Assembly: GCA_947568835.1 (NCBI GenBank)
Contig: OX387611.1
Span: forward strand, 6,514,001 to 6,578,000
DNA: 64,000 nt
From: Protonemura montana
Lineage: Eukaryota; Arthropoda; Insecta; Plecoptera; Nemouridae
Reading direction: 5' to 3'
Shown here: in pieces, positions 1 through 64,000 of the stretch
Position numbering within the stretch: position 1 is the stretch's first letter
Layout of the letters: each line of letters begins with the position of its first letter
Translations under genes and position numbers: made by a program
Notes under the pieces: model-generated
What the model was told of the DNA's origin: nothing
Databases searched by the model: none
Seen by the model: the letters and a program-made list of their open reading frames with translations, nothing else

Positions 1-483
1 AGAGTCACATGCCCAGTCGAACACGTGAAAGTTGCACTGGAGCAGTCACATGCCCAGTCGAACACATGAAAGTTGCACTGGAGCAGAGTCACATGTCCAG
101 TCAAACACGTGAAAGTTACACTGGGCCAGAGTCACATGTCCAGTCGAACACGTGAAAGTTGCACTGGAGCAGTCACATGCCCAGTCGAACACATGAAAGT
201 TGCACTGGAGCAGTCACATGCCCAGTCGAACACATGAAAGTTGCACTGGAGCAGAGTCACATGCCCAGTCGAACACTTGAAAGTTGCACTGGGACAGAGT
301 CACATGCCCAGTCGAACACGTGAAAGTTGCACTGGAGCAGTCACATGCCCAGTCGAACACATGAAAGTTGCACTGGAGCAGTCACATGCCCAGTCGAACA
401 CATGAAAGTTGCACTGGAGCAGAGTCACATGCCCAGTCGAACACGTGAAAGTTGCACTGGGGCTGTGACATGACCGGTCGAAC
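1..483. repeat. Minisatellite, 41-43 bp unit, about 11 copies
   Basis: Tandem units built around CACATGCCCAGTCGAACA and GAAAGTTGCACTGG. The spacing alternates between 41 and 43 bp because an AG dinucleotide is present or absent. The array runs off the left edge. The same monomer occurs inverted at 54940-55382, so it is a dispersed tandem family. Open frames across it are by-products of the repeat. Confidence 0.92.
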
Positions 484-1234
484 ATGCAGTTACTGAGAAT
501 ATTTTGTCTTGCAAATGATCATGCAGTCTTCTGACAAGGAATTGGTTATCTAGTTAATTGCTAGGGATGGGTGAGGTGGAAACAAATTCACGATTTTCAG
601 TGATATTTTATATCCATTTATTTTTTCACATTCAAGTTGTCAGTGGATATTTTCTTAAACTTTATTACAATACCTGACAGAACCTATTTCCTTGGCTTTC
701 TTTCTCTCTTTAGGTATCATTATTCGATGCACCCAAAAAAACACAAAAAAAAAAACCATACGGTTTTCAAGTTTGTTGCTGGCAAGAGTAAAATTGTAGC
801 TGAAAGCGTGCAATCCTAATAAGCTTGTCTTAAAAATTGCTTGAGAACGGAATTAATCGACGTGTATTTTCTAGTTTCGGAGCCTGGCTTAAGACGTGGC
901 TCCCGTTTCTACTCATCGTCACAGCTCTGATTCTGTCTTTCGTCTTCTTGTTTTAAGCAACACGAAAAGGATACGACAGCTCGCTACTTTCTTTATAACT
1001 AATGCATATATAATTCTCATGTACATAAAGTAACTATAGTATTTATATCTTTTTTTTAATTGATTACTTAAGACATTCGATGTATGAGTTAAACCAACAT
1101 AAAATAAAGATTAATTTTAAAACAAATATGGTGATTGTCCACTTGAGCAATATCCTAAATTCCTTGACACACTAAAAATTTAAAATGCATTGACGATCAT
1201 TGCTTCTTGTAGAAAGCAGTTTAATTTCTAGCAG
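484..1234. other. AT-rich 3' flank, no gene recognised
   Basis: AT-rich sequence between the left-edge minisatellite and the end of the UMAD1-like gene. A short basic reading frame (about 730-818, ending FVAGKSKIVAESVQS) follows a plausible TTTAG acceptor. It vaguely recalls small basic ribosome-biogenesis proteins, but it is too short and includes a poly-A tract, so I do not call it a gene. Confidence 0.4.
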
Positions 1235-1240
1235 TTTATT
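1235..1240 (-). terminator. Candidate polyadenylation signal of the UMAD1-like gene
   Basis: TTTATT on the + strand reads AATAAA on the minus strand, 190 bp beyond the stop codon of the UMA-domain gene. The position suits a short 3' UTR. Confidence 0.4.
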
Positions 1241-1429
1241 AGTGTGCAGCAAGTAGAAGCAAACATCGAAATAGTTCTGTGAATAAAATAAATGTGACCT
1301 CGATTCTTTTAAATACTAATTTGTTTCCAGAGCAGTGTAACTTGTGTTCCATTTAATTTAGTAGCATTTTCTGATCAAATAAAAAACAGCGTCCTTGACG
1401 ATCACATTGCCGCATTATCGTTTACCGAA

Positions 1430-1867
1430 CTAAAACCCTTCCTGCGTAGCTACATTGTTCTCGATAGAAAAGTTGTAACTTGCAGAGTTCTTCTCCAATT
1501 GCGATGATTTCGTTAAAATGTCATTCACGCGAGCACTTATTTCACCAAATTCTTGCGCATTGTCTACCATTAGTTCTCTTGAAAGCTTGAATGGGACACC
1601 GGCTAGCATATTCGATTCGCTGTCCCGACTGTCTTGATGTCTGAGGTTATGGTTTCCCTGCGGTGGATATATCGGAGCAGGTCCCGGTCCAAGAGAGTAC
1701 GGGAGGTTCGGATACATGTTGTTAGGTGCAATAACAGGGTACTGAGGAGCCTGTCCTTTCTTTTCAATAATTACGTAGTCGTCAGTTTCTTCGCCAACCG
1801 TTTCAGAATGGGTTGCTACTGTACCAGTTGATTTCTTCTTACCAAAGAGCCAAGTGCTCAGTGACAT
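1430..1867 (-). CDS. UMAD1: UMA-domain (UBAP1-MVB12-associated) protein, UMAD1-like
   Basis: Complete 145-aa frame in one exon. It begins MSLSTWLFGKKK, a short hydrophobic/basic head like that of UMAD1, followed by an acidic DDYVII motif. A proline-rich linker spans about residues 40-75. The C-terminal UMA region has the core LAGVPFKLS and ends YNFSIENNVATQEGF, matching the family pattern of a VPF-x-L core and a Y-x-F-x-LE-N box. The length is close to vertebrate UMAD1 (about 137 aa). UMA domains are the parts of MVB12/UBAP1 that join ESCRT-I, so a role in multivesicular-body sorting is inferred from the family. The ATG has A at -3. The gene is divergent from the RCC1-like gene and shares its upstream spacer. 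The absence of introns could also suggest an old retrocopy, but the frame is intact. The assignment is by remembered motifs, not alignment. Confidence 0.8.
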   Translation of the reverse strand: MSLSTWLFGKKKSTGTVATHSETVGEETDDYVIIEKKGQAPQYPVIAPNNMYPNLPYSLGPGPAPIYPPQGNHNLRHQDSRDSESNMLAGVPFKLSRELMVDNAQEFGEISARVNDILTKSSQLEKNSASYNFSIENNVATQEGF

Positions 1868-2525
1868 TCTTAGAAAGTGATGTGCAGAAATTAATGAACA
1901 GTGCGTTAAAAGAGCACATTCGGAAATGTGTTGATTCGAGTATAATGCACTCTCAAATGTAACTATGAATCACTTGGTTACTCATCTTCTTGTCTGTGTT
2001 CTGTCACTTCTGGAATGTGACGTGCGCTCAGCTGAATTGTTGAATATGGCCTTCGAGCAGATACATTCCAAAAGTTGCAAATATTCCGAGGTGTTGGTTT
2101 CGTGAATCGTTTCGTTAAAATTGCTATGAAAAGAAAAATAGGTGATGAGATGTGAGATATAAGTTGAATTTCACTGTATTGACACAAATTTGATATGTTT
2201 TGCTAGGTGAGTTATCAATTATTCTTCAACTTTCAGTCGATTGAAGTGAAGCAGCTACAAATAGCAACCAATAGAGCTCTCCGCTTTTTACTCGCACTCT
2301 GATTGGTGCTTATTTCAAACGCTCGAATAGGCTCTCCCGGCAAGGAATACGGACGGTGGCCACCTGTTGCCGCAACGATTGATTCACCTGCATCAAGCAC
2401 ACCTGTAGAAAACCGTTGAAATGTTCAACATAAATTCAACGAGTCAGTAACGGAAGCGTAACAAGTGGATTCAGTTGTGGTTTTAAAACACTTGCAGTAA
2501 CAGTTTCTTTGAAAACTCTAATATC
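1868..2525. promoter_or_regulatory. Shared divergent (bidirectional) promoter region
   Basis: The 658-bp spacer separates the start codons of the minus-strand UMA gene and the plus-strand RCC1-like gene. It holds a forward CCAAT (2268-2272) and an inverted one, ATTGG (2302-2306), about 30 bp apart in a GC-richer stretch. Paired opposed CCAAT boxes are typical of NF-Y-driven bidirectional promoters. I see no convincing TATA box. 5' UTR exons of either gene may also lie here. Confidence 0.55.
1978..2123 (-). other. Candidate exon upstream of the UMAD1-like gene
   Basis: On the minus strand a good acceptor (pyrimidine tract TTTTTCTTTTCATAG) is followed by 48 open codons ending at TAA (1978-1980). 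A possible GTAACC donor starts at 1981. The translation contains ARRPYSTIQLSARHIPEVTE, less AT-biased than surrounding frames and reminiscent of a mitochondrial presequence. I do not recognise the protein. The frame does not join the UMA ORF through the visible AG before its ATG. It may be a 5' UTR exon or part of an overlapping gene. Confidence 0.25.
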
Positions 2526-5500
2526 ATGGGTCAAACTGACAGCAAATGGGCCGACGTATCTCTTATCAACGAACCATTAGCAATTCCAGGCAAGTTTATT
2601 TAATGTGTTTTTTAATCACATCTTACAAGTGATCAGACTGTTTAAAGCTTGATTTTTGACGGTAATTGTTATGCCTATTCTATCTTGTTATGTACCTATA
2701 TATAGTTATTTCACAGACATAAAATGCACTTGATAAATCATATAAACAAATAATAAATGCACGTAAACTTAACTTACGCTGCTCAGATTATCTGTCCCCC
2801 CGAAAAAATTATTTTCGTCCAATATCAATGCTTGCTTTTCAGACAACGGCGCTGTGCTGGGCTTTGGGCAGACCGTGGTAGCTGAGAACGGTGCTCTTGC
2901 ATTGCTCGATGAAACAGTCTTGCAAGTTTCCTCGTACTGCGGTCACCACGTCTTCGTCTGCGGTAAGTTTATCTGCCACTCTTTACTATGCACATCGCTG
3001 AAGCCAAAACCTGTTGAGCCGTTTTGGCTAGACTGTGTACCGGTCATTTTTATTACGTATTTACTGTCATTCACCTGTGCTATTAACTTATAACAAAGTC
3101 GGGCATTTTAAAATTATGTGCTACCTTTTGTTACATGTCTAAAATCTGTTTAGGTTGATTTTGTTTCTCGTTCAATGCAGATAGTATATTTTTTTGCCGC
3201 ACATTAATCGTGGGCACCAAGAATTAGAGCCAATATCAAACAACCAAGGGACATTACGTTTGATTTCATTTGGTCTTGTAACAAATAAAATACAATTCTA
3301 ATCTTTACTTGAATCAAATTTCTTAACTTAAGGTCAGTTATGCAAAGTCCAGTTAAAATGATAACTCATCTCTTGGTCACAGCCAAACAGATTCTTTTAA
3401 TTGCATCGCAAACTTCCGTTTCTAGTCTATCAGAACATTGTAAAACTGGCCCCGAGACAGACATAGATAAAATCAAGAACTAAACCTAGCTTAGACCAAA
3501 CCCTAGAGCTTACAATGTTTTTCGAACCGGGCGTAAATCGCGATTCCTAATGTGCCGTTGTCTTTGTCAGCTTCTGGTCGCACTTACTCTGTGGGTGACA
3601 ACTTCTGCGGACAACTCGGGCTTGGCACGATTGGTGACCCCGTCAGCTCAGCCACGCAGATCACAGGTAAGAAAATGCAAAAAAAAAAAAAAAAAAAAAA
3701 AAGAACACTTGAGTAACAAATAAATTTGTAAAATCTGATTTAAATTGCAAACGCTTGCAATCTATCTTTCTATGCATTGCGCATGTCTGTAGTATTTTGT
3801 GTTTTGATATGAGTTTCATTAGATTATTATTTTTTATACGTTCCAGATTGTCTTTCTAAAACAGCAGAACAAAACAGGACGACATGGCCAAAAAATTCCA
3901 GACCACACTGCAACTATAGCAAAGATTTTTCTTTATTTTTGTTGTCATAAATTCGATCCGCGAACGTTTGTTGCAGCTTTGGAGCCTTTCAACGAGCCGA
4001 TCGTAATGTCTGCATGCGGAGACAAGCATACGCTCCTTCTCTCTGCTCGCGGCTCCGTCTTTGCTTGCGGAGACAATAAAGACGGCCAGCTCAGTCTTGC
4101 CAACATGAACAGCATTCACTCGCCTGTACCAATATTCTGTCCGCCACGAGTGAAGCAGGTGGCAGCTGGGTACTCTCATTCCATTGCCCTCACAGGTAAG
4201 ATTTCCACTTAATAAATCCAAAAAAGTGCCGGGCACCGCTTAGCCTCGTCCCTTTTGACACACTGTGTTGGCTGCTTCTGTCCAACAGCACCAAGGACCG
4301 GCCACCGCTTAGCCATGTCCCTTTTACACACTGTGTTGGCTGCTCCTGTTCAACAGCACCAAGGACCGGCCACCACTTAGCCTTGTCCCTTTGACACACT
4401 GTGTTGGCTACTCCTGTCCAACAGCACCAAGGACTGGCCACCGCTTAGCCTTGTCACTTTGACACACTGTGTTGGCTGCTCCTGTCCAACAGCACCAAGG
4501 ACTGGCCACCGCTTAGCCTTGTCCCTTTGACACTCTGTGTTGGCTGCTCCTGTGGCACTGGTCTATCGCCTGTCAGTGAATGAGAAGGCGATGATGAAGC
4601 TAACCCAGCATAGCAACTCCACGCATGATTGTGGAAAGCTAACCGGTGTCCTATGCTTAGAACGCGGCGATGTCTGGGTCTGGGGAAGCAACAAATGGGG
4701 AGAACTTGGCCTCGGCGATGACAACAAAAGAATCGTCGCAGAGCAACTACGTTTCGTCGCTGGACCCGTCAAGTTCATCGCTGCTGGTTACTTGCAATCA
4801 GCATTCATTACGGGTTAGCTTAACCTCAATTTTTTAATTTTTAATTATTAGGTATATCTAGATGTTAGTTTTTTAAGTTTTAGCTGAGTTAATCTCCTAA
4901 CTTACAACATCTGAATTCAAATAATTCATAAGTGCACAAGTTGCATAAGTTTAGAAAATATTAACTTTATTTTAGTTTATAGTTACTCACAGTGATAAAG
5001 ATCAACAACGTAATCTCATTTTTAATTTCTGCAGCGAATTAAAAAATGGATATTTTTAGCGCGCGGTGCCCTGTACAAATGCGGGCGTAATGAAAAGGGA
5101 GAACTCGGGGTCCCGGGATTTAAAGGCAATAAGTCGATGGTGCCTCAGTTGGTAGACCTGCCTGTCCCAGTCATCGCAGTGGCCATCGGAGAGGAACATT
5201 CACTTGCTCTCACAGGTAAGAAACGAAACAATATAAAGTTTCAACGTCAAATCGGTGTTACTCGAGAAAGTGGCATAGCGTCACTGAAATCGGAGTGACT
5301 GTGAGTTTTCACGGCCTTTTGATTCTTCTCCTTGGAGATCCATCATTCTCATCGATTGCACTAAAGTGCTATCAAAAAAACACCATGTCCAAGTAGTTTC
5401 TGCGACAGGTAGAGATCGAGGTTTGAGTCCTCGGCTGGGCACTAATTTTTGAGAGATTCTTTGTGTTTAGAAGGCTTTTCGAACAGAAATTAGCGTAGCC

Positions 5501-8500
5501 ATTAATTTTTTTAGCTTCCGTCCCCTTATCCCCTATTGTTCTTTTTTTTTTTTCGATTTGCTTGAGTATCCTTTAGTTTCAACCTAGCAACGTGTCTAGA
5601 CTGATATGTATGCACATATTTTTGTAAATCTTTACTAGTTAGCAACCTTTTGGATGGATTTTACTGAAAAACACAGCGGGTCTATGTTGAGATCACAAAA
5701 TGATGCCATTAAAATTGAATCAAAATTGGAGCAGTAAACATGTTTGACTAATAGAGTGCAAACAAAAAAAACATACATTTTTTACAGGTGGTCATTTATT
5801 TAAAATATCACTTTGGTAGCTAAAACGTTCATAAAAGAACTTTGTGCTAATTAAGACCATTTTTACTTATAACAAGTAAAAGCAATTAATAATTAACTAA
5901 ATTTGAAAACAAATTGCTACAAAGGCAATGTGTGCTTAAAAATAAGAAAACTATTTAAAATTGGGGTTTGAATCTTAAGTAACAAACATATAATTTTTCA
6001 AAATTTTCTTTAAAAGCCTGTTTGAAATATATATATGATTGTTTTTAGACTCATGTAAAGAACAACTAAATTTCCCAACGTTTCGTAACTTGTGCCTGTT
6101 ACTTCTTCAAGGGTAAATGCAGTTCTGACAATTTTTTGACCACACAAAAAAACCACACAAAATTTAACAACTGCTACCTAGTTCAAGCCTCCTAAATGCA
6201 TCTAAATACAATAATCAGGGTCAATAACTAAAAAACTAATGTATTTTGCATTTTCTGAAATAAATCCCGAACAATAGTTTGTGTTATATATATTTTTTTT
6301 TTCAAAATCAGTGCTAATGGTAGATAATGTAAATAGGCAGCCAAGAGACTGAAATATTTGTTGCTGTGAAGAAAACTCTTACCAGAGAAGAAATAAGTAG
6401 ATATATACGAGTAAAGTAGATTAAATAGAAATCAACAAAGATAAATAAAATATTAAAATAGTAGAGAAACACAGTAGTTGATTTGTAACGTGCCAAAGGG
6501 CTGGAATAACGAGTATGTTCTTTGGGAAAGTAATATAAGGGGAGAGTACAGAACTTACTGAGTGCAAGCGGCAGGCCGGGATAGTGGAGATTCTTTGTTT
6601 TAACATCTCGGCTGTTGCCTTTATCACTGAAGATAAGAGACTACAAAGGCAGCCAGCCACTCTAAGGTTCCGTGTTCCTCGCTTACGTTCCCAATCAACA
6701 TACCAGATATACAGTAGATATTCATCTAAAAACCACAGCGATAAATGCTAACCAATCTGCGATGTCTTACCTCTCAGCCGAGGGCCACGTCTTTGCGTGG
6801 GGGGACAACTGGTACGGTCAGTGCGGTCCAAAGGAAGCGGCCACAGTAGACATTCCGCGGAAACTCACCTCAGTCGGAGGCCATCGCATCGTTCAGATTG
6901 CCGCAGAGTACCTGTCGTCTGCGCTAGTCACAGGTACGTTTCAGTACAATCGTTGAGTGTAGGTTATAGGTAGAGTTTCAACGTCAATGTTACAGTCTCT
7001 GCGTGAAAGATGACTACCTTACAGGCAAAAATGCAGAGTACCGGAACGTCACGTTAAGTGGAGCCACTGTCGTATGAAATTTAATTTCGATATTTCTCGT
7101 AGGTTAACCTGCTTTTGAGACTTTTCATGCTCAAAAAATCTCCATCAATGTTTACCTTAACGATTGATATACACGTAACGATATTAAAGAGCGAGTAACC
7201 TACGAGAAATATCGGAATTAAATTTCATACGACAGTGGCTCCACTTAACGTGACGTTCCGGTACTCTGCATTTTTGTCGGTAAGGTAGTAATTTTTCACG
7301 CAGAGACCGTAACATTGACGTTGAAACTCTACCTATAACCTACACTCAACGGTACAATTGTCTTGAAATGGGGATGAGAAACAAAACCACTGGATTTATA
7401 ATGTAAAACAAATATGCTGCCCAGAGGCTGGATACTGATATTGAGATGAAAAACCTGTTGTGTGCCCCTTTGCTATGATTGCCACAAATAGTAAAAAAAA
7501 AATCAAAATTGAAATGTTAAAATTTATAGAAAATTATAATAATTTATGAGAATGACTCAGGTAAATACAAGGTGAAATCTATGTATTTAGAAACTCATAG
7601 ATTTGATGCTAAAATTACCTTGAACATACAAAAAACCATATAAATTTGGTTCTAATTTTTAGTAAAAATCTTTTAAGTACGACATAACCTATTCGCTGAC
7701 CCAAGCATCGTTTTTCTTTAGACAAAGGTCAGCTGTTGACTTTCGGGTTGGACTCGTACGGACAGCTGTGCCACGGTGGGCCACGTCGAGACCGAGACGT
7801 TCCCGCAGTCGTCGAAGCGTTCTCACATCTCATCGTAAAACAGGTGCGTTTCAGGTCTTTATATCAACGTTAATTGATTTGTTTTGTTCAATGATGCAGT
7901 GTTTTGACAATGGATTATGTGGCACTGGTCTAATGACGTCGGTGATTGAGTGGGTGATGATGAACCTAACTTAACCTAGAAGGGTGGAGGCAGTGTTTAA
8001 TTTGTAACGAAAAAGGTGGTTACGCTCTCAATGTAATTCAGGTGCTGATCTAGATCAGGTTTTTTCTTGGGTGGGGGGAGGGGGGAAGCTGTGCCAAAAG
8101 CCAAAAAACATTGAAACAATTTCTATACTCTCACCATGCTTTGTCGGCGCTGCCTGACAAACGCTAGCGTTGCCCGAGCTTAGCTAAGCTTAGCCTTGCT
8201 ATCGCTTTGCGTAGTCATAATTATGAGCTTGTGTTTTTGGCATTTATTTTCAGAATGATAAGATTCTGTGAATATACCTACGTTCTGCTGAATGCCATTT
8301 CCAAATAAAATTTTCACCAACACGTAAAAATAACACGTGTTTCTTGAATTTAAATGTAGAGTAGACCAAACTTTTCCTGGAATGAGTGATCGACGTACAC
8401 TATTGCAAGAAAATGTGGGTATGCGGCGCTTACGTGAGCGTACGTTAAAAATAACCACTGGGTGGAGGTTTCCAGTCGAATGAGCCCAAGATACAAAATG

Positions 8501-9495
8501 TGGAATGTTTCGTTTCTTACCAAATCCATTTTGCAGGTTTCTTGCGGAACGGCCCACACGCTGGTGCTAGCGATGCCACCGTGTCAAGATATCATCAAGA
8601 GACAGGTTAGTCGATGCTGTTTGTTTTTTATGTTAATTAGGTTATTATTGTGCATTGCAACTGTCCATTAAAGGTGCTTGATCTTGCTAAGATAGAAAAA
8701 TTGATTATACTTTTGATCTTGACAAATATTTTTCTTTTTTTCTTTATTTAAACACCTTTCATTTATTTTTAGTAAATTCATTTACTTGGTTATTGCTTTA
8801 GCAAATTAAAAATTTGACAAAAATGATTATAGCGTCGGGTCGAACGAAGCTTGCCAGTTTTAGCAATGAAACTGCAAGTTTTTGCATTTTATTACATGGA
8901 CTTTTTGCAAGTGCTTTTCCTCAAGAAAACTTTTAATTTATTGCTGGAGAGTACAATTTTTATGCATTTTTTGACCCTTTTTAAAGCAAAAAGCAATTCT
9001 TTCATTTTCCTGTAAAAATATCTGTTTGGTTCTAGATACTCAAACAAAATTGCTTGTAGGTTAATCCAACTTATTTTTATATTATTGGTAGGAATTTGTG
9101 ATCAATTTTAATTATTTTTTATATTGATTATATTTAGCTCTTTCCATATCCGACAGTTTTTTTTAATATTTTGCATTCAGGAGCAGGAAGAAGAAGAGAA
9201 TCTGATGATCGAAAGAGAGCAGAGACTGAACGAAAAAGAGGAACGCATCTCCGAACGCGACAATCGCTCCAGAGAGTGGGAGAAACGGCTCAAGGAATGC
9301 GAATTACGTCTCAACGAACGGGAGAAGAAGATGAACGAACGGGAAGTCAGGATGGACGAGAGGGAGAAACGAATGGACGACAAGGAGAGAGTGCCGATAA
9401 CGATATTGCCGACTCCGATAGCTAAGAACGAGACTAGGTTTAGTTTCCGAAGGAAGAAGAAGAATAAGGTGGACTTTGATGGAACTCTTATTTAA
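2526..9495 (+). CDS. RCC1-repeat propeller protein with coiled coil, myristoylation signal and basic tail (10 exons, 489 aa)
   Basis: Exons: 2526-2589, 2843-2962, 3571-3666, 3977-4195, 4661-4813, 5060-5215, 6778-6933, 7722-7843, 8537-8605 and 9181-9495. All junctions keep frame; introns 1-7 are phase 1 and introns 8-9 phase 0. Intron 1 uses a GC donor. Seven RCC1 blades carry signatures such as VGDNFCGQLGLG, CGDNKDGQLSL, WGSNKWGELGLG and WGDNWYGQCG, with the last strand (VSCGTAHTLVLAM) in exon 9. Residues 400-455 form eight heptads of the form R-L/M-NE-x-E-x. The N-terminus MGQTDSK is a strong N-myristoylation sequence, and the tail has TRFSFRRKKKNK (470-481). RCC1 propellers are protein-interaction or GEF folds. 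No further domain (HECT, BTB, kinase, FYVE) is seen, so the role is unknown, though membrane attachment is inferred. Introns 4, 6 and 7 carry minisatellite, SINE and fold-back sequence. The start is chosen because it gives the myristoylation motif and a clean first junction. Confidence 0.85.
4230..4552. repeat. 68-bp minisatellite in RCC1-gene intron 4, about 4.7 copies
   Basis: Tandem copies of a 68-bp unit containing GACACACTGTGTTGGCTGCT and CAACAGCACCAAGGAC. It fills most of intron 4. Arrays of the same monomer in the same orientation lie at 33555-34275 and 56635-57545. Confidence 0.92.
4553..4640 (-). repeat. Decayed tail of the 5S-derived SINE
   Basis: GTGGCACTGGTCTA, then GTGAATGAG and GATGATGAAG, match the reverse complement of the conserved SINE tail. 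It abuts the 68-bp array and ends about 20 bp before the exon 5 acceptor (4660). Confidence 0.6.
5276..5460 (+). repeat. tRNA-derived SINE, degenerate copy
   Basis: Shares the leader (GGAGTGACTGTGAGT, TCCTTGGAGATCC) and a worn tRNA-like B box (GGTTTGAGTCC) with better copies at 47370 and 58680. It ends in the TTTTTGAGA tail and lies in intron 6 of the RCC1-like gene. Confidence 0.65.
6035..6125 (-). repeat. Dispersed repeat with GTTACGAAACGTTGGG terminal motif
   Basis: The reverse complement reads GAAGAAGTAAC, an 8-nt loop, then GTTACGAAACGTTGGG. This is the same hairpin-containing end as at 37238-37330 and 38305-38345. It is probably a Penelope-like or MITE terminus. Confidence 0.55.
6953..7351. 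mobile_element. Fold-back element, arms about 160 bp, in intron 7
   Basis: The sequence from GTTGAGTGTAGGTTATAGGT is repeated as its near-perfect reverse complement ending ACCTATAACCTACACTCAAC. The arms include the stretch AGTACCGGAACGTCACGTTA and its complement. The loop (about 7115-7190) contains TTAACGATTGATA..., also found in a dispersed family at 15.2, 30.5 and 54.5 kb. The element begins about 20 bp after the exon 7 donor. Confidence 0.85.
7885..7990 (-). repeat. 5S-derived SINE tail fragment in intron 8
   Basis: GTTTTGACAATGG, GGCACTGGTCTAATGACG and GATGATGAACCTAAC form the reverse complement of the SINE tail. The 5S head is missing. Confidence 0.75.
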
Positions 9496-9584
9496 GATTA
9501 TCATCATGGTTGTGTTGTGATGCAGACGGAAAGAGAGAAGGAGAGCAACGTATCGGAGAAGAAAAATAGCTTCCGGTCGTCCAT

Positions 9585-9784
9585 TTGTCGAGAAATTTAA
9601 CGTTTCGGTGAAGTTTTCTCTGTCACTAATTGACAGTTAGTGACTTCATAAATAACTTCAGTATTTCATGTATTGTGTATTTCACTTCAGTATTTGCATT
9701 GTGTATCACTAAGTAATTTGACTTCATGATATATCTACCAGTGATATTGACAACTTCACCAAAACGTAAAAATTCTCGACAAAT
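9585..9784. mobile_element. Small MITE with about 30-bp inverted ends, in the 3' UTR of the RCC1-like gene
   Basis: The ends ATTTGTCGAGAA (9583-9594) and TTCTCGACAAAT (9773-9784) are perfect complements. Similarity continues inward (ACGTTTCGGTGAAGTT against AACTTCACCAAAACGT). The centre also holds GTCACTAATTGACAGTTAGTGAC-like palindromic sequence. The length is about 200 bp. Confidence 0.75.
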
Positions 9785-10049
9785 ATAGGTACCACGCAAA
9801 GTCAATTTTCTTCTCTGGTATTTTGCACTCTTTCTCTCTCTGCTTTTTCAGCACAAGAAATATTCAGCTTCTTGGCACCCTATTTAAATTCAGATGATTA
9901 TATGTTTTACAGTGACAGATTATGTCAAGCGAATCTTTATAAGTAAAAATATGATATTTGACTTTTGTAGGTTCTTTTAAGTTTAAACATCTCTTCCTTG
10001 CCTACCAACTGTAAATCTTCTCTTCATATATTCTCTTATTTTTAAGTTT

Positions 10050-10055
10050 AATAAA
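10050..10055 (+). terminator. Candidate polyadenylation signal of the RCC1-like gene
   Basis: AATAAA about 555 bp after the stop codon at 9495, giving a 3' UTR that would contain the MITE. Confidence 0.4.
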
Positions 10056-10292
10056 ATGAAATGGACATCACGAAAAGAGCAAAGATTAACAACCTATGTG
10101 AGTGCCTACCTCAATCCTAGACCTTAAATCCCAACAGCATGAAAATACACGTCAATTCAGTCAAAATTAATACATTCTGTACACAATTCAGTTACTGATA
10201 ATAATTGCATTTACATTAATTTAAAAAAACGTTACCTTTTAAAATAATTCCTAAAATATTATTTTAAGGTATCTTTACGTTTTTACCCTAAT

Positions 10293-10745
10293 GGTTTGGC
10301 ATGTTGGAAACACCGGTTATCGTGAGATCACCGAAGTTAAGCAACACTGCGCTGAGTCAGGTATTGGATGGGTGACCATCATATACATGACTAGTTCTGT
10401 TCGGGAGAGAGGCTGGAGGGATGAAAGTTAGTACAGCAACTTCACTCGCCTTGCTTATCAACCTCTCGACAGCATGGATTTGTGGAGAAATCCTGTTGTT
10501 CGCGTTGTACCGTCCTTCGGAAGGGACGTTAAGCCGGTGGTCTCCTTGGTCCTCTATTACAGAGTTAGGCTACGTACCGGCACCGGATTTCCCCTCCTGC
10601 CGGGAAATCTCCGGGAACTCTAGCCGGGAACTCTAGGTTAGGTTCATCATCATCCTCATCATCATCCACTCATTCACTGACACTCTGGGACCAGTTCCAC
10701 AGGCCCATTGTCAAAACAGTGCGTCGTTAAACACAATAAATAAAT
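10293..10745 (+). mobile_element. 5S rRNA-derived SINE, complete copy
   Basis: The head (GTTGGAAACACCGGTT, GATCACCGAAGTTAAGCAAC, TTGGATGGGTGACC) matches 5S rRNA through box A and box C. Then come the linker (CCAGTTCTGTTCGGGAG), the body (CGTCCTTCGGAAGGGACGTT) and the tail (CATCATCCACTCATTCA...AAACAGTGCGTCGTTAAACAC). The 5S-headed architecture is that of SINE3-class elements. An open frame starting MKVSTATSLALL recurs in many copies and is only the body translated. Confidence 0.9.
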
Positions 10746-12540
10746 GGGTAAGGTATTTCCGGGCTGTTTTACAGAAATCTTGAGTTCTTGTATTCTTAAA
10801 TTAGTATGTAGGTATGTGTTAAACACGAAGGCAGCGTGTTTTCTCATAGTAAATATATTTATTGTGTGGGAGGTCACTGGCATGATAAGGCAATGATAAA
10901 CCTAGTCCAGCGTAGAAGAGAAGGTTGTCTGCACGGTGCCAGCACTTTATGCCTACCAAAGAGTTTTGTAAGCATACTTCCGAGAAGCTAATAAGCATGA
11001 GGCGATGCGAATAAAGCTGTTGTGCTTTACACATCAATATATTTATCTACCTGACTATCTGACCACACTTATCTACCTATCTATAAACTCTGTGGTAATA
11101 AGCGTTTGATATAAGCCAGTAAATATGTCACGGGTTTTACGAGCTTCCTTTATTTCATTCAAATCAATTTTGAAAACTCGCCTCGGAATAATAAAAAAGA
11201 TTCACAGATATTGCCTTGGTTATTTTTTAATTAAGTTGAATTTTGCTGGCAAGATGTGACGGAATCTCAGTGTGTTTTGAGAATACTAATTGAAAAGTAA
11301 AGGACACTCAAGGTTGCACCTTTCCTTGTGGAAATATTGTAATTGGGGTGGGATTTAGGGGTTTGGACTGATTCTTTTCTTCTGGAATTAAGACATAGCC
11401 CGATTGAAACGCTTGGGTATTCAAAGAACACGTACCCCTTGCGAAATTTAATGGTAATTTGCATTGTCAAGCTGTAGAGACTTGAAAACAGCCTACAGTT
11501 TAATTTACATAACTATCAATACCCAAATAGCATGTCACATTAATAATAAACGTAAATGAACTACATTTCATTTGCTTATACCAAGAAATAAACAGAAAAA
11601 AACTGCTGTTAAAAGCTACAGTATCAACTAGAACTAATAGGATTAAAATAGCAACAAAAATACACTGTTTGCACAATTTTGTTATATTTACCTATTCCAA
11701 TTTCCTTCCAGCCTGTGTCAGCCACGAAGCAAGACGATGCCCCACGGTTATTTTATATGGTTTTATTGACCAACGACTGCATTAGATACTATAGTACGGC
11801 CGTTTTATACAAAACACAGGAACCATTCGAAACCAAGCTGTCGAAACGCCAATCCCGAAGATAACTTCACTCTTTTTGTACAGAGAAAATTACAACACGA
11901 AATTATTAAACTATTTCTAATTACCAACAACGAAACCTTCTTAATAATACAGCGTCTATTGTTTACAGCTATATAGGAATTAATTTGTATTATCAAAGAA
12001 ACGTGGTTGTGGCAAAATGTTAAGTAACACTGGCTTGAGAGGTTTTTGATTAATCTCAACGTGCAGCCTTGTGTCCGATTTGGTTGGGTTGCTTCCTCAC
12101 CTTGGGTCGGCGCCTCGACTGCAACAGCTATACGTATACGTATCAAGAGGCACGTCGCTCTACTGAACGGTGCACACAGTTAGCGAGTAGCGACCACCGC
12201 GAAAAGAGAGATGGCTAAAAAATATTTGGTGTCGCATAAGATAACACGATTTTTGTTTCTGTGATTTTTGATAAATTTGTGACATCGCGGGTGTGTGCGT
12301 GTGTTTTTTTTAAATCTGTATCTTCAGTTGTTTTTGTTTCTTTGCGGTCGTGAACGGCATCCTGGATTTGAATCGTGAATGACCGTTATTTTCTTTCTTT
12401 TTTATTTGAATTTTAGTCGTTATCGTTCAGCTGTTAAATAGATCTCCGAATTACAGCTGAAATCACAGTCGCCCAATTTAAGTAAACGAGCGAATTATTG
12501 GCTACAAATTTGTTAATAACATAGTCGTGCGGTTGATAAA

Positions 12541-12571
12541 TGAGTGCTACCAATTATAAAATCAGTAAAAG
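12541..12571 (+). other. Possible first coding exon fragment (MSATNYKISK + donor)
   Basis: ATG opens ten codons ending AAAA|GTGAGTG, a good donor. A GC-richer, promoter-like stretch (12120-12300) lies upstream. No partner exon was found, so this may be chance. Confidence 0.15.
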
Positions 12572-12743
12572 TGAGTGTCAAATTAAGATTAAAGTTGCAG
12601 CAATTTGGCTCCAGACTATGCATGAGAGTGGTCGTTTCTCATTCTTTTATAGCAATCAGCGGCCTTTCCACTTTCAGTTGCGAGTAAATTTGTGTCGTGT
12701 GCCAAAGATACAATTTGTGTACTAGATATGACCTCATAGATAC

Positions 12744-12857
12744 TTGCAAGTGAATAATACCTACTCGTTGAAGACAAGTGTCAAGATCTCGCGTATCGTC
12801 TCCTTGCAGTAAAATCTGAACTTCGAAATCTTGGTCGTCCGTCCGATCTGCAGACAT
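12744..12857 (-). other. Possible coding exon of an unknown gene (minus strand)
   Basis: ATG at 12857 opens 38 codons (MSADRTDDQDFEVQILLQGD...IIHLQ) ending at a CAA|GTATCT donor. Composition is balanced and acidic, unlike nearby frames. A related string (CRRVDIIHLLS) occurs in a frame at 13560-13640, suggesting a duplicated or decayed exon. The product is not recognised. Confidence 0.2.
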
Positions 12858-15169
12858 TCAATAATGGTTACTAAAAAATTATCGTAAGTAGCCCATGAAT
12901 ATTAAATGTACAATTTCAATGACCATAAATCTTATGGCATACCTACCTGGCTGTAGGAGTGGTATATAATTATGCACCTTCTGTATAGGTATAACCAAAG
13001 GGTATAACCATTCCCTATAATTTCGCTCCCATAACTCCAGTCGCTTTTTGACCAGTGGCCATCCCTCAGTTGTTATTAGTTTCTGCTCCGAATTATGCAA
13101 ACATATTTTTCGTGGAATACCACTTACTAAGAAAATTATTACCTGAAATTAAGGGAAGACAAGCGTGAGATTTTTACCTCTCAGGTACCATTCCAAAAAG
13201 TATTTTCTTTTCAAATTTATGCGAGTAGTGGGTCTACCCACCCCCACGGAGATTTATACTATACCACGTTAGTTTCACTGGGAGAGACTGTAAACCGATC
13301 TATTGTCGATGCTGTTTTTAATGTTGGCAATTAAATTATTACCGAATTCCAGTTAACATCGATTACGTTCTCGAGCCATCAGCGGAAAAAAACACTATGT
13401 ACGGTGCAAATACTTACGAGACAATGGGAATTCTTACATCTTACAAAACATTTGGAGAAAAGCAAGAAGATTCTGGGCAAAATTCTTACTATATACCAAA
13501 CCAGTGTGTAAACAAATACTGTTGCTGAGTACAAAATCACCATGACACCAAATCACCAATGACAAGCCAACGATACAAGATAATAAGTGAATGATATCTA
13601 CTCGACGACAATTAGGTCTCCTCCATCCACGCATCTTCACCTTCATCTAATCCAAGCCAAGCTCTGGCAGCAGCCAGCAAGTAAAAGTGTGGGTTAGTAT
13701 GTCTTGCGTTGACTTTCTCTCAAGCTCGAAGTGGAGATGGCTCGCTGCTCATTTCCGAGCTGCCTTTGGGTCAACGGCAGTCGGCAACAACCAGAAGAGA
13801 GTAACACAACGGCCTTCAGTCAATTTCCAACCGTCTAGCTAGTAACGTGAACGGAGAAAACGGCGTTCAGCTAGCTTTTGTTTTTTAGTGTTACCCATTA
13901 AGCCATTACTGGCACGTGATGCGCGCGTTTTTTTTTTATCGCTATGATTCGTTTTTAAATCTTGTTCGATATTTTGACGTTTAGAATTTAACCGTTTTGC
14001 AGAGTGGTGTGTTTTAAATGTAACGGCTGTTCGATTTTTGTTCTTAATATTCAAGTTTCAAAAATTAACCGCTTGCAATTAAAACGGTGTGTTCTAAACG
14101 TTGTTTTGAGTTTATTTAGGCCTTCAAATGAGTCCATAATTTGATAATTGATCATCTTATAAGTTTGTGTCGAGCTGAAATTGGATGAGATAGATTTTTT
14201 TTAAAGCTGATTTGATCATTTTCTCGCCGTGTGTCGCAAATCTGTGTAGTGTTTTTCGACAAGTAAATTTGTGCTCCGTTCCATGGGAATCTATTTTGGA
14301 TTACAAACACCACGAACGCTTACAAGCGAAGACTTTTGGAAACCACATACGCAATGAGAAAAAAGAAGTTTAGTACTTCAAGGTAATCAATTAAATATTC
14401 AACACCATCAAGTATCTGGTTTATTTATTGTAATTCGTCTCATTTATATACAATTTACTTCCATTTTTGGCGAGATTAGTTAAGGTGTGTGGACGCATGT
14501 TATTACAATGTAGGAATGGGTTACATTAATGTTTAATTCTGCTCCCATAAACGTTCCATTACCGCCAGACCTCCAGACAAGGCTAAGAGGACGTCAACCT
14601 GGTATCAGACTATCGCTGGACATCAGCGGTCAATGGTAGCAAATTTTTATATTTTTTTAAATCGAGGACACTTAATATTCCGTATGATTCATGTAGAGTT
14701 CAAAAGATTTTGCCCTTCCCCGACTGAGTTTTACCATCTATGGGCACGTGTCAGTGGATAATAAAGGTCAATGCAAGCCATCGAAACCCATAAAAATGAC
14801 CGGTTGTCGGATTGAGTGCTATAGACTAGAATAAAATTGTTTGAAAGCAAATCTCTCCGTGGATTTACACGTCAAGATTCAAATAAGACGATGACATCAC
14901 TTAATGGGTCAGATCGTCACAAAACTAACAGGGTTTTTTTAAAGAATGTATTAGAAAGAAAATTAAATTTAGCGTTGAAAAATGTTGGAAAAAATTGTCT
15001 ATCTACTTTATCTTAAAAGTTATTGTTTAGTACGTAATCAGACGTGTTACGTTGATATATAAAAGTGTTCATAAAAGCTACTTTTAATATGAAAACTTCT
15101 TCAAATTCAACCGGAAAAATTTCAACAAATAAAAAGTTCAGCCACTGAGTTTGTAAGCACAGACGGTCA

Positions 15170-15500
15170 GCGCTCATATTAATATTTTTGCTGAGAAAAC
15201 GAGCTGGTAACACGTGGTAACGGTAGGTGCCAGTTGATGGCGCTTGCGACCGTCCTTTTTTTACACACCTCTACAATAATATAATTACGATTTAAAATAT
15301 CGATACATGTTCATCAATTGTTGTGGTTGGCATTAAAAATGATTAATTACGCGTAAACCAGTCTCGAATACAAGTAATCTGCGAGAAATCACGAAGAGAA
15401 GCATTTTCACTCGAAACGACGGTGACATTATTTGGTAACATCTTCAATTTTTGACCAAAAAGTAGTCATTTGGCTGCTATTTTTTCGCGAAGGACCTTTG
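15170..15500 (-). repeat. Dispersed repeat family (shared with 7.1, 30.5, 34.3, 47.2 and 54.5 kb)
   Basis: Reverse-complement similarity to 54530-54690 (GGTAACACGTGGTAACGG, ATATCGATACATGTTCATC). At 15417-15500, TCATTTGGCTGC and ACGACGGTGAC are shared with 34287-34375. Probably pieces of one MITE or fold-back family. Confidence 0.55.
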
Positions 15501-16239
15501 GTAGTGCGATTCAACTCTATGAAATTATCCTGCTGGATATTTCAGGCTCGTTTTGGGGCTGGACATAGTTTCGAAACATACCATTACAACAGAAAATTGT
15601 TATTGGGAAGTTACTGGACCGAATTCGTCAAGAAAATATTACTGGAATCCCACTGAAAACCGATGAAACTAGCAAGATCCGAAATGCCATCGGCTCACGT
15701 TACATTTCTTATCTCAAATACCTTTGCAATGCAAACCTGCTAATGCAATAATGAAAACACACGATATTTAAACAATTACACCACTTCACACTACAGCAAA
15801 TTACACAGCCGGCGTGTGCGCATGAGTCACATGGCTTTTTTATCAACCACGTGAATCTCAGTACCTGACTTGATTACCATAAATGGTGGATGACCCTCAA
15901 ATCCGTAGTTCATTGTTCGTCCGTCATAAAACCGCCGCTTTGTCTAGGTTAGGTTCATCTTCGCCAACACGTTCCAGTTGTTTTTCGCATATAATCAACG
16001 TTTCGTAGCGAACGTGCCTAGAGATGGCTTACAATTGGTTTATCGCTGTATAATCTTAAGTCTAATCTATTGCTCATTTAAATTTCTTGTGAATCTTCTT
16101 TGTCTTACAGCCTTGACATAGCTTCTTCAATTGAATTTATCGTAAAATCCATTCTTCGATCAGTTAAATGCGATCTCATGAAGTAGTTAAAATGATAAAC
16201 CCGTTTTTTGATCATCATTTTAATGTATTCTCTCTCAGT

Positions 16240-17676
16240 TCAACTCTCAAGACATGGCTTTCCAAACGTTTCAATACATGCAGTCCATGCTGTTGTCCAG
16301 CTCAAGGCATGGCTTGCCAAACAAAGCTTGCAGTCCATACTGTTGTCCAGCTCAAGACATGGCTTGCCAAACAAAGCTTGCAGCCCATGCTGTTGTCCAG
16401 CTCAAGACATGGCTTGCCAAACAAAGCTTGCAGCCCATGCTGTTGTCCAGCTCAAGACATGGCTTTCCAAACGTTTCAATGCTTGCAGTCCATGCTGTTG
16501 TCCAGCTCAAGACATGGCTTGCCAAACAAAGCTTGCAGTCCATGCTGTTGTCCAGCTCAAGACATGGCTTGCAAAACATAGCTTGCAGCCCATGCTGTTG
16601 TCCAGCTCAAGACATGGCTTGCCAAACGTTTCAAAGCTAGCAGCCCATGCTGTTATCCAGCTCAAGGCATAGTTTGCCACACAAAGCTTGCAGCTCATGC
16701 TGTTGTCCAGCTCAAGACATGGCTTGTCAAACAAAGCTTGCAGTCCATGCTGTTGTCCAGCTCAAGACATGGCTTGCCAAACAAAGCTTGCAGCTCATGC
16801 TGTTGTCCAGCTCAAGACATGGCTTGCCAAACAAAGCTTGCAGTCCATGCTGTTGTCCAGCTCAAGACATGGCTTTCCAAACGTTTCAATACTTGCAGTC
16901 CATGCTGTTGTCCAGCTCAAGACATGGCTTGCCAAACAAAGCTTGCAGTCCATGCTGTTGTCCAGCTCAAGACATGGCTTGCAAAACATAGCTTGCAGCC
17001 CATGCTGTTGTCCAGCTCAACACATCTTGCCAAACGTTTCAAAGCTAGCAGCCCATGCTGTTATCCAGCTCAAGGCATAGTTTGCCAAACAAAGCTTGCA
17101 GTCCATGCTGTTGTCCAGCTCAAGACATGGCTTGCCAAACAAAGCTTGCAGTCCATGCTGTTGTCCAGCTCAAGGCATAGCTTGCCACACAAAGCTTGCA
17201 GCTCATGCTGTTGTCCAGCTCAAGACATGGCTTGTCAAACAAAGCTTGCAGTCCATGCTGTTGTCCAGCTCAAGACATGGCTTGCCAAACAAAGCTTGCA
17301 GCTCATGCTGTTGTCCAGCTCAAGACATGGCTTGCCAAACAAAGCTTGCAGTCCATGCTGTTGTCCAGCTCAAGACATGGCTTTCCAAACGTTCCAAAGC
17401 TTGCAGTCTATGCTGTTGTCCAGCTCAAGACATGGCTTGCCAAACAAAGCTTGCAGCTCATGCTGTTGTCCAGCTCAAGACATGGCTTGCCAAACAAAGC
17501 TTGCAGCTCATGCTGTTGTCCAGCTCAAGACATGGCTTGCCAAACAAAGCTTGCAGTCCATGCTGTTGTCCAGCTCAAGACATGGCTTGCCAAACAAAGC
17601 TTGCAGTCCATGCTGTTGTCCAGCTCAAGACATGGCTTGCCAAACAAAGCTTGCAGTCCATGCTGTTGTCCAGCTA
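16240..17676. repeat. 50-bp minisatellite, about 29 copies, with higher-order structure
   Basis: The unit contains AAAGCTTGCAGTCCATGCTG and TTGTCCAGCTCAAGACATGG. Variant units (CCAAACGTTTCAA, GCAAAACATAGC, GTTATCCAGC) recur in the same order about 420 bp apart (16530-16680 and 16950-17090), so blocks were duplicated. Fifty is not a multiple of three and the unit lacks stops, so + frames stay open for up to 322 codons. These frames are not genes. Confidence 0.95.
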
Positions 17677-18290
17677 ATTGTCTCACCACATCTAAGACGC
17701 AAATAATGCCATAAGTAAAGTTGTGACATTTTTCTTTACGTTTCGATTATTTTTCTTAAAACATTAATTCATACTCAATTTAGACCCTAGTTAATCCCAA
17801 TGCAAAACATAATGAGTAAAAATTTCTAAACCATTTTTATTACTCTTAGAAATAAACAACAATGAGACAACGACCAAGAATGTTAAAATACCGTTAAGAA
17901 ATCTTAAAAAACCAACATGTCTCTCACTGACAAGAAAATAATCTTTTAACAAGCATCTAACAAAGTTCGTTCCGTTTTTACGCTAATTATAATATTCAAA
18001 GATTATCTCATTTTAAAACATGATCAACGTTGCCTAATTCAATCGCGATTCGAACTTTCGCTGGCACGAGAGCGAAAAAATCTCTTGTACATAAACCACG
18101 TTGGCACGGAAGGGAATTTATGAGATTTGTTGTGAACGTTATCGGGTGTTATGTTGATAAATCTGAAGAAAAAACAATGGTAAGGCAAAATAAAGGTTTT
18201 TACTGCATTCAATCGAAAGCTGATCGATTTTTTTTTTAGTTAAATAGCCGTTATTTCTATTAAATTAACAGATCCTTTAAATTAAACTAA
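17677..18290. other. AT-rich spacer between two minisatellites
   Basis: About 610 bp with no coding signature or familiar repeat. A 69-codon frame at 18030-18239 has no splice or family support. Confidence 0.4.
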
Positions 18291-18785
18291 CTGGACAGAT
18301 ATTCCATCCACAGATAAAGCTTGCACAGATATTCCATTATTATGGGGCAAAGACTACCACAGATAAAGCTTGCACAGATATTCCATCCTTATGGGGCAAA
18401 GACTACCACAGATAAAGCTTGCACTGATATTCCATCCTTATGGGGCAAAGGCTTCCACAGATAAAGCTTGCACAGATATTCCATCCTTATGACGCAAAGA
18501 CTAGCACAGTTAAAGCTTGCACAGATATTCCATCCTTATGAGGCAAAGACTATCACAGATAAAGCTTGCACAGATATTCCATCCTTATGGGGCAAAGACT
18601 ACCACAGATAAAGCTTGCACAGATATTCTATCCTTACGAGGCAAAGACTACCACAGATAAAGCTAGCACAGATATTCTATCCTTATGGGACAAAGACTAC
18701 CACAGATAAAGCTTGCACAGATATTCCATCCTAATGGGGCAAAGACTACCACAGATAAAGCTTGCACAGATATTAAATATTTATG
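18291..18785. repeat. 49-bp minisatellite, about 10 copies
   Basis: The unit is CACAGATAAAGCTTGCACAG followed by ATATTCCATCCTTATGGGG and CAAAGACTAC; consecutive starts at 18309 and 18358. It shares an AAAGCTTGCA core with the 50-bp array 600 bp to the left. Confidence 0.93.
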
Positions 18786-19404
18786 GGTCAACGTCCTATC
18801 GTTGCACAATTTTGTTGATAATCGATGACAATTGTTTTTGCGTATTTTTTTTTTTTTTGGATTTGAATTACTTGTTCTTCTTGGGTTAATATGTTAATTT
18901 TAATACAAAAATTCGTAAAAAAAAATTGTATTTACCCACCAACCCCGATGACAGGTTTGTCTATATCTGTGGCAGGAACTTAACGCTCGGTTAAAGAATG
19001 TAAACCTGTCATCACGGTTCGTTGCAAAGGTGCACTTTATAAAATGCTGGTGCATCGTTACAAACCTCGCTCGCTTGAGATTTAAAAATTATTAAACGCA
19101 CTCTAGTGGAACAGTGAGACAGGAACAAAACAACAATGCACAGTACCAACAACATCACAACTTGGCGAGGAGAATTGGATCGATTCGTTCCGCCCAATCA
19201 TGAAGCGGTAGGAATCCAAACCACACTAAACAAGGAAATCACTTTCCAATGTCTGTACCTTTATTCTCCGGATTTGAATCGAAAGAAAAGATATCGTTGA
19301 AATATTAAAGTCTGTGGCTTTGCCTTAACAGGAAAGTACGTACTACTGTTTGGATACTCAACGAAATTTAGAATATTTGTGTTTAGTAAATGGAAGTTAC
19401 GTAA
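18786..19404. other. Unassigned spacer with a 13-bp inverted pair
   Basis: AT-rich. GATGACAGGTTT (about 18948) and AAACCTGTCATC (about 19002) form a small inverted repeat around a 40-bp core. No gene is recognised. Confidence 0.4.
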
Positions 19405-19612
19405 GGCCTCGATGGGACAGGGTGGGTTCTTGGCACGCTGCAAGCACAGCCATGGTGTGGTTCATACCCCACGACCTCCAGGGAAGGCTGGGACACGAGA
19501 CATGGGACATGGGGGCAGGGTCCACGTTAGGCAGGGCGCGATGGGACAGGGTGGGTTCTTGGCACGCTGCAAGCACAGCCATGGTGTGGTTCATACCCCA
19601 CGACCTCCGGGC
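19405..19612. repeat. Two-copy direct repeat (about 70 bp, 131 bp apart)
   Basis: GATGGGACAGGGTGGGTTCT through CATACCCCACGACCTCC occurs at about 19410 and 19541, separated by GC-rich sequence. It may be a minimal tandem of a longer unit. The predicted frames on both strands are artefacts of it. Confidence 0.8.
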
Positions 19613-19964
19613 TTTTCGGTAATATTTCATTAATTGATTTCTGTGGACGCAGGTTAAGTAGTGAGTTTCCATCGATTTCGTTCTTCACTATAAATGCTAT
19701 GATTAGAGCTTCAATACTAGGAAAAAGAAAGACTAGAACAGTGACATAAGACATACGTAAGATATCAAACTTTTCGACAAATTGCTACCATTCTGTTTTG
19801 TTGGCATGCCATTTGTAAAACGCAAGAGCAAGACCCTGATTTGTAAATGACTTAGAAAATAGGAAGCCTTAGCCGCACTTTATTTAGCGCTCTCGTTTGC
19901 TCAAAGAATCCATTGATTTTACTATATACTCGCGAAGAACTAATAATTTAGAATGTCATACTCA

Positions 19965-20432
19965 GAGGCGACGGCGAGTGTCCGCTTATTTGCGTGGAGC
20001 GAAACAAGCACCCTGTCACGGAATGTCCATCACAGAGGCGACGGCGAGTGTCCGCTTCTTTGCGTGGAGCAAAACAAGCACCCTGTCACGGAATGTCCAG
20101 CACAGAGGCGACGGCGAGTGTCCGCTCCTTTGCGTGGAGCGAAACAAGCACCCTGTCACGGAATGTCCAGCACAGAGGCGACAGCGAGTGTCCACTCCTT
20201 TGCATGGAGCGAAACAAGCACCCTGTCACGGAATGTCCAGCACAGAGGCGACGGCGAGTGTCCGCTCCTTTGCGTGGAGCGAAACAAGCACCCTGTCACG
20301 GAATGACCAGCACAGAAGCGACGGTGAGTGTCCGCTCCTTTGCGTGGAGCGAAACAAGCACCCTGTCACGGAATATCCAGCACAGAGGCGACGGCGAGTG
20401 TCCGCTCCTTTGCGTGGAGCGAAACGCGCGGG
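19965..20432. repeat. 70-bp minisatellite, about 6.7 copies
   Basis: The unit contains GAGGCGACGGCGAGTGTCCG, TTGCGTGGAGCGAAACAAGC and ACCCTGTCACGGAATGTCC. The same family is inverted at 48535-49418, with one isolated fragment at 28741-28772. Long open frames in all three + phases follow from the absence of stops in the unit. Confidence 0.95.
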
Positions 20433-20689
20433 TGCCTAGGCATCTGTCTCTAAGATAATGATATATGCGTGTGCTGAGCTCGGATTTCTAAGTTTCTGCT
20501 AATAGCTATCATTTCAGTCGTGAAGCGACCTGTGTTTTCTGTTAATTACGACAGTATGCAAATTTCTCCGCTATCTTCCGGAGCTGACTTGCACGTTATC
20601 GTCAGAGATGAGACCCTCAGGGGCTGGAACGCTAGATCCCGGCAAACTTTGCTAGTTTACTGTACATATTTTGACTCACATTTGGTTAG

Positions 20690-20925
20690 ATTTCTGCGTG
20701 GAATCTGGTGTAAACTGGCAGAGTTGCTCGCTCTCTGGGATGCACTTTTCTTGCCCCAAGCATTTCGACGGTACAATCGAAAAAAAAATAAATGCACTGA
20801 CAGCTAGTGATCACGTGTTCGGGTGGGAGCGCTCTCGCTTGGAGCTGGTGCAAACTAGATGGAGACCATGACGTCATCGAGGTAGTTTTAAACCCGCCCT
20901 GGTGCAGGCCAGTCAAAACACCTTA
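20690..20925 (+). repeat. Dispersed element flanking a minisatellite (copy A)
   Basis: Shares GAGTTGCTCGCTCTC, AAATGCACTGACAGCTAGTG, ATCACGTGTTCGGGTG and GGAGCTGGTGCAAAC with 55383-55560. Each copy lies at or near the right end of a different minisatellite. It includes a palindromic CRE-like TGACGTCA (about 20870). Confidence 0.7.
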
Positions 20926-21765
20926 AGATAGCCCGTTTTGTGGAGAACGAAGCCCAAGGACGCAAACGGATATTGATTTCAAAATTGAGTAATTTTAACT
21001 AAGAAATCAGCTTTGAAAATATTGATTTTTGATTTCTCTCCATCAATCTGACTCAAATGGCAGAAAATTACCGTAAGCCCGTATTTTTCTGCTCTATGCC
21101 ATCGTTACCGTGGTATCATTTCCCAAGGAAATTATGATTATCCATTTATGAATGTCCATTATAATAAGTCCATGTCCAAACATGTAAGACGGTGTACCTG
21201 TTTATAGATCTTACCTACTTGACCTGTTTTGATCGTGGAATATGTGACGTCACTTGTCGGGTAGGCGTGGCTAGGTCGACGACTTGCGATGGTGTCTGAG
21301 TGACTCATTCGGGATTTCACACTCGATTCCTGTTTATAAGTTAGAACAAAAAAATGATGATGAGTAACGGAGGATTTTCTTTGTGTTGTATAAGGTTTTG
21401 TAGCTATTAGTACTGATCTATGTTTAACGACGCACTGTTTTTCCATAGATTTTCTGGCTGTGACGTTGTAGCTAGAAAGCTTATTACAATACGATGTAGA
21501 TTAAGGATTTAGTAATCCTAAGAACAAAATAAACCATGTATGTTCAGAACAACATACATGAGAAAGTAAATATCTTTTCGAAAAAAAAACACCTGGTATG
21601 ATAAAACTTAATTTTTTATCTAAAATATACTACCCGATTATTATCATTCTTACCGTATAGGTAAAGCCATAATATCTCAGGAAAGTTTGGTATGTTTCCC
21701 GGCTTTTTCACTCGAGTTTTGTGACTTCCGTCTCCAAGAGATACTCAAATATCTGGAAAGCGAAG
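20926..21765. other. Unassigned spacer
   Basis: No gene is recognised. A palindromic TGACGTCA (CRE-like) occurs at about 21245, within GTGACGTCACTTGTCGGG. The rest is AT-rich. Confidence 0.35.
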
Positions 21766-22715
21766 GATTCAGTCAGCTGATCTCAAATAACCTGGATAGA
21801 GCATAGGATCCAGTCAGCTGATCTCAAATAACCTGGATAGAACATAGGATCCAGTCAGCTGATCTCAAATAACCTGGATAGAGCATAGGATCCAGTCAGC
21901 TGATCTCAAATAACCTGGATAGAGCATAGGATCCAGTCAGCTGATCTCAAATAACCTGGATAGAGCGTAGGATCCAGCCAGCTGATCTCAAATAACCTGG
22001 ATAGAGCATAGGATCCAGCCAGCTGATCTCAAATAACCTGGATAGAGCATAGGATCCAGTCAGCTGATCTCAAATAACCTGGATAGAGCATAAAATCCAG
22101 CCAGCTGATCTCAAATAACCTGGATAGAGCATAGGATCCAGCCAGCTGATCTCAAATAACCTGGATAAAGCATAGGATACAGCCAGCTGATCTCAAATAA
22201 CCTGGATAGAGCATAGGATCCAGCCAGCTGATCTCAAATAACCTGGATAGAGCATAGGATCCAGCCAGCTGATCTCAAATAACCTGGATAGAGCATAGGA
22301 TCCAGCCAGCTGATCTCAAATAACCTGGATAAAGCATAGGATACAGCCAGCTGATCTCAAATAACCTGGATAGAGCATAGGATCCAGCCAGCTGATCTCA
22401 AATAACCTGGATAAAGCATAGGATACAGCCAGCTGATCTCAAATAACCTGGATAGAGCATAGGATCCAGCCAGCTGATCTCAAATAACCTGGATAAAGCA
22501 TAGGATCCAGCCAACTGATCTCAAATAACCTGGATAGAGCATAGGATCCAGCCAACTGATCTCAAATAACCTGGATAGAGCATAGGATCCAGTCAGCTGA
22601 TCTCAAATAACCTGGATAGAGCATAGGATCCAGCCAGCTAATCTCAAATAACCTGGAAAGAGCATAGGATCCAGCCAACTGATCTCACAAAGCCTGGATA
22701 GAGCAAAGGATCCAG
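21766..22715. repeat. 41-bp minisatellite, about 23 copies
   Basis: The unit is GATCTCAAATAACCTGGATA plus GAGCATAGGATCCAGCCAGCT, with C/T and A/G variants. The last units are worn. The same family and orientation occur at 35193-36345. Confidence 0.95.
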
Positions 22716-23305
22716 CCTGTTGGTAAAAACTGAAGATAGGCAATCAAATTTTTGGTTTAAATCTACGCAATATTTTAGTAAAAAAGTAAAAAAATAAAAA
22801 AAAACTGCATGGATCCCTCCAATTATTATTTTTTTGAGAATTGTTTTTATTTTCCGTCTTATTCCAATCACTATTAGAATATTACACAATTACTTTGACT
22901 GATACATAAAAAATATCTGACAAGTCACGAACTTATAAATTTTTTTTTATATAAATATAAAAAATCACCAGATCAACCTCCGGCATTTCTAAAGAAAAAT
23001 CAATCAAAGGAAGCCACGCATGTCTCAGACCGCTGGAGAACCCCAGCTACGTATATAAAGCTACGTCACGAATCAGGATTCCTGGCAACATCCTTGACTG
23101 GGTCAGTCAACCAGGATCAGACCAGTTTCGTTACTGCTGAGTAATAGCATTACCTGAATCTCTGTTGGCCGTCTCCACAACTCCGAGCTTATTCCTAACC
23201 ATCATACATGTAAATGTTGATATCACCATGGTAACAGCCGTTGGAAACCTGAAATAACCGTCTGTGATTGGCTGATAATTTTTAAACTTCGGTTCTAAAT
23301 TATCA
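22716..23305. other. AT-rich spacer
   Basis: No coding evidence. It includes poly-A/T tracts and, from 23010, slightly GC-richer sequence without a recognised feature. Confidence 0.35.
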
Positions 23306-23877
23306 TTTGGGTAAGGTTGGTTTTTGGATGGGAGACCATCATACACATGACCAGTTCTGTTCGGGAGAGAGGTTGGAGGGATGAACGTTAAGCAACACTG
23401 CGCTGAGTCAGGTATTTGATGAGTGACCATCATACACATGACCAGTTCTGTTCGGGAGAGAGGTTGGAGGGATGAAAGTTAAGCAACACTTCGCTGAGTC
23501 AGGTATTGGATGGGTGACCATCATACACATGACCAGTTCTGTTCGGGAGAGAGGTTGGAGGGATGCACGTTAAGCAACACTGCGCTGAGTCAGGTATTGG
23601 ATGGGTGACAATCATCCACATGACCAGTTCTGTTCGGGAGAGAGGTTAGAGGGATGAACGTTAAGCAACACTGCGCTGAGTCAGGTATTGGATGGGTGAC
23701 CATCATACACATGACCAGTTCTGTTCGGGAGAGAGGTTAGAGGGATGAACGTTAAGCAACACTGCGCTGAGTCTGGTATTGGATGGTTGACCATCATACA
23801 CATGACCAGTTCTGTTCGGGAGAGAGGCTGGAGGGATGAAAGTTAGTACAGCAACTTCACTCACCTTGCTCTTTATG
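23306..23877 (+). mobile_element. 5S-derived SINE with expanded internal 91-bp units (about 5)
   Basis: Successive units run from GTGACCATCATACACATGAC through GTTCGGGAGAGAGG to GTTAAGCAACACTGCGCTGA and back to GGATGGGTGACC. Each carries 5S box A- and box C-like sequence. The canonical head is missing and the body is cut off after TTCACTCACCTTGCTC. Confidence 0.88.
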
Positions 23878-24219
23878 GACCAGTCATCAGTGGAATGTGC
23901 ATTATTATTTTTAAAATATTATTTTTCAATATTTGTATTGCTCCTCTTTTATCAAAGTGTAGACTTGTAGAAAACATCACATTTAACTCAAAACTCCAAG
24001 AAATTATCTGCCATATCACGTTTATAAATTTATAATATTTTCAACTTTTGGAACTATCAATTTTTTAATTTTGTGAATTTATAGCTCTAATCGAGCAAAT
24101 TAAATAGGTTCTGTAATTACAAGATTCTGTAATTAGAGGTCGTAAAAGGAGGCTTGAAAGGTTCATAAATAAGAAAAGTATATATAACAGGTTTTCGAAC
24201 CATAAAAAAAAAAAAAATT
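23878..24219. other. AT-rich spacer
   Basis: No features beyond A/T tracts. It leads into the CGACGTTTCG terminal motif at 24230. Confidence 0.35.
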
Positions 24220-24262
24220 TGAAATTTTTCCCGACGTTTCGTAACGTATGCATCCTCATTTA
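24220..24262 (-). repeat. Penelope-like/MITE terminal motif
   Basis: Reverse complement ...CGTTACGAAACGTCGGGAAA, the same end as copies at 6.1, 37.2 and 38.3 kb, immediately before the tRNA-like array. Confidence 0.5.
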
Positions 24263-24269
24263 TTCATTC

Positions 24270-25230
24270 GGGACATCCTGAATGCAAGGCAGACATGGCG
24301 CTCTCACTACCAGGATAGCCGGCCATCAGAATCTTACCTGAGACCTACCGAATGCAAGGCAGACATGGCGCTCTCACTACCAGGATAGCCGGCCACCAGG
24401 ATCAAACCTGGGACCTCCCGAATGCAAGACAGACATAGCGCTCTCACTACCAGGATAGCCGGCCACCAGGATCGAACCTGGGACCTCCTGAATGCAAGGC
24501 AGACATGGAACTCTCACTATCAGGATAGCCGGCCACCAGGATCAAACCTGGGACCTCTCGAATGCAAGGCAGACATGGCGCTCTCACTAACAGGATAGCC
24601 GGCCACCAGGATCAAACCTGGGACCTCCCGAATGCAAGGCAGACATGGCGCTATTACTACCAGGATAGCCGGCCACCAGGATCGAACCTGGGACCTCCTG
24701 AATGCAAGGCAGACATGGAACTCTCACTATCAGGATAGCCGGCCACCAGGATCAAACCTGGGACCTCTCGAATGCAAGGCAGACATGGCGCTCTCACTAC
24801 CAGGATAGCCGGCCACCAGAATCTTACCTGAGACCTACCGAATGCAAGGCAGACATGGCGCTTTCACTACCAGGATAGCCGGCCACCAGGATCAAACCTG
24901 GGACCTCCCGAATGCAAGACAGACATAGCGCTCTCACTACCAGGATAGCCGGCCACCAGGATCGAACCTGGGACCTCCTGAATGCAAGGCAGACATGGAA
25001 CTCTCACTATCAGGATAGCCGGCCACCAGGATCAAACCTGGGACCTCTCGAATGCAAGGCAGACATGGCGCTCTCACTACCAGGATAGCCGGCCACCAGG
25101 ATCAAACCTGGGACCTCCCGAATGCAAGGCAGACATGGCGCTATTACTACCAGGATAGCCGGCCACCAGGATCGAACCTGTGACCTCCCAAAGGCAAGGC
25201 AGACATGGCGCTCTCACTACCAAAATAGCC
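24270..25230 (-). repeat. Tandem array of about 13-14 tRNA-like 70-bp units
   Basis: On the minus strand each unit reads GCCGGCTATCCTGGTAGTGA, GAGCGCCATG, CTTGCATTCGGGAGGTCCCA, GGTTCGATCCTGGTGGCCGGC. A tRNA-like A box/D arm, a B box (GGTTCGATCC) in a T-arm hairpin (CCAGG...CCTGG) and GCCGGC ends are visible. The D/T segments resemble tRNA-Ala. The period is close to one tRNA, so there is no spacer, and the palindromic GCCGGC serves both ends. Variants recur every 490 bp (seven units; for example AATCTTACC at 24330 and 24820). The T loop is one base short, so the units are probably not functional tRNAs. Confidence 0.85.
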
Positions 25231-25467
25231 AACACATAAATCCGCCCACACATTGTAATAGAACAATCTCATAAATATTAACGAATTCAGTCAATTAAAA
25301 ATGCATTAAATTTCACACATAATGCAAGTGCAACCGACATACACGTCGCGTAACAAGTGTTTACGCAATGCACTTCTAGTTGCATCGATGCAGTCACGGT
25401 GCACTTGATTTCTGAGTCAAGGTGGCCGGCGTAGTGTTTTATTGGTGGCAAATGCTAATTTAAAAGC

Positions 25468-26167
25468 TAGGCGAGTTTGGAAGTTGAGCAATACTGCGCA
25501 GGGTCAAGTATTGGATGGGTGACCACCGAACTGTTTGGCGTGTTGGAAACACCGGTTTTTGTGAGATCACCGAAGTTAAGCAACACTGCGCTGAGTCAGG
25601 TATTTTTTGGGTGACCATCATACACATTGGCCAGTTCTGTCCGGAAGAGAGGTTGGAGGGATGAAAGTTAAGCAACACTGCGCTGAGTCAGGTATTAGAT
25701 GGGTGACCATCATACACACGACCAGTTCTGTTCGGGAGAGAGGTTGGAGGAATGAAAGTTAAGCAACACTGCGCTGGGTCAGGTATTGTATGGTTGACCA
25801 TCATACACATGACCAGTTCTATTCGGGAGAGAGGTTGGAGGAATGAAAGTTAAGCAACACTGTGCTGAGTCAGGTATTGTATGGTTGACCATCATACACA
25901 CGACTAGTTCTGTTCGGAAGAGAGGTTGGAGGGATGAAAGTTAGTACAGCAACTTCACTCGCCTTGCTTATCAACCTCTTGACAGTATGGATTTGTGAAG
26001 GAATCCTGTTGTCCTTCGCAAGGGACTCCAATTGGTCTTCGACAGGAGTGGGCTATACCTGCTGGCACCGGATTTCCCTTTCACTACTTTTCTATGCTAG
26101 TTTCATCTTTCTCTATTCATTCACCGACGCCATGAAACCAGTGGTAAATATCCCGTTGTCAAAACCA
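25468..26167 (+). mobile_element. 5S-derived SINE with several internal units
   Basis: Two 5S-like heads (25468 and about 25535), three to four 91-bp linker units, body and tail ending TTGTCAAAACCA. The body is shortened relative to 10293-10745. Confidence 0.88.
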
Positions 26168-27385
26168 ATCAAAATTGTATGAAATTAAAAGGTTTAATAC
26201 AAGAATGATTGCTACTCTGAAGAGAGCGAAACAGGCGGATGTTTAGGTTCCCCAATAAATGAGCAATGCAAATGAAACACCCACTATCATGTTTTAAGAA
26301 AAGGAGGAGACGTTACTTAGGAATACTCAACTCATACATTGAGGATATTTGAGTCAAGGCAAGATTGGAAGTATTTAACCTTAAGATGATCGAGTTTAAT
26401 TAAATCGTATCTAAAAAGTGGACGTAGCCTTAGTAAAGTATCTGTTACAATTAAAGAAAGTAACATCATGTGGACACGTGCATGACCATGTCTTGACTCG
26501 ACATTGAATTTCGATTTGCATTGAGTAGCTTTCAAGATCACGTCTGTGATGCAATGAATTGATTTTGTTATATATCGCTAATAAAATGTAAAAATATACT
26601 CTGGTGTAGGTGAAAACGGTTTTGCTCTGTTGATTAGGTTTTTTGGTCCTAAAAAGGACCGCGTCGGTGGTCACTTTTTAGGACCAAAAAACCTAATCAC
26701 CAGAGCAAAACCGTTTTCACCTACACCATCATCTACACCGGCTCTGAACCCCTTCGTCTTACCAAAATATACTCTGTGAACAAGAAATATTTATTCAGAT
26801 TTTTTTCAACTTTTTTTACTCATATATATTTTTTTAGCAAAGTTAATAAATAAATAATTCGTTTTTGGGCATCAATTTTTGAGAGGTTAGTAGTGTTCCA
26901 AATAATAAAATACCCCGTGCATTGCAAGCGTTTGAAATGTTAATCAGATTTCAAATAAATAATTTGTTTATTTGTCATTTGATAATTTATATAATCTTAA
27001 CTTTGTCAAGTTTTCCATTAATAAGCTATGATAAAGGTAAAATCAAAAAATATTTTAGGCAATACATTTTTTTTTGCAGCTTGGATTTAGGACAAAAAAT
27101 ACCAATCAAATTCATTTAAAAAACGTCTCAGAACTAAATTCGAACATTTCGAAAGTGTCCTGAAAATTTCATTCAAATCGGTCCAACTGTTAGGCCGGTA
27201 TAAAGAGCGAAAAATGACATACAATCAAAAAAAACTTTCCGTATTTATTTTTCTGGTAGTCAAATTGAGTCTTCGCTAAGCTCGTCCACTTAATGTGTCT
27301 ACTCGTTTTAAAAAGAAAATAGATAAAAAATAAATAGAGTAATAATAACTTGAAATATCAATTCTCTCACGGGATAGAATTTTGG
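26168..27385. other. AT-rich interval with a hairpin insertion and a tRNA-SINE tail
   Basis: Holds the 26603-26727 hairpin (separate entry). A tRNA-SINE tail lies at 26868-26940 (GGGCATCAATTTTTGAGAGG, AATAAAATACCCCG). No gene is recognised. Confidence 0.5.
26603..26727. repeat. Near-perfect hairpin, arms about 58 bp, flanked by 13-bp direct repeats
   Basis: GGTGTAGGTGAAAACGGTTT...GCTCTG is mirrored by CAGAGC...AAACCGTTTTCACCTACACC. The inner TTTTTTGGTCCTAAAAAG and CTTTTTAGGACCAAAAAA also pair, leaving a very small loop. AAAATATACTCTG lies just before it (about 26590) and again at about 26766, like a target-site duplication. Confidence 0.88.
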
Positions 27386-27387
27386 CA

Positions 27388-27785
27388 CAACGGTTTGACA
27401 TGTTGGAAACGCCGGTTCTCGTGAGATCACCGAAGTTAAGCAACACTGCGATGAAACAGGTATTGGATGGGTGACCATCATACACATGACCAGTTCTGTT
27501 CGGGAGAGAGGTTGGAGGGATGAAAGTTAGTACAGCAACATCACTCGCCTTGCATATCAACCTCTCGACAGCATGGATTTGTGAAGGAATTCTGTTGTTC
27601 GCGTTGTACCGTCCTTCGGAAGGGACGTTAAGCCGGTGATAACCTTTGACTTCGACAGAAGTTAGCTACGTGCCGGCACCGGGTTTCCTAAATTAGGTTC
27701 AACATTACCCAATCATTCATTGGCGCCATTACACAGGTGTCAAAACAGTGCGTCGTTAAGACCCACTAATCAATCGATTAAGGTA
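27388..27785 (+). mobile_element. 5S-derived SINE, near-complete single-unit copy
   Basis: Head GTTTGACATGTTGGAAACGC, box C GGATGGGTGACC, one linker, body and tail ending near AATCAATCGATTAAGG. One of the cleanest short copies. Confidence 0.9.
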
Positions 27786-27854
27786 CCTTTAAGCAGAGCG
27801 ACATTAACGCTTGCAGCAACTCACTTCTCAAATATTTATTTTAGTCTTTTTTCC

Positions 27855-28064
27855 ATGGGAAGTAACAAAAAGCACGCATGTAAATCGAGAAGGAAATTGA
27901 ACGCATTGGTGGGCGACGACGAGTATCGAAAGCGATCAGTTGATTACACCTTGATTAATCAAGTGCAACAGGAGGTGACGATCCTCGAGTCTCAAGGAGA
28001 ACTTCAAGGTTTGCTCACAAAAATCAAATTGACTCAACCCCGTTGTTCTGGGGAATTGCTTTAA
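27855..28064 (+). CDS. Hypothetical small ORF (69 aa), unrecognised
   Basis: ATG in MGSNKKHACKSRRKLN opens 69 codons to TAA, lying between two SINEs. Composition is coding-like (charged, few A/T-biased codons), and it contains YTLINQVQQEVTILESQGEL, likely helical. An acceptor-like TTTATTTTAG precedes it. No family is recognised. It could be a lone exon, a retrocopy remnant or chance. Confidence 0.22.
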   Translation: MGSNKKHACKSRRKLNALVGDDEYRKRSVDYTLINQVQQEVTILESQGELQGLLTKIKLTQPRCSGELL

Positions 28065-28074
28065 GTAAATATTA

Positions 28075-28735
28075 GTTATGTTTAACGACGCTCTGTTTCG
28101 AAAATGGGCCCTGTGTTTCTGGTTTAACGGCGTCGGTGAATGAGTGGAACATAATCAGGATGATGATGAACCTAGCCTAGAAGGGAGGAGGGGAAACCCG
28201 GTGCCGGCACGTAGCCTATACTCATTTATAAAATGCACCGAAGGGACCACCACTCAGAAATATGATTCCTCCACAAATCCATACTGTCGAGAGGTTGATA
28301 AGCAAGGCGAGTGAAGTTGCTGTACTTACTTTCATCCCTCTAACCTCTCTCCCAAACAGAACTGGTCATGTGTATGATGGTCACCCATCCAATACCTGAC
28401 TCAGCGCAGTGTTGCTTAACTTTCATCCCTCCAACCTCTCTCCCGAACAGAACTGGTCCTGTGTATGATGGTCACCCAACCAATACCTGACTCAGCGCAG
28501 TGTTGCTTAACTTTCATCCCTCCAACCTCTCTCCCGAACAGAACTGGTCATGTGTATGATGGTCACCCATCCAATACCTGTCCCAGCGCAGTGTTGCTTA
28601 AAATCAGTGATCTCACAAGGACCGGTGTTTCCAACACGCCAAACCGTTCTGTGGTCACCTATCCAATAACTAACCCAGTGCATTGTTGCTTAACTTCAGT
28701 GATGACATAAAAACTGGTGCTTGTACCACACCAAA
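28075..28735 (-). mobile_element. 5S-derived SINE, minus orientation, multi-unit
   Basis: Reads tail to head on the + strand: GTTTAACGACGCTCTGTTT, the body (CCACAAATCCATACTGTCGA), three linker/box C units (GGTCACCCATCCAATACCTG), then two heads with AACACGCCAAACCGTTC. Orientation is opposite to the neighbour at 27388. Confidence 0.9.
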
Positions 28736-28740
28736 ACGAG

Positions 28741-28772
28741 CGTCCGCTCATTTGCGTGGAGCGAAACATGTA
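28741..28772 (+). repeat. Solo fragment of the 70-bp minisatellite
   Basis: CGTCCGCTCATTTGCGTGGA followed by GCGAAACA matches one monomer of the 19965-20432 array. It stands alone directly after a SINE. Confidence 0.75.
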
Positions 28773-29939
28773 TCTATTTAGCTACCTTGACTACATGCTG
28801 AAGGCGTCTATTACATAAGGAAGTGCAAGAGTGTTTTTCATTTCACAGATAAAGTGACTCTTAAGTTTCAAGGAAGCCTTGGTGAGCCTGCGTACCTGTT
28901 TTGATTGTTAATGCTTGCAATTTTGAGGTTAAGGTTGACATGTAATTTCTAATACCTTTTTGAAGGTGGTTTTATTTACATATGTGTGTTTTGTGACTGG
29001 TTCTTAGAATTGTTTGGTGCTTCTGTGACTTGTTACACGTACCATTACATGACAGAGATTCTTGATAAATAATAAGCAATAAATGTAAATAAAATAAATA
29101 AAATAAATACGGCTGGACTGTTTTTTATAAAGTTGTGTTAATTTTATTTGTATTTCTGTTTTGTAATTATAATTTTTCTGGTTTAGACACTGAAATACAC
29201 GCAAAATATATTAATACAAAACTTAAATATAGTCTAAGTCAACTGGTTCATTAAAACTGTACAAACATTCATATTATAAAGGTTGTAATTGCTTAGAAAA
29301 AGGACCCTCTTAATTTTCTAGGTTGCTGATTGATAGATTTTTTTCTTAAAACATCTATACAAAAAATACCTAAGTAGTTAGAATAAATAAATATACAAGA
29401 AATCTTACAAAATGTGTCCGAACTTAAAATTGGTAGTTGTCATGTTGGTAGTTATTTTGAATCCTTCTCTAACCACCAGCATCCCTTACTAAAAAAAATT
29501 GCAATTCAGATAACAAAATCAATTTTTACAGAATTGCATTAAAAGTTGCAATCAATAACCTATCAAATGCAAGAAAAAGCACCTCGTTAATGATAATTTT
29601 CTTAAGAAATCGACCTTGGGACACATACATAATCGCAATCAATCAAGCAGTAGCAAAATTCCACTTCCTCATGCAAGCCACTGCCAAAGCATACCACTAA
29701 CAAGCGACCAAACATGACAAGGCTAATGAACGGGTCAGTGTTAACATTGAAAACAAAAAACGCAATCTCCTGCTAAAATCCTAGAGTGTGTTCAGAGGCA
29801 AACTGTCACGAGGCACCAGAGCCGTTTCGTTTTATTCAAATGTAGAGCATCAAGATTATTGTTTCCTTCTAAATTAAAATAAACCCGGAATTGAAGTTAG
29901 CTTCAAGCATTGTAATTCTTGCTATTTTTACTTGCCGAA
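28773..29939. other. AT-rich spacer
   Basis: No recognisable gene or repeat family. It contains an (AAATAAAT)-like tract at about 29085-29110. Confidence 0.4.
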
Positions 29940-30425
29940 CCAAACGGTTTAACGTGTTGGAAACACCGGTCTTCGTGAGATCACCGAAGTTAAGCAAAAC
30001 TGGGCTGGTTCAGGTATTGGATGGGTGACCACTGAAAGGTTTAACGTGTTGGAAACACCGATCTTCGTGAGATCACCGAAGTTAAGCAAAACTGCGCTGG
30101 GTCAGGTATTGGATGGTAGACCACCGAAAGGTTTAACGTATTGGAAACACCGGTCTTTGTGAGATCACCAAAGTTAAGCAAAACTGCGCTGGTTCAGGTA
30201 TTGGATGGGTGACCACCGAAAGGTTTAACGTGTTGGAAACACCGGTCTTCGTGAGATCACCAAAGTTAAGCAAAACTGCGCTGGTTTAGGTATGAATAGG
30301 AGACCACCGAAAGGTTTAACGTATTGGAAACACCGGTCCTCGGATTATCACTGCAGTTAAGCAACACTGCGCTGTGTCATGAATCAGATGGGTGACCATC
30401 ATACACATGACCAGTTCTGTTCAGT
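29940..30425 (+). repeat. Tandem array of 5S-like heads (about 5 units, about 91 bp)
   Basis: Repeated GGTTTAACGTGTTGGAAACA, CCGGTCTTCGTGAGATCACC, AAGTTAAGCAAAACTGCGCT, GGTATTGGATGGGTGACCAC without the SINE body. Box A- and C-like regions are kept. Only the last unit leads into a truncated linker. Confidence 0.88.
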
Positions 30426-30479
30426 AAAACATTACTTACCTTGCTCTCGAGTAATCGAATTTAAGACTGGATTACGTTC

Positions 30480-30640
30480 AATGAATCTTTATTAATGCTA
30501 ACCTCAACGGTTCATTAACATGTATCGATATTTTGAGTTGTAATAATTTAATTTTAGAGGTTTTTTAAACGCTATCAGGTATTCCTCCGTTACCACGTTT
30601 GCTTCAGCAGATCGTTAAACATTAACGCTAGCTCTCTGAC
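30480..30640 (+). repeat. Dispersed repeat family copy
   Basis: TAATGCTAACCTCAACGGTT, TCGATATTTTGAGTTG, GTTACCACGTTTGCTTCAGC parallel 54530-54690 and, inverted, 15180-15340. Confidence 0.6.
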
Positions 30641-30649
30641 TTTGTGCAC

Positions 30650-30869
30650 TCTATGCTAGAAGGTATTTGGTATCAGTCATCGGACGGCGTAACCCTGGTG
30701 ATCATTTCGAAGGCTGTGGAAAGTGGATGGCGGCGACGGTAACCTTCCCTGGGGCTTGTCGAACGATGGCGGTAGTCAGTTAGCGTCTAGGCTCCATTCG
30801 ACAAACACCGTGTCAGTGCTAACAGGTATCGCGGCAAGACAGCTTCCTGTATTCCGATACCAGATTCAG
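30650..30869 (+). other. Possible non-coding first exon (alternative DUOXA 5' exon?)
   Basis: GC-richer stretch ending in a strong donor, CAG|GTAAGG (30869/30870), with an Inr-like TCAGTC near 30675. It has several upstream ATGs whose frames do not join the DUOXA frame. It could be a 5' UTR exon spliced to 37914, but there is no proof. Confidence 0.2.
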
Positions 30870-31344
30870 GTAAGGGTTAGAGGATTTTATTATAAGAAAT
30901 ATTAATAAATTCTCAGATATTTGTGCCCAAATATTGGTGTGCCGTTTGGTGTTTTTAGTGTTTCTAATGATGAATGCTTTGCTAAAGGCAAGCATTTGCA
31001 ATTGGAATGGGATTTACAAAATGTAGAGGATATTTGACAAGAGAAAAAAAGATTTTAGGTGAAGTTTAAGGTGATTTCGTAAAATTATTACCGGGATTTT
31101 GTTGATTAAAGGATGATTTTGGATTCTCATTTATTATTTTATCATTCATTGAAACTGTAAGGTAAATCGTGTATTTACGGTTAAATTCTTAACGCTATTC
31201 ATTCATTTAATCCGTTTCTTTTCTCTTTAAATTCAGTCTTCGTTCTTCCAATCTTTTTTAGACTACTTCCTCTTTCTGTTCTAGCCTTTTATACCTCAAA
31301 TACTTCAGGGACTGAGAGATCCTGCGAGAATGGAGTTTTGTGTG

Positions 31345-31540
31345 CACAGCAAAGTTTGTAGAATATCCAGCCGGTAACCGGAAAGTCCCGGGTTCGTATT
31401 CCGGTTCGGTCACACATGTGCCCTGGCCTCGGCCACCAAATTTCAACTAAACTTTATTTTCCATAAGATGCATGCTCCCTAAAAGCCTTAGTCTATGCGG
31501 GAGGATATGGTCTACCCCAAAAACTCAAGTGCATTAGTTT
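31345..31540 (+). repeat. tRNA-Lys-like SINE, degenerate
   Basis: ATCCAGCCGGTAACCGGAAA, GTCCCGGGTTCGTATTCCGG, then a GTGCCCTGGCCTCGG tail. Related to the clearer copy at 48219 (GCCCGGATAGTTTAGTCGG). Confidence 0.6.
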
Positions 31541-31564
31541 TAAAGTGTCCAAGTGGTAATTAAT

Positions 31565-32268
31565 ATGGTCTTTGTTCGATTCATGTCCATCTTGTCAGGT
31601 GTCAACGTTTCAACCCGTCTCGACTCGACCATCTAAGCTGTGTTGCCAACTCACGTACCTACCCCAACCCCTTCCCATCAGGAGGGCCTTTGTTCAATTC
31701 ATGTCCATCTTGTCAGGTGTCAACATTTCAACCCGTCTCGACTCGACCATCTAAGCTGTGTTGCCAACTCACGTACCTACTCCCACCCCTTCCCATCAGG
31801 AGGGTCTTTGTTCGATTCATGTCCATCTTGTCAGGTGTCAACATTTCAACCCGTCTCGACTCGACCATCTAAGCTGTGTTGCCAACTCACGTACCTACCC
31901 CCACCCCTTCCCATCAGGAGGGTCTTTGTTCGATTCATGTCCATCTTGTCAGGTGTCAACATTTCAACCCGTCTCGACTCGACCATCTAAGCTGTGTTGC
32001 CAACTCACGTACCTACCCTCACCCCTTCCCATCAGGAGGGTCTTTGTTCGATTCATGTCCATCTTGTCAGGTGTCAACATTTCAACCCGTCTCGACTCGA
32101 CCATCTAAGCTGTGTTGCCAACTCACGTACCTACCCTCACCCCTTCCCATCAGGAGGGTCTTTGTTCGATTCATATCCATCTTGTCAGGTGTCAACATTT
32201 CAACCCGTCTCGACTCGACCATCTAAGCTGTGTTGCCAACTTACATACCTACCCCCACCCCTTACCAT
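31565..32268. repeat. 118-bp minisatellite, about 6 copies
   Basis: The unit contains TTCATGTCCATCTTGTCAGG, ACCCGTCTCGACTCGACCAT and TAAGCTGTGTTGCCAACTCA, ending CCCCTTCCCATCAGGAGG. Units are nearly identical, suggesting recent expansion. A diverged, inverted solo unit lies at 42280-42375. Confidence 0.95.
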
Positions 32269-32576
32269 GAAGTAAATTGAGCGTTGTAAATTCGCTAGAT
32301 TGATTTTAAATCCCATTTACTTACGTTGCTCATAAATTTATTTTACTTTTTATTTTATACTTAAAAAATAATATCAGAAATGGCTTTTTTTATTAAGATA
32401 CATTGCAAATGTTTCTCTGTTTAACCTACCAAGAGTAGTTTTGACCGATTACTGTCGCAAAATCTCATGCACAGACTTCCAAAACATTCCACTGACGAAG
32501 CAGCAACGAACAACATTTATTTTTGCAAAATAATGGACGAGATTTTATTTTTTATTACATATTATTTAAATTTTAA

Positions 32577-32660
32577 CATCGACCGGCAAAATTGGGAGGT
32601 CCCGGTTTCATATCCCAGTTCGGTTGCACGTTTTTCCCAGTCTAGCCTCCCTTCCCATTA
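32577..32660 (+). repeat. tRNA-Lys-like SINE fragment
   Basis: CGACCGGCAAAATTGGGAGG, CCCAGTTCGGTTGCACG, CCAGTCTAGCCTCCCTTCCC parallel 48240-48320. Confidence 0.7.
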
Positions 32661-33554
32661 AAAAAAAAGAGTAGATTTCAAGAAATAAAACAGCTGTGAC
32701 TTTTTAAAAATAATAACTTCACAGTGTCCTGAATTCTTTCTTTGAACTTTCTTTCCGCCAACGAAATGGGAACTCAGGTCCTTTTTCAGGACTTTTGTTC
32801 TTTAGGAGCAAACCCGTTTTATACGCTATCAAAATTTAGATAGATTATATTTTATTAAAACCATCTGTCATAGCTATCTAAACCCATTTTTGCCTTAAGA
32901 GCCAACCAAATTCACATCCAAAAACATGCTGCGGGATCTGATATTAGTTATTCTAATAATACCTACATAAACTTAAGGGATTACACAAACCTGTTTAGAC
33001 CTTTTTGACTCTGACACTGACTTTAATGCCAACAAAAGGATGACCATACCGACTTAAGATATCCACTCACCAGGATCATACCATCTAAATATTCAATACG
33101 GATCTCTCTACCAAAAGCTACAATTAACAAACCCACTGTAAATGTCAAACTTCATAAAACTTGATACATATTTGTTATAATACCTGTAATCATTACTGAC
33201 AGTTAGCAGAACGCTTTGAGTTATTCAAATAAATACCTTTCTTAAATCGCCCCAGGCTAAGAATTCCGTGACGTCATACCGGAGGATATTTTTCTCAAGG
33301 TTCCCGCTATTACAGATAATGCTCCGGAGCCCAGCATCTGGTTGCTAGGCGACCGTAGGTAACCCGGAACTAGTGGATACAGATCATAGATAGAGCAGAA
33401 AGACTTAATCATTTGCCACCTACGCGAATTTTAATATAGGGAAAGGACTTTCAAAGCTTTTTTTAATGGGTAACGGGTTCGGTGGCATTGTGATATTTAG
33501 TGAGTGGCATGCCTCACCTAGAAGGATGTCGAGGGTGAACCCGGTGTCAGTATG
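32661..33554. other. AT-rich spacer holding a compact promoter-like motif cluster
   Basis: No gene is recognised. The GC-richer segment at 33260-33372 is described separately. The tail of the interval (33500-33554) may be a worn SINE-tail piece. Confidence 0.4.
33269..33370. promoter_or_regulatory. CRE + RFX X-box + ETS-like motif cluster
   Basis: Within 100 bp: palindromic TGACGTCA (33269-33276); GTTGCTAGGCGAC (33341-33353), whose complement GTCGCCTAGCAAC fits the RFX X-box GTNRCC-N-RGYAAC; and CCCGGAAC (about 33363). There is no adjacent gene start. It may be an enhancer, an unannotated promoter or chance. Confidence 0.3.
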
Positions 33555-34275
33555 ATGTCTGCTCCTGTCTAACAGCATCAAGGACCGGCCACCGCTTAGC
33601 TTTGTCCCTTTGACACACTGTGTTGGCTACTCCTGTCCAACAGCACCAAGGGCCGGCCACCACTTAGCCTTGTCCTTATGACACACTGTGTTGGCTGCTC
33701 CTGTCCAACAGCACCAAGGACCGGCCACCGCTTAGTCTTGTCTCTTTGACACACTGTGTTGGCTACTTCTGTCCAACAGCACCAAGGACCGGCCACCGCT
33801 TAGCCTTGTCCCTTTGACACACTGTGTTGGCTGCTCCTGTCCAACAGCACCAAGGACCGGCCACCGCTTAGTCTTGTCTCTTTGACACACTGTGTTGGCT
33901 GCTCCTGTCCAACAGCACCAAGGACCAGCCACCGCTTAGCCTTGTCCCTTTGACTCACTGTGTTGGCTGCTCCTGTCCAACAGCACCAAGGGCCGGCCAC
34001 CACTTAGCCTTGTCCTTATGACACACTGTGTTGGCTGCTCCTGTCCAACAGCACCAAGGACCGGCCACCGCTTAGTCTTGTCTCTTTGACACACTGTGTT
34101 GGCTACTTCTGTCCAACAGCACCAAGGACCGGCCACCGCTTAGCCTTGTCCCTTTGACACACTGTGTTGGCTGCTCCTGTCCAACAGCACCAAGGACCGG
34201 CCACCGCTTAGCCTTGTCACTTTGACACACTGTGTTGGGTACTCCTGTCCAACAGCACCAAGGTCCGGCCACTTT
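33555..34275. repeat. 68-bp minisatellite, about 10.6 copies
   Basis: Same monomer and orientation as in RCC1-gene intron 4 (GACACACTGTGTTGGCTGCT). Variants (CTTATGACACAC; GTCTTGTCTCTTTG) recur 340 bp apart, a five-unit higher-order period. Confidence 0.95.
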
Positions 34276-34286
34276 GTCCCTTTAAC

Positions 34287-35192
34287 GAACGACGGTGACT
34301 CCACCTGGCAGCATCTTCAATTATTGTCGTGATTTGTCATTTGGCTGCGATTTTTCGTGAAGACACTTGAACTTTATCGAGCACACATTAACAATACCAT
34401 TTCTTTAGTCCCGGCTTAAGATTATGTCCTTAAGTATCTCTCAATTCTTTTGCGGTAATGAGCTAAAACACCTTTTACCCGAATGAATAGATCTATTAGT
34501 AAAAATTTGAAGTCGTTAATGTGTATTTAATTGTTATTTGATTCATACGGCAAACTTATCCAAGAAATTTGCATTTTTGGTAATGCAATTTATTTTAATT
34601 AATTTTTTTGTCATCATACGCAAATGTTGTAATACTTAACCCGCATTAAAACAATTATAAAATTAGAGTTAAGACACTAAACGAATAAATTATCCCAAAC
34701 CGTTTGCTTCTCTGTCCATAAACGCATATCTTCATGACTTACGCACGTGCGTGCTCGTGCATCAACAACAATGTGGGTGCCATCACCTCTGTTGAGTGTT
34801 GTGACACGCGTGAGACCTTGAGCTGGATTCTAGCGAATGTCATGTGATGACAGCTAAAGTTAATAGCCATGCGGTGTCGTATTAACATAATCTATATATG
34901 CGAGCGTTCTGAGAGGCAGTGGAGGTGCTAAAACAGTAATTCACATGTTTAATTGGCGAGTTTTGTTAATTGTTGTCGGAATTAAAGTGGCCTGATTTTC
35001 AAGGACGTTGCCTTTCGTTTTTTTTTTAGGTGTTATCTTTGCAGAATAAGTTTGGTGTGTGGTTTTAAATTTTCTTGTCAGAGCGTTTTTAGGGAAGTTT
35101 CAGATTCTCATATTTAAAAAATAATTTATTGTCTTCGAAATATTACAGTAAAACCGTTGCGAAAATAGGGAACGAAAGTTTTGGGTTTCTCC
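34287..35192. other. Spacer with dispersed repeat piece and a TATA-like site
   Basis: 34287-34375 matches 15417-15500 (ACGACGGTGAC, TCATTTGGCTGC). TATATAT at 34894-34900 lies 19-25 bp before GGCAGTGG, a possible core promoter. No downstream exon is apparent before the next minisatellite. Confidence 0.35.
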
Positions 35193-36345
35193 TCTGATCT
35201 CAAATAACTTGGATAGAGCATAGGATCCAGCCAGCTGATCTCAAATAACCTGGATAGAGCATAGGATCCAGCCAGCTGATCTCAAATAACCTGGATAGAG
35301 CATAGGATCCAGCCAGCTGATCTCAAATAACCTGGGTAGAGCATAGGATCCAGCCAGCTGATCTCAAATAACCTGGATAGAGCATAGGATCCAGCCAGCT
35401 GATCTCAAATAACCTGGATAAAGCATAGGATCCAGCCAGCTGATCTCAAATAACCTGGATAGAGCATAGGATCCAGCCAGCTGATCTCAAATAACCTGGG
35501 TAGAGCATAGGATCCAGCCAGCTGATCTCAAATTACCTAGGTAGAGCATAGGATCCAGCCAGCTGATCTCAAATTACCTGGATAGAGCATAGGATCTAGC
35601 CAGCTGATCTCAAATAACCTGGATAGAGCATAGGATCCAGCCAGCTGATCTCAAATAACCTGGATAGAGCATAGGATCCAGCCAGCTGATCTCAAATTAC
35701 CTGGGCAGAGCATAGGATCCAGCCAGCTGATCTCAAATAACCTGGATAGAGCATAGGATCCAGCCAGCTGATCTCAAATTACCTGGGCAGAGCATAGGAT
35801 CCAGCCAGCTGATCTCAAATTACCTAGGTAGAGCATAGGATCCAGCCAGCTGATCTCAAATTACCTGGATAGAGCATAGGATCTAGCCAGCTGATCTCAA
35901 ATAACCTGGATAGAGCATAGGATCCAGCCAGCTGATCTCAAATAACCTGGATAGAGCATAGGATCCAGCCAGCTGATCTCAAATTACCTGGGCAGAGCAT
36001 AGGATCCAGCCAGCTGATCTCAAATAACCTGGATAGAGCATAGGATCCAGCCAGCTGATCTCAAATTACCTGGGCAGAGCATAGGATCCAGCCAGCTGAT
36101 CTCAAATTACCTGGGCAGAGCATAGGATCCAGCCAGCTGATCTCAAATTACCTGGGCAGAGCATAGGATCCAGCCAGCTGATCTCAAATAACTTGGATAG
36201 AGCATAGGATCCAGCCAGCTGATCTCAAATTACCTGGGCAGAGCATAGGATCCAGCCAGCTGATCTCAAATTACCTGGGCAGAGCATAGGATCCAGCCAG
36301 CTGATCTCAAATTACCTGGGCAGAGCATAGGATCCAGCCAGCTGA
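35193..36345. repeat. 41-bp minisatellite, about 28 copies
   Basis: Same unit as 21766-22715, with a GGGCAGAGCATAGG variant dominating the right half. Blocks recur in order, showing segmental duplication within the array. Confidence 0.95.
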
Positions 36346-37068
36346 TCAAAATTGAAGTCAGGTAAACCATAGTTGGCAAAAAAAATGAGTCCCTAAATTC
36401 AAGGTCCCTGCGATTAAAATGCTAATTTTACAGTTTTTGAAACACGTTTTTAACCAATTATAATTATTTCACTGGTGAAAACTGTGCAAACCACGAACAC
36501 TACTGATATCACGGGCTATTTAAGAGAACTCGGCATCAGAGACTCTCAAGATGGCGGTCTTGGCTTTAAAATCTCTCTATGGCAGCTGCTATCCGGGTAA
36601 TTTGATATCAGTGTGTTTCCCAATTCAATTCGGAGCACATTTATTTGTTTTATTTTATCTAAGATCAAACCACCGGGTCCCTCTTGTTCCCCTTTGCTCA
36701 AAAAACTGCCTTATCTCAAACTGAACTTCCTTATTATTATATATTTTTTTTAAATATTGGAAGCCACATGTCTCTTTGTGGATACCTAAAATATGTATTC
36801 TGAAATGCCCTCCGCTGTTCAAGATGCAGTTATAAAAGCTCCTAATGCGACAGTCTAACTCATGAACACCTTTGTCCCTTCCTATGCCACCCATGCCCTC
36901 CTACATATACAAGGAGAACAAACAATCAAGTACTCACTAAGTACAATCTATTAGAACGATAAGAAAACCTGGCCTTGGGCTCTTAAGACCTAAACGAAGT
37001 CGAATAAAGTACCGAGTTCTACGCAGTAACTACTTCAATTATCAGAGAAGTAAGTGGAGATAAAGGAA
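36346..37068. other. Spacer upstream of DUOXA with candidate promoter
   Basis: Apart from the 36517-36596 candidate first exon, no gene or repeat is recognised. Sequence is AT-rich from 36600. Confidence 0.35.
36517..36596 (+). promoter_or_regulatory. Candidate DUOXA core promoter and first exon
   Basis: TATTTAAG (36517) precedes an Inr-like ATCAGAG (A at 36538). ATG at 36551 opens 15 codons plus one base to a donor CCGG|GTAATT (36597). Splicing to 37914 restores the DUOXA frame and would give an N-terminal extension of about 24 residues (MAVLALKSLYGSCYP, then VACGDSEHT). Known family members usually begin at the internal MRGW-type start, so this exon may be mainly 5' UTR in practice. Confidence 0.35.
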
Positions 37069-37130
37069 AGACACTGTTTTGTCAACGAGCCATGCGGCAC
37101 TGGTCTAATGGCGTCGGTGGATGATAAATT
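37069..37130 (-). repeat. 5S-derived SINE tail fragment
   Basis: ACTGTTTTGTCAACGAGCCA, then GCGGCACTGGTCTAATGGCG, the reverse complement of the SINE tail. Confidence 0.8.
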
Positions 37131-37169
37131 ATGATGGTTTTTAGACTCATGTCTACTTGATTTAGCCTT

Positions 37170-37387
37170 AGCACTAGTTTTAACAAAAACTATTTGAAAT
37201 GGGTTTTGAATGCTAAGTAAGGGACAACTGAATTTCCCGACGTTTCGTAACATGCACTAGTTACTTCTTCAAGGGTTAGAGCAGTCCTCTAGCCCTTGAA
37301 GAAGTAACCAGTACATGTTACGAAACGTCGAAAATTTAGTTGTCCTTTACTTAGCATTCAAAACCCATTTCAAATAGTTTTTGTTAG
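37170..37387. mobile_element. Fold-back pair of the GAAACGTCGG repeat, arms about 100 bp
   Basis: AACAAAAACTATTTGAAATG...GACGTTTCGTAAC is mirrored by GTTACGAAACGTC...CATTTCAAATAGTTTTTGTT around a 13-bp spacer. Each arm holds the GAAGAAGTAAC/GTTACGAAAC hairpin. A single copy lies at 38270-38450. Confidence 0.85.
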
Positions 37388-37882
37388 GTGCTGATGAAAA
37401 TGAAGATAAACCTAGTATAAGACAGAAGAATTTGCCGGCATGTAGCTTACTCCTGTCGAAGAGCACCAAGGGGACCACCGGCTTAGCGTCCCATCCGAAG
37501 GACGGTACAACTCGAACAGCAGGATTCCTCCACAAATCCATGCTGTTGAGAGGTTGATAAGCAAGGCGCGTGGTGTTGCTGTACTAACTTTCATCTCTGT
37601 AGCCTCTCTCCCATGATTGATCGATTTGTGGTGTTTAACGACGCACTGTTTTGACATCTGGCAATGTTGCACTGGTTTAATAACGTCAGTGAATGAGTGG
37701 ATGAGGATGATGATCTCTTTAAAAAAATACTTGTATATTTTGGTCGCCCATCCAATACCTAACTCAGCCCAGTGTCACTTAACTTTGGTAATCTGACGAG
37801 CACCGTTTTTGTCCAAAATGTCAAACCGTTCAGTGGTTACCCATCCAATACCTGAACCAGAGCAGAGTTACTTAACTTCGGC
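37388..37882 (-). mobile_element. 5S-derived SINEs, minus orientation, adjoining the DUOXA first coding exon
   Basis: A body (37388-37614: GTCCCATCCGAAGGACGGTA, CCACAAATCCATGCTG), a second tail (37616-37715) and two inverted 5S heads (37740-37882: ACCCATCCAATACCTGA, CTTAACTT). The last head ends 31 bp before the exon acceptor at 37913. Confidence 0.85.
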
Positions 37883-37939
37883 TTCTAATCTCTGGTATTG
37901 TTTTTGCTTACAGTGGCGTGCGGTGATAGCGAGCACACG

Positions 37940-40900
37940 ATGCGTGGCTGGTTCGACGCATTCCGCAGCGATGGCGGACCCACGCTGTACAGTTTCAGCA
38001 ATCGCACGGCTGTCAGTGCTGATGTACACCTGGTGCTCCTGGTGCTTGTTTTCTGCACCCTGCTGCTCGCGTTCCTCGTCATCTTCCCGGGCGTGCGAAA
38101 AGAGGTGAGATAAAATTTTATATTTCATATATTAATATTACGCCAATGTGTTCGAGTTCTTATTTCAGAAAATACATAATACATTAGTTTTTTAGTTATT
38201 GATCCTGATGATTTTGTTTAGATGCATTTAGGATGCTTGAACTAGGTCATTGTTATAATTTTATGTGGTTCTTTTGTTATTGGAAAAATGTCAGGACTGC
38301 TCAAACCTCTGAAGAAGTAACTAGTATATGTTGCGAAACGTCGGGAAATTTAGTAGCCCTTTACTTAGCATTCAAAACCCAGTTCAAATAGTTTTTCTTA
38401 AAACTAGTGCTAAGGCTAAATCAAGTAGACATGAGTCTAAAAACCATCATAGGTGAGATGACGTTATAAAATCCGATTTTTGATATTTAAACGCCTGGTA
38501 AATTTTATCATTAGGAACAATTAAAACATAAAAAAAAAAAAGTGCCCAACAGGGAACTCGAACCCCGATCTCCATCTGTCTCGAGTGTTTCTCTAATTAT
38601 TTAATTAGTTTCTATGCAAAAAAAAAAAACTTCAGATATTGACGAAAATAATTCCAAGGAATAGCCCTTGGCTCAGGTTGACTTGCATTTTGAAATCGCA
38701 GCCTACAGGAAAGTCTACATGTAAGGTACAAATTTGGTTTTTCTAACTTGAGCCATATTAACCAAGAGCTGAATTCGGGAACTCCGTTTAAACTTCAAAA
38801 CACTGCTTTTAGCTACTTCTCACTGCAATTTTGATTAAAATTCCTTTTAAAAACATTACTATTACTGCAAATGTTGATAACTTTAAAATTTGACTAAAAA
38901 AAGTGACATTTTTGTGTAAACCTTCCTTTAATGAAGAACATCCTTTAATGTTTCTTTACCTCGTTTCTAAGAAGCAATAAATCTATATTTTTTGTGGTTA
39001 TAAGGTAACTACACTATTTTTGAGGGATTTTAATCCTAAAAAAGAGCTTTGCCAGGCGTTACAGCAGAGTTCGCTCTTCCATATTCAGATTAAATCAAGG
39101 AATTAATATTTGTCAAACTCTTAAAAGAATTGTCAGTATGTCATTCATATCCAGCTTTGGATTAAAGAATTATCATCCTTCAACGCGATAAAGCGCGTTC
39201 ACAAAGATAACAAAGCACAAAGAGGCTTGTGAGAATTTTCCAGTGCGTTACTGTGTAACATCACCGAAGTTAAGCAACACTGCGCTGGGTCAGGTATTAG
39301 ATGGGTGACCATCATACACATGACCAGTTCTGTTCGGGAGAGAGGTTGGAGGGATGAAAGTAACTTCACTCGCCTTGCTTATCAACCTCTGAACAGCATG
39401 GATTTGTGAAGGAATCCTGCTGTTCGCGTTGTACCGTCCTTCGGAAGGGACTTTAAGCCTTGTGTTCTTCGACAGGAGTAGGCTACGTGCCGGGACCGGG
39501 TCTCCCCTCCTCCCTTCTAGTCTAGGTTAGGTTAATCATCATCCTCATCATCATCATCATCCACTCATTCACCGACGCCATTAGACCAGCGCCGCATGGC
39601 CAGATGTCAAAACAGTGCGTCGATAAACACCAATAATCAATCAACTGTGAAGATGTTTCTGTGGTCTAGCCACACTCACCGAACCGTGAAAGGGGCAAGT
39701 CTGGCAATGAAGGGGAAAGAGGAGGGGAAAGAGTTCACTCTCGCTAGCAACTCTCGATCTTCATGCAACGTTGCCAGCTGTGAGACGCCGGCCGGAAATG
39801 TGTCAGTGGAACGAATCTTCATCGCTTTAATGTTGCAACATTGCCTGGATGCTGAGATGATAAGGGGATATATTGTACTTATAATAGAAAAATCTCATGT
39901 AGATTATTATTTAATTATTATCATTGTGTTCAAATATGCATTTAAAATAAAATCTGACGTATTTTTTCTTTTTATGATCCGATCATAACTTTTCTATTTA
40001 TATTTGCTTTAAGAATGGCTAAAATATGAATTCTCGTGGCGGGATGAAAACGGGCTGTGACGTCAGAACTCCTGTTATGACGAAAGTTTTCGTATGAGAT
40101 TCAAACGCAAACGTTTTAAACAGGTATACTTTATTCAAAATTGGATTTAGAAGAAAATAAAAAAATACGTGTTCATTATTTTCACACAAAATAAATCAAA
40201 ATTAAAGAGATTTCGATATTCATCTGTTAATTTCAAAGTTCTGAGCATTTTTTGACCTTTTAGCGTCTAATTCTCAAGCTAATTGATAAGTGAGGTTTAA
40301 CGACGCACTGTTTTGTCATTGGGTCTTGTGGCACTGGTGTAATGGCGGCGGTGAATAAGTGGGTGATGACAATGAACCTAGTCTAACATAAAAAAGAGAA
40401 TGGGGAATCCGGTGCCGGCACGTAGCCTTCTCTTGTTGAGGAGCACCAAAAGGACCACTGGTGAACGTCCCTTCGGAAGGACGGTACAACGCGAACAACA
40501 GGATTCCTCCACAAATCCATGCTGTCGAGAGGTTGGTAAGCAAGGCGTGTGAAGTTGCTGTATTAACTTTCATCCCTCCAACCTCTCTCCCGAACAGAAC
40601 TGGTTATGTGTATGATGGTCACCCATCCAATACCTGACCCAGCGCTGTGTTACTTAACTTCCATCCCTCCAGCCTCTCTCCCGAACAGAACTGGTCATGC
40701 TATGCCCACTACCGGACCACTGATACAGCCATAGGCGTGTTGGAAACATCGGTTCTCGTGAGATCACCAAAGTTAAGCAGCACTGTCCTGGGTCAGGTAT
40801 TGGATGGGTGACCATCAGACACATGACCAGTATTGTTCGGGATAGAGGTTGGAAGGATGACAGTTAAGCAATACTGCGCTGGGTCAGGTATTGGATGGGT

Positions 40901-43900
40901 GACCATCATACACATGACCAGTTCTGTTCGGGAGAGAGGTTGGAGGGCTGAAAGTTAAGCAACACTGCGTTGGGTCAGGTTTAAATGGGTGACCATCAAA
41001 CACATGACCAGTATTGTTCGGGATAGAGGTTGGAAGGATGACAGTTAAGCAATACTGCGCTGGGTCAGGTATTGGATGGGTGACCATCATACACATGACC
41101 AGTTCTGTTCGGGAGAGAGGTTAAAGGGATGAAAGTTAAGCAACACTGCGTTGGGTCAGGTATTGGATAGGAGACCACCGTACGGTTTAGTGTGTTTAAA
41201 ACACTGGTCTTTACGAGATCAATGAAGTTAAGCAACATTGCGCTTGGCCTAAAAAATGAAGTTATAAGAATTTATAAGAAAAAAACTTAATAGACGAGAC
41301 AAAACCTATCTATATATCTTTCTTTCTCTCTGGTGCAACTATCCAGTGCAATCAAGTGCAATTCACATAAAATGTTCCATCCAATTCACAGTCACTGCCA
41401 TTCGATTACTGCAAGAAGTAATCGATTCGATTTGCTTACAACATCGGCTAAACTATCGTCGTGAAGGCTGAATAGCTTTTGGCAAACCACGTTTCATACA
41501 AAAGCTAAATAGTAAAGTCTATCCCAAAACCACATTTATATCAATTTTTAAAACGGGTCTTTGTTCACGCATTATAGAATAGGGAAATCTCTTCAAATTT
41601 GAAACTATTTTTTTTTGTGAGTAAATAACGAACATGTATTTTTTTATTTTCTTCTAAATCCATTATTGAATAAAATATACCTGTTTAAAATGTTTGCGTT
41701 TGAATCTCGTACGAAAACGAGGGTCGCCATTTTTTATGACATGAAGTGAATTCTGACGTCAGTATGACGTCAAAAAACAGAAGCGAACGCAAAGGAAACA
41801 ACAAAATGACGTCAGAACTACCTGTAGTTAATCACAGCCCGTTTTCATCCCACCACGAGAATTCATATTTTAGCCATTCTTAAAACAAATATAAATAGAA
41901 AAGTTATGATCGGATAATAAAAAGAAAAAATACATCAGATTTTATTTTAAATTCGTATTTGAACACAATGATAATAATTAAATAATAATCTAAATAAGAT
42001 TTCCCTATTGTAAAGTAGAAAAAGTGGTAGAAGATGAAGTATGTTAAAAGTATGAAGTATAAGATATGAAGTTTGAAGTAGACTAGATGTATGTTTAGTT
42101 GTATGGAAATTATTTTTAATTTTTAAGTTGCTCCATTTGGCTCATTGTGTCTTTTCGTGGAAAATAAAGGAATTGAAATCGAAATCAAAATACTTTCCTC
42201 TGAAACATGACAGTTGTTAGATTGATTTAATTGGCTGCGTTGTCGAAGGTTTAGCATTGCAATTATAATTCTGGTGTTTACCTAATGGGAAGGGGTGAGA
42301 GATGTGGGTTGTCAACACAGCTTAAATTCTCGATTGGAAGTGAGGCGAAATTTTGATACCTGACGAAAGGAACACAAATTAAATTAACACTCTCCTGATT
42401 GTCACTTACCAAGATAAGTAACTAAACGGTTGAATGTTTAAAAAACACCGGTTCTCGTGAGATCACCGAAGTTAAGCAACACTACGCTGAGTCAGGTATT
42501 GGATGGGTGACCATCATACACATGACCAGTTCTGTTTGGGAGAGAGGTTGGAGGGATGAAAGTAAAGCAACACTGCGCTGAGTCAGGTATTGGATGGGTG
42601 ACCATCATACACATGACCAGTTCTGTTCGGGAGAGAGGTTGGAGAGATGAAAGTTAAGAAACACTACGCTGAGTCAGGTATTGGATGGGTGACCATCATA
42701 CACATGAACAGTTCTGTTCGGGAGAGAGGTTGGAGGGATGAAAGTTAAGCAACACTACGCTGAGTCAGGTATTGGATGGGTGACCATCATACACATGACC
42801 AGTTCTGTTCGGGAGAGAGGTTGGAGGGATGAAAGTTAGTACAGCAACTTCACTCGCCTTGCTTATCAACCTCTCGACAGCATGAATTTGTGAAGGAATC
42901 CTGTTGTTCGCGTTGTTCCGTCCTTCGGAAGGGCCTTTAAACCGATGGTCCCCTTTGACAGAAGTCGGCAATGTGGCTTTACGATTTTTTCAAACTTCTC
43001 GTATAAGTTTTTTTAGGACTAATTTTACCCACCCATTAACCGTCTCATTAAGACCAGTGCCGCATGGTCTACGGCCAATACAGTGTGTCGTAAAACCCTA
43101 CTTAATAAAACAATTTAAAAATCTTAATACACTTGCGTTTTTGGGATACACCATACAGGTTCTCGAGTGTTGGAATCTTCTTTCTAAGTTCTTTCACTCG
43201 CAAAATGATTTACATGAACTTGACCCGAAATTCCTTTAACATTAAATCTGCACAAAGGCAATTTCTCAGCAACGACATTGCGAATGAGCACGTGGACATC
43301 ATTTCGCAATTGGTGCCTCAGTAATCCGCCAAACTGAATGCCCGTCCGTTTTGCAACTCTCCTGGTTCTTTGTGCGTTGGAAATACAGAGTTGTAAGCTG
43401 GGATGCTGCGGTCGTCACGTTATTCGCATTTTGTGAACGATTTGACGTGTTAGAAACATTGGTCCTCGTAAGATCAACGAGTTAAGCAACACTGCGCATG
43501 GTTAGGTATTGGATGAGTGACCATCGATCGGTTTAGAGTGTTAGGAACACCAGTCCTCGAAAGATCTCTGAAGTTAAGCAATTCTGCACTAGGTCAAGTA
43601 TTGAATGGGTGACCACCGAATGATTTGGCGTATTTGGAACATTGGTCCTCGTAAGATCAACGGAGTAAAGCAACACTGCGCATGGTTAGGCATTGGATGG
43701 GTGACCACCAAACGGTTTTGCGCGCTAGAAACACCAGTCCTCGTAAGATTTCTGAAGTTAAGCAATTCTGCACTGGGTCAAGTATTGGATGGGTGACCAC
43801 CGAACGGTTCGGCTCTCGTGAGATCACTGAAGTTAAGCAACACTACGCATGGTTAGGCATTGGATGGATGACCATCGAACGGTTAAGCGTGTTAGAAACA

Positions 43901-46900
43901 GCAGCCTTCGAAAAATCTCTGAAGTTAAGCAACACTGCGCTGGGTCAAATATTGAATGAGTGACCATCGAACGGTTTGGCACATTCTCATTTGGTTCATT
44001 ATCACCATTACCTCATTCACGGACTCTATCAGACAAGTGCCACGTGGCCAGCTGTATAAATAGTGCGTCGTTAAACACAACAAATCAATCAATTTGATTT
44101 GCTTAGAAAAACGGTGTAGGCATCCTAATATCTGAATGCGCTCATCTCGAATCTGCATGGTTTTCACAACGTGTTGCTCACTCGTGATCTGTAAACGTGG
44201 CGTTCAGCAATCGACTTTGTCAAGCTGCATAATCCAAAACAAAGAAAGCCGTGAACGGCGTTAAATCGTAACTTAGGGACATGCGAAGGTCTGGTAATTT
44301 TTATTTGATTTTTCTTTGATTTTTTAAGGAATACCTATGCTGGGCAATAATGGAGTTTGTACAGAGTTTAGGTAGAATACCAGATCGTACAGTATCGTAT
44401 CTTATCCTAAGGTAAATTTACCTAAAGAGCTAGTTAATTAATTAATTAATTATTGTTTGATTTATTTATTTAAAACCCAGGAAAATTACATAGTAAATGT
44501 ATAAGTTGATAATAATTATAGGTTAATTATACTTAGGTCAAGCGTAGGTAAACAGTATATTATAGAAGACAGTATTCATATATTTTGTTTGTTTTGTTGT
44601 GTTTCTTGTCATAATAATAATAATAATAATTATTATTATTATTTATTGTCTCTTTGATCCAGTCGATATAAGACAGTCAACAAATATAATCAGACAATCA
44701 CAATCTGAAACATAATACCAAATCTAAGAATAAGAATTCCTTAGAATGTACAGATATGTCATAGGTAGGTACTTACAATTATTTTTTTATTTAGTTATAT
44801 ATTCTATTTGAGAAACAATCAAATTAATTCTAGAACATCAGTTAAGTCCTAAATTATAAAGTATTTAAATATTATTAGCATTCTGGCAAAAACACACTAA
44901 CTTGATGAGGATTAGTTAGGAAAAGAGAAAATAATTATATTCATAGTGTGGTAAGTAAAGGAAAATAAAGATATAATCATAAAAAATTTTTATACATTGT
45001 AATTTGTAAGTGCTGGCAGTATATGTGGTTCTATGTGGGATTGGTGGTGCAGGATAGGTATTCATCCAGGGAGTAGAAGAGGTTTTGAATGTAAGGAAGT
45101 TTCGGAGGCTGGAGTCAAAGATTGAACGTTTGTCTGAAGATTGACTGAAATAGTTAAGCAACACTGCGCTGGCTCAGGTATTGGATGGGTGACCATCGTA
45201 TAGATGACCAGTTCTGTTTGGGAGAGAGATTGGAGGGATGAAAGTTAAGCAACACTGCGCTGAGTCAGGTATTGGATGAGTGACCACCATACACACGACC
45301 AGTTCTGTTCGGGAGAGAGGCTGGAGGGATGAAATGTAGTTCAGGAACTTTACTCGTATTGCTTATCAACCATTCGACAGCATGGATTTCTGGAGGAATC
45401 CTGTTGTTCGCGTTGTACCGTCCTTCGGAAGGTAGGTTAAGCCGGAGGTCCCCTCAGTGCTATTCGACAGGAGTAGGCTACTTGCCGGCACCTGATTTCC
45501 CCTCCTCCCTACTAGGCTAGGTTAGGTTCATCATCATCCACTCATTCACCGACGCCATTAGACCAGCGCCACATGGCCAGATGTCAAAACAGTGCGTCGC
45601 TAAACACCAATAATCAAATATTTAGCCGATTTTGTAAGCAAATCAAATCGAATATATTTTGCAGTAATCGAATGGCAGTGACTGTGAATTGGATGGAACA
45701 TTTTATTTGAATTGCACTTGATTGCACTGGATAGTTGCACCAGAGAGAAAGAAAGATATATGGGCAGGTTTTGTCTCGTTAAACATTCACATTTGAAGCT
45801 TGTATTATGAAATTCATGTTTGGACAACGTTTTGGTTGGTTACCTTGTAGGTAGATACACCCAGAGTACCACCACAGTTTATCCGAGTCAAGTATTGGAT
45901 GAGTGACCATCATACACATGACCAGTTCTGTTTGGGAGAGAGGTTAGAGGGATGAAAGTTAGTACAGCAACTTCACTCGCCTTGCTTATCAACCTCTCGA
46001 AAGCATGGATTTGTGGAGGAATCCTGTTGTTCACGTTGTACCGTCCTTCGGAAGGGACGTTAAGCCGGTGGTCCCCTTGGTGCTCTTCGACAAGAGTAGG
46101 CTACGTGCCGGCAAAGGGTTTCCCCTCCTCCCTTCTAGGCTAGGTTAGGTTCATCGTCATCCTCATCATCATCCACTCATTCACCGACGCTATTAGACCA
46201 GTGCCGCAGGGCCAGTTGTCAAAACAGTGCGTCGTTAAACACCACAAATAATAATAATAATAATGACAGTTTATCCAAAGTAAACCCATTGTACCACTTG
46301 TGAATTTGTTAGTTTTTTTCTAATTTTTGTTCGCTTTTTACCGACCTGCTCCGATTTGAACGCACATTTTTGTGTTCGCAACTTCGACCCACTGCGTTTT
46401 TTCTGTAAAATCGGCAAAACAAATTTGAAACTATCGAAAATTTTCAAAAATGATCTTATTTTGCATAACCTTTTCGGTATTGCACCACCAAAAGTGTTTG
46501 ATATTTTTTCGCCGAACTTTGCAAAGGTGTAAGATACATCAAAATTAAGTTATTTCAAGGTTTTTAAGCCCGTTTGTGTTATTATTGATTTTTTATTCAC
46601 AAATTTACAGCTAAATTTGGTCAATTTTTCCTGTTTAGCTTTGATCCACACAATAGATCGGGTTTTAAATTATATCATCCGAAAATATCGCTACGCTCAT
46701 CGTTCAACGCTACTCAAATTGCGTTCGCGGAGCCCTAGTAAAACAAACATCGAAAAGAGAGACTGCACAAATAAATATTCCAACCTGACCAACTGCTTTT
46801 GCAAGACAAGGTACAGGTCACATTCTTTCTTATTGTCCTTCTAATCACGATGGCCATTGGCCGGTTGTACCTGCGATCGTTGCACGGTTAGGATGATTGA

Positions 46901-49900
46901 GATGATTGAGATGATTGAGTTGTCTCCATTGAGGACAAGGCTTGCATATGATTGTAACGTCTATTCCCAACAAGGCAGGTCAACCATGACTATAAAAAGG
47001 ATAATTAACGCAAGTTATTTTACCAAGCCGCCATTTAGATTGAGTGGGATGCAGAATATTAGAATTAGAATGTTTTACCGTAGCGCTAATTTGTTAAACT
47101 GTCTTCGCGAGAAATAAATGATGCTTCCGTTGTTTGGAATGTTGAACATGTTTTTTTTTATCATTTCAAGCAGATTGCTCGTATTTGAGACTGATTACAA
47201 TCGTTGAGATCGGCATAATACAAGAGTAATTGAACGTAGAAAGGTTTCAAATGAGAGCCATCTGCGAGAAATATCAAAATTAAATTTCTTAACACTAAAA
47301 AAAATGGTGACCCCACCTAGAAGTACACTTCATTTCTGTCACGTTTAAGTAGGCATTTCCTCAAAGACAGAAAGTAATAACGTCACTATAGAATCAGAGT
47401 GACTGTGAGTATTCACAGCCTTTTGGTTCTACTCCTTGGAGAACTGTCATTCTCATCAAATGCACTAGAATTGTCTCAAAAAGCCAGTGTCCAAGTAGCT
47501 CAATGGTTCAGAGCAACACCCGCGATAGCTGGAGATCGGGGTTCGAGTCCCCGTTTGGACATCAATTTTTGAGACGGTTATAGTGTTGTTAATAATAAAA
47601 CACACTGGCTTTAGCATTGTTGACAAATAATTAATTTGACGGTATTATTGATCTAAGGGGAAGTTTTCAGGGCCACACTTAATGATTAACAGATCGTTAA
47701 ACATAAAAATAAATCTTCTGATTGGCTGTTGCTAAGCAAAGAAGAAATTAACGGACTGTAAGCTTCTTAACGGACTACTTAACAACCGAATTTAATATAG
47801 TTTTATAAAAAAAAATCCTTGTCCAGACATTTTACCAACCAGGTGACAAAGTGGATGACTCTGTCATTGTCATTGTTCACGATTTTCAAAACAGTTTAAA
47901 AAATTCCCGCTATAAACGTCATTTAAACAAATAAATGGCAATGTTTTCAAGGGCGAAAACAGTCTAATTCAGTTTTTTCCGTCTAGCTTCCTTTCCATCC
48001 TTCGCTTGCTGGTTTCAGCTTCCTAGTGCAAACAACAAAAAAACTGAAAACCGTGCAACAACCGTAAATCTTACCGACCATTCTGTACATGTGGATATTT
48101 AATTAGCATCTTATTGTAGAGTTCGTAGAAGCTAAGAACTCGTCCATACGAGTCGCCTCCCCCCTCCCCCCCCGCCCCTCTGAGGGGATCCCTTATCCCA
48201 CCAAGCGAAAACTAGAATATGTGTGCCCGGATAGTTTAGTCGGTAGAGCACCAGACCGGCAATTGGGAGGTTCCTGGTTGGTTTCCTGGTTCGGTTGCTC
48301 ATTTTCCAGTCTAGCTTCTTTTCCAGTTACTAAAAAGTTAGGTATAAACCCCTGATTCAAACCTAAAAGCACATGAGAAAGCGTTAAAATAGGTAATTCA
48401 ATTCATAATAAAGAGCAATGTCCTGCAGTTTCTTGTCACCTCGTTGAAGGTCATGAGTACCATCCTCCCCCGTTATAATGGACAGCATCTGTGTTATAAA
48501 ACTAAGATGTCTAAGCCACAGCCAGTTTCACTCCACGCTAAAAAGCGGACACTCGCCGTCGCCTCTGTGCTGGACATTTCGTGACAGGGTGCTTGTTTCA
48601 CTCCACGCTAAAAAGCGGACACTCGCCGTCGCCTCTGTGCTGTACATTCCGTGACAGGGTGCTTGTTTCGCTCCACGCAAAGGAGCGGACACTCGCCGTC
48701 GCCTCTGTGCTGTACATTCCGTGACAGGGTGCTTGTTTCGCTCCACGCAAAGGAGCGGACACTCGCCGTCGCCTCTGTGCTGGACATTTCGTGACAGGGT
48801 GCTTGTTTCACTCCACGCTAAAAAGCGGACACTCGCCGTCGCCTCTGTGCTGTACATTCCGTGACAGGGTGCTTGTTTCGCTCCACGCAAAGGAGCGGAC
48901 ACTCGCCGTCGCCTCTGTGCTGTACATTCCGTGACAGGGTGCTTGTTTCGCTCCACGCAAAGGAGCGGACACTCGCCGTCGCCTCTGTGCTGGACATTCC
49001 GTGACAGGGCGCTTGTTTCGCTCCACGCAAAGAAGCGGACACTCGCCGTCGCCTCTGTGCTGGACATTCCATGACAGGGCGCTTGTTTCGCTCCACGTAA
49101 AGGAGCGGACACTCGCCGTCGCCTCTGTGCTGGACATTCCGTGACAGGGTGCTTGTTTCGCTCCACGCAAAGAAGCGGACACTCGCCGTCGCCTCTGTGC
49201 TGGACATTCCATGACAGGGCGCTTGTTTCGCTCCACGTAAAGGAGCGGACACTCGCCGTCGCCTCTGTGCTGGACATTTCATGACAGGGCGCTTGTTTCG
49301 CTCCACGCAAAGGAGTGGACACTCGCCGTCGCCTCTGTGCTGGACATTCCGTGACAGGGTGCTTGTTTCGCTCCACGCAAAGGAGTGGACACTCGCCATC
49401 ACCTCTGTGCTGGACATTTTAAGAGCATATTCTGAACTTTTTTACAGTGGTTAAGTGGCGGGAAGCGAATGAAGCTGCTGCTTAGGTCTCGTCTCTCAGG
49501 TCTTCTTCAAAATTCTCTAATCTAATTTGTCTTTTTTCTTTATTTTGCAGAAATTCACGACTTTTACCAGCGTCACGCTGAGTCTTTTCGTCGGCTCGGC
49601 TATTCTCGGTAAGCATTTGTCTGATTACTGTCAGCAAAAACCCACACTCACGGCACTTACTGCACTTATTCTGGCACGTTGATGCATTTTCTTTTGTCTC
49701 GGGGTTTTCCCCATGAGGTTCTCGAGGCATTGTTTTGGATCATCATTGAAAAAATAGCAAATTCTTGTGTCTTACGTAAAATAAATTGCCTGTTAGGGCA
49801 ATGAACTGCAACAAGTCTTCTTAATACCCGTAGTAACGTAAGACAGAAGAATTGAGAAACTCTGTCGGGCGATCTCATGGCATCTCCATGGCTACCAAAC

Positions 49901-52900
49901 GTTGAATCTACCATTGAACCTCCTATGCTAGGCCATGATATACCCGTGGTAACATAAGATAGCAGAATTGAGCAGCTCTGTCAGGCGATCTCAGCATCTC
50001 CATGGCTACCAAACGTTGAATCTACCATTAAACCTCCTATGCTAGGCCATGATATACCCGTGGTAACATAAGATAGCAGAATTGAGAAGCTCTGTCAGGC
50101 GATCTCAGCATCTCCATGGCTACCAAACGTTGAATCTACCATTGAACCTCCTATGCTAGGCCATGATATACCCGTGGTAACATAAGATAGCAGAATTGAG
50201 AAGCTCTGTCAGGCGATCTCAGCATCTCAATGGCTACCAAACGTTGAATCTACCATTGAACCTCCTATGCTAGGCCATGATATACCCGTGGTAACATAAG
50301 ATGGCAGAATTGAGAAGCTCTGTCAGGCGATCTCAGCATCTCCATGGCTACCAAACGTTGAATCTACCATTGAACCTCCTATGCTAGGCCATGATATACC
50401 CGTGGTAACATAAGATGGCAGAATTGAGAAGCTCTGTCAGGCGATCTCAGCATCTCCATGGCTACCAAACGTTGAATCTACCATTGAACCTCCTATGCTA
50501 GGCCATGATATACCAGTGGTAACATAAGATAGCAGAATTGAGAAGCTCTGTCAGGCGATCTCAGCATCTCCATGGCTACCAAACTTTGAATCTACCATTG
50601 AACCTCCTATACTAGGCCATGATACACCAGCAGAATTTAAAAGTATACATATTCCTAAGTCTGCATGCAATGTTGCTTAATTTTGGCAATCTCACAAGAA
50701 CCGGTGTTTTCAACACGCCGAACCGTTCAGTGGTCACCCATCTAATACCTGATGCAGCGCAGTGTTGCTTAACTTGGTGAACTCATAAGAACCAGTGTTT
50801 CTTACACACCAAACGGTTTTACTTCTTAAAACCCTCCAACCTCGATCCAAAACTGGTCTTTTGTAGCTAAAATATAGGATTTGTAAAATATAAAATTTTC
50901 ACTTTTCGAACGGAAAGATTTCTCTATTCCTACATTGACATGTGCAACAGACCGGCACCATCTTCCAACTGAAACATGCAAATTCACCGCCTCAAAGAAT
51001 CAAGATGCGTTACGCACGTCATTCGCAAAATCAACTCCCATCTACGTTTCACCTTTTCTTGTCAACGCCTAGAAGCACAAGTCGAACACTGAAACTTCAC
51101 AGGCAAGTAACCTGTGCCCGGCATCGGGCAGTTCATCACAATGTAATAGTAATGGGTGGGTGAAACAAGGGTTGTCATGGCAATCTAAAACAAGTAACCC
51201 GTGCCCGACATCGGACAGTTCATCACAATGTAATAGTAATGGGTGGGTGAAACAAGGGTTGTCATGGCAATCTAAAACAAGTAACCCGTGCCCGGCATCG
51301 GGCAGTTCATCACAATGTAATAGTAATGGGTGGGTGAAACAAGGGTTGTCATGGCAATCTAAAACAAGTAACCCGTGCCCGACATCGGACAGTTCATCAC
51401 AATGTAATAGTAATGGGTGGGTGAAACAAGGGTTGTCATGGCAATCTAAAACAAGTAACCCGTGCCCGGCATCGGGCAGTTCATCACAATGTAATAGTAA
51501 TGGGTGGGTGAAACAAGGGTTGTCATGACAATCTAAAACAAGTAACCCGTGCCCGGCATCGGGCAGTTCATCACAATGTAATAGTAATGGGTGGGTGAAA
51601 CAAGGGTTGTCATGGCAATCTAAAACAAGTAACCCGTGCCTGGTATCGGGCAGTTCATCACAATGTAATAGTAATGGGTGAGTGAAATAAGGGTTGTCAT
51701 GGCAATCTAAAACAAGTAACCCGTACCCGGCATCGGGCAGTTCATCACAATGTAATAGTAATGGGTGGGTGAAACAAGGGTCGTCATGGCAATCTAAAAC
51801 AAGTAACCCGTGCCTGGCATCGGGCAGTTCATCACAATGTAATAGTAATGGGTGGGTGAAACAAGGGTTGTCGTGGCAATCTAAAACAAGTTACCCGTGC
51901 CCGGCATCGGGCAGTTCATCACAATGTAATAGTAATGGGTGGGTGAAACAAGGGTTGTCATGACAATCTAAAACAAGTAACCCGTGCCCGGCATCGGGCA
52001 GTTCATCACAATGTAAATAGTAATGGGTGGGTGAAACAATTGGTCGTCACGGCAATCTAAAACAAGTAACCCGTGCCCGGCATCGGGCAGTTCATCACAA
52101 TGTAATAGTAATGTGTGGGTGAAACAAGGGTTGTCATGGCAATCTAATACAAGTAACCCGTGCCTGGTATCGGGCAGTTCATCACAATGTAATGATTTCT
52201 TGTGACAATCTAACCAGGAACGTACTATACACATTAATCTCTGTACCTTACCGACCGAGGAAGAGCCTGCTCACCACATGATTAATGTCATGCGTGCTCA
52301 AGCAATTAGACAGCGACTTTCTCTGGACAATTCAACTGAACAGTGACATCTCTAAGATGGCATCGCTCTAAAAGACATCTTACAACTGTACATGCCATAC
52401 TAAAATGCCAACAGCAACAGAGAACAGCTCTTTAAATATGTTGTCGGCAATATCTGTTTTCTGCATGCGAGACGGTTTCAGATTGCGTACAGTAAGGCGA
52501 AAGATCCTTGACTTCTTAAAAAATTGTCTTAGATTCCGTAGATTCATTAAATTTTATATTATCCCTTGACATGTAGTTGTGATTTAGGATGAAATGTTAT
52601 TTAAATTGCAAACGCTTGCAATGCGCGGGGTATTTTACTATTAACAACACTATAACCGTTTCAAAAATTGATGCCTAAACGCGGACTCGAACCCCGATCT
52701 CCACCTATCGCGGGTGTTGCTCTTACCCATTGAGCTATTTGGGCACTGGCTTTTTGAGACGATTTTTGATTTTTTGAGATTTTTCACCAATTTTTGAGAC
52801 GGTTATAGTATTGTTAATAACAAAAAACCTGTGATTATTTACCTGCTTAAATCATCGTTTTTTAATAATTTACGGCTTTGTACCTACACTAAATTCACAA

Positions 52901-55900
52901 CAATGAGCGCAAGGTGCTAAGCGAACGTTACCTAGGTGACTTCCTCTAGCACCTAGCAATTTTCTGACAGGACTGGAAGAGAATTCTATGAAAGTAGCTA
53001 AAGAGAGTCGAAGTCATGGAACTGGAAGTCAGGATGCTTCTTGGGGACGGAACCGTTGTACCGGTTTCGCCACCGGAACAAGTTTAGTAATAAAGGTTCC
53101 TGGCTTCGAGCTTGCCGTGTTGGCTACTTGACTTTCTTAAGACAACCTGTTGCGTTGAGGAAAAATTGGCATTGCAGATAGGGAAATGGTCTTCCCACAG
53201 GAAAATGTTTGGGCACTTTTTAGATGGATTTTTTTGTCATTTTTGGACGGATCTATTTTGACAACTGCGACATCAGTGAGAAATATTCATAGATTTTTGC
53301 TGGATATAATTAGGTTGGAACATTACTTGCTGATCAATATTTCTGTGTCATGTAATTTAATTAATTTTAAATTGGTTTTTCCAATTAGTTCAATTTTGTT
53401 CATCGAGTGACGATTACCGATGGGTGACGCAATTTCCAAGCTAAGTGGGTCTTATAAGAGTTGCCGAACGGTTTGGCGTGTTGGAAACACTGGTTCTCAA
53501 GAGATCACCGCAGTTAAGCAACACTGCGCTGAGTCAGGTGATGGGTGACCATCATACACATGACCAGTTCTGTTCTGGAGAGAGGTTGGAGGGATGAAAG
53601 TTAAGCAACACTGCGCTGAGTCAGGTATTAGATGGGTAATCATCATACACATGACCAGTTCTGTTATGGAGAGAGGTTGGAGGGAAGAAAGTTAGTACAG
53701 CAACTTCACTCGCCTTGCTTATCAACTTCTCGACAGCATGGATTTGTTGAGGAATCCTGCTGTATGCATTGTACCGTCCTGTGGAATGGACTTTTAGCAG
53801 TTGGTCCCCTTATTCTTCGACAGGAGTAGGCTCGCCACCAGGTTCGCCAGCCCAGCTGATATATTTTACCTGAGAGAGAGAGAGAGAGGGGGGAACCTTG
53901 CCGGAAGGTGTTCGGTTCTAATCTGGGTCACGGCAAACTGAGACATACCGCGTCTTGTTGCGAACTTCCGGTGAGCATCTTAAGATTGCACTCGGCCTTT
54001 CTCGGGTCTCAAGGTCGTTGGTGATTTGGACCTCCGTCCGGGGTAGACCCGGAAGTTGGAGATTAAGACGTTTTTAAGATGAGGGGCGTGTTAAGATTGT
54101 CGGTATGATTATAGAACACCTCTAAAAATTGATCCCCAAAGGGGGACTCGAACCCTGATCTCCACTCGTCACTAGTTCCACTCCTTGGAGATCCGTCATT
54201 CTCATCAAATACACTAAAATCGTCTCACAAAGACCAGTGTCCAAGTAGCTCAATGGGTTAGGGCAATACCCACGATAAGTGGAGATCGGGGTTCGAGTAC
54301 CCGTTTGGGCATACAATCTTTGAGACGGTTATTGTGTTGATAATAATAAAATACCCCGCGCATTTCAAGCGTTTGCAATTAATTTAATTAAAATTTCAGA
54401 CCAATGAAGCTTTTTGTTTTTTTAAGATAAAAATGGAGGTGAAGTCATCGTCATTTCGAATGTTAAGAAATTCCGTTTGATTATATGTCGCAGATTACTA
54501 GCATTTCAGATAAGTTTCCGCTCAGTTAATATTTTATAATGCTAACCTAAACGATTGATAAACACATATTGCGATATTTTGAGTCGTCATTATTTAATTG
54601 TATTGAGATTTGTTCAAAAAGGACGGGCGCACGCGCTATCGGGTGGCACCTACCATTACCACATGTTACCGGCCTCGTTTGCTCAGCAGAAAGTATAACA
54701 TTCACGGTGGCCCACTGATAACACCTTTAAACTGAACGGTGCAATTTTTTTAAATTTTTCGAAAGAATTCGTGATCGTCTCCACGCCTGACTGACTTCCT
54801 TACGTGCATTACTTTACTCTCCTGACCCAACAAGTCGCACGTAACCACGAAGATTAATCCAGCGTTAATTACACTTGGCAATTCTCTACGTTACGTTCCT
54901 AATATCAGGGGTGGACAAAGTCAAAGAGCCAACTAATGGCGTGTTCGACTGGGCACGTGACTCTGTCCCAGTGCAACTTTCACGTGTTCGACTGGGCATG
55001 TGACTCTACCCCATTGCAACTTTCACGTGTTCGACTGGGCATGTGACTCTGTCCCAGTGCAACTTTCATATGTTCAACTGGGCATGTGACTCTGCCCCAG
55101 TGCAACTTTCACGTGTTTGTCTGGGCATGTGACTCTGTCCCAGTGCAACTTTCATATGTTCGACTGGGCATGTGACTCTGTCCCAGTGTAACTTTCACGT
55201 GTTCGACTGGGCATGTGACTCTGCCCCAGTGCAAATTTCACGTGTTCGACTGGGCATGTGACTCTGCCCCAGTGCAACTTTCACGTGTTCGACTGGGCAT
55301 GTGACTCTGTCCCAGTGCAACTTTCACGTGTTGGACTGGGCATGTGACTCTGCCCCAGAGCAACTTTCACGTGTTCGACTGGTAGAGTTGCTCGCTCTCG
55401 GGTCACTCCCGGTGCACTTTTCCTGCTCTGAAAATTTCGACGATGCAATTGGAAAACAAATAAATGCACTGACAGCTAGTGATCACGTGTTCGGGTGAGA
55501 GCGCTCTCGCTCGGAGCTGGTGCAAACCCGGTGAAGAGCATAAAGCTATCGAGCAAGTTTTAATCCCGCATTGGTGCAGATTGAGATTTTATCAAGGTGT
55601 AGACAAGTATGTTCGTCTAATGACGAACCTGACTAAGGACAGGTTCGTCGGTCATATTGGTACTTTTGACATAACCTAAAAACCCAATGGCAGCAAGTTT
55701 AGCATCAGCACCGGGACTCTAGCAAAACTAATAGATCCAATCGCAGGACTTTTAACATTGGCGCTGGGACTCTGACTAAACCTATGACCCCAAGAACAAC
55801 ACCTCCAATTTTGGACATCCCCCACCAGATCGAGCATGGCCGTGGGTAGTGGTCGCAAATGGCAAACAGCTGATTCCTTGCAGTTGCCCAACTTCGCCAC

Positions 55901-58900
55901 GGAGCGCTCGTGTCGTGATCCCGTCACGAGTCACTGAGGAAATCGTCCAACAAGCCGCGAAACTCGCTTTAGTTTTTTAAAGACTTACTCTTAGTCATTG
56001 TGTGATATTATCTGGTTGTTATGACACATAAAGACGCCTAAGCCGACAATTATTTGTTTTCCGAAGAGTCTTCAATGCTCCCAAGTCAGTAGACCCTGAT
56101 TGGGACCCTATTTCGTTAAGCCTTGCAGGTTGCGTGCCGGAGAGCGGGTTCACTCTTACCTACCTTATAGGCTAGGCTAGCTTAATCACCAGGCTGACTT
56201 TCCTCGATGGTCAATACCACAGGAGCAATGCCAGCACAATGTATCAATAAGCATTGACCAATACAATAAAATATTTGTAATAAGCCGGATGCCTCTTCAT
56301 ACCAAATTAATTCCTAAAATGAAACCACCTTTCGGAATCTTTCACTTTCAAGAAAAGATTGTACTGCAGCATTGAAATATTCGTCCACCGGAAACCGGTT
56401 CCTGCCGACAATTCAATTGTAATTTATCGGAATCGTTGTCGCGGTGGTCGTCTCAACTTTCTCTGTTCGATCGACCGAGCCACGATCATCCGCGGTTTTA
56501 GGTGCACTTGACGCTCTTCCTATAGAATTATTTACCGCCATCTTGTGTCACTGGTGGGCCTTGTCTATCCTTGCCTTGAGGAGAGCTGGGAAGTCACTAA
56601 ACTGACTGGCTTAGAAGGTGGCAGGGGGTGAACCTGGCGGCTGTCAACAGCAACAAAGGACCGGCCACCGCTTAGCCTTGTCTCTTTGACACATTGTGTT
56701 AGCTGCTCCTGTCCAACAGCACCAAGCACTGGCCACCGCTTAGCCTTGTCCCTTTAACACACTGTGTTGGCTGCTCCTGTCCAACAGCACCAAGGACCGG
56801 CCACCGCTTAGCCTTGTCCCTTTAACACACTGTGTTGGCTGCTCCTGTCCAACAGCACCAAGGACCGGCCACCGCTTAGCCTTGTCTCTTTGACACATTG
56901 TGTTAGCTGCTCCTGTCCAACAGCACCAAGGACCGGCCACTGCTTAGTAATGTCCCTTTGACACACTGTGTTGCCTGCTCCTGTCCAACAGCACCAAGGA
57001 CCGGCCACCGCTTAGCCTTGTCCCTTTGACACACTGTGTTGCCTGCACCTGTCCAACAGCACCAAGGACCGGCCACTGCTTAGCCTAGTCACTTTGACAC
57101 ACTGTATTGGCTGCTTCTGTCCAACAGCACCAAGGACCGGCCACTGCTTAGCCTTGTCACTTTGACACACTGTGTTGGCTGCTCCTGTCCAACAGCACCA
57201 AGGACCGGTCACCGCTTAGCCTTGTCCCTTTGACACACTGTGTTGGCTGCTCCTGTCCAACAGCACCAAGGACCGGCCACCGCTTAGCCTTGTCACTTTG
57301 ACACACTGTGTTGGCTGCTCCTGTCCAACAGCACCAAGGACCGGCCACCGCTTAGCCATGTCACTTTGACACACGGTGTTGCCTGCTCCTGTCCAACAGC
57401 AACAAGGACCGGCCACCGCTTAGCCTTGTCACTTTGACACACTGTGTTGGCTGCTCCTGTCCAACAGCACCAAGGACCGGCCACCACTTAGCCTTGTCAC
57501 TTTGACACACAGTATTGGCTGCTCCTGTCCAACAGCACCAAAGACACATTATGTTGGCGCCTGTGAATGAATGGCACGCTGATGATTGGACGGGTCTTCT
57601 GGGTGCCTTGTTCCAAAGTGCAAAATAATAAAGTTGTGTAACGATGAACCGTATTGGCAACGTTTACCTGACTAAATTGCTGTAAATCAAAATAACACCT
57701 GAGCGTTGTTAGGGCGTTTCCTAAATTCGTGATCAACTTGAAACATATTCGTTGTTTTCTTTGTTTCCCGCAAGCTGTAGAGCTCGGAAACAAGTGAATT
57801 CAAAACCTGATGATGACGCGCTGGTCACGTAGGTTAGCTACACATTTCACGGCTCGAAGAACTCCGTGACTTTGCTTTGTTACGCTGCTTTGGCAGGAAA
57901 AGGTTGCCTAAACCAACATTACGCTCTCTTCCGTGGTTAAACATCACTGTAAAATTGAAACAAATTCGCACTAATTATGCGTAGGCCTCACCGAAGTTAA
58001 GCAACTCTGCGCTGGAAGAAATATTCGATGGGTGACCACCAAACGGTTTGGGGTAAAGATACTTTTATATAACCTTCGTTTGGCGTGCTAGAAACACCGG
58101 TTCTCGTGAGATCACCGAAGTTAAGTAACACTGCCCTGTGCCAGGTGTTGAATGGTTGACCATCATACATGTATTAATATTTTTTTTCTGGAGAAAGGTT
58201 GGAAAGATTAAAGTTAGTACAGCAACATTGTTCTCCTCGCTTATCAACCTCTCGACAGCATGAATTTGTTCAGTTATCCTGGTTTTCGAGTTGTACCGTC
58301 CTTCGAAAAAGCCGGTGATCCCCTTGGTGCTCTTCGACAGGAGTAGGCAACGTGCCGGCACCGGGTTTACCCTTCTCGTTTCTAGACTAGGTTAGGTTTA
58401 TCATCATCCTCATCCTCATTTATCGACGCCGTTATACCAGTGCCACATGGCCCACTAACCTCTCTAACATATTACCTACTATTGTTTCCAGTGAGCAAGT
58501 GTGGATCCTCATGGCACGTGGGGAGTGCCCAGGTCGTCAGCTCCTACCGTGCGTTCTCTAGGGAGAAGATCGTCGCTAACGTGGGGGCGTTTATCGGGCT
58601 TGGTCACGTCAACATCACACTAAGAGGTAAGCTCAAGACGCTTGCATAATCACCCGTTGGAACTAGGATAAAGTCTTATTTAAATTGCAAACGCTTGCAA
58701 TGCCCGGATATTTTATTATTAACAACACTAAAACCGTCTCAAAAATTGATGCCCAAACGCGGACTCGAACCCCGATCTCCACCTATCGCGTGTGTTGCTC
58801 TGAACCAATTGAGCTACTTGGACACTGGCTTTTTGAGACGATTATAGTGTATTTGATGAGAATGACAGTTCTCCAAGGATTAGAACCACGAGGCTGTGAA

Positions 58901-61499
58901 TACTCACAGTCACTCTGATTCTAGTGACGCTATATCACGTCACAACCTGTCAAACTCGAATAACTCCAATTTGACGTTGGATTCGTTGCTGTATTAGGAT
59001 GAAATCTAATTTAAATTGCAAACGCTTGCAATGCGCGGGGTATTTTGCCCAAACGGGGACCCAAACGGGGATCATCCCCGGTTTGGGCATCAATTTTTGA
59101 GACGGTTTAAGTGTTGATAATAATAAAATACCCTTTGGAACCGTTGGAGTCAACGCCAATCCGAGAGGCTTTGGATTATTGACACGGCGAGCAAAGCGAA
59201 AGCTTAAATTTTACTACATAGAAATATTTTTTCATTTTAAATATTCGAATCGGTAAGTTCGTTTAAAATTAACTGCAAAATTTGTCCAGGACAAAAACAA
59301 CTTACAGAAAAATTGCGACCTAATAAAAACGTGTCAATTAAAAAGATAACGGCCCGTTAACGACTCATCACCACGAGCACAGTCAATTAAAGAATTCTTT
59401 TTTTTATCATAACAACCGATTGCTTATTTCGCTTCGATCCTTCGCAGCGATGCCCCACGACAACTGGACATCGGCCGAAGATATCGACTTCAACGAACGC
59501 TTTGTCTGGGAGGGTTCTGCACAGATGGCCGACAGCTACAAAGAGGCGCTGGTTCGAGGACTGCCTTTTCCCATCTTGACGGTTGCAGAGTACTTCAGTC
59601 AAGGCATCGAGGGCTTCAGTTGGGGAGGGCAGTACCGAGCCGCCGGGTACTACGGGAATAACCTGCTCTGGTGAGTCTTGTCGTTTCTGGAAGGTAGATA
59701 ATCCAGGCTATCAGAAACTAGGACCAGCACCAGACTGATTTGGCGAGTTGGAAACAGTGGTCCTCATAAGATAGAAAAATGTCAAAGAAAATTTTGAAAT
59801 AGATGTATGTAATTTTATACATAAGATCTAACGTAGCAAGATGCTCAAGTACTTAGAAAATATACTTAATTTTAAAGATCACGAACATAAAACTAGATCA
59901 AAAAGAAATTCGTGTGTATTAGCAAGGCTACAAGTATATTTTATAGAGGAGTAAGAAAATATTATGCACTTCCTGCAAATATTAAAGGTGAAGAAGACTT
60001 CGTTAAGTTTCGTAGAAAATTATGAAAGCCATGTTAGTATTTAAGTAAACATTTTAGCCAAGAAATTACAAAAGATACTGTAAATAGATTTTTTTTGCTA
60101 AATAAACAACTTCTAAACAAATAAGGAGCGTGTGTGTAATTTAAAAAAAAAACTTATGTACAACGAAATAAAGAACCTTTGAAATTGAAATTGAAATTGA
60201 AGGTTGATAAGAAGTTGAAACACGTGTATCGAAGTCAGAATCTGAAAAGAATTCAGTGCATATGGGAAGAATGTGGTAAGGATTGCTACCCGATACTTTT
60301 TCGATTTAACTTAAAGTGTCAAAAAAAAAAAACACAACGCCTTCAAATATCTGCATTTTAACTCTTTTTCAAAAACTCACCCCGCCTACATTTTTCAAAA
60401 TATCAAAATTTTTGCCAAAAGAAATCTTAGATTCACTCTTCCTTTATACACAGATTTTTTTTCAGATCGTTTATAATAATTTTAGACCCTTGAAAGTCTT
60501 TAAACGTGGATCTCTGCTCGCATAGGATAGCCTGAAGCAACACTGCGCTGGGTCAGGTATTGGATGGGTGACCATCATACACATGACCAGTTCTGTTCGG
60601 GTGAGAGGTTGGAGGGATGAAAGTTAAGCAACACTGCGCTGGGTCAGGTATTGGATGCGTGACCATCATAGACATGACCAGTTCTGTTCGGGTGAGAGGT
60701 TGGAGGGATGAAAGTTAAGCAACACTGCGCTGGGTCAGGTATTGGATGCGTGACCATCATAGACATGACCAGTTCTGTTCGGGTGAGAGGTTGGAGGGAT
60801 GAAAGTTAGTACACCAACTTTACTCGCCTTGCTTATCAACCTCTCGACAGCATGAATTTGTGAAGAAATCCTGTTGTTCGCGTTGTACCGTCCTTCGGAA
60901 GGGACGTTAAGCCGTAAGTCCCATTGATGCTCTTCGGCAGGAGTAGGCTACGTGCCGACACCGGGTTTACCTTCCTCCCTTCTAAATAAGGTTAGGGTTC
61001 ATCAACCTCATCATTATCTATTCATTCAATAACGCCATCAGACCAGTGTCACAGGGCCCGTTGTCAAAACAGTGCGTCGTTAAACACAACAAATAAATCA
61101 GTCTATGCAATGAGCATCCCTCTAAAAAAAAAGGTAGATTAACTACACCCACAACAGGTGATGATCGGGGTTCGAGTTCACGTTTAAACACCAATTTTTG
61201 AGAGGTTACTAACGTTTTTTTTTGCATGAATTTGCAATTTAAACCAGATTTTACAACTTGGTTGTGTTTTTTTTTATCCCCTCGCAGGGCTGCGCTTGCT
61301 ACCTGGCTTGTGATGAACCTTCTGCTGGTGGTCGTACCCCGGTACGGGGCCTACGCGATGGCAGTCACCGGGGGCCTCCTTCTATTCACCGATCTCACCT
61401 ACTACACCTTATTGCCGTCTCACCCCATGGTAGTGAGGTTTGAGGATAAGACCCTCACTTTCTCGCTCGGATGGTGCTTCTACCTTGTGATGGTCGCAG
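37940..61499 (+). CDS. DUOXA: Dual oxidase maturation factor (DUOXA / moladietz-NIP type), 3'-partial
   Basis: Coding exons: 37940-38104, 49551-49608, 58492-58626, 59448-59670 and 61288-61499, phases 0, 1, 1, 2, 1, all GT-AG. Together they give 264 residues plus one base; family members run to about 320-350 or more, so the last exon(s) lie beyond 64000. Hydrophobic segments: about 31-51 (LVLLVLVFCTLLLAFLVIFPG), 60-74, 195-209, 215-235 and 250-264. Family hallmarks are IFPGVRKE, AFSREKI, GLGHVNIT, DIDFNERFVWEG and RGLPFPILTVAEYFS. N-glycosylation sequons are NIT (115) and NWT (125) in the large extracellular loop. DUOXA proteins escort dual oxidase from the ER to the surface for H2O2 production; the partner is not in this window. 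The start MRGWFDAF aligns with the usual family N-terminus, and the exon begins upstream at 37914. Introns (11.4, 8.9, 0.8 and 1.6 kb) are largely repeats. Confidence 0.92.
38270..38450 (+). repeat. Penelope-like/MITE terminal repeat, single copy
   Basis: CTGAAGAAGTAAC (38309), 8-nt loop, GTTGCGAAACGTCGGGAAAT, then CTTAGCATTCAAAACCC and the CTAGTGCTAAGGCTAAATC tail shared with 37150-37390. It lies in DUOXA intron 1. Confidence 0.7.
38540..38605 (-). repeat. tRNA-derived SINE fragment
   Basis: GTGCCCAACAGGGAACTCGA, ACCCCGATCTCCATCTG is the reverse complement of the tRNA-like head with its B box. Confidence 0.65.
38606..39247. other. DUOXA intron 1 unique sequence
   Basis: AT-rich; no coding or repeat signature identified. 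Confidence 0.4.
39248..39640 (+). mobile_element. 5S-derived SINE
   Basis: Head begins inside box A (CACCGAAGTTAAGCAAC), with linker, body (CGTCCTTCGGAAGGGAC) and tail to AATAATCAATCAACTG. A reading frame from 39596 starts in this tail and is not a gene. Confidence 0.9.
39885..40215 (-). mobile_element. MITE copy 1 (inverted relative to 41575-42012)
   Basis: TTAAAATAAAATCTGACGTA, TTAAGAATGGCTAAAATATG, GAATTCTCGTGGCGGGATGA and AACGGGCTGTGACGTCAGAA are all found as reverse complements in 41625-42000. The ends are worn. Confidence 0.8.
40285..40705 (-). mobile_element. 5S-derived SINE, minus orientation
   Basis: GTTTAACGACGCACTGTTTT, body, two linker/box C units (GGTCACCCATCCAATACCTG), ending near ACTGGTCATGC. 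Confidence 0.88.
40731..41240 (+). repeat. 5S-derived SINE head/linker array, bodyless
   Basis: AGGCGTGTTGGAAACATCGG head, then about four linker units with box A/C motifs, ending in a second head near 41225. No SINE body follows. Opposite to the adjacent copy, so 40285-41240 is head-to-head. Confidence 0.85.
41575..42012 (+). mobile_element. MITE copy 2 with 13-bp terminal inverted repeats
   Basis: AATAGGGAAATCT at the left end and AGATTTCCCTATT at the right are perfect complements. The interior has several TGACGTCA-type palindromes. Length about 435 bp; no coding capacity. Confidence 0.8.
42013..42190 (+). repeat. Possible LINE 3' end
   Basis: Ends GGAAAATAAAGGAATTGAAATCGAAATC, resembling the (TTGAAA)-type tail of the LINE remnant at 59776-60202. 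No coding part is seen. Confidence 0.35.
42280..42375 (-). repeat. Solo diverged unit of the 118-bp minisatellite
   Basis: The reverse complement reads TTCGTCAGGTATCAAAATTT, TTTAAGCTGTGTTGACAACC, CACCCCTTCCCATTAGG, matching one monomer of 31565-32268 with many substitutions. Confidence 0.65.
42427..43112 (+). mobile_element. 5S-derived SINE with four to five internal units
   Basis: Head AACACCGGTTCTCGTGAGAT, units each with GTTAAGCAACACTACGCTGA and GGATGGGTGACC, body, and tail ending CAGTGTGTCGTAAAACCC. Confidence 0.88.
43113..43434. other. DUOXA intron 1 unique segment
   Basis: Short frames (for example 43133-43324) show no family or splice support. No repeat is recognised. Confidence 0.35.
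43435..44090 (+). repeat. Array of about six 5S-like heads followed by a SINE tail
   Basis: Units such as ACGGTTTTGCGCGCTAGAAA, CACCAGTCCTCGTAAGATTT, CTGAAGTTAAGCAATTCTGC, GGATGGGTGACCACC. More diverged from each other than the 29.94-kb array. It ends with a tail (TAGTGCGTCGTTAAACACAA) but no body. Confidence 0.85.
44091..45147. other. AT-rich interval with an (AAT)n/(ATT)n palindromic microsatellite
   Basis: 44612-44650 is (ATA)n running into (TTA)n, self-complementary. A minus-strand frame at 44916-45164 (FDSSLRNFLTFKTSSTPW) might be a decayed LINE, but I cannot support it. Confidence 0.4.
45148..45615 (+). mobile_element. 5S-derived SINE
   Basis: Two box A/C units, linker, body and full tail with GACGCCATTAGACCAGCGCC. 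The head is 5'-truncated. Confidence 0.9.
45880..46255 (+). mobile_element. 5S-derived SINE
   Basis: Starts at a partial box C, then linker, body (GTACCGTCCTTCGGAAGGGA) and a complete tail ending AACACCACAAATAATAATAA. Confidence 0.9.
46256..47369. other. DUOXA intron 1 interval, no gene recognised
   Basis: Includes a short GATTGAGAT repeat (about 46891-46920). A patch at 47230-47340 (TGCGAGAAATATCAAAATTA, ATGGTGACCCCACCTAG) is related to the fold-back family at 6953-7351. Confidence 0.4.
47370..47620 (+). mobile_element. tRNA-derived SINE, best-preserved copy
   Basis: Leader AGAGTGACTGTGAGTATTCA, CTCCTTGGAGAACTGTCATT. The tRNA-like head spans TGTCCAAGTAGCTCAATGG...GGGGTTCGAGTCCCCG...TTTGGACA with paired acceptor ends and A/B boxes. 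The tail is TTTTTGAGACGGTTATAG...AATAATAAAA. Confidence 0.85.
47621..48218. other. DUOXA intron 1 interval
   Basis: No gene. CCGTCTAGCTTCCTTTCCAT at about 47980 is a tail piece of the tRNA-Lys-like SINE, and a C-rich run lies at 48159-48179. Confidence 0.4.
48219..48330 (+). mobile_element. tRNA-Lys-like SINE
   Basis: GTGCCCGGATAGTTTAGTCG, GTAGAGCACCAGACC parallels the 5' half of tRNA-Lys. The T-arm region is duplicated and altered (GGTTCCTGGTTGGTTTCCTG GTTCGG), followed by the CCAGTCTAGCTTC tail. Confidence 0.8.
48535..49418. repeat. 70-bp minisatellite, about 12.6 copies, inverted relative to 19965-20432
   Basis: The unit is AGCGGACACTCGCCGTCGCC, TCTGTGCTGGACATTCCGTG, ACAGGGTGCTTGTTTCGCTC. 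Variant blocks (GCTAAAAAGC) recur. It ends about 130 bp before DUOXA exon 2. Frames up to 282 codons are repeat artefacts. Confidence 0.95.
49790..50632. repeat. 114-bp minisatellite, about 7 copies, in DUOXA intron 2
   Basis: The unit contains CTCCTATGCTAGGCCATGAT, ATACCCGTGGTAACATAAGA, GAAGCTCTGTCAGGCGATCT and CATGGCTACCAAACGTTGAA. The first unit is diverged. Confidence 0.94.
50668..50830 (-). repeat. 5S-like heads, two, minus orientation
   Basis: GTTGCTTAATTTTGGCAATC, CCGGTGTTTTCAACACGCCG, GGTCACCCATCTAATACCTG. No SINE body. Confidence 0.8.
50831..51099. other. Spacer
   Basis: No recognised feature. The first half is AT-rich and the second merges into the 87-bp array. Confidence 0.35.
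51100..52197. repeat. 87-bp minisatellite, about 12.5 copies
   Basis: The unit contains AAGTAACCCGTGCCCGGCAT, GTTCATCACAATGTAATAGT and GGTGGGTGAAACAAGGGTTG. The left units alternate GGCATCGGGC / GACATCGGAC, a 174-bp dimer. As 87 is 29 codons, an in-frame 29-residue repeat (SWQSKTSNPCP...) stays open. This is not a gene, because stops appear with single changes. Confidence 0.94.
52198..52599. other. DUOXA intron 2 unique segment
   Basis: No gene or repeat recognised. Confidence 0.35.
52600..52815 (-). mobile_element. tRNA-derived SINE, minus orientation
   Basis: Tail AAATTGCAAACGCTTGCAAT, GCGGGGTATTTTACTATTAA, then the inverted tRNA-like head (CGGACTCGAACCCCGATCTC...GAGCTATTTGGGCA). Confidence 0.85.
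52816..53463. other. DUOXA intron 2 unique segment
   Basis: No gene is supported. A 74-codon frame at 53186-53410 lacks splice or family evidence. Confidence 0.35.
53464..53850 (+). mobile_element. 5S-derived SINE
   Basis: Complete head (ACGGTTTGGCGTGTTGGAAA), two linkers and a shortened body; the tail is absent. A (GA)n run follows at 53872-53889. Confidence 0.88.
53851..54117. other. Spacer with (GA)n microsatellite
   Basis: GC-richer sequence after the (GA)n run; GGGGTAGACCCGGAAGTTGG has no recognised role. Confidence 0.35.
54118..54378. mobile_element. tRNA-derived SINE pair (partial minus copy joined to a full plus copy)
   Basis: An inverted tRNA-like piece (GGGGACTCGAACCCTGATCT) runs into a plus copy (GTCCAAGTAGCTCAATGGG, GATCGGGGTTCGAGTACCCG, tail ATAATAAAATACCCCGCGCA). 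Confidence 0.8.
54470..54700 (+). repeat. Dispersed repeat family, longest copy
   Basis: ATGCTAACCTAAACGATTGA, TGCGATATTTTGAGTCG, GGCACCTACCATTACCACAT; related to 15170, 30480 and the loop of the 6953-7351 fold-back. Confidence 0.6.
54940..55382. repeat. 43-bp minisatellite, about 10 copies, inverted relative to 1-483
   Basis: The unit is GTGTTCGACTGGGCATGTGA plus CTCTGTCCCAGTGCAACTTTCAC. Its right boundary passes directly into the dispersed element at 55383. Confidence 0.95.
55383..55560 (+). repeat. Dispersed element flanking a minisatellite (copy B)
   Basis: Matches 20690-20925 over most of its length (AAATGCACTGACAGCTAGTG, ATCACGTGTTCGGGTG, GGAGCTGGTGCAAACC, TTTTAATCCCGC). Confidence 0.72.
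55561..56634. other. DUOXA intron 2 segment
   Basis: A short two-copy repeat at 55700-55790 (GCACCGGGACTCT / GCGCTGGGACTCT) and a worn SINE tail at about 56155-56265 (GGCTAGGCTAGCTTAATCAC). No gene. Confidence 0.4.
56635..57545. repeat. 68-bp minisatellite, about 13 copies
   Basis: Third array of the GACACACTGTGTTGGCTGCT family, same orientation as those at 4230 and 33555. It ends in a partial unit at AGACACATTATGTTGG. Confidence 0.95.
57546..57987. other. DUOXA intron 2 unique segment
   Basis: No gene or known repeat. Confidence 0.35.
57988..58455 (+). mobile_element. 5S-derived SINE ending 37 bp before DUOXA exon 3
   Basis: Partial head (CACCGAAGTTAAGCAACTCT), full head (GCTAGAAACACCGGTTCTCG), body, and tail ending ACCAGTGCCACATGGCCC. 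The exon 3 acceptor lies at 58490-58491. Confidence 0.88.
58680..58962 (-). mobile_element. tRNA-derived SINE, minus orientation, in intron 3
   Basis: Tail (AATTGCAAACGCTTGCAAT), inverted tRNA-like head (GCGGACTCGAACCCCGATCT) and full leader to AGTGACGCTATATCACGTCA. Confidence 0.87.
59005..59150. mobile_element. tRNA-derived SINE remnant, inverted pair
   Basis: Tail piece in minus orientation (TTGCAAACGCTTGCAATGCG) joined to a plus tail (GGGCATCAATTTTTGAGACG, AATAATAAAATACCC); only a shortened tRNA-like part remains. Confidence 0.7.
59733..60202 (+). mobile_element. Decayed non-LTR retrotransposon 3' end, with 5S-SINE scrap
   Basis: 59733-59775 is a worn 5S head. From about 59880, two + frames join across a frameshift to give HEHKTRSKRNS then FYRGVRKYYALPANIKGEED and FVKFRRKL-stop. 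This is the typical C-terminal end of LINE reverse transcriptases (YRG-x-R-x-YN-x-LP-x-x-IK). An A-rich 3' UTR and a (TTGAAA)n tail (60176-60200) follow. Inactive fragment in DUOXA intron 4. Confidence 0.7.
60203..60529. other. DUOXA intron 4 spacer
   Basis: A/T-rich with an 11-A run; no gene. Confidence 0.35.
60530..61100 (+). mobile_element. 5S-derived SINE with three internal units
   Basis: Units with GCAACACTGCGCTGGGTCAG and GTTCGGGTGAGAGGTTGG, body and full tail (GTGCGTCGTTAAACACAACA). The second and third units are almost identical, a recent duplication. Confidence 0.9.
61135..61215 (+). repeat. tRNA-derived SINE fragment
   Basis: ACAGGTGATGATCGGGGTTC, GAGTTCACG and the CCAATTTTTGAGAGG tail, about 70 bp before DUOXA exon 5. 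Confidence 0.7.
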
Positions 61500-61539
61500 G
61501 TGAGTTGATATTTCTTAAGTGAATTATTCATTTACTTAC

Positions 61540-62060
61540 CGAACGGTTTGGCGTGTTGGAAACACCGGTTGTCATTAGATCACTGAAGTTAAGCAACACT
61601 GCGCTGAGTCAGGTATTGGATGGGTGACCATCATACATATGATCAGTTCTGTTCGGGAGAGAGGTTGGAGGTATGAAAGTTAAGCAACACTGCGCTGAGT
61701 CAGGTATTGGATGGGTGACCATCATACACATGACCAGTTCTGTTCGGGAGAGAGGTTGGAGGGATGAAAGTTAGTACAGCAACTTCACTCGCCTTGCTTA
61801 TCAACCTCTCGACAGCATGGATTTGTGAAGGAATCCTGTTGTTCGCGTTGTACCGTCCTTCGGAAGGGACGTTAAGCCGGTGGTCCCCTTGGTGCTCTTC
61901 GACAGGAGTAGGCTACGTTCCGGCACCGGGTTCCCCTCCACCCTTCTAGGCTAGGCTAGGTTAGGTTCATCATCATTCAATCATTCACCGACGCCGTTAA
62001 ACCAGTGCCGCATGGCCAGTTGTCAAAACAGTGCGTCGTTAAACACCACAAGTAATTAAT
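61540..62060 (+). mobile_element. 5S-derived SINE, complete
   Basis: Head ACGGTTTGGCGTGTTGGAAA, two linkers, full body and tail. Begins 41 bp after the exon 5 donor. Confidence 0.92.
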
Positions 62061-62164
62061 TTACTTATTGTTTGTACAACAACAAGTACAACTTGTACAG
62101 AAAGTGTAACAAAAATAATACAAATATCATAATTTACAATTACACATTTAAATATGTGTATTTA

Positions 62165-62550
62165 CGGTTTGGCGTGTTGGAAACACCGGTTCTCGTTAGA
62201 TCACCGAAGTTAAGCAACACTGCACTGAGTCAGATATTGGATGGGTGACCATCATACACATGACCAGTTCTGTTCGGGAGAGAGGTTGGAGGGATGAAAG
62301 TTAGTACAACAACTGCACTCGCCTTGCTTATCAACCGTTCAACAGCATGGATTTGTGGAGGAATCCTGTTGTTCGCGTTGTACCGTCCTTCGGAAGGGAC
62401 GTTAAGCCGGTGGTCCCCTTGGTCTTCGATAGGAGTAGGCTACGTGCCGGTACCGTGGCACCCATAATCATTCTAGATTAGGTACGGTTATCACCAATTA
62501 TTTACCAATTCCACAAGATAACGAAACAGTGCGTCGTTAAACACTAGACA
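62165..62550 (+). mobile_element. 5S-derived SINE, complete single-unit copy
   Basis: ACGGTTTGGCGTGTTGGAAA head to AACAGTGCGTCGTTAAACAC; good model for the basic element of about 385 bp. Confidence 0.92.
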
Positions 62551-64000
62551 TTTAAAATGAAATCTCGATCTCTTTCTCTGAATAGGAAACTAGTATCGGT
62601 ATCGCTGTAAGTGTGAACAATGCTAAGATGTTTACAAACAAAAGTTGACAAATAAGCATGCTAACATCGCCTCCAAGTCGCCGAGACAATCACTTTCTCT
62701 GTCAAAAAATGTACTTTCCCTGATTACATATGTGTGACATTGATCTTGAAATAAAATAAACAATTTTATTGTACTTTAATGTCCTTTAAGGAAAACATTC
62801 CTCTTAAGTATTCTTTACTTATGTGTGTGGTGATTTTACAAGGAGCTGAAACCAGCAAGCGATGGATGGAAGGGGAGCTAGACTGGCAAAATATGCGACC
62901 GAACCTGGGACCGCCCGATTGCAGGCAGTTCCATATTTTTTCAGTCTAGCTTCCCTTCCAAGTAATTCTATTGTCGTTGTTTAAGTAAAGTACACATCCC
63001 CTAGTTATATTTCTAAATACTAGTTAACTTATCGTTTTAAACCACACCGCGAATAATTTTTTAAATAAAAAAAAATATATACATTTAAAATCGATAATTT
63101 TTAGCTCTGAAAAATCACATACATTACGAAAATTTGCATATTTCTTATAAATATTTTTTGTTTTATCATTATTAATAAAATTACAGTATTGATAAAAAAA
63201 AATACCTTCATATTAAAGATGGAAAATCATATTTACGTTTAAAAAAAAAAAATTTAAAGCCAGCCATTTTGACCTATTTTGGAAGGGGTGGGGGTGAGTA
63301 GGATGGATTTGTAACCTAAGAAAAATCAAAACTATGAAACGGCCATTGTAACGCAGCCACTAATATGCCAGCGATGAACAAAGATACTTTTAATTTCGAT
63401 TTACAACGAGGATTTACTCACATTATATCCATAAAACACTTCAACTCCATTTGATGAAAATATATTTGGAATTATTAGGTAATTCCAGATTAGGAATTAG
63501 AATTATTAGGTAAGTCGGTAATTTTCCTTGATGTGGGGCGTTGCTCCTCACGGCAAGGATTTCCTCTTAGGGTGGGTTTAACCTCATCCCTCGATTTTCC
63601 AACCGTCATTACCAAATTTCAAAAAAATATCACAGTCGGCATCAGCTGTCGACCCGCGGGTGTTAAGCGCGGGCCGCACGCATTTTATAATCATAGATCA
63701 TAATCGCGTGTTCATCACATGCCTTTGCGGTAAGTAAATTACCAACTACTGTGACAACGATTCTCTGCACTCTCCAGTCTTGGCACAAACTAGGTATCGA
63801 CGAATATGCCCGAGTGTGTGCTTTTGCGACCCCAGCGCGCTCAGTGTTCAAGGTGGCGAAGCGCGCGATATCGACCGATGTCTGTTGTACCGGCCGCCGC
63901 TAGGTAGCAGCACTGGCCGGTCGGCAAGTCACGGCCAGTATGCGCGGGTTTGGTTTGAAAGATGTCCGGCAATTCTTTTAGCACGAAAGTAATTGGGTTT
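62551..64000. other. Right-edge interval, DUOXA intron or flank
   Basis: A tRNA-Lys-like SINE remnant at 62860-62975 (GACCGAACCTGGGACCGCCC, CAGTCTAGCTTCCCTTCC). A GC-rich CpG stretch at 63650-63950 could be a promoter (Inr-like CTCAGTGTT at about 63840). No DUOXA C-terminal exon was found here. Confidence 0.4.

Follow-up and report, generated by a model that had tools for sequence, protein, structure and literature searches.

A 64,000-bp stretch of Protonemura montana DNA (hereafter the window) carries on its minus strand a tandem array of 70-bp units that resemble tRNA over part of their length. Judging from sequence comparison across the assembly, this array probably, though with ample room for doubt, belongs to a dispersed and recently spread satellite with a tRNA-like 70-bp monomer, which numbers about 90 short arrays and spread as concatemers from a single master. 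The family looks like a young selfish satellite, not a set of working tRNA genes. The way in which one small RNA gene may turn into a satellite can be put to a clean test here: the monomer is the tRNA-like part alone, almost all junctions show the sequence proposed to have joined the units, and the family is so young that the majority of arrays have kept a single consensus.

TRF reports the window array at 24270-25230 with a period of 70, 13.7 copies, 90% matches, 0% indels and a score of 1593, and nhmmer finds in it 14 head-to-tail 70-bp units (Table 1; the low-coordinate edge is ambiguous). The palindrome GCCGGC opens 13 of the 14 units, while the outermost one opens with GTTGGC instead. Both the head-to-tail arrangement and the GCCGGC junctions had been proposed in an earlier, sequence-only reading of the window, and both are borne out. 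With its head-to-tail, homogenised or higher-order copies the array belongs among satellites and minisatellites, and it has no match in the plasmid collection. Within it, the mean identity of units seven apart is 0.991 (5 unit pairs), the remaining offsets between 1 and 11 give 0.886-0.930, and 12 of 20,000 random unit orders did as well at any offset from 2 to 8; the seven-unit periodicity noted earlier is therefore real. The same reading had described two 490-bp blocks. A later block duplication at a 490-bp offset stands, but the full blocks do not, since what recurs seven units away is one 361-bp run. The seven-unit pattern is private to the window array: other arrays show offsets of 3, 5, 8, 11 or 12 units or none that is clear, several carry private block duplications, and no long multi-unit variant pattern common to different arrays was found. 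Local block duplication after the birth of the array would account for the pattern in the window.

Table 1. Location of features in the window, in window positions, with strand and basis.
Feature	Position	Strand	Basis
Tandem array of 70-bp tRNA-like units (14 nhmmer hits)	24257..25230	-	TRF, nhmmer, cyclic extension of family consensus
Unit with top Rfam tRNA score, 24.2 bits, below gathering score	24458..24532	-	Rfam
Unit, Rfam tRNA 24.2 bits	24668..24742	-	Rfam
Unit, Rfam tRNA 24.2 bits	24948..25022	-	Rfam
Degenerate outermost unit, GTTGGC replacing GCCGGC	25164..25233	-	Unit listing
Block, first copy (seven-unit offset)	24820..25180	-	Best in-phase local self-match of the array
Block, second copy	24330..24690	-	Same in-phase local self-match; coordinates converted from reverse strand
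91-bp 5S rRNA-derived arrays	23324-23845, 25573-25943, 28328-28735, 40769-41177, 42469-42838, 60535-60808, and others		Rfam 5S, 39-59 bits
tRNA-Ser-like module	47488-47563	+	
tRNA-Ser-like module	52670-52745	-	
tRNA-Ser-like module	58748-58824	-	
68-bp satellite	4229-4553, 33559-34272, 56641-57545		
Further tandem family	1-461 and 54940-55382		TRF
Further tandem family	16246-17675		TRF
Further tandem family	19963-20425 and 48525-49418		TRF
Further tandem family	21764-22717 and 35194-36347		TRF
Further tandem family	31567-32268		TRF
Further tandem family	49824-50628		TRF
Further tandem family	51104-52193		TRF
Open frame, 145 aa	1430-1867	-	Weak Pfam match

The similarity to tRNA exceeds chance but is uneven, being strong in the T-arm/B-box half and weak elsewhere. 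The family consensus, GCCGGCTATCCTGGTAGTGAGAGCGCCATGTCTGCCTTGCATTCGGGAGGTCCCAGGTTCGATCCTGGTG in the tRNA sense (426 full units, 33 arrays), was compared with an HMM built from 35 distinct tRNA genes of the same genome and obtains 22.0 bits, where the best of 2,000 dinucleotide shuffles reaches 4.3; the gene set was drawn from 40 fetched of 62 Rfam matches, and, as only 63 of 23,590 candidates were scored, it may miss some tRNA types. The signal sits in positions 48-70, the T-arm and B box, where 0 of 1,000 shuffles did as well, and chance resemblance is rejected for this half. Positions 1-48 (acceptor, D and anticodon arms) do not match the tRNA-gene HMM; their global alignment to tRNAs is suggestive, with 24 of 1,000 shuffles doing equally well, and they come closest, as does the anticodon arm, to a tRNA-Ala-UGC, with the common stretch GTCTGC.TTGCAT. 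Each unit had been taken for about one whole tRNA with both A/D-arm and B-box/T-arm similarity: the 3' half is clearly tRNA, the head has no HMM match, and because this head is only weakly tRNA-like, a whole tRNA ancestor is not proven. Nor is the parent tRNA settled, since tRNA-Phe, tRNA-Cys and tRNA-Ala align nearly equally well over the whole unit (scores of 17.2, 16.9 and 16.7; shuffled maximum 13.8 of 300). The Rfam tRNA model places three window units, nearly identical to one another, at 24.2 bits (E 0.022 for 1.1 kb searched with 4,227 families). The best listed unit of one younger array reaches 19.8 bits (E 0.98 for 3 kb), so that neither score attains the gathering score of 29. ARAGORN called no tRNA in the 33 arrays scanned, the window array included. 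The tRNA likeness nevertheless did not sink to the level of shuffled sequence, and the above-shuffle score together with the tandem array supports the earlier view that a tRNA-like sequence has been amplified into a satellite.

The cloverleaf that had been predicted to close at every unit is not supported by the minimum-energy fold of one consensus unit, which is another structure (-32.6 kcal/mol versus -19.0 for the cloverleaf); because neighbours share each GCCGGC acceptor strand, adjacent cloverleaves are also mutually exclusive. One window unit folds better than most of its shuffles (z -2.7, 2 of 200 as good). If the array were at work, with Pol III-transcribed units that yield tRNAs or small RNAs, or with TFIIIC-bound boundaries in gene-rich regions, one might expect several features that are seen among the 524 full-length units: the B-box core GWTCRANNC is present in 84%, internal TTTT is absent from 99.6%, and T-arm/B-box positions vary somewhat less than the unit overall (0.018 versus 0.026 non-CpG substitutions per site; the selection of units biases the rates at positions 1-2 and 69-70). 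Stem-pair double changes likewise number 18 against 12.0 expected, with 9 still paired (16 pairs, 524 units; copies inherited by duplication not separated), but these may have been passed on by duplication, and the pair changes give no clear sign of kept RNA structure. Against a working array, moreover, the units decay, with CpG-type changes fastest, and the Rfam scores fall short of the tRNA family cut-off that a functional tRNA gene cluster would be expected to pass. Since the representative unit has no A-box consensus, no tRNA is called and the double changes stand at 18 versus 12.0, there appears to be little support for a kept RNA role, and we regard a working array as highly improbable.

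A genome-wide search of 258.5 Mb (34 contigs) for the unit junction, allowing at most 3 mismatches, returned 640 + 685 = 1,325 matches in the two orientations, and a reversed-pattern control returned 0; the family is thus dispersed. We sampled the window array and 32 arrays from the best hits, 33 in all; a second list then supplied 16 further places, of which 15 are arrays and one is a solo copy. Choosing arrays among the best hits tilts this sample towards young ones. The sampled arrays hold 4 to 49 units. The first 33 are 0.3-3.5 kb long and some adjoin coding DNA, unlike the very long heterochromatic arrays of a classical satellite. An exact variant-specific pattern gave 77 matches (the complete list) that group into 36 places, 13 of them already among the first 33 arrays, and the recapture estimate of 33 x 36 / 13 comes to about 91 places (7 of the 36 not fetched). 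Ten of these 36 places lie on contigs C14, which holds the window and along which places are spread, and C15; the other 26 all lie within 4.4 Mb of a contig end, a limit chosen post hoc in zones that make up about 36% of nine long contigs, and, with places clustering, no p value is claimed.

Units are as similar between arrays as within them: identity is 0.947 within and 0.942 between arrays (421 full-length, indel-free units; arrays with at least 4 such units). The array consensus equals the family consensus exactly in 23 of 31 arrays, and the other 8 differ only at positions 45, 46, 47 or 60. A looser choice of units gives all-pairs within-array identities from 0.707 (L017) to 0.972, with 0.83 in L014 and 0.865 in L010. 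Because within- and between-array identity are equal and 23 of 31 consensuses are the family's own, the arrays probably began homogeneous from one master and then decayed separately, although the variants at positions 45 and 46 that many arrays have in common could also stem from a source that was mixed and not a single pure master. Had scattered solo tRNA-like copies each expanded in place by slippage or unequal exchange, private fixed differences should mark the arrays, and they do not; a single solo copy turned up among 49 places examined, in a non-exhaustive search for such copies. That copy (L090) and the reality of local block duplication do speak for growth in place, which we nonetheless consider decidedly unlikely as the origin of the arrays.

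Outside the arrays, most flanks are unique. In the 33 arrays, 2-5% of flank bases within 300 bp match another flank, as against 35-39% beyond 600 bp, and in a search of 317 kb of array-locus sequence 100-bp flanks matched elsewhere on the left in 5 of 48 places and on the right in 2 of 48; array edge positions are estimates, and two of the matching left flanks (L010 and L038) reflect edges misplaced by indels. Carriage by a whole transposon is rejected, as all-against-all comparison of the flanks of the 33 arrays finds nothing shared at the edges, and the flanks examined show no transposon around the unit. The body or tail that a SINE would share is likewise absent, with no common flank at the edges of the 33 arrays, and in the loci examined, with a non-exhaustive search of the genome for solo copies, no SINE containing the unit was met. 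There is no sign of target duplication in the 33 arrays: the longest stretch shared by paired flanks averages 4.45 against 4.44 in mispaired flanks, and the abutting test gives 3.85 against 3.66 (sd 0.18). Joined 100 + 100 bp flanks revealed no paralogous empty site (48 places, 317 kb searched; L010 and L038 set aside).

The 3' ends of the arrays are biased. In 18 of 48 places the 3' end falls at the base of the T-arm hairpin, in unit positions 66-70 (binomial p 2e-9; the window array's own 3' end, one of the 18, is doubtful), and the best 5-base window of 3' ends was equalled in 0 of 5,000 simulations. The range from 60 to 18 holds the 3' ends of 26 of the first 33 arrays, and it held in 12 of 15 later places where 41% were expected (the sixteenth, L094, is cut by the locus end and was excluded). 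The 5' starts are scattered, with a weak excess at positions 45-55 (17 of 48; 118 of 5,000 simulations as good). The solo copy, L090:1446-1531, is 86 bp long and has the T-arm at either limit, beginning at its 5' base and stopping at its 3' base. A 5S-derived array begins about 5 bp away from this copy, and in L034 a 5S-derived array adjoins a tRNA-like one.

Reverse transcription is another process that could give clustered 3' ends and spread-out 5' ends; in this reading a LINE-type enzyme would copy a Pol III transcript, jump between templates through the complementary GCCGGC ends and leave fixed 3' and truncated 5' ends; retention of the B-box core in most units agrees with such an RNA intermediate. 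The arrays, however, lack target duplications, the 3' junctions listed carry no common 3' tail, and the 3' ends fall inside the tRNA-like unit instead of at its processed end, so that spread through RNA seems rather unlikely to us, if still the most credible of the rivals. In the reading we prefer, concatemers spread from one master, the ancestor would be a tRNA-like copy whose acceptor stem is the palindrome GCCGGC. Being palindromic, the two strands of such a stem are also a 6-bp direct repeat at both ends, and fusion of a 76-bp copy with identical six-letter ends would drop one of them and leave 70 bp. Slippage, circle formation or template switching may have joined the end repeats into the 70-bp head-to-tail unit with its shared acceptor strand. 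Concatemers from this one master, made as rolling-circle copies of a 70-bp circle or as template-jumping cDNA, would then have been captured at breaks in gene-rich DNA with no target duplication, with array 3' ends preferentially at the T-arm hairpin base, and each array would afterwards have mutated independently and been rearranged by local block duplication. A hint of the same seeding route comes from a second tRNA-like family of this genome, whose 52-bp units meet at a joint bearing GTCCAAG and GTTCGAG.

The surroundings of the arrays are repeat-poor in the first 300 bp (33 arrays), with a CpG value of 0.97 there against 0.74-0.76 beyond 600 bp, and some arrays lie within genes. A Pfam search of 18 peptides gave 9 matches at E 0.01 (6 of 10 and 3 of 8), one of which comes from an open frame of the window, whereas the other eight come from array flanks. 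Hist_deacetyl (L013), PDZ (L033), CFAP161 (L025) and DUF2464 (window), four of the nine, are below Pfam's own cut-off. A domain runs across the array only in L028, in an intron of a mitochondrial carrier (one domain spanning the joint, E 8e-28), in L037, in an intron of a protein kinase (E 3e-25), and in L013, in an intron of a histone deacetylase (Hist_deacetyl, E 7e-5, below the cut-off). In L032, a thyroglobulin/antistasin protein, the joint falls between the domains; peptides of L009, L011, L023 and L035 have no Pfam match, and for this reason the exon joins there are guesses. No coding exon was recognised beside the window array. The 145-aa open frame in the window, with a weak MVB12 match (E 0.004, below Pfam's cut-off), is possibly a host gene, and a mir-282 precursor (L021:5688-5782, 73 bits) lies about 2.3 kb from a tRNA-like array. 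This precursor and a COX1 that reads with genetic code 5 both suggest an arthropod genome.

Without the array, and with splice sites as read, the intron would be about 26 nt in L028 and about 42 nt in L013; between myosin exon pairs whose model positions are almost contiguous the gaps are 77, 78, 105, 180, 219, 231, 255, 318, 368 and 398 nt (10 pairs, gaps below 400; one further pair overlaps by 13 residues, so that its raw gap of 45 may in truth be about 84). In L028 and L013, either the array replaced intron sequence or it made the intron. Splice-site pairs at the edges of the 70-bp family have a mean joint score of 11.0, against 7.7 in unique control sequence (z 4.5, 30 arrays), and 11.7 against 9.3 with another control; the 68-bp family has z 3.1 (7 arrays), and the excess is absent from the 91-, 41-, 52- and 73-bp families (z 1.3, 0.3, -0.1 and -0.5). 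As only part of the arrays is shown to be intronic, no general intron targeting is claimed. It is a bolder idea, and an unlikely one, that a tRNA-like sequence may be mobile as a minimal concatemer-forming element, with the palindromic acceptor as its joining repeat and the T-arm hairpin setting its ends, and that such arrays may invade short introns, mostly replace them and carry the branch region. If both the T-arm end bias and intron replacement hold, a connection would emerge between Pol III genes, the birth of satellites and the growth of introns.

Short arrays amid other DNA abound in the window, where TRF finds more tandem families of 41-118-bp units. In the 5S-derived arrays the start falls at unit positions 91-6 in 19 of 23 and the end at 4-6 in 17 of 23, unlike the tRNA-like arrays and as if they had grown within a full-length 5S-like element. 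The 68-bp satellite has 974 exact matches genome-wide, of which the first 100 crowd part of C2 and C4 and also occur inside C5; its end phases are scattered (9 arrays). The tRNA-Ser-like module lies in a dispersed element between the inverted repeats CACTA...GTCTCAAAAA and TTTTTGAGAC...TAGTG; in some copies 52 bp of it are tandemly amplified, with arrays in L019, L029, L031, L037 and L039. The long contig C4 carries a full-length COX1 (5760925-5762262) and a partial one (5776811-5777755); the former scores the same as COX1 on the 15.9-kb contig C34, which points either to mitochondrial DNA recently copied into the nucleus or to an assembly error.

In the open literature searched we found no description of the 70-bp family. 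Introners, as arrays of this family are found that make up almost a whole intron, offer one likeness, yet the 70-bp arrays have neither conserved splice-bearing ends nor target duplication and also occur outside recognisable introns; the remnants beside them vary in sequence and length, and an introner identity is rejected. Insect 1.688-like euchromatic satellites form dispersed short arrays with local higher-order patterns in gene-rich DNA. The 70-bp family resembles them in dispersal and higher-order patterns, and differs in its tRNA-like origin and hairpin-biased 3' ends. Closer precedents are amphibian Pol III repeats and reptile SINE-derived satellites. The satellites sSat1-3 of scaled reptiles are short arrays at many loci that derive from a tRNA-related element including box B (PMC10702118), and the family described here shares with them the short dispersed arrays and the tRNA-related origin including box B. 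The sSat arrays have distinguishable leading and trailing monomers and units made of known SINE parts, such as a 67 nt head plus body in snakes (PMC10702118), whereas the 70-bp unit is tRNA-like only, with no SINE body or shared flank found. The same source lists the newt PolIII/TAN, Rana/polIII, Hy/polIII and Xenopus OAX families as tandem repeats with sequence held to be tRNA-like, and calls the tRNA origin of Hy/polIII questionable (PMC10702118). Units of these amphibian repeats are there given as about 200-360 nt or longer (PMC10702118), as against 70 bp here; beside both groups, the P. montana family is set apart by a minimal unit in which neighbours share their acceptor strands and around which no SINE was found.
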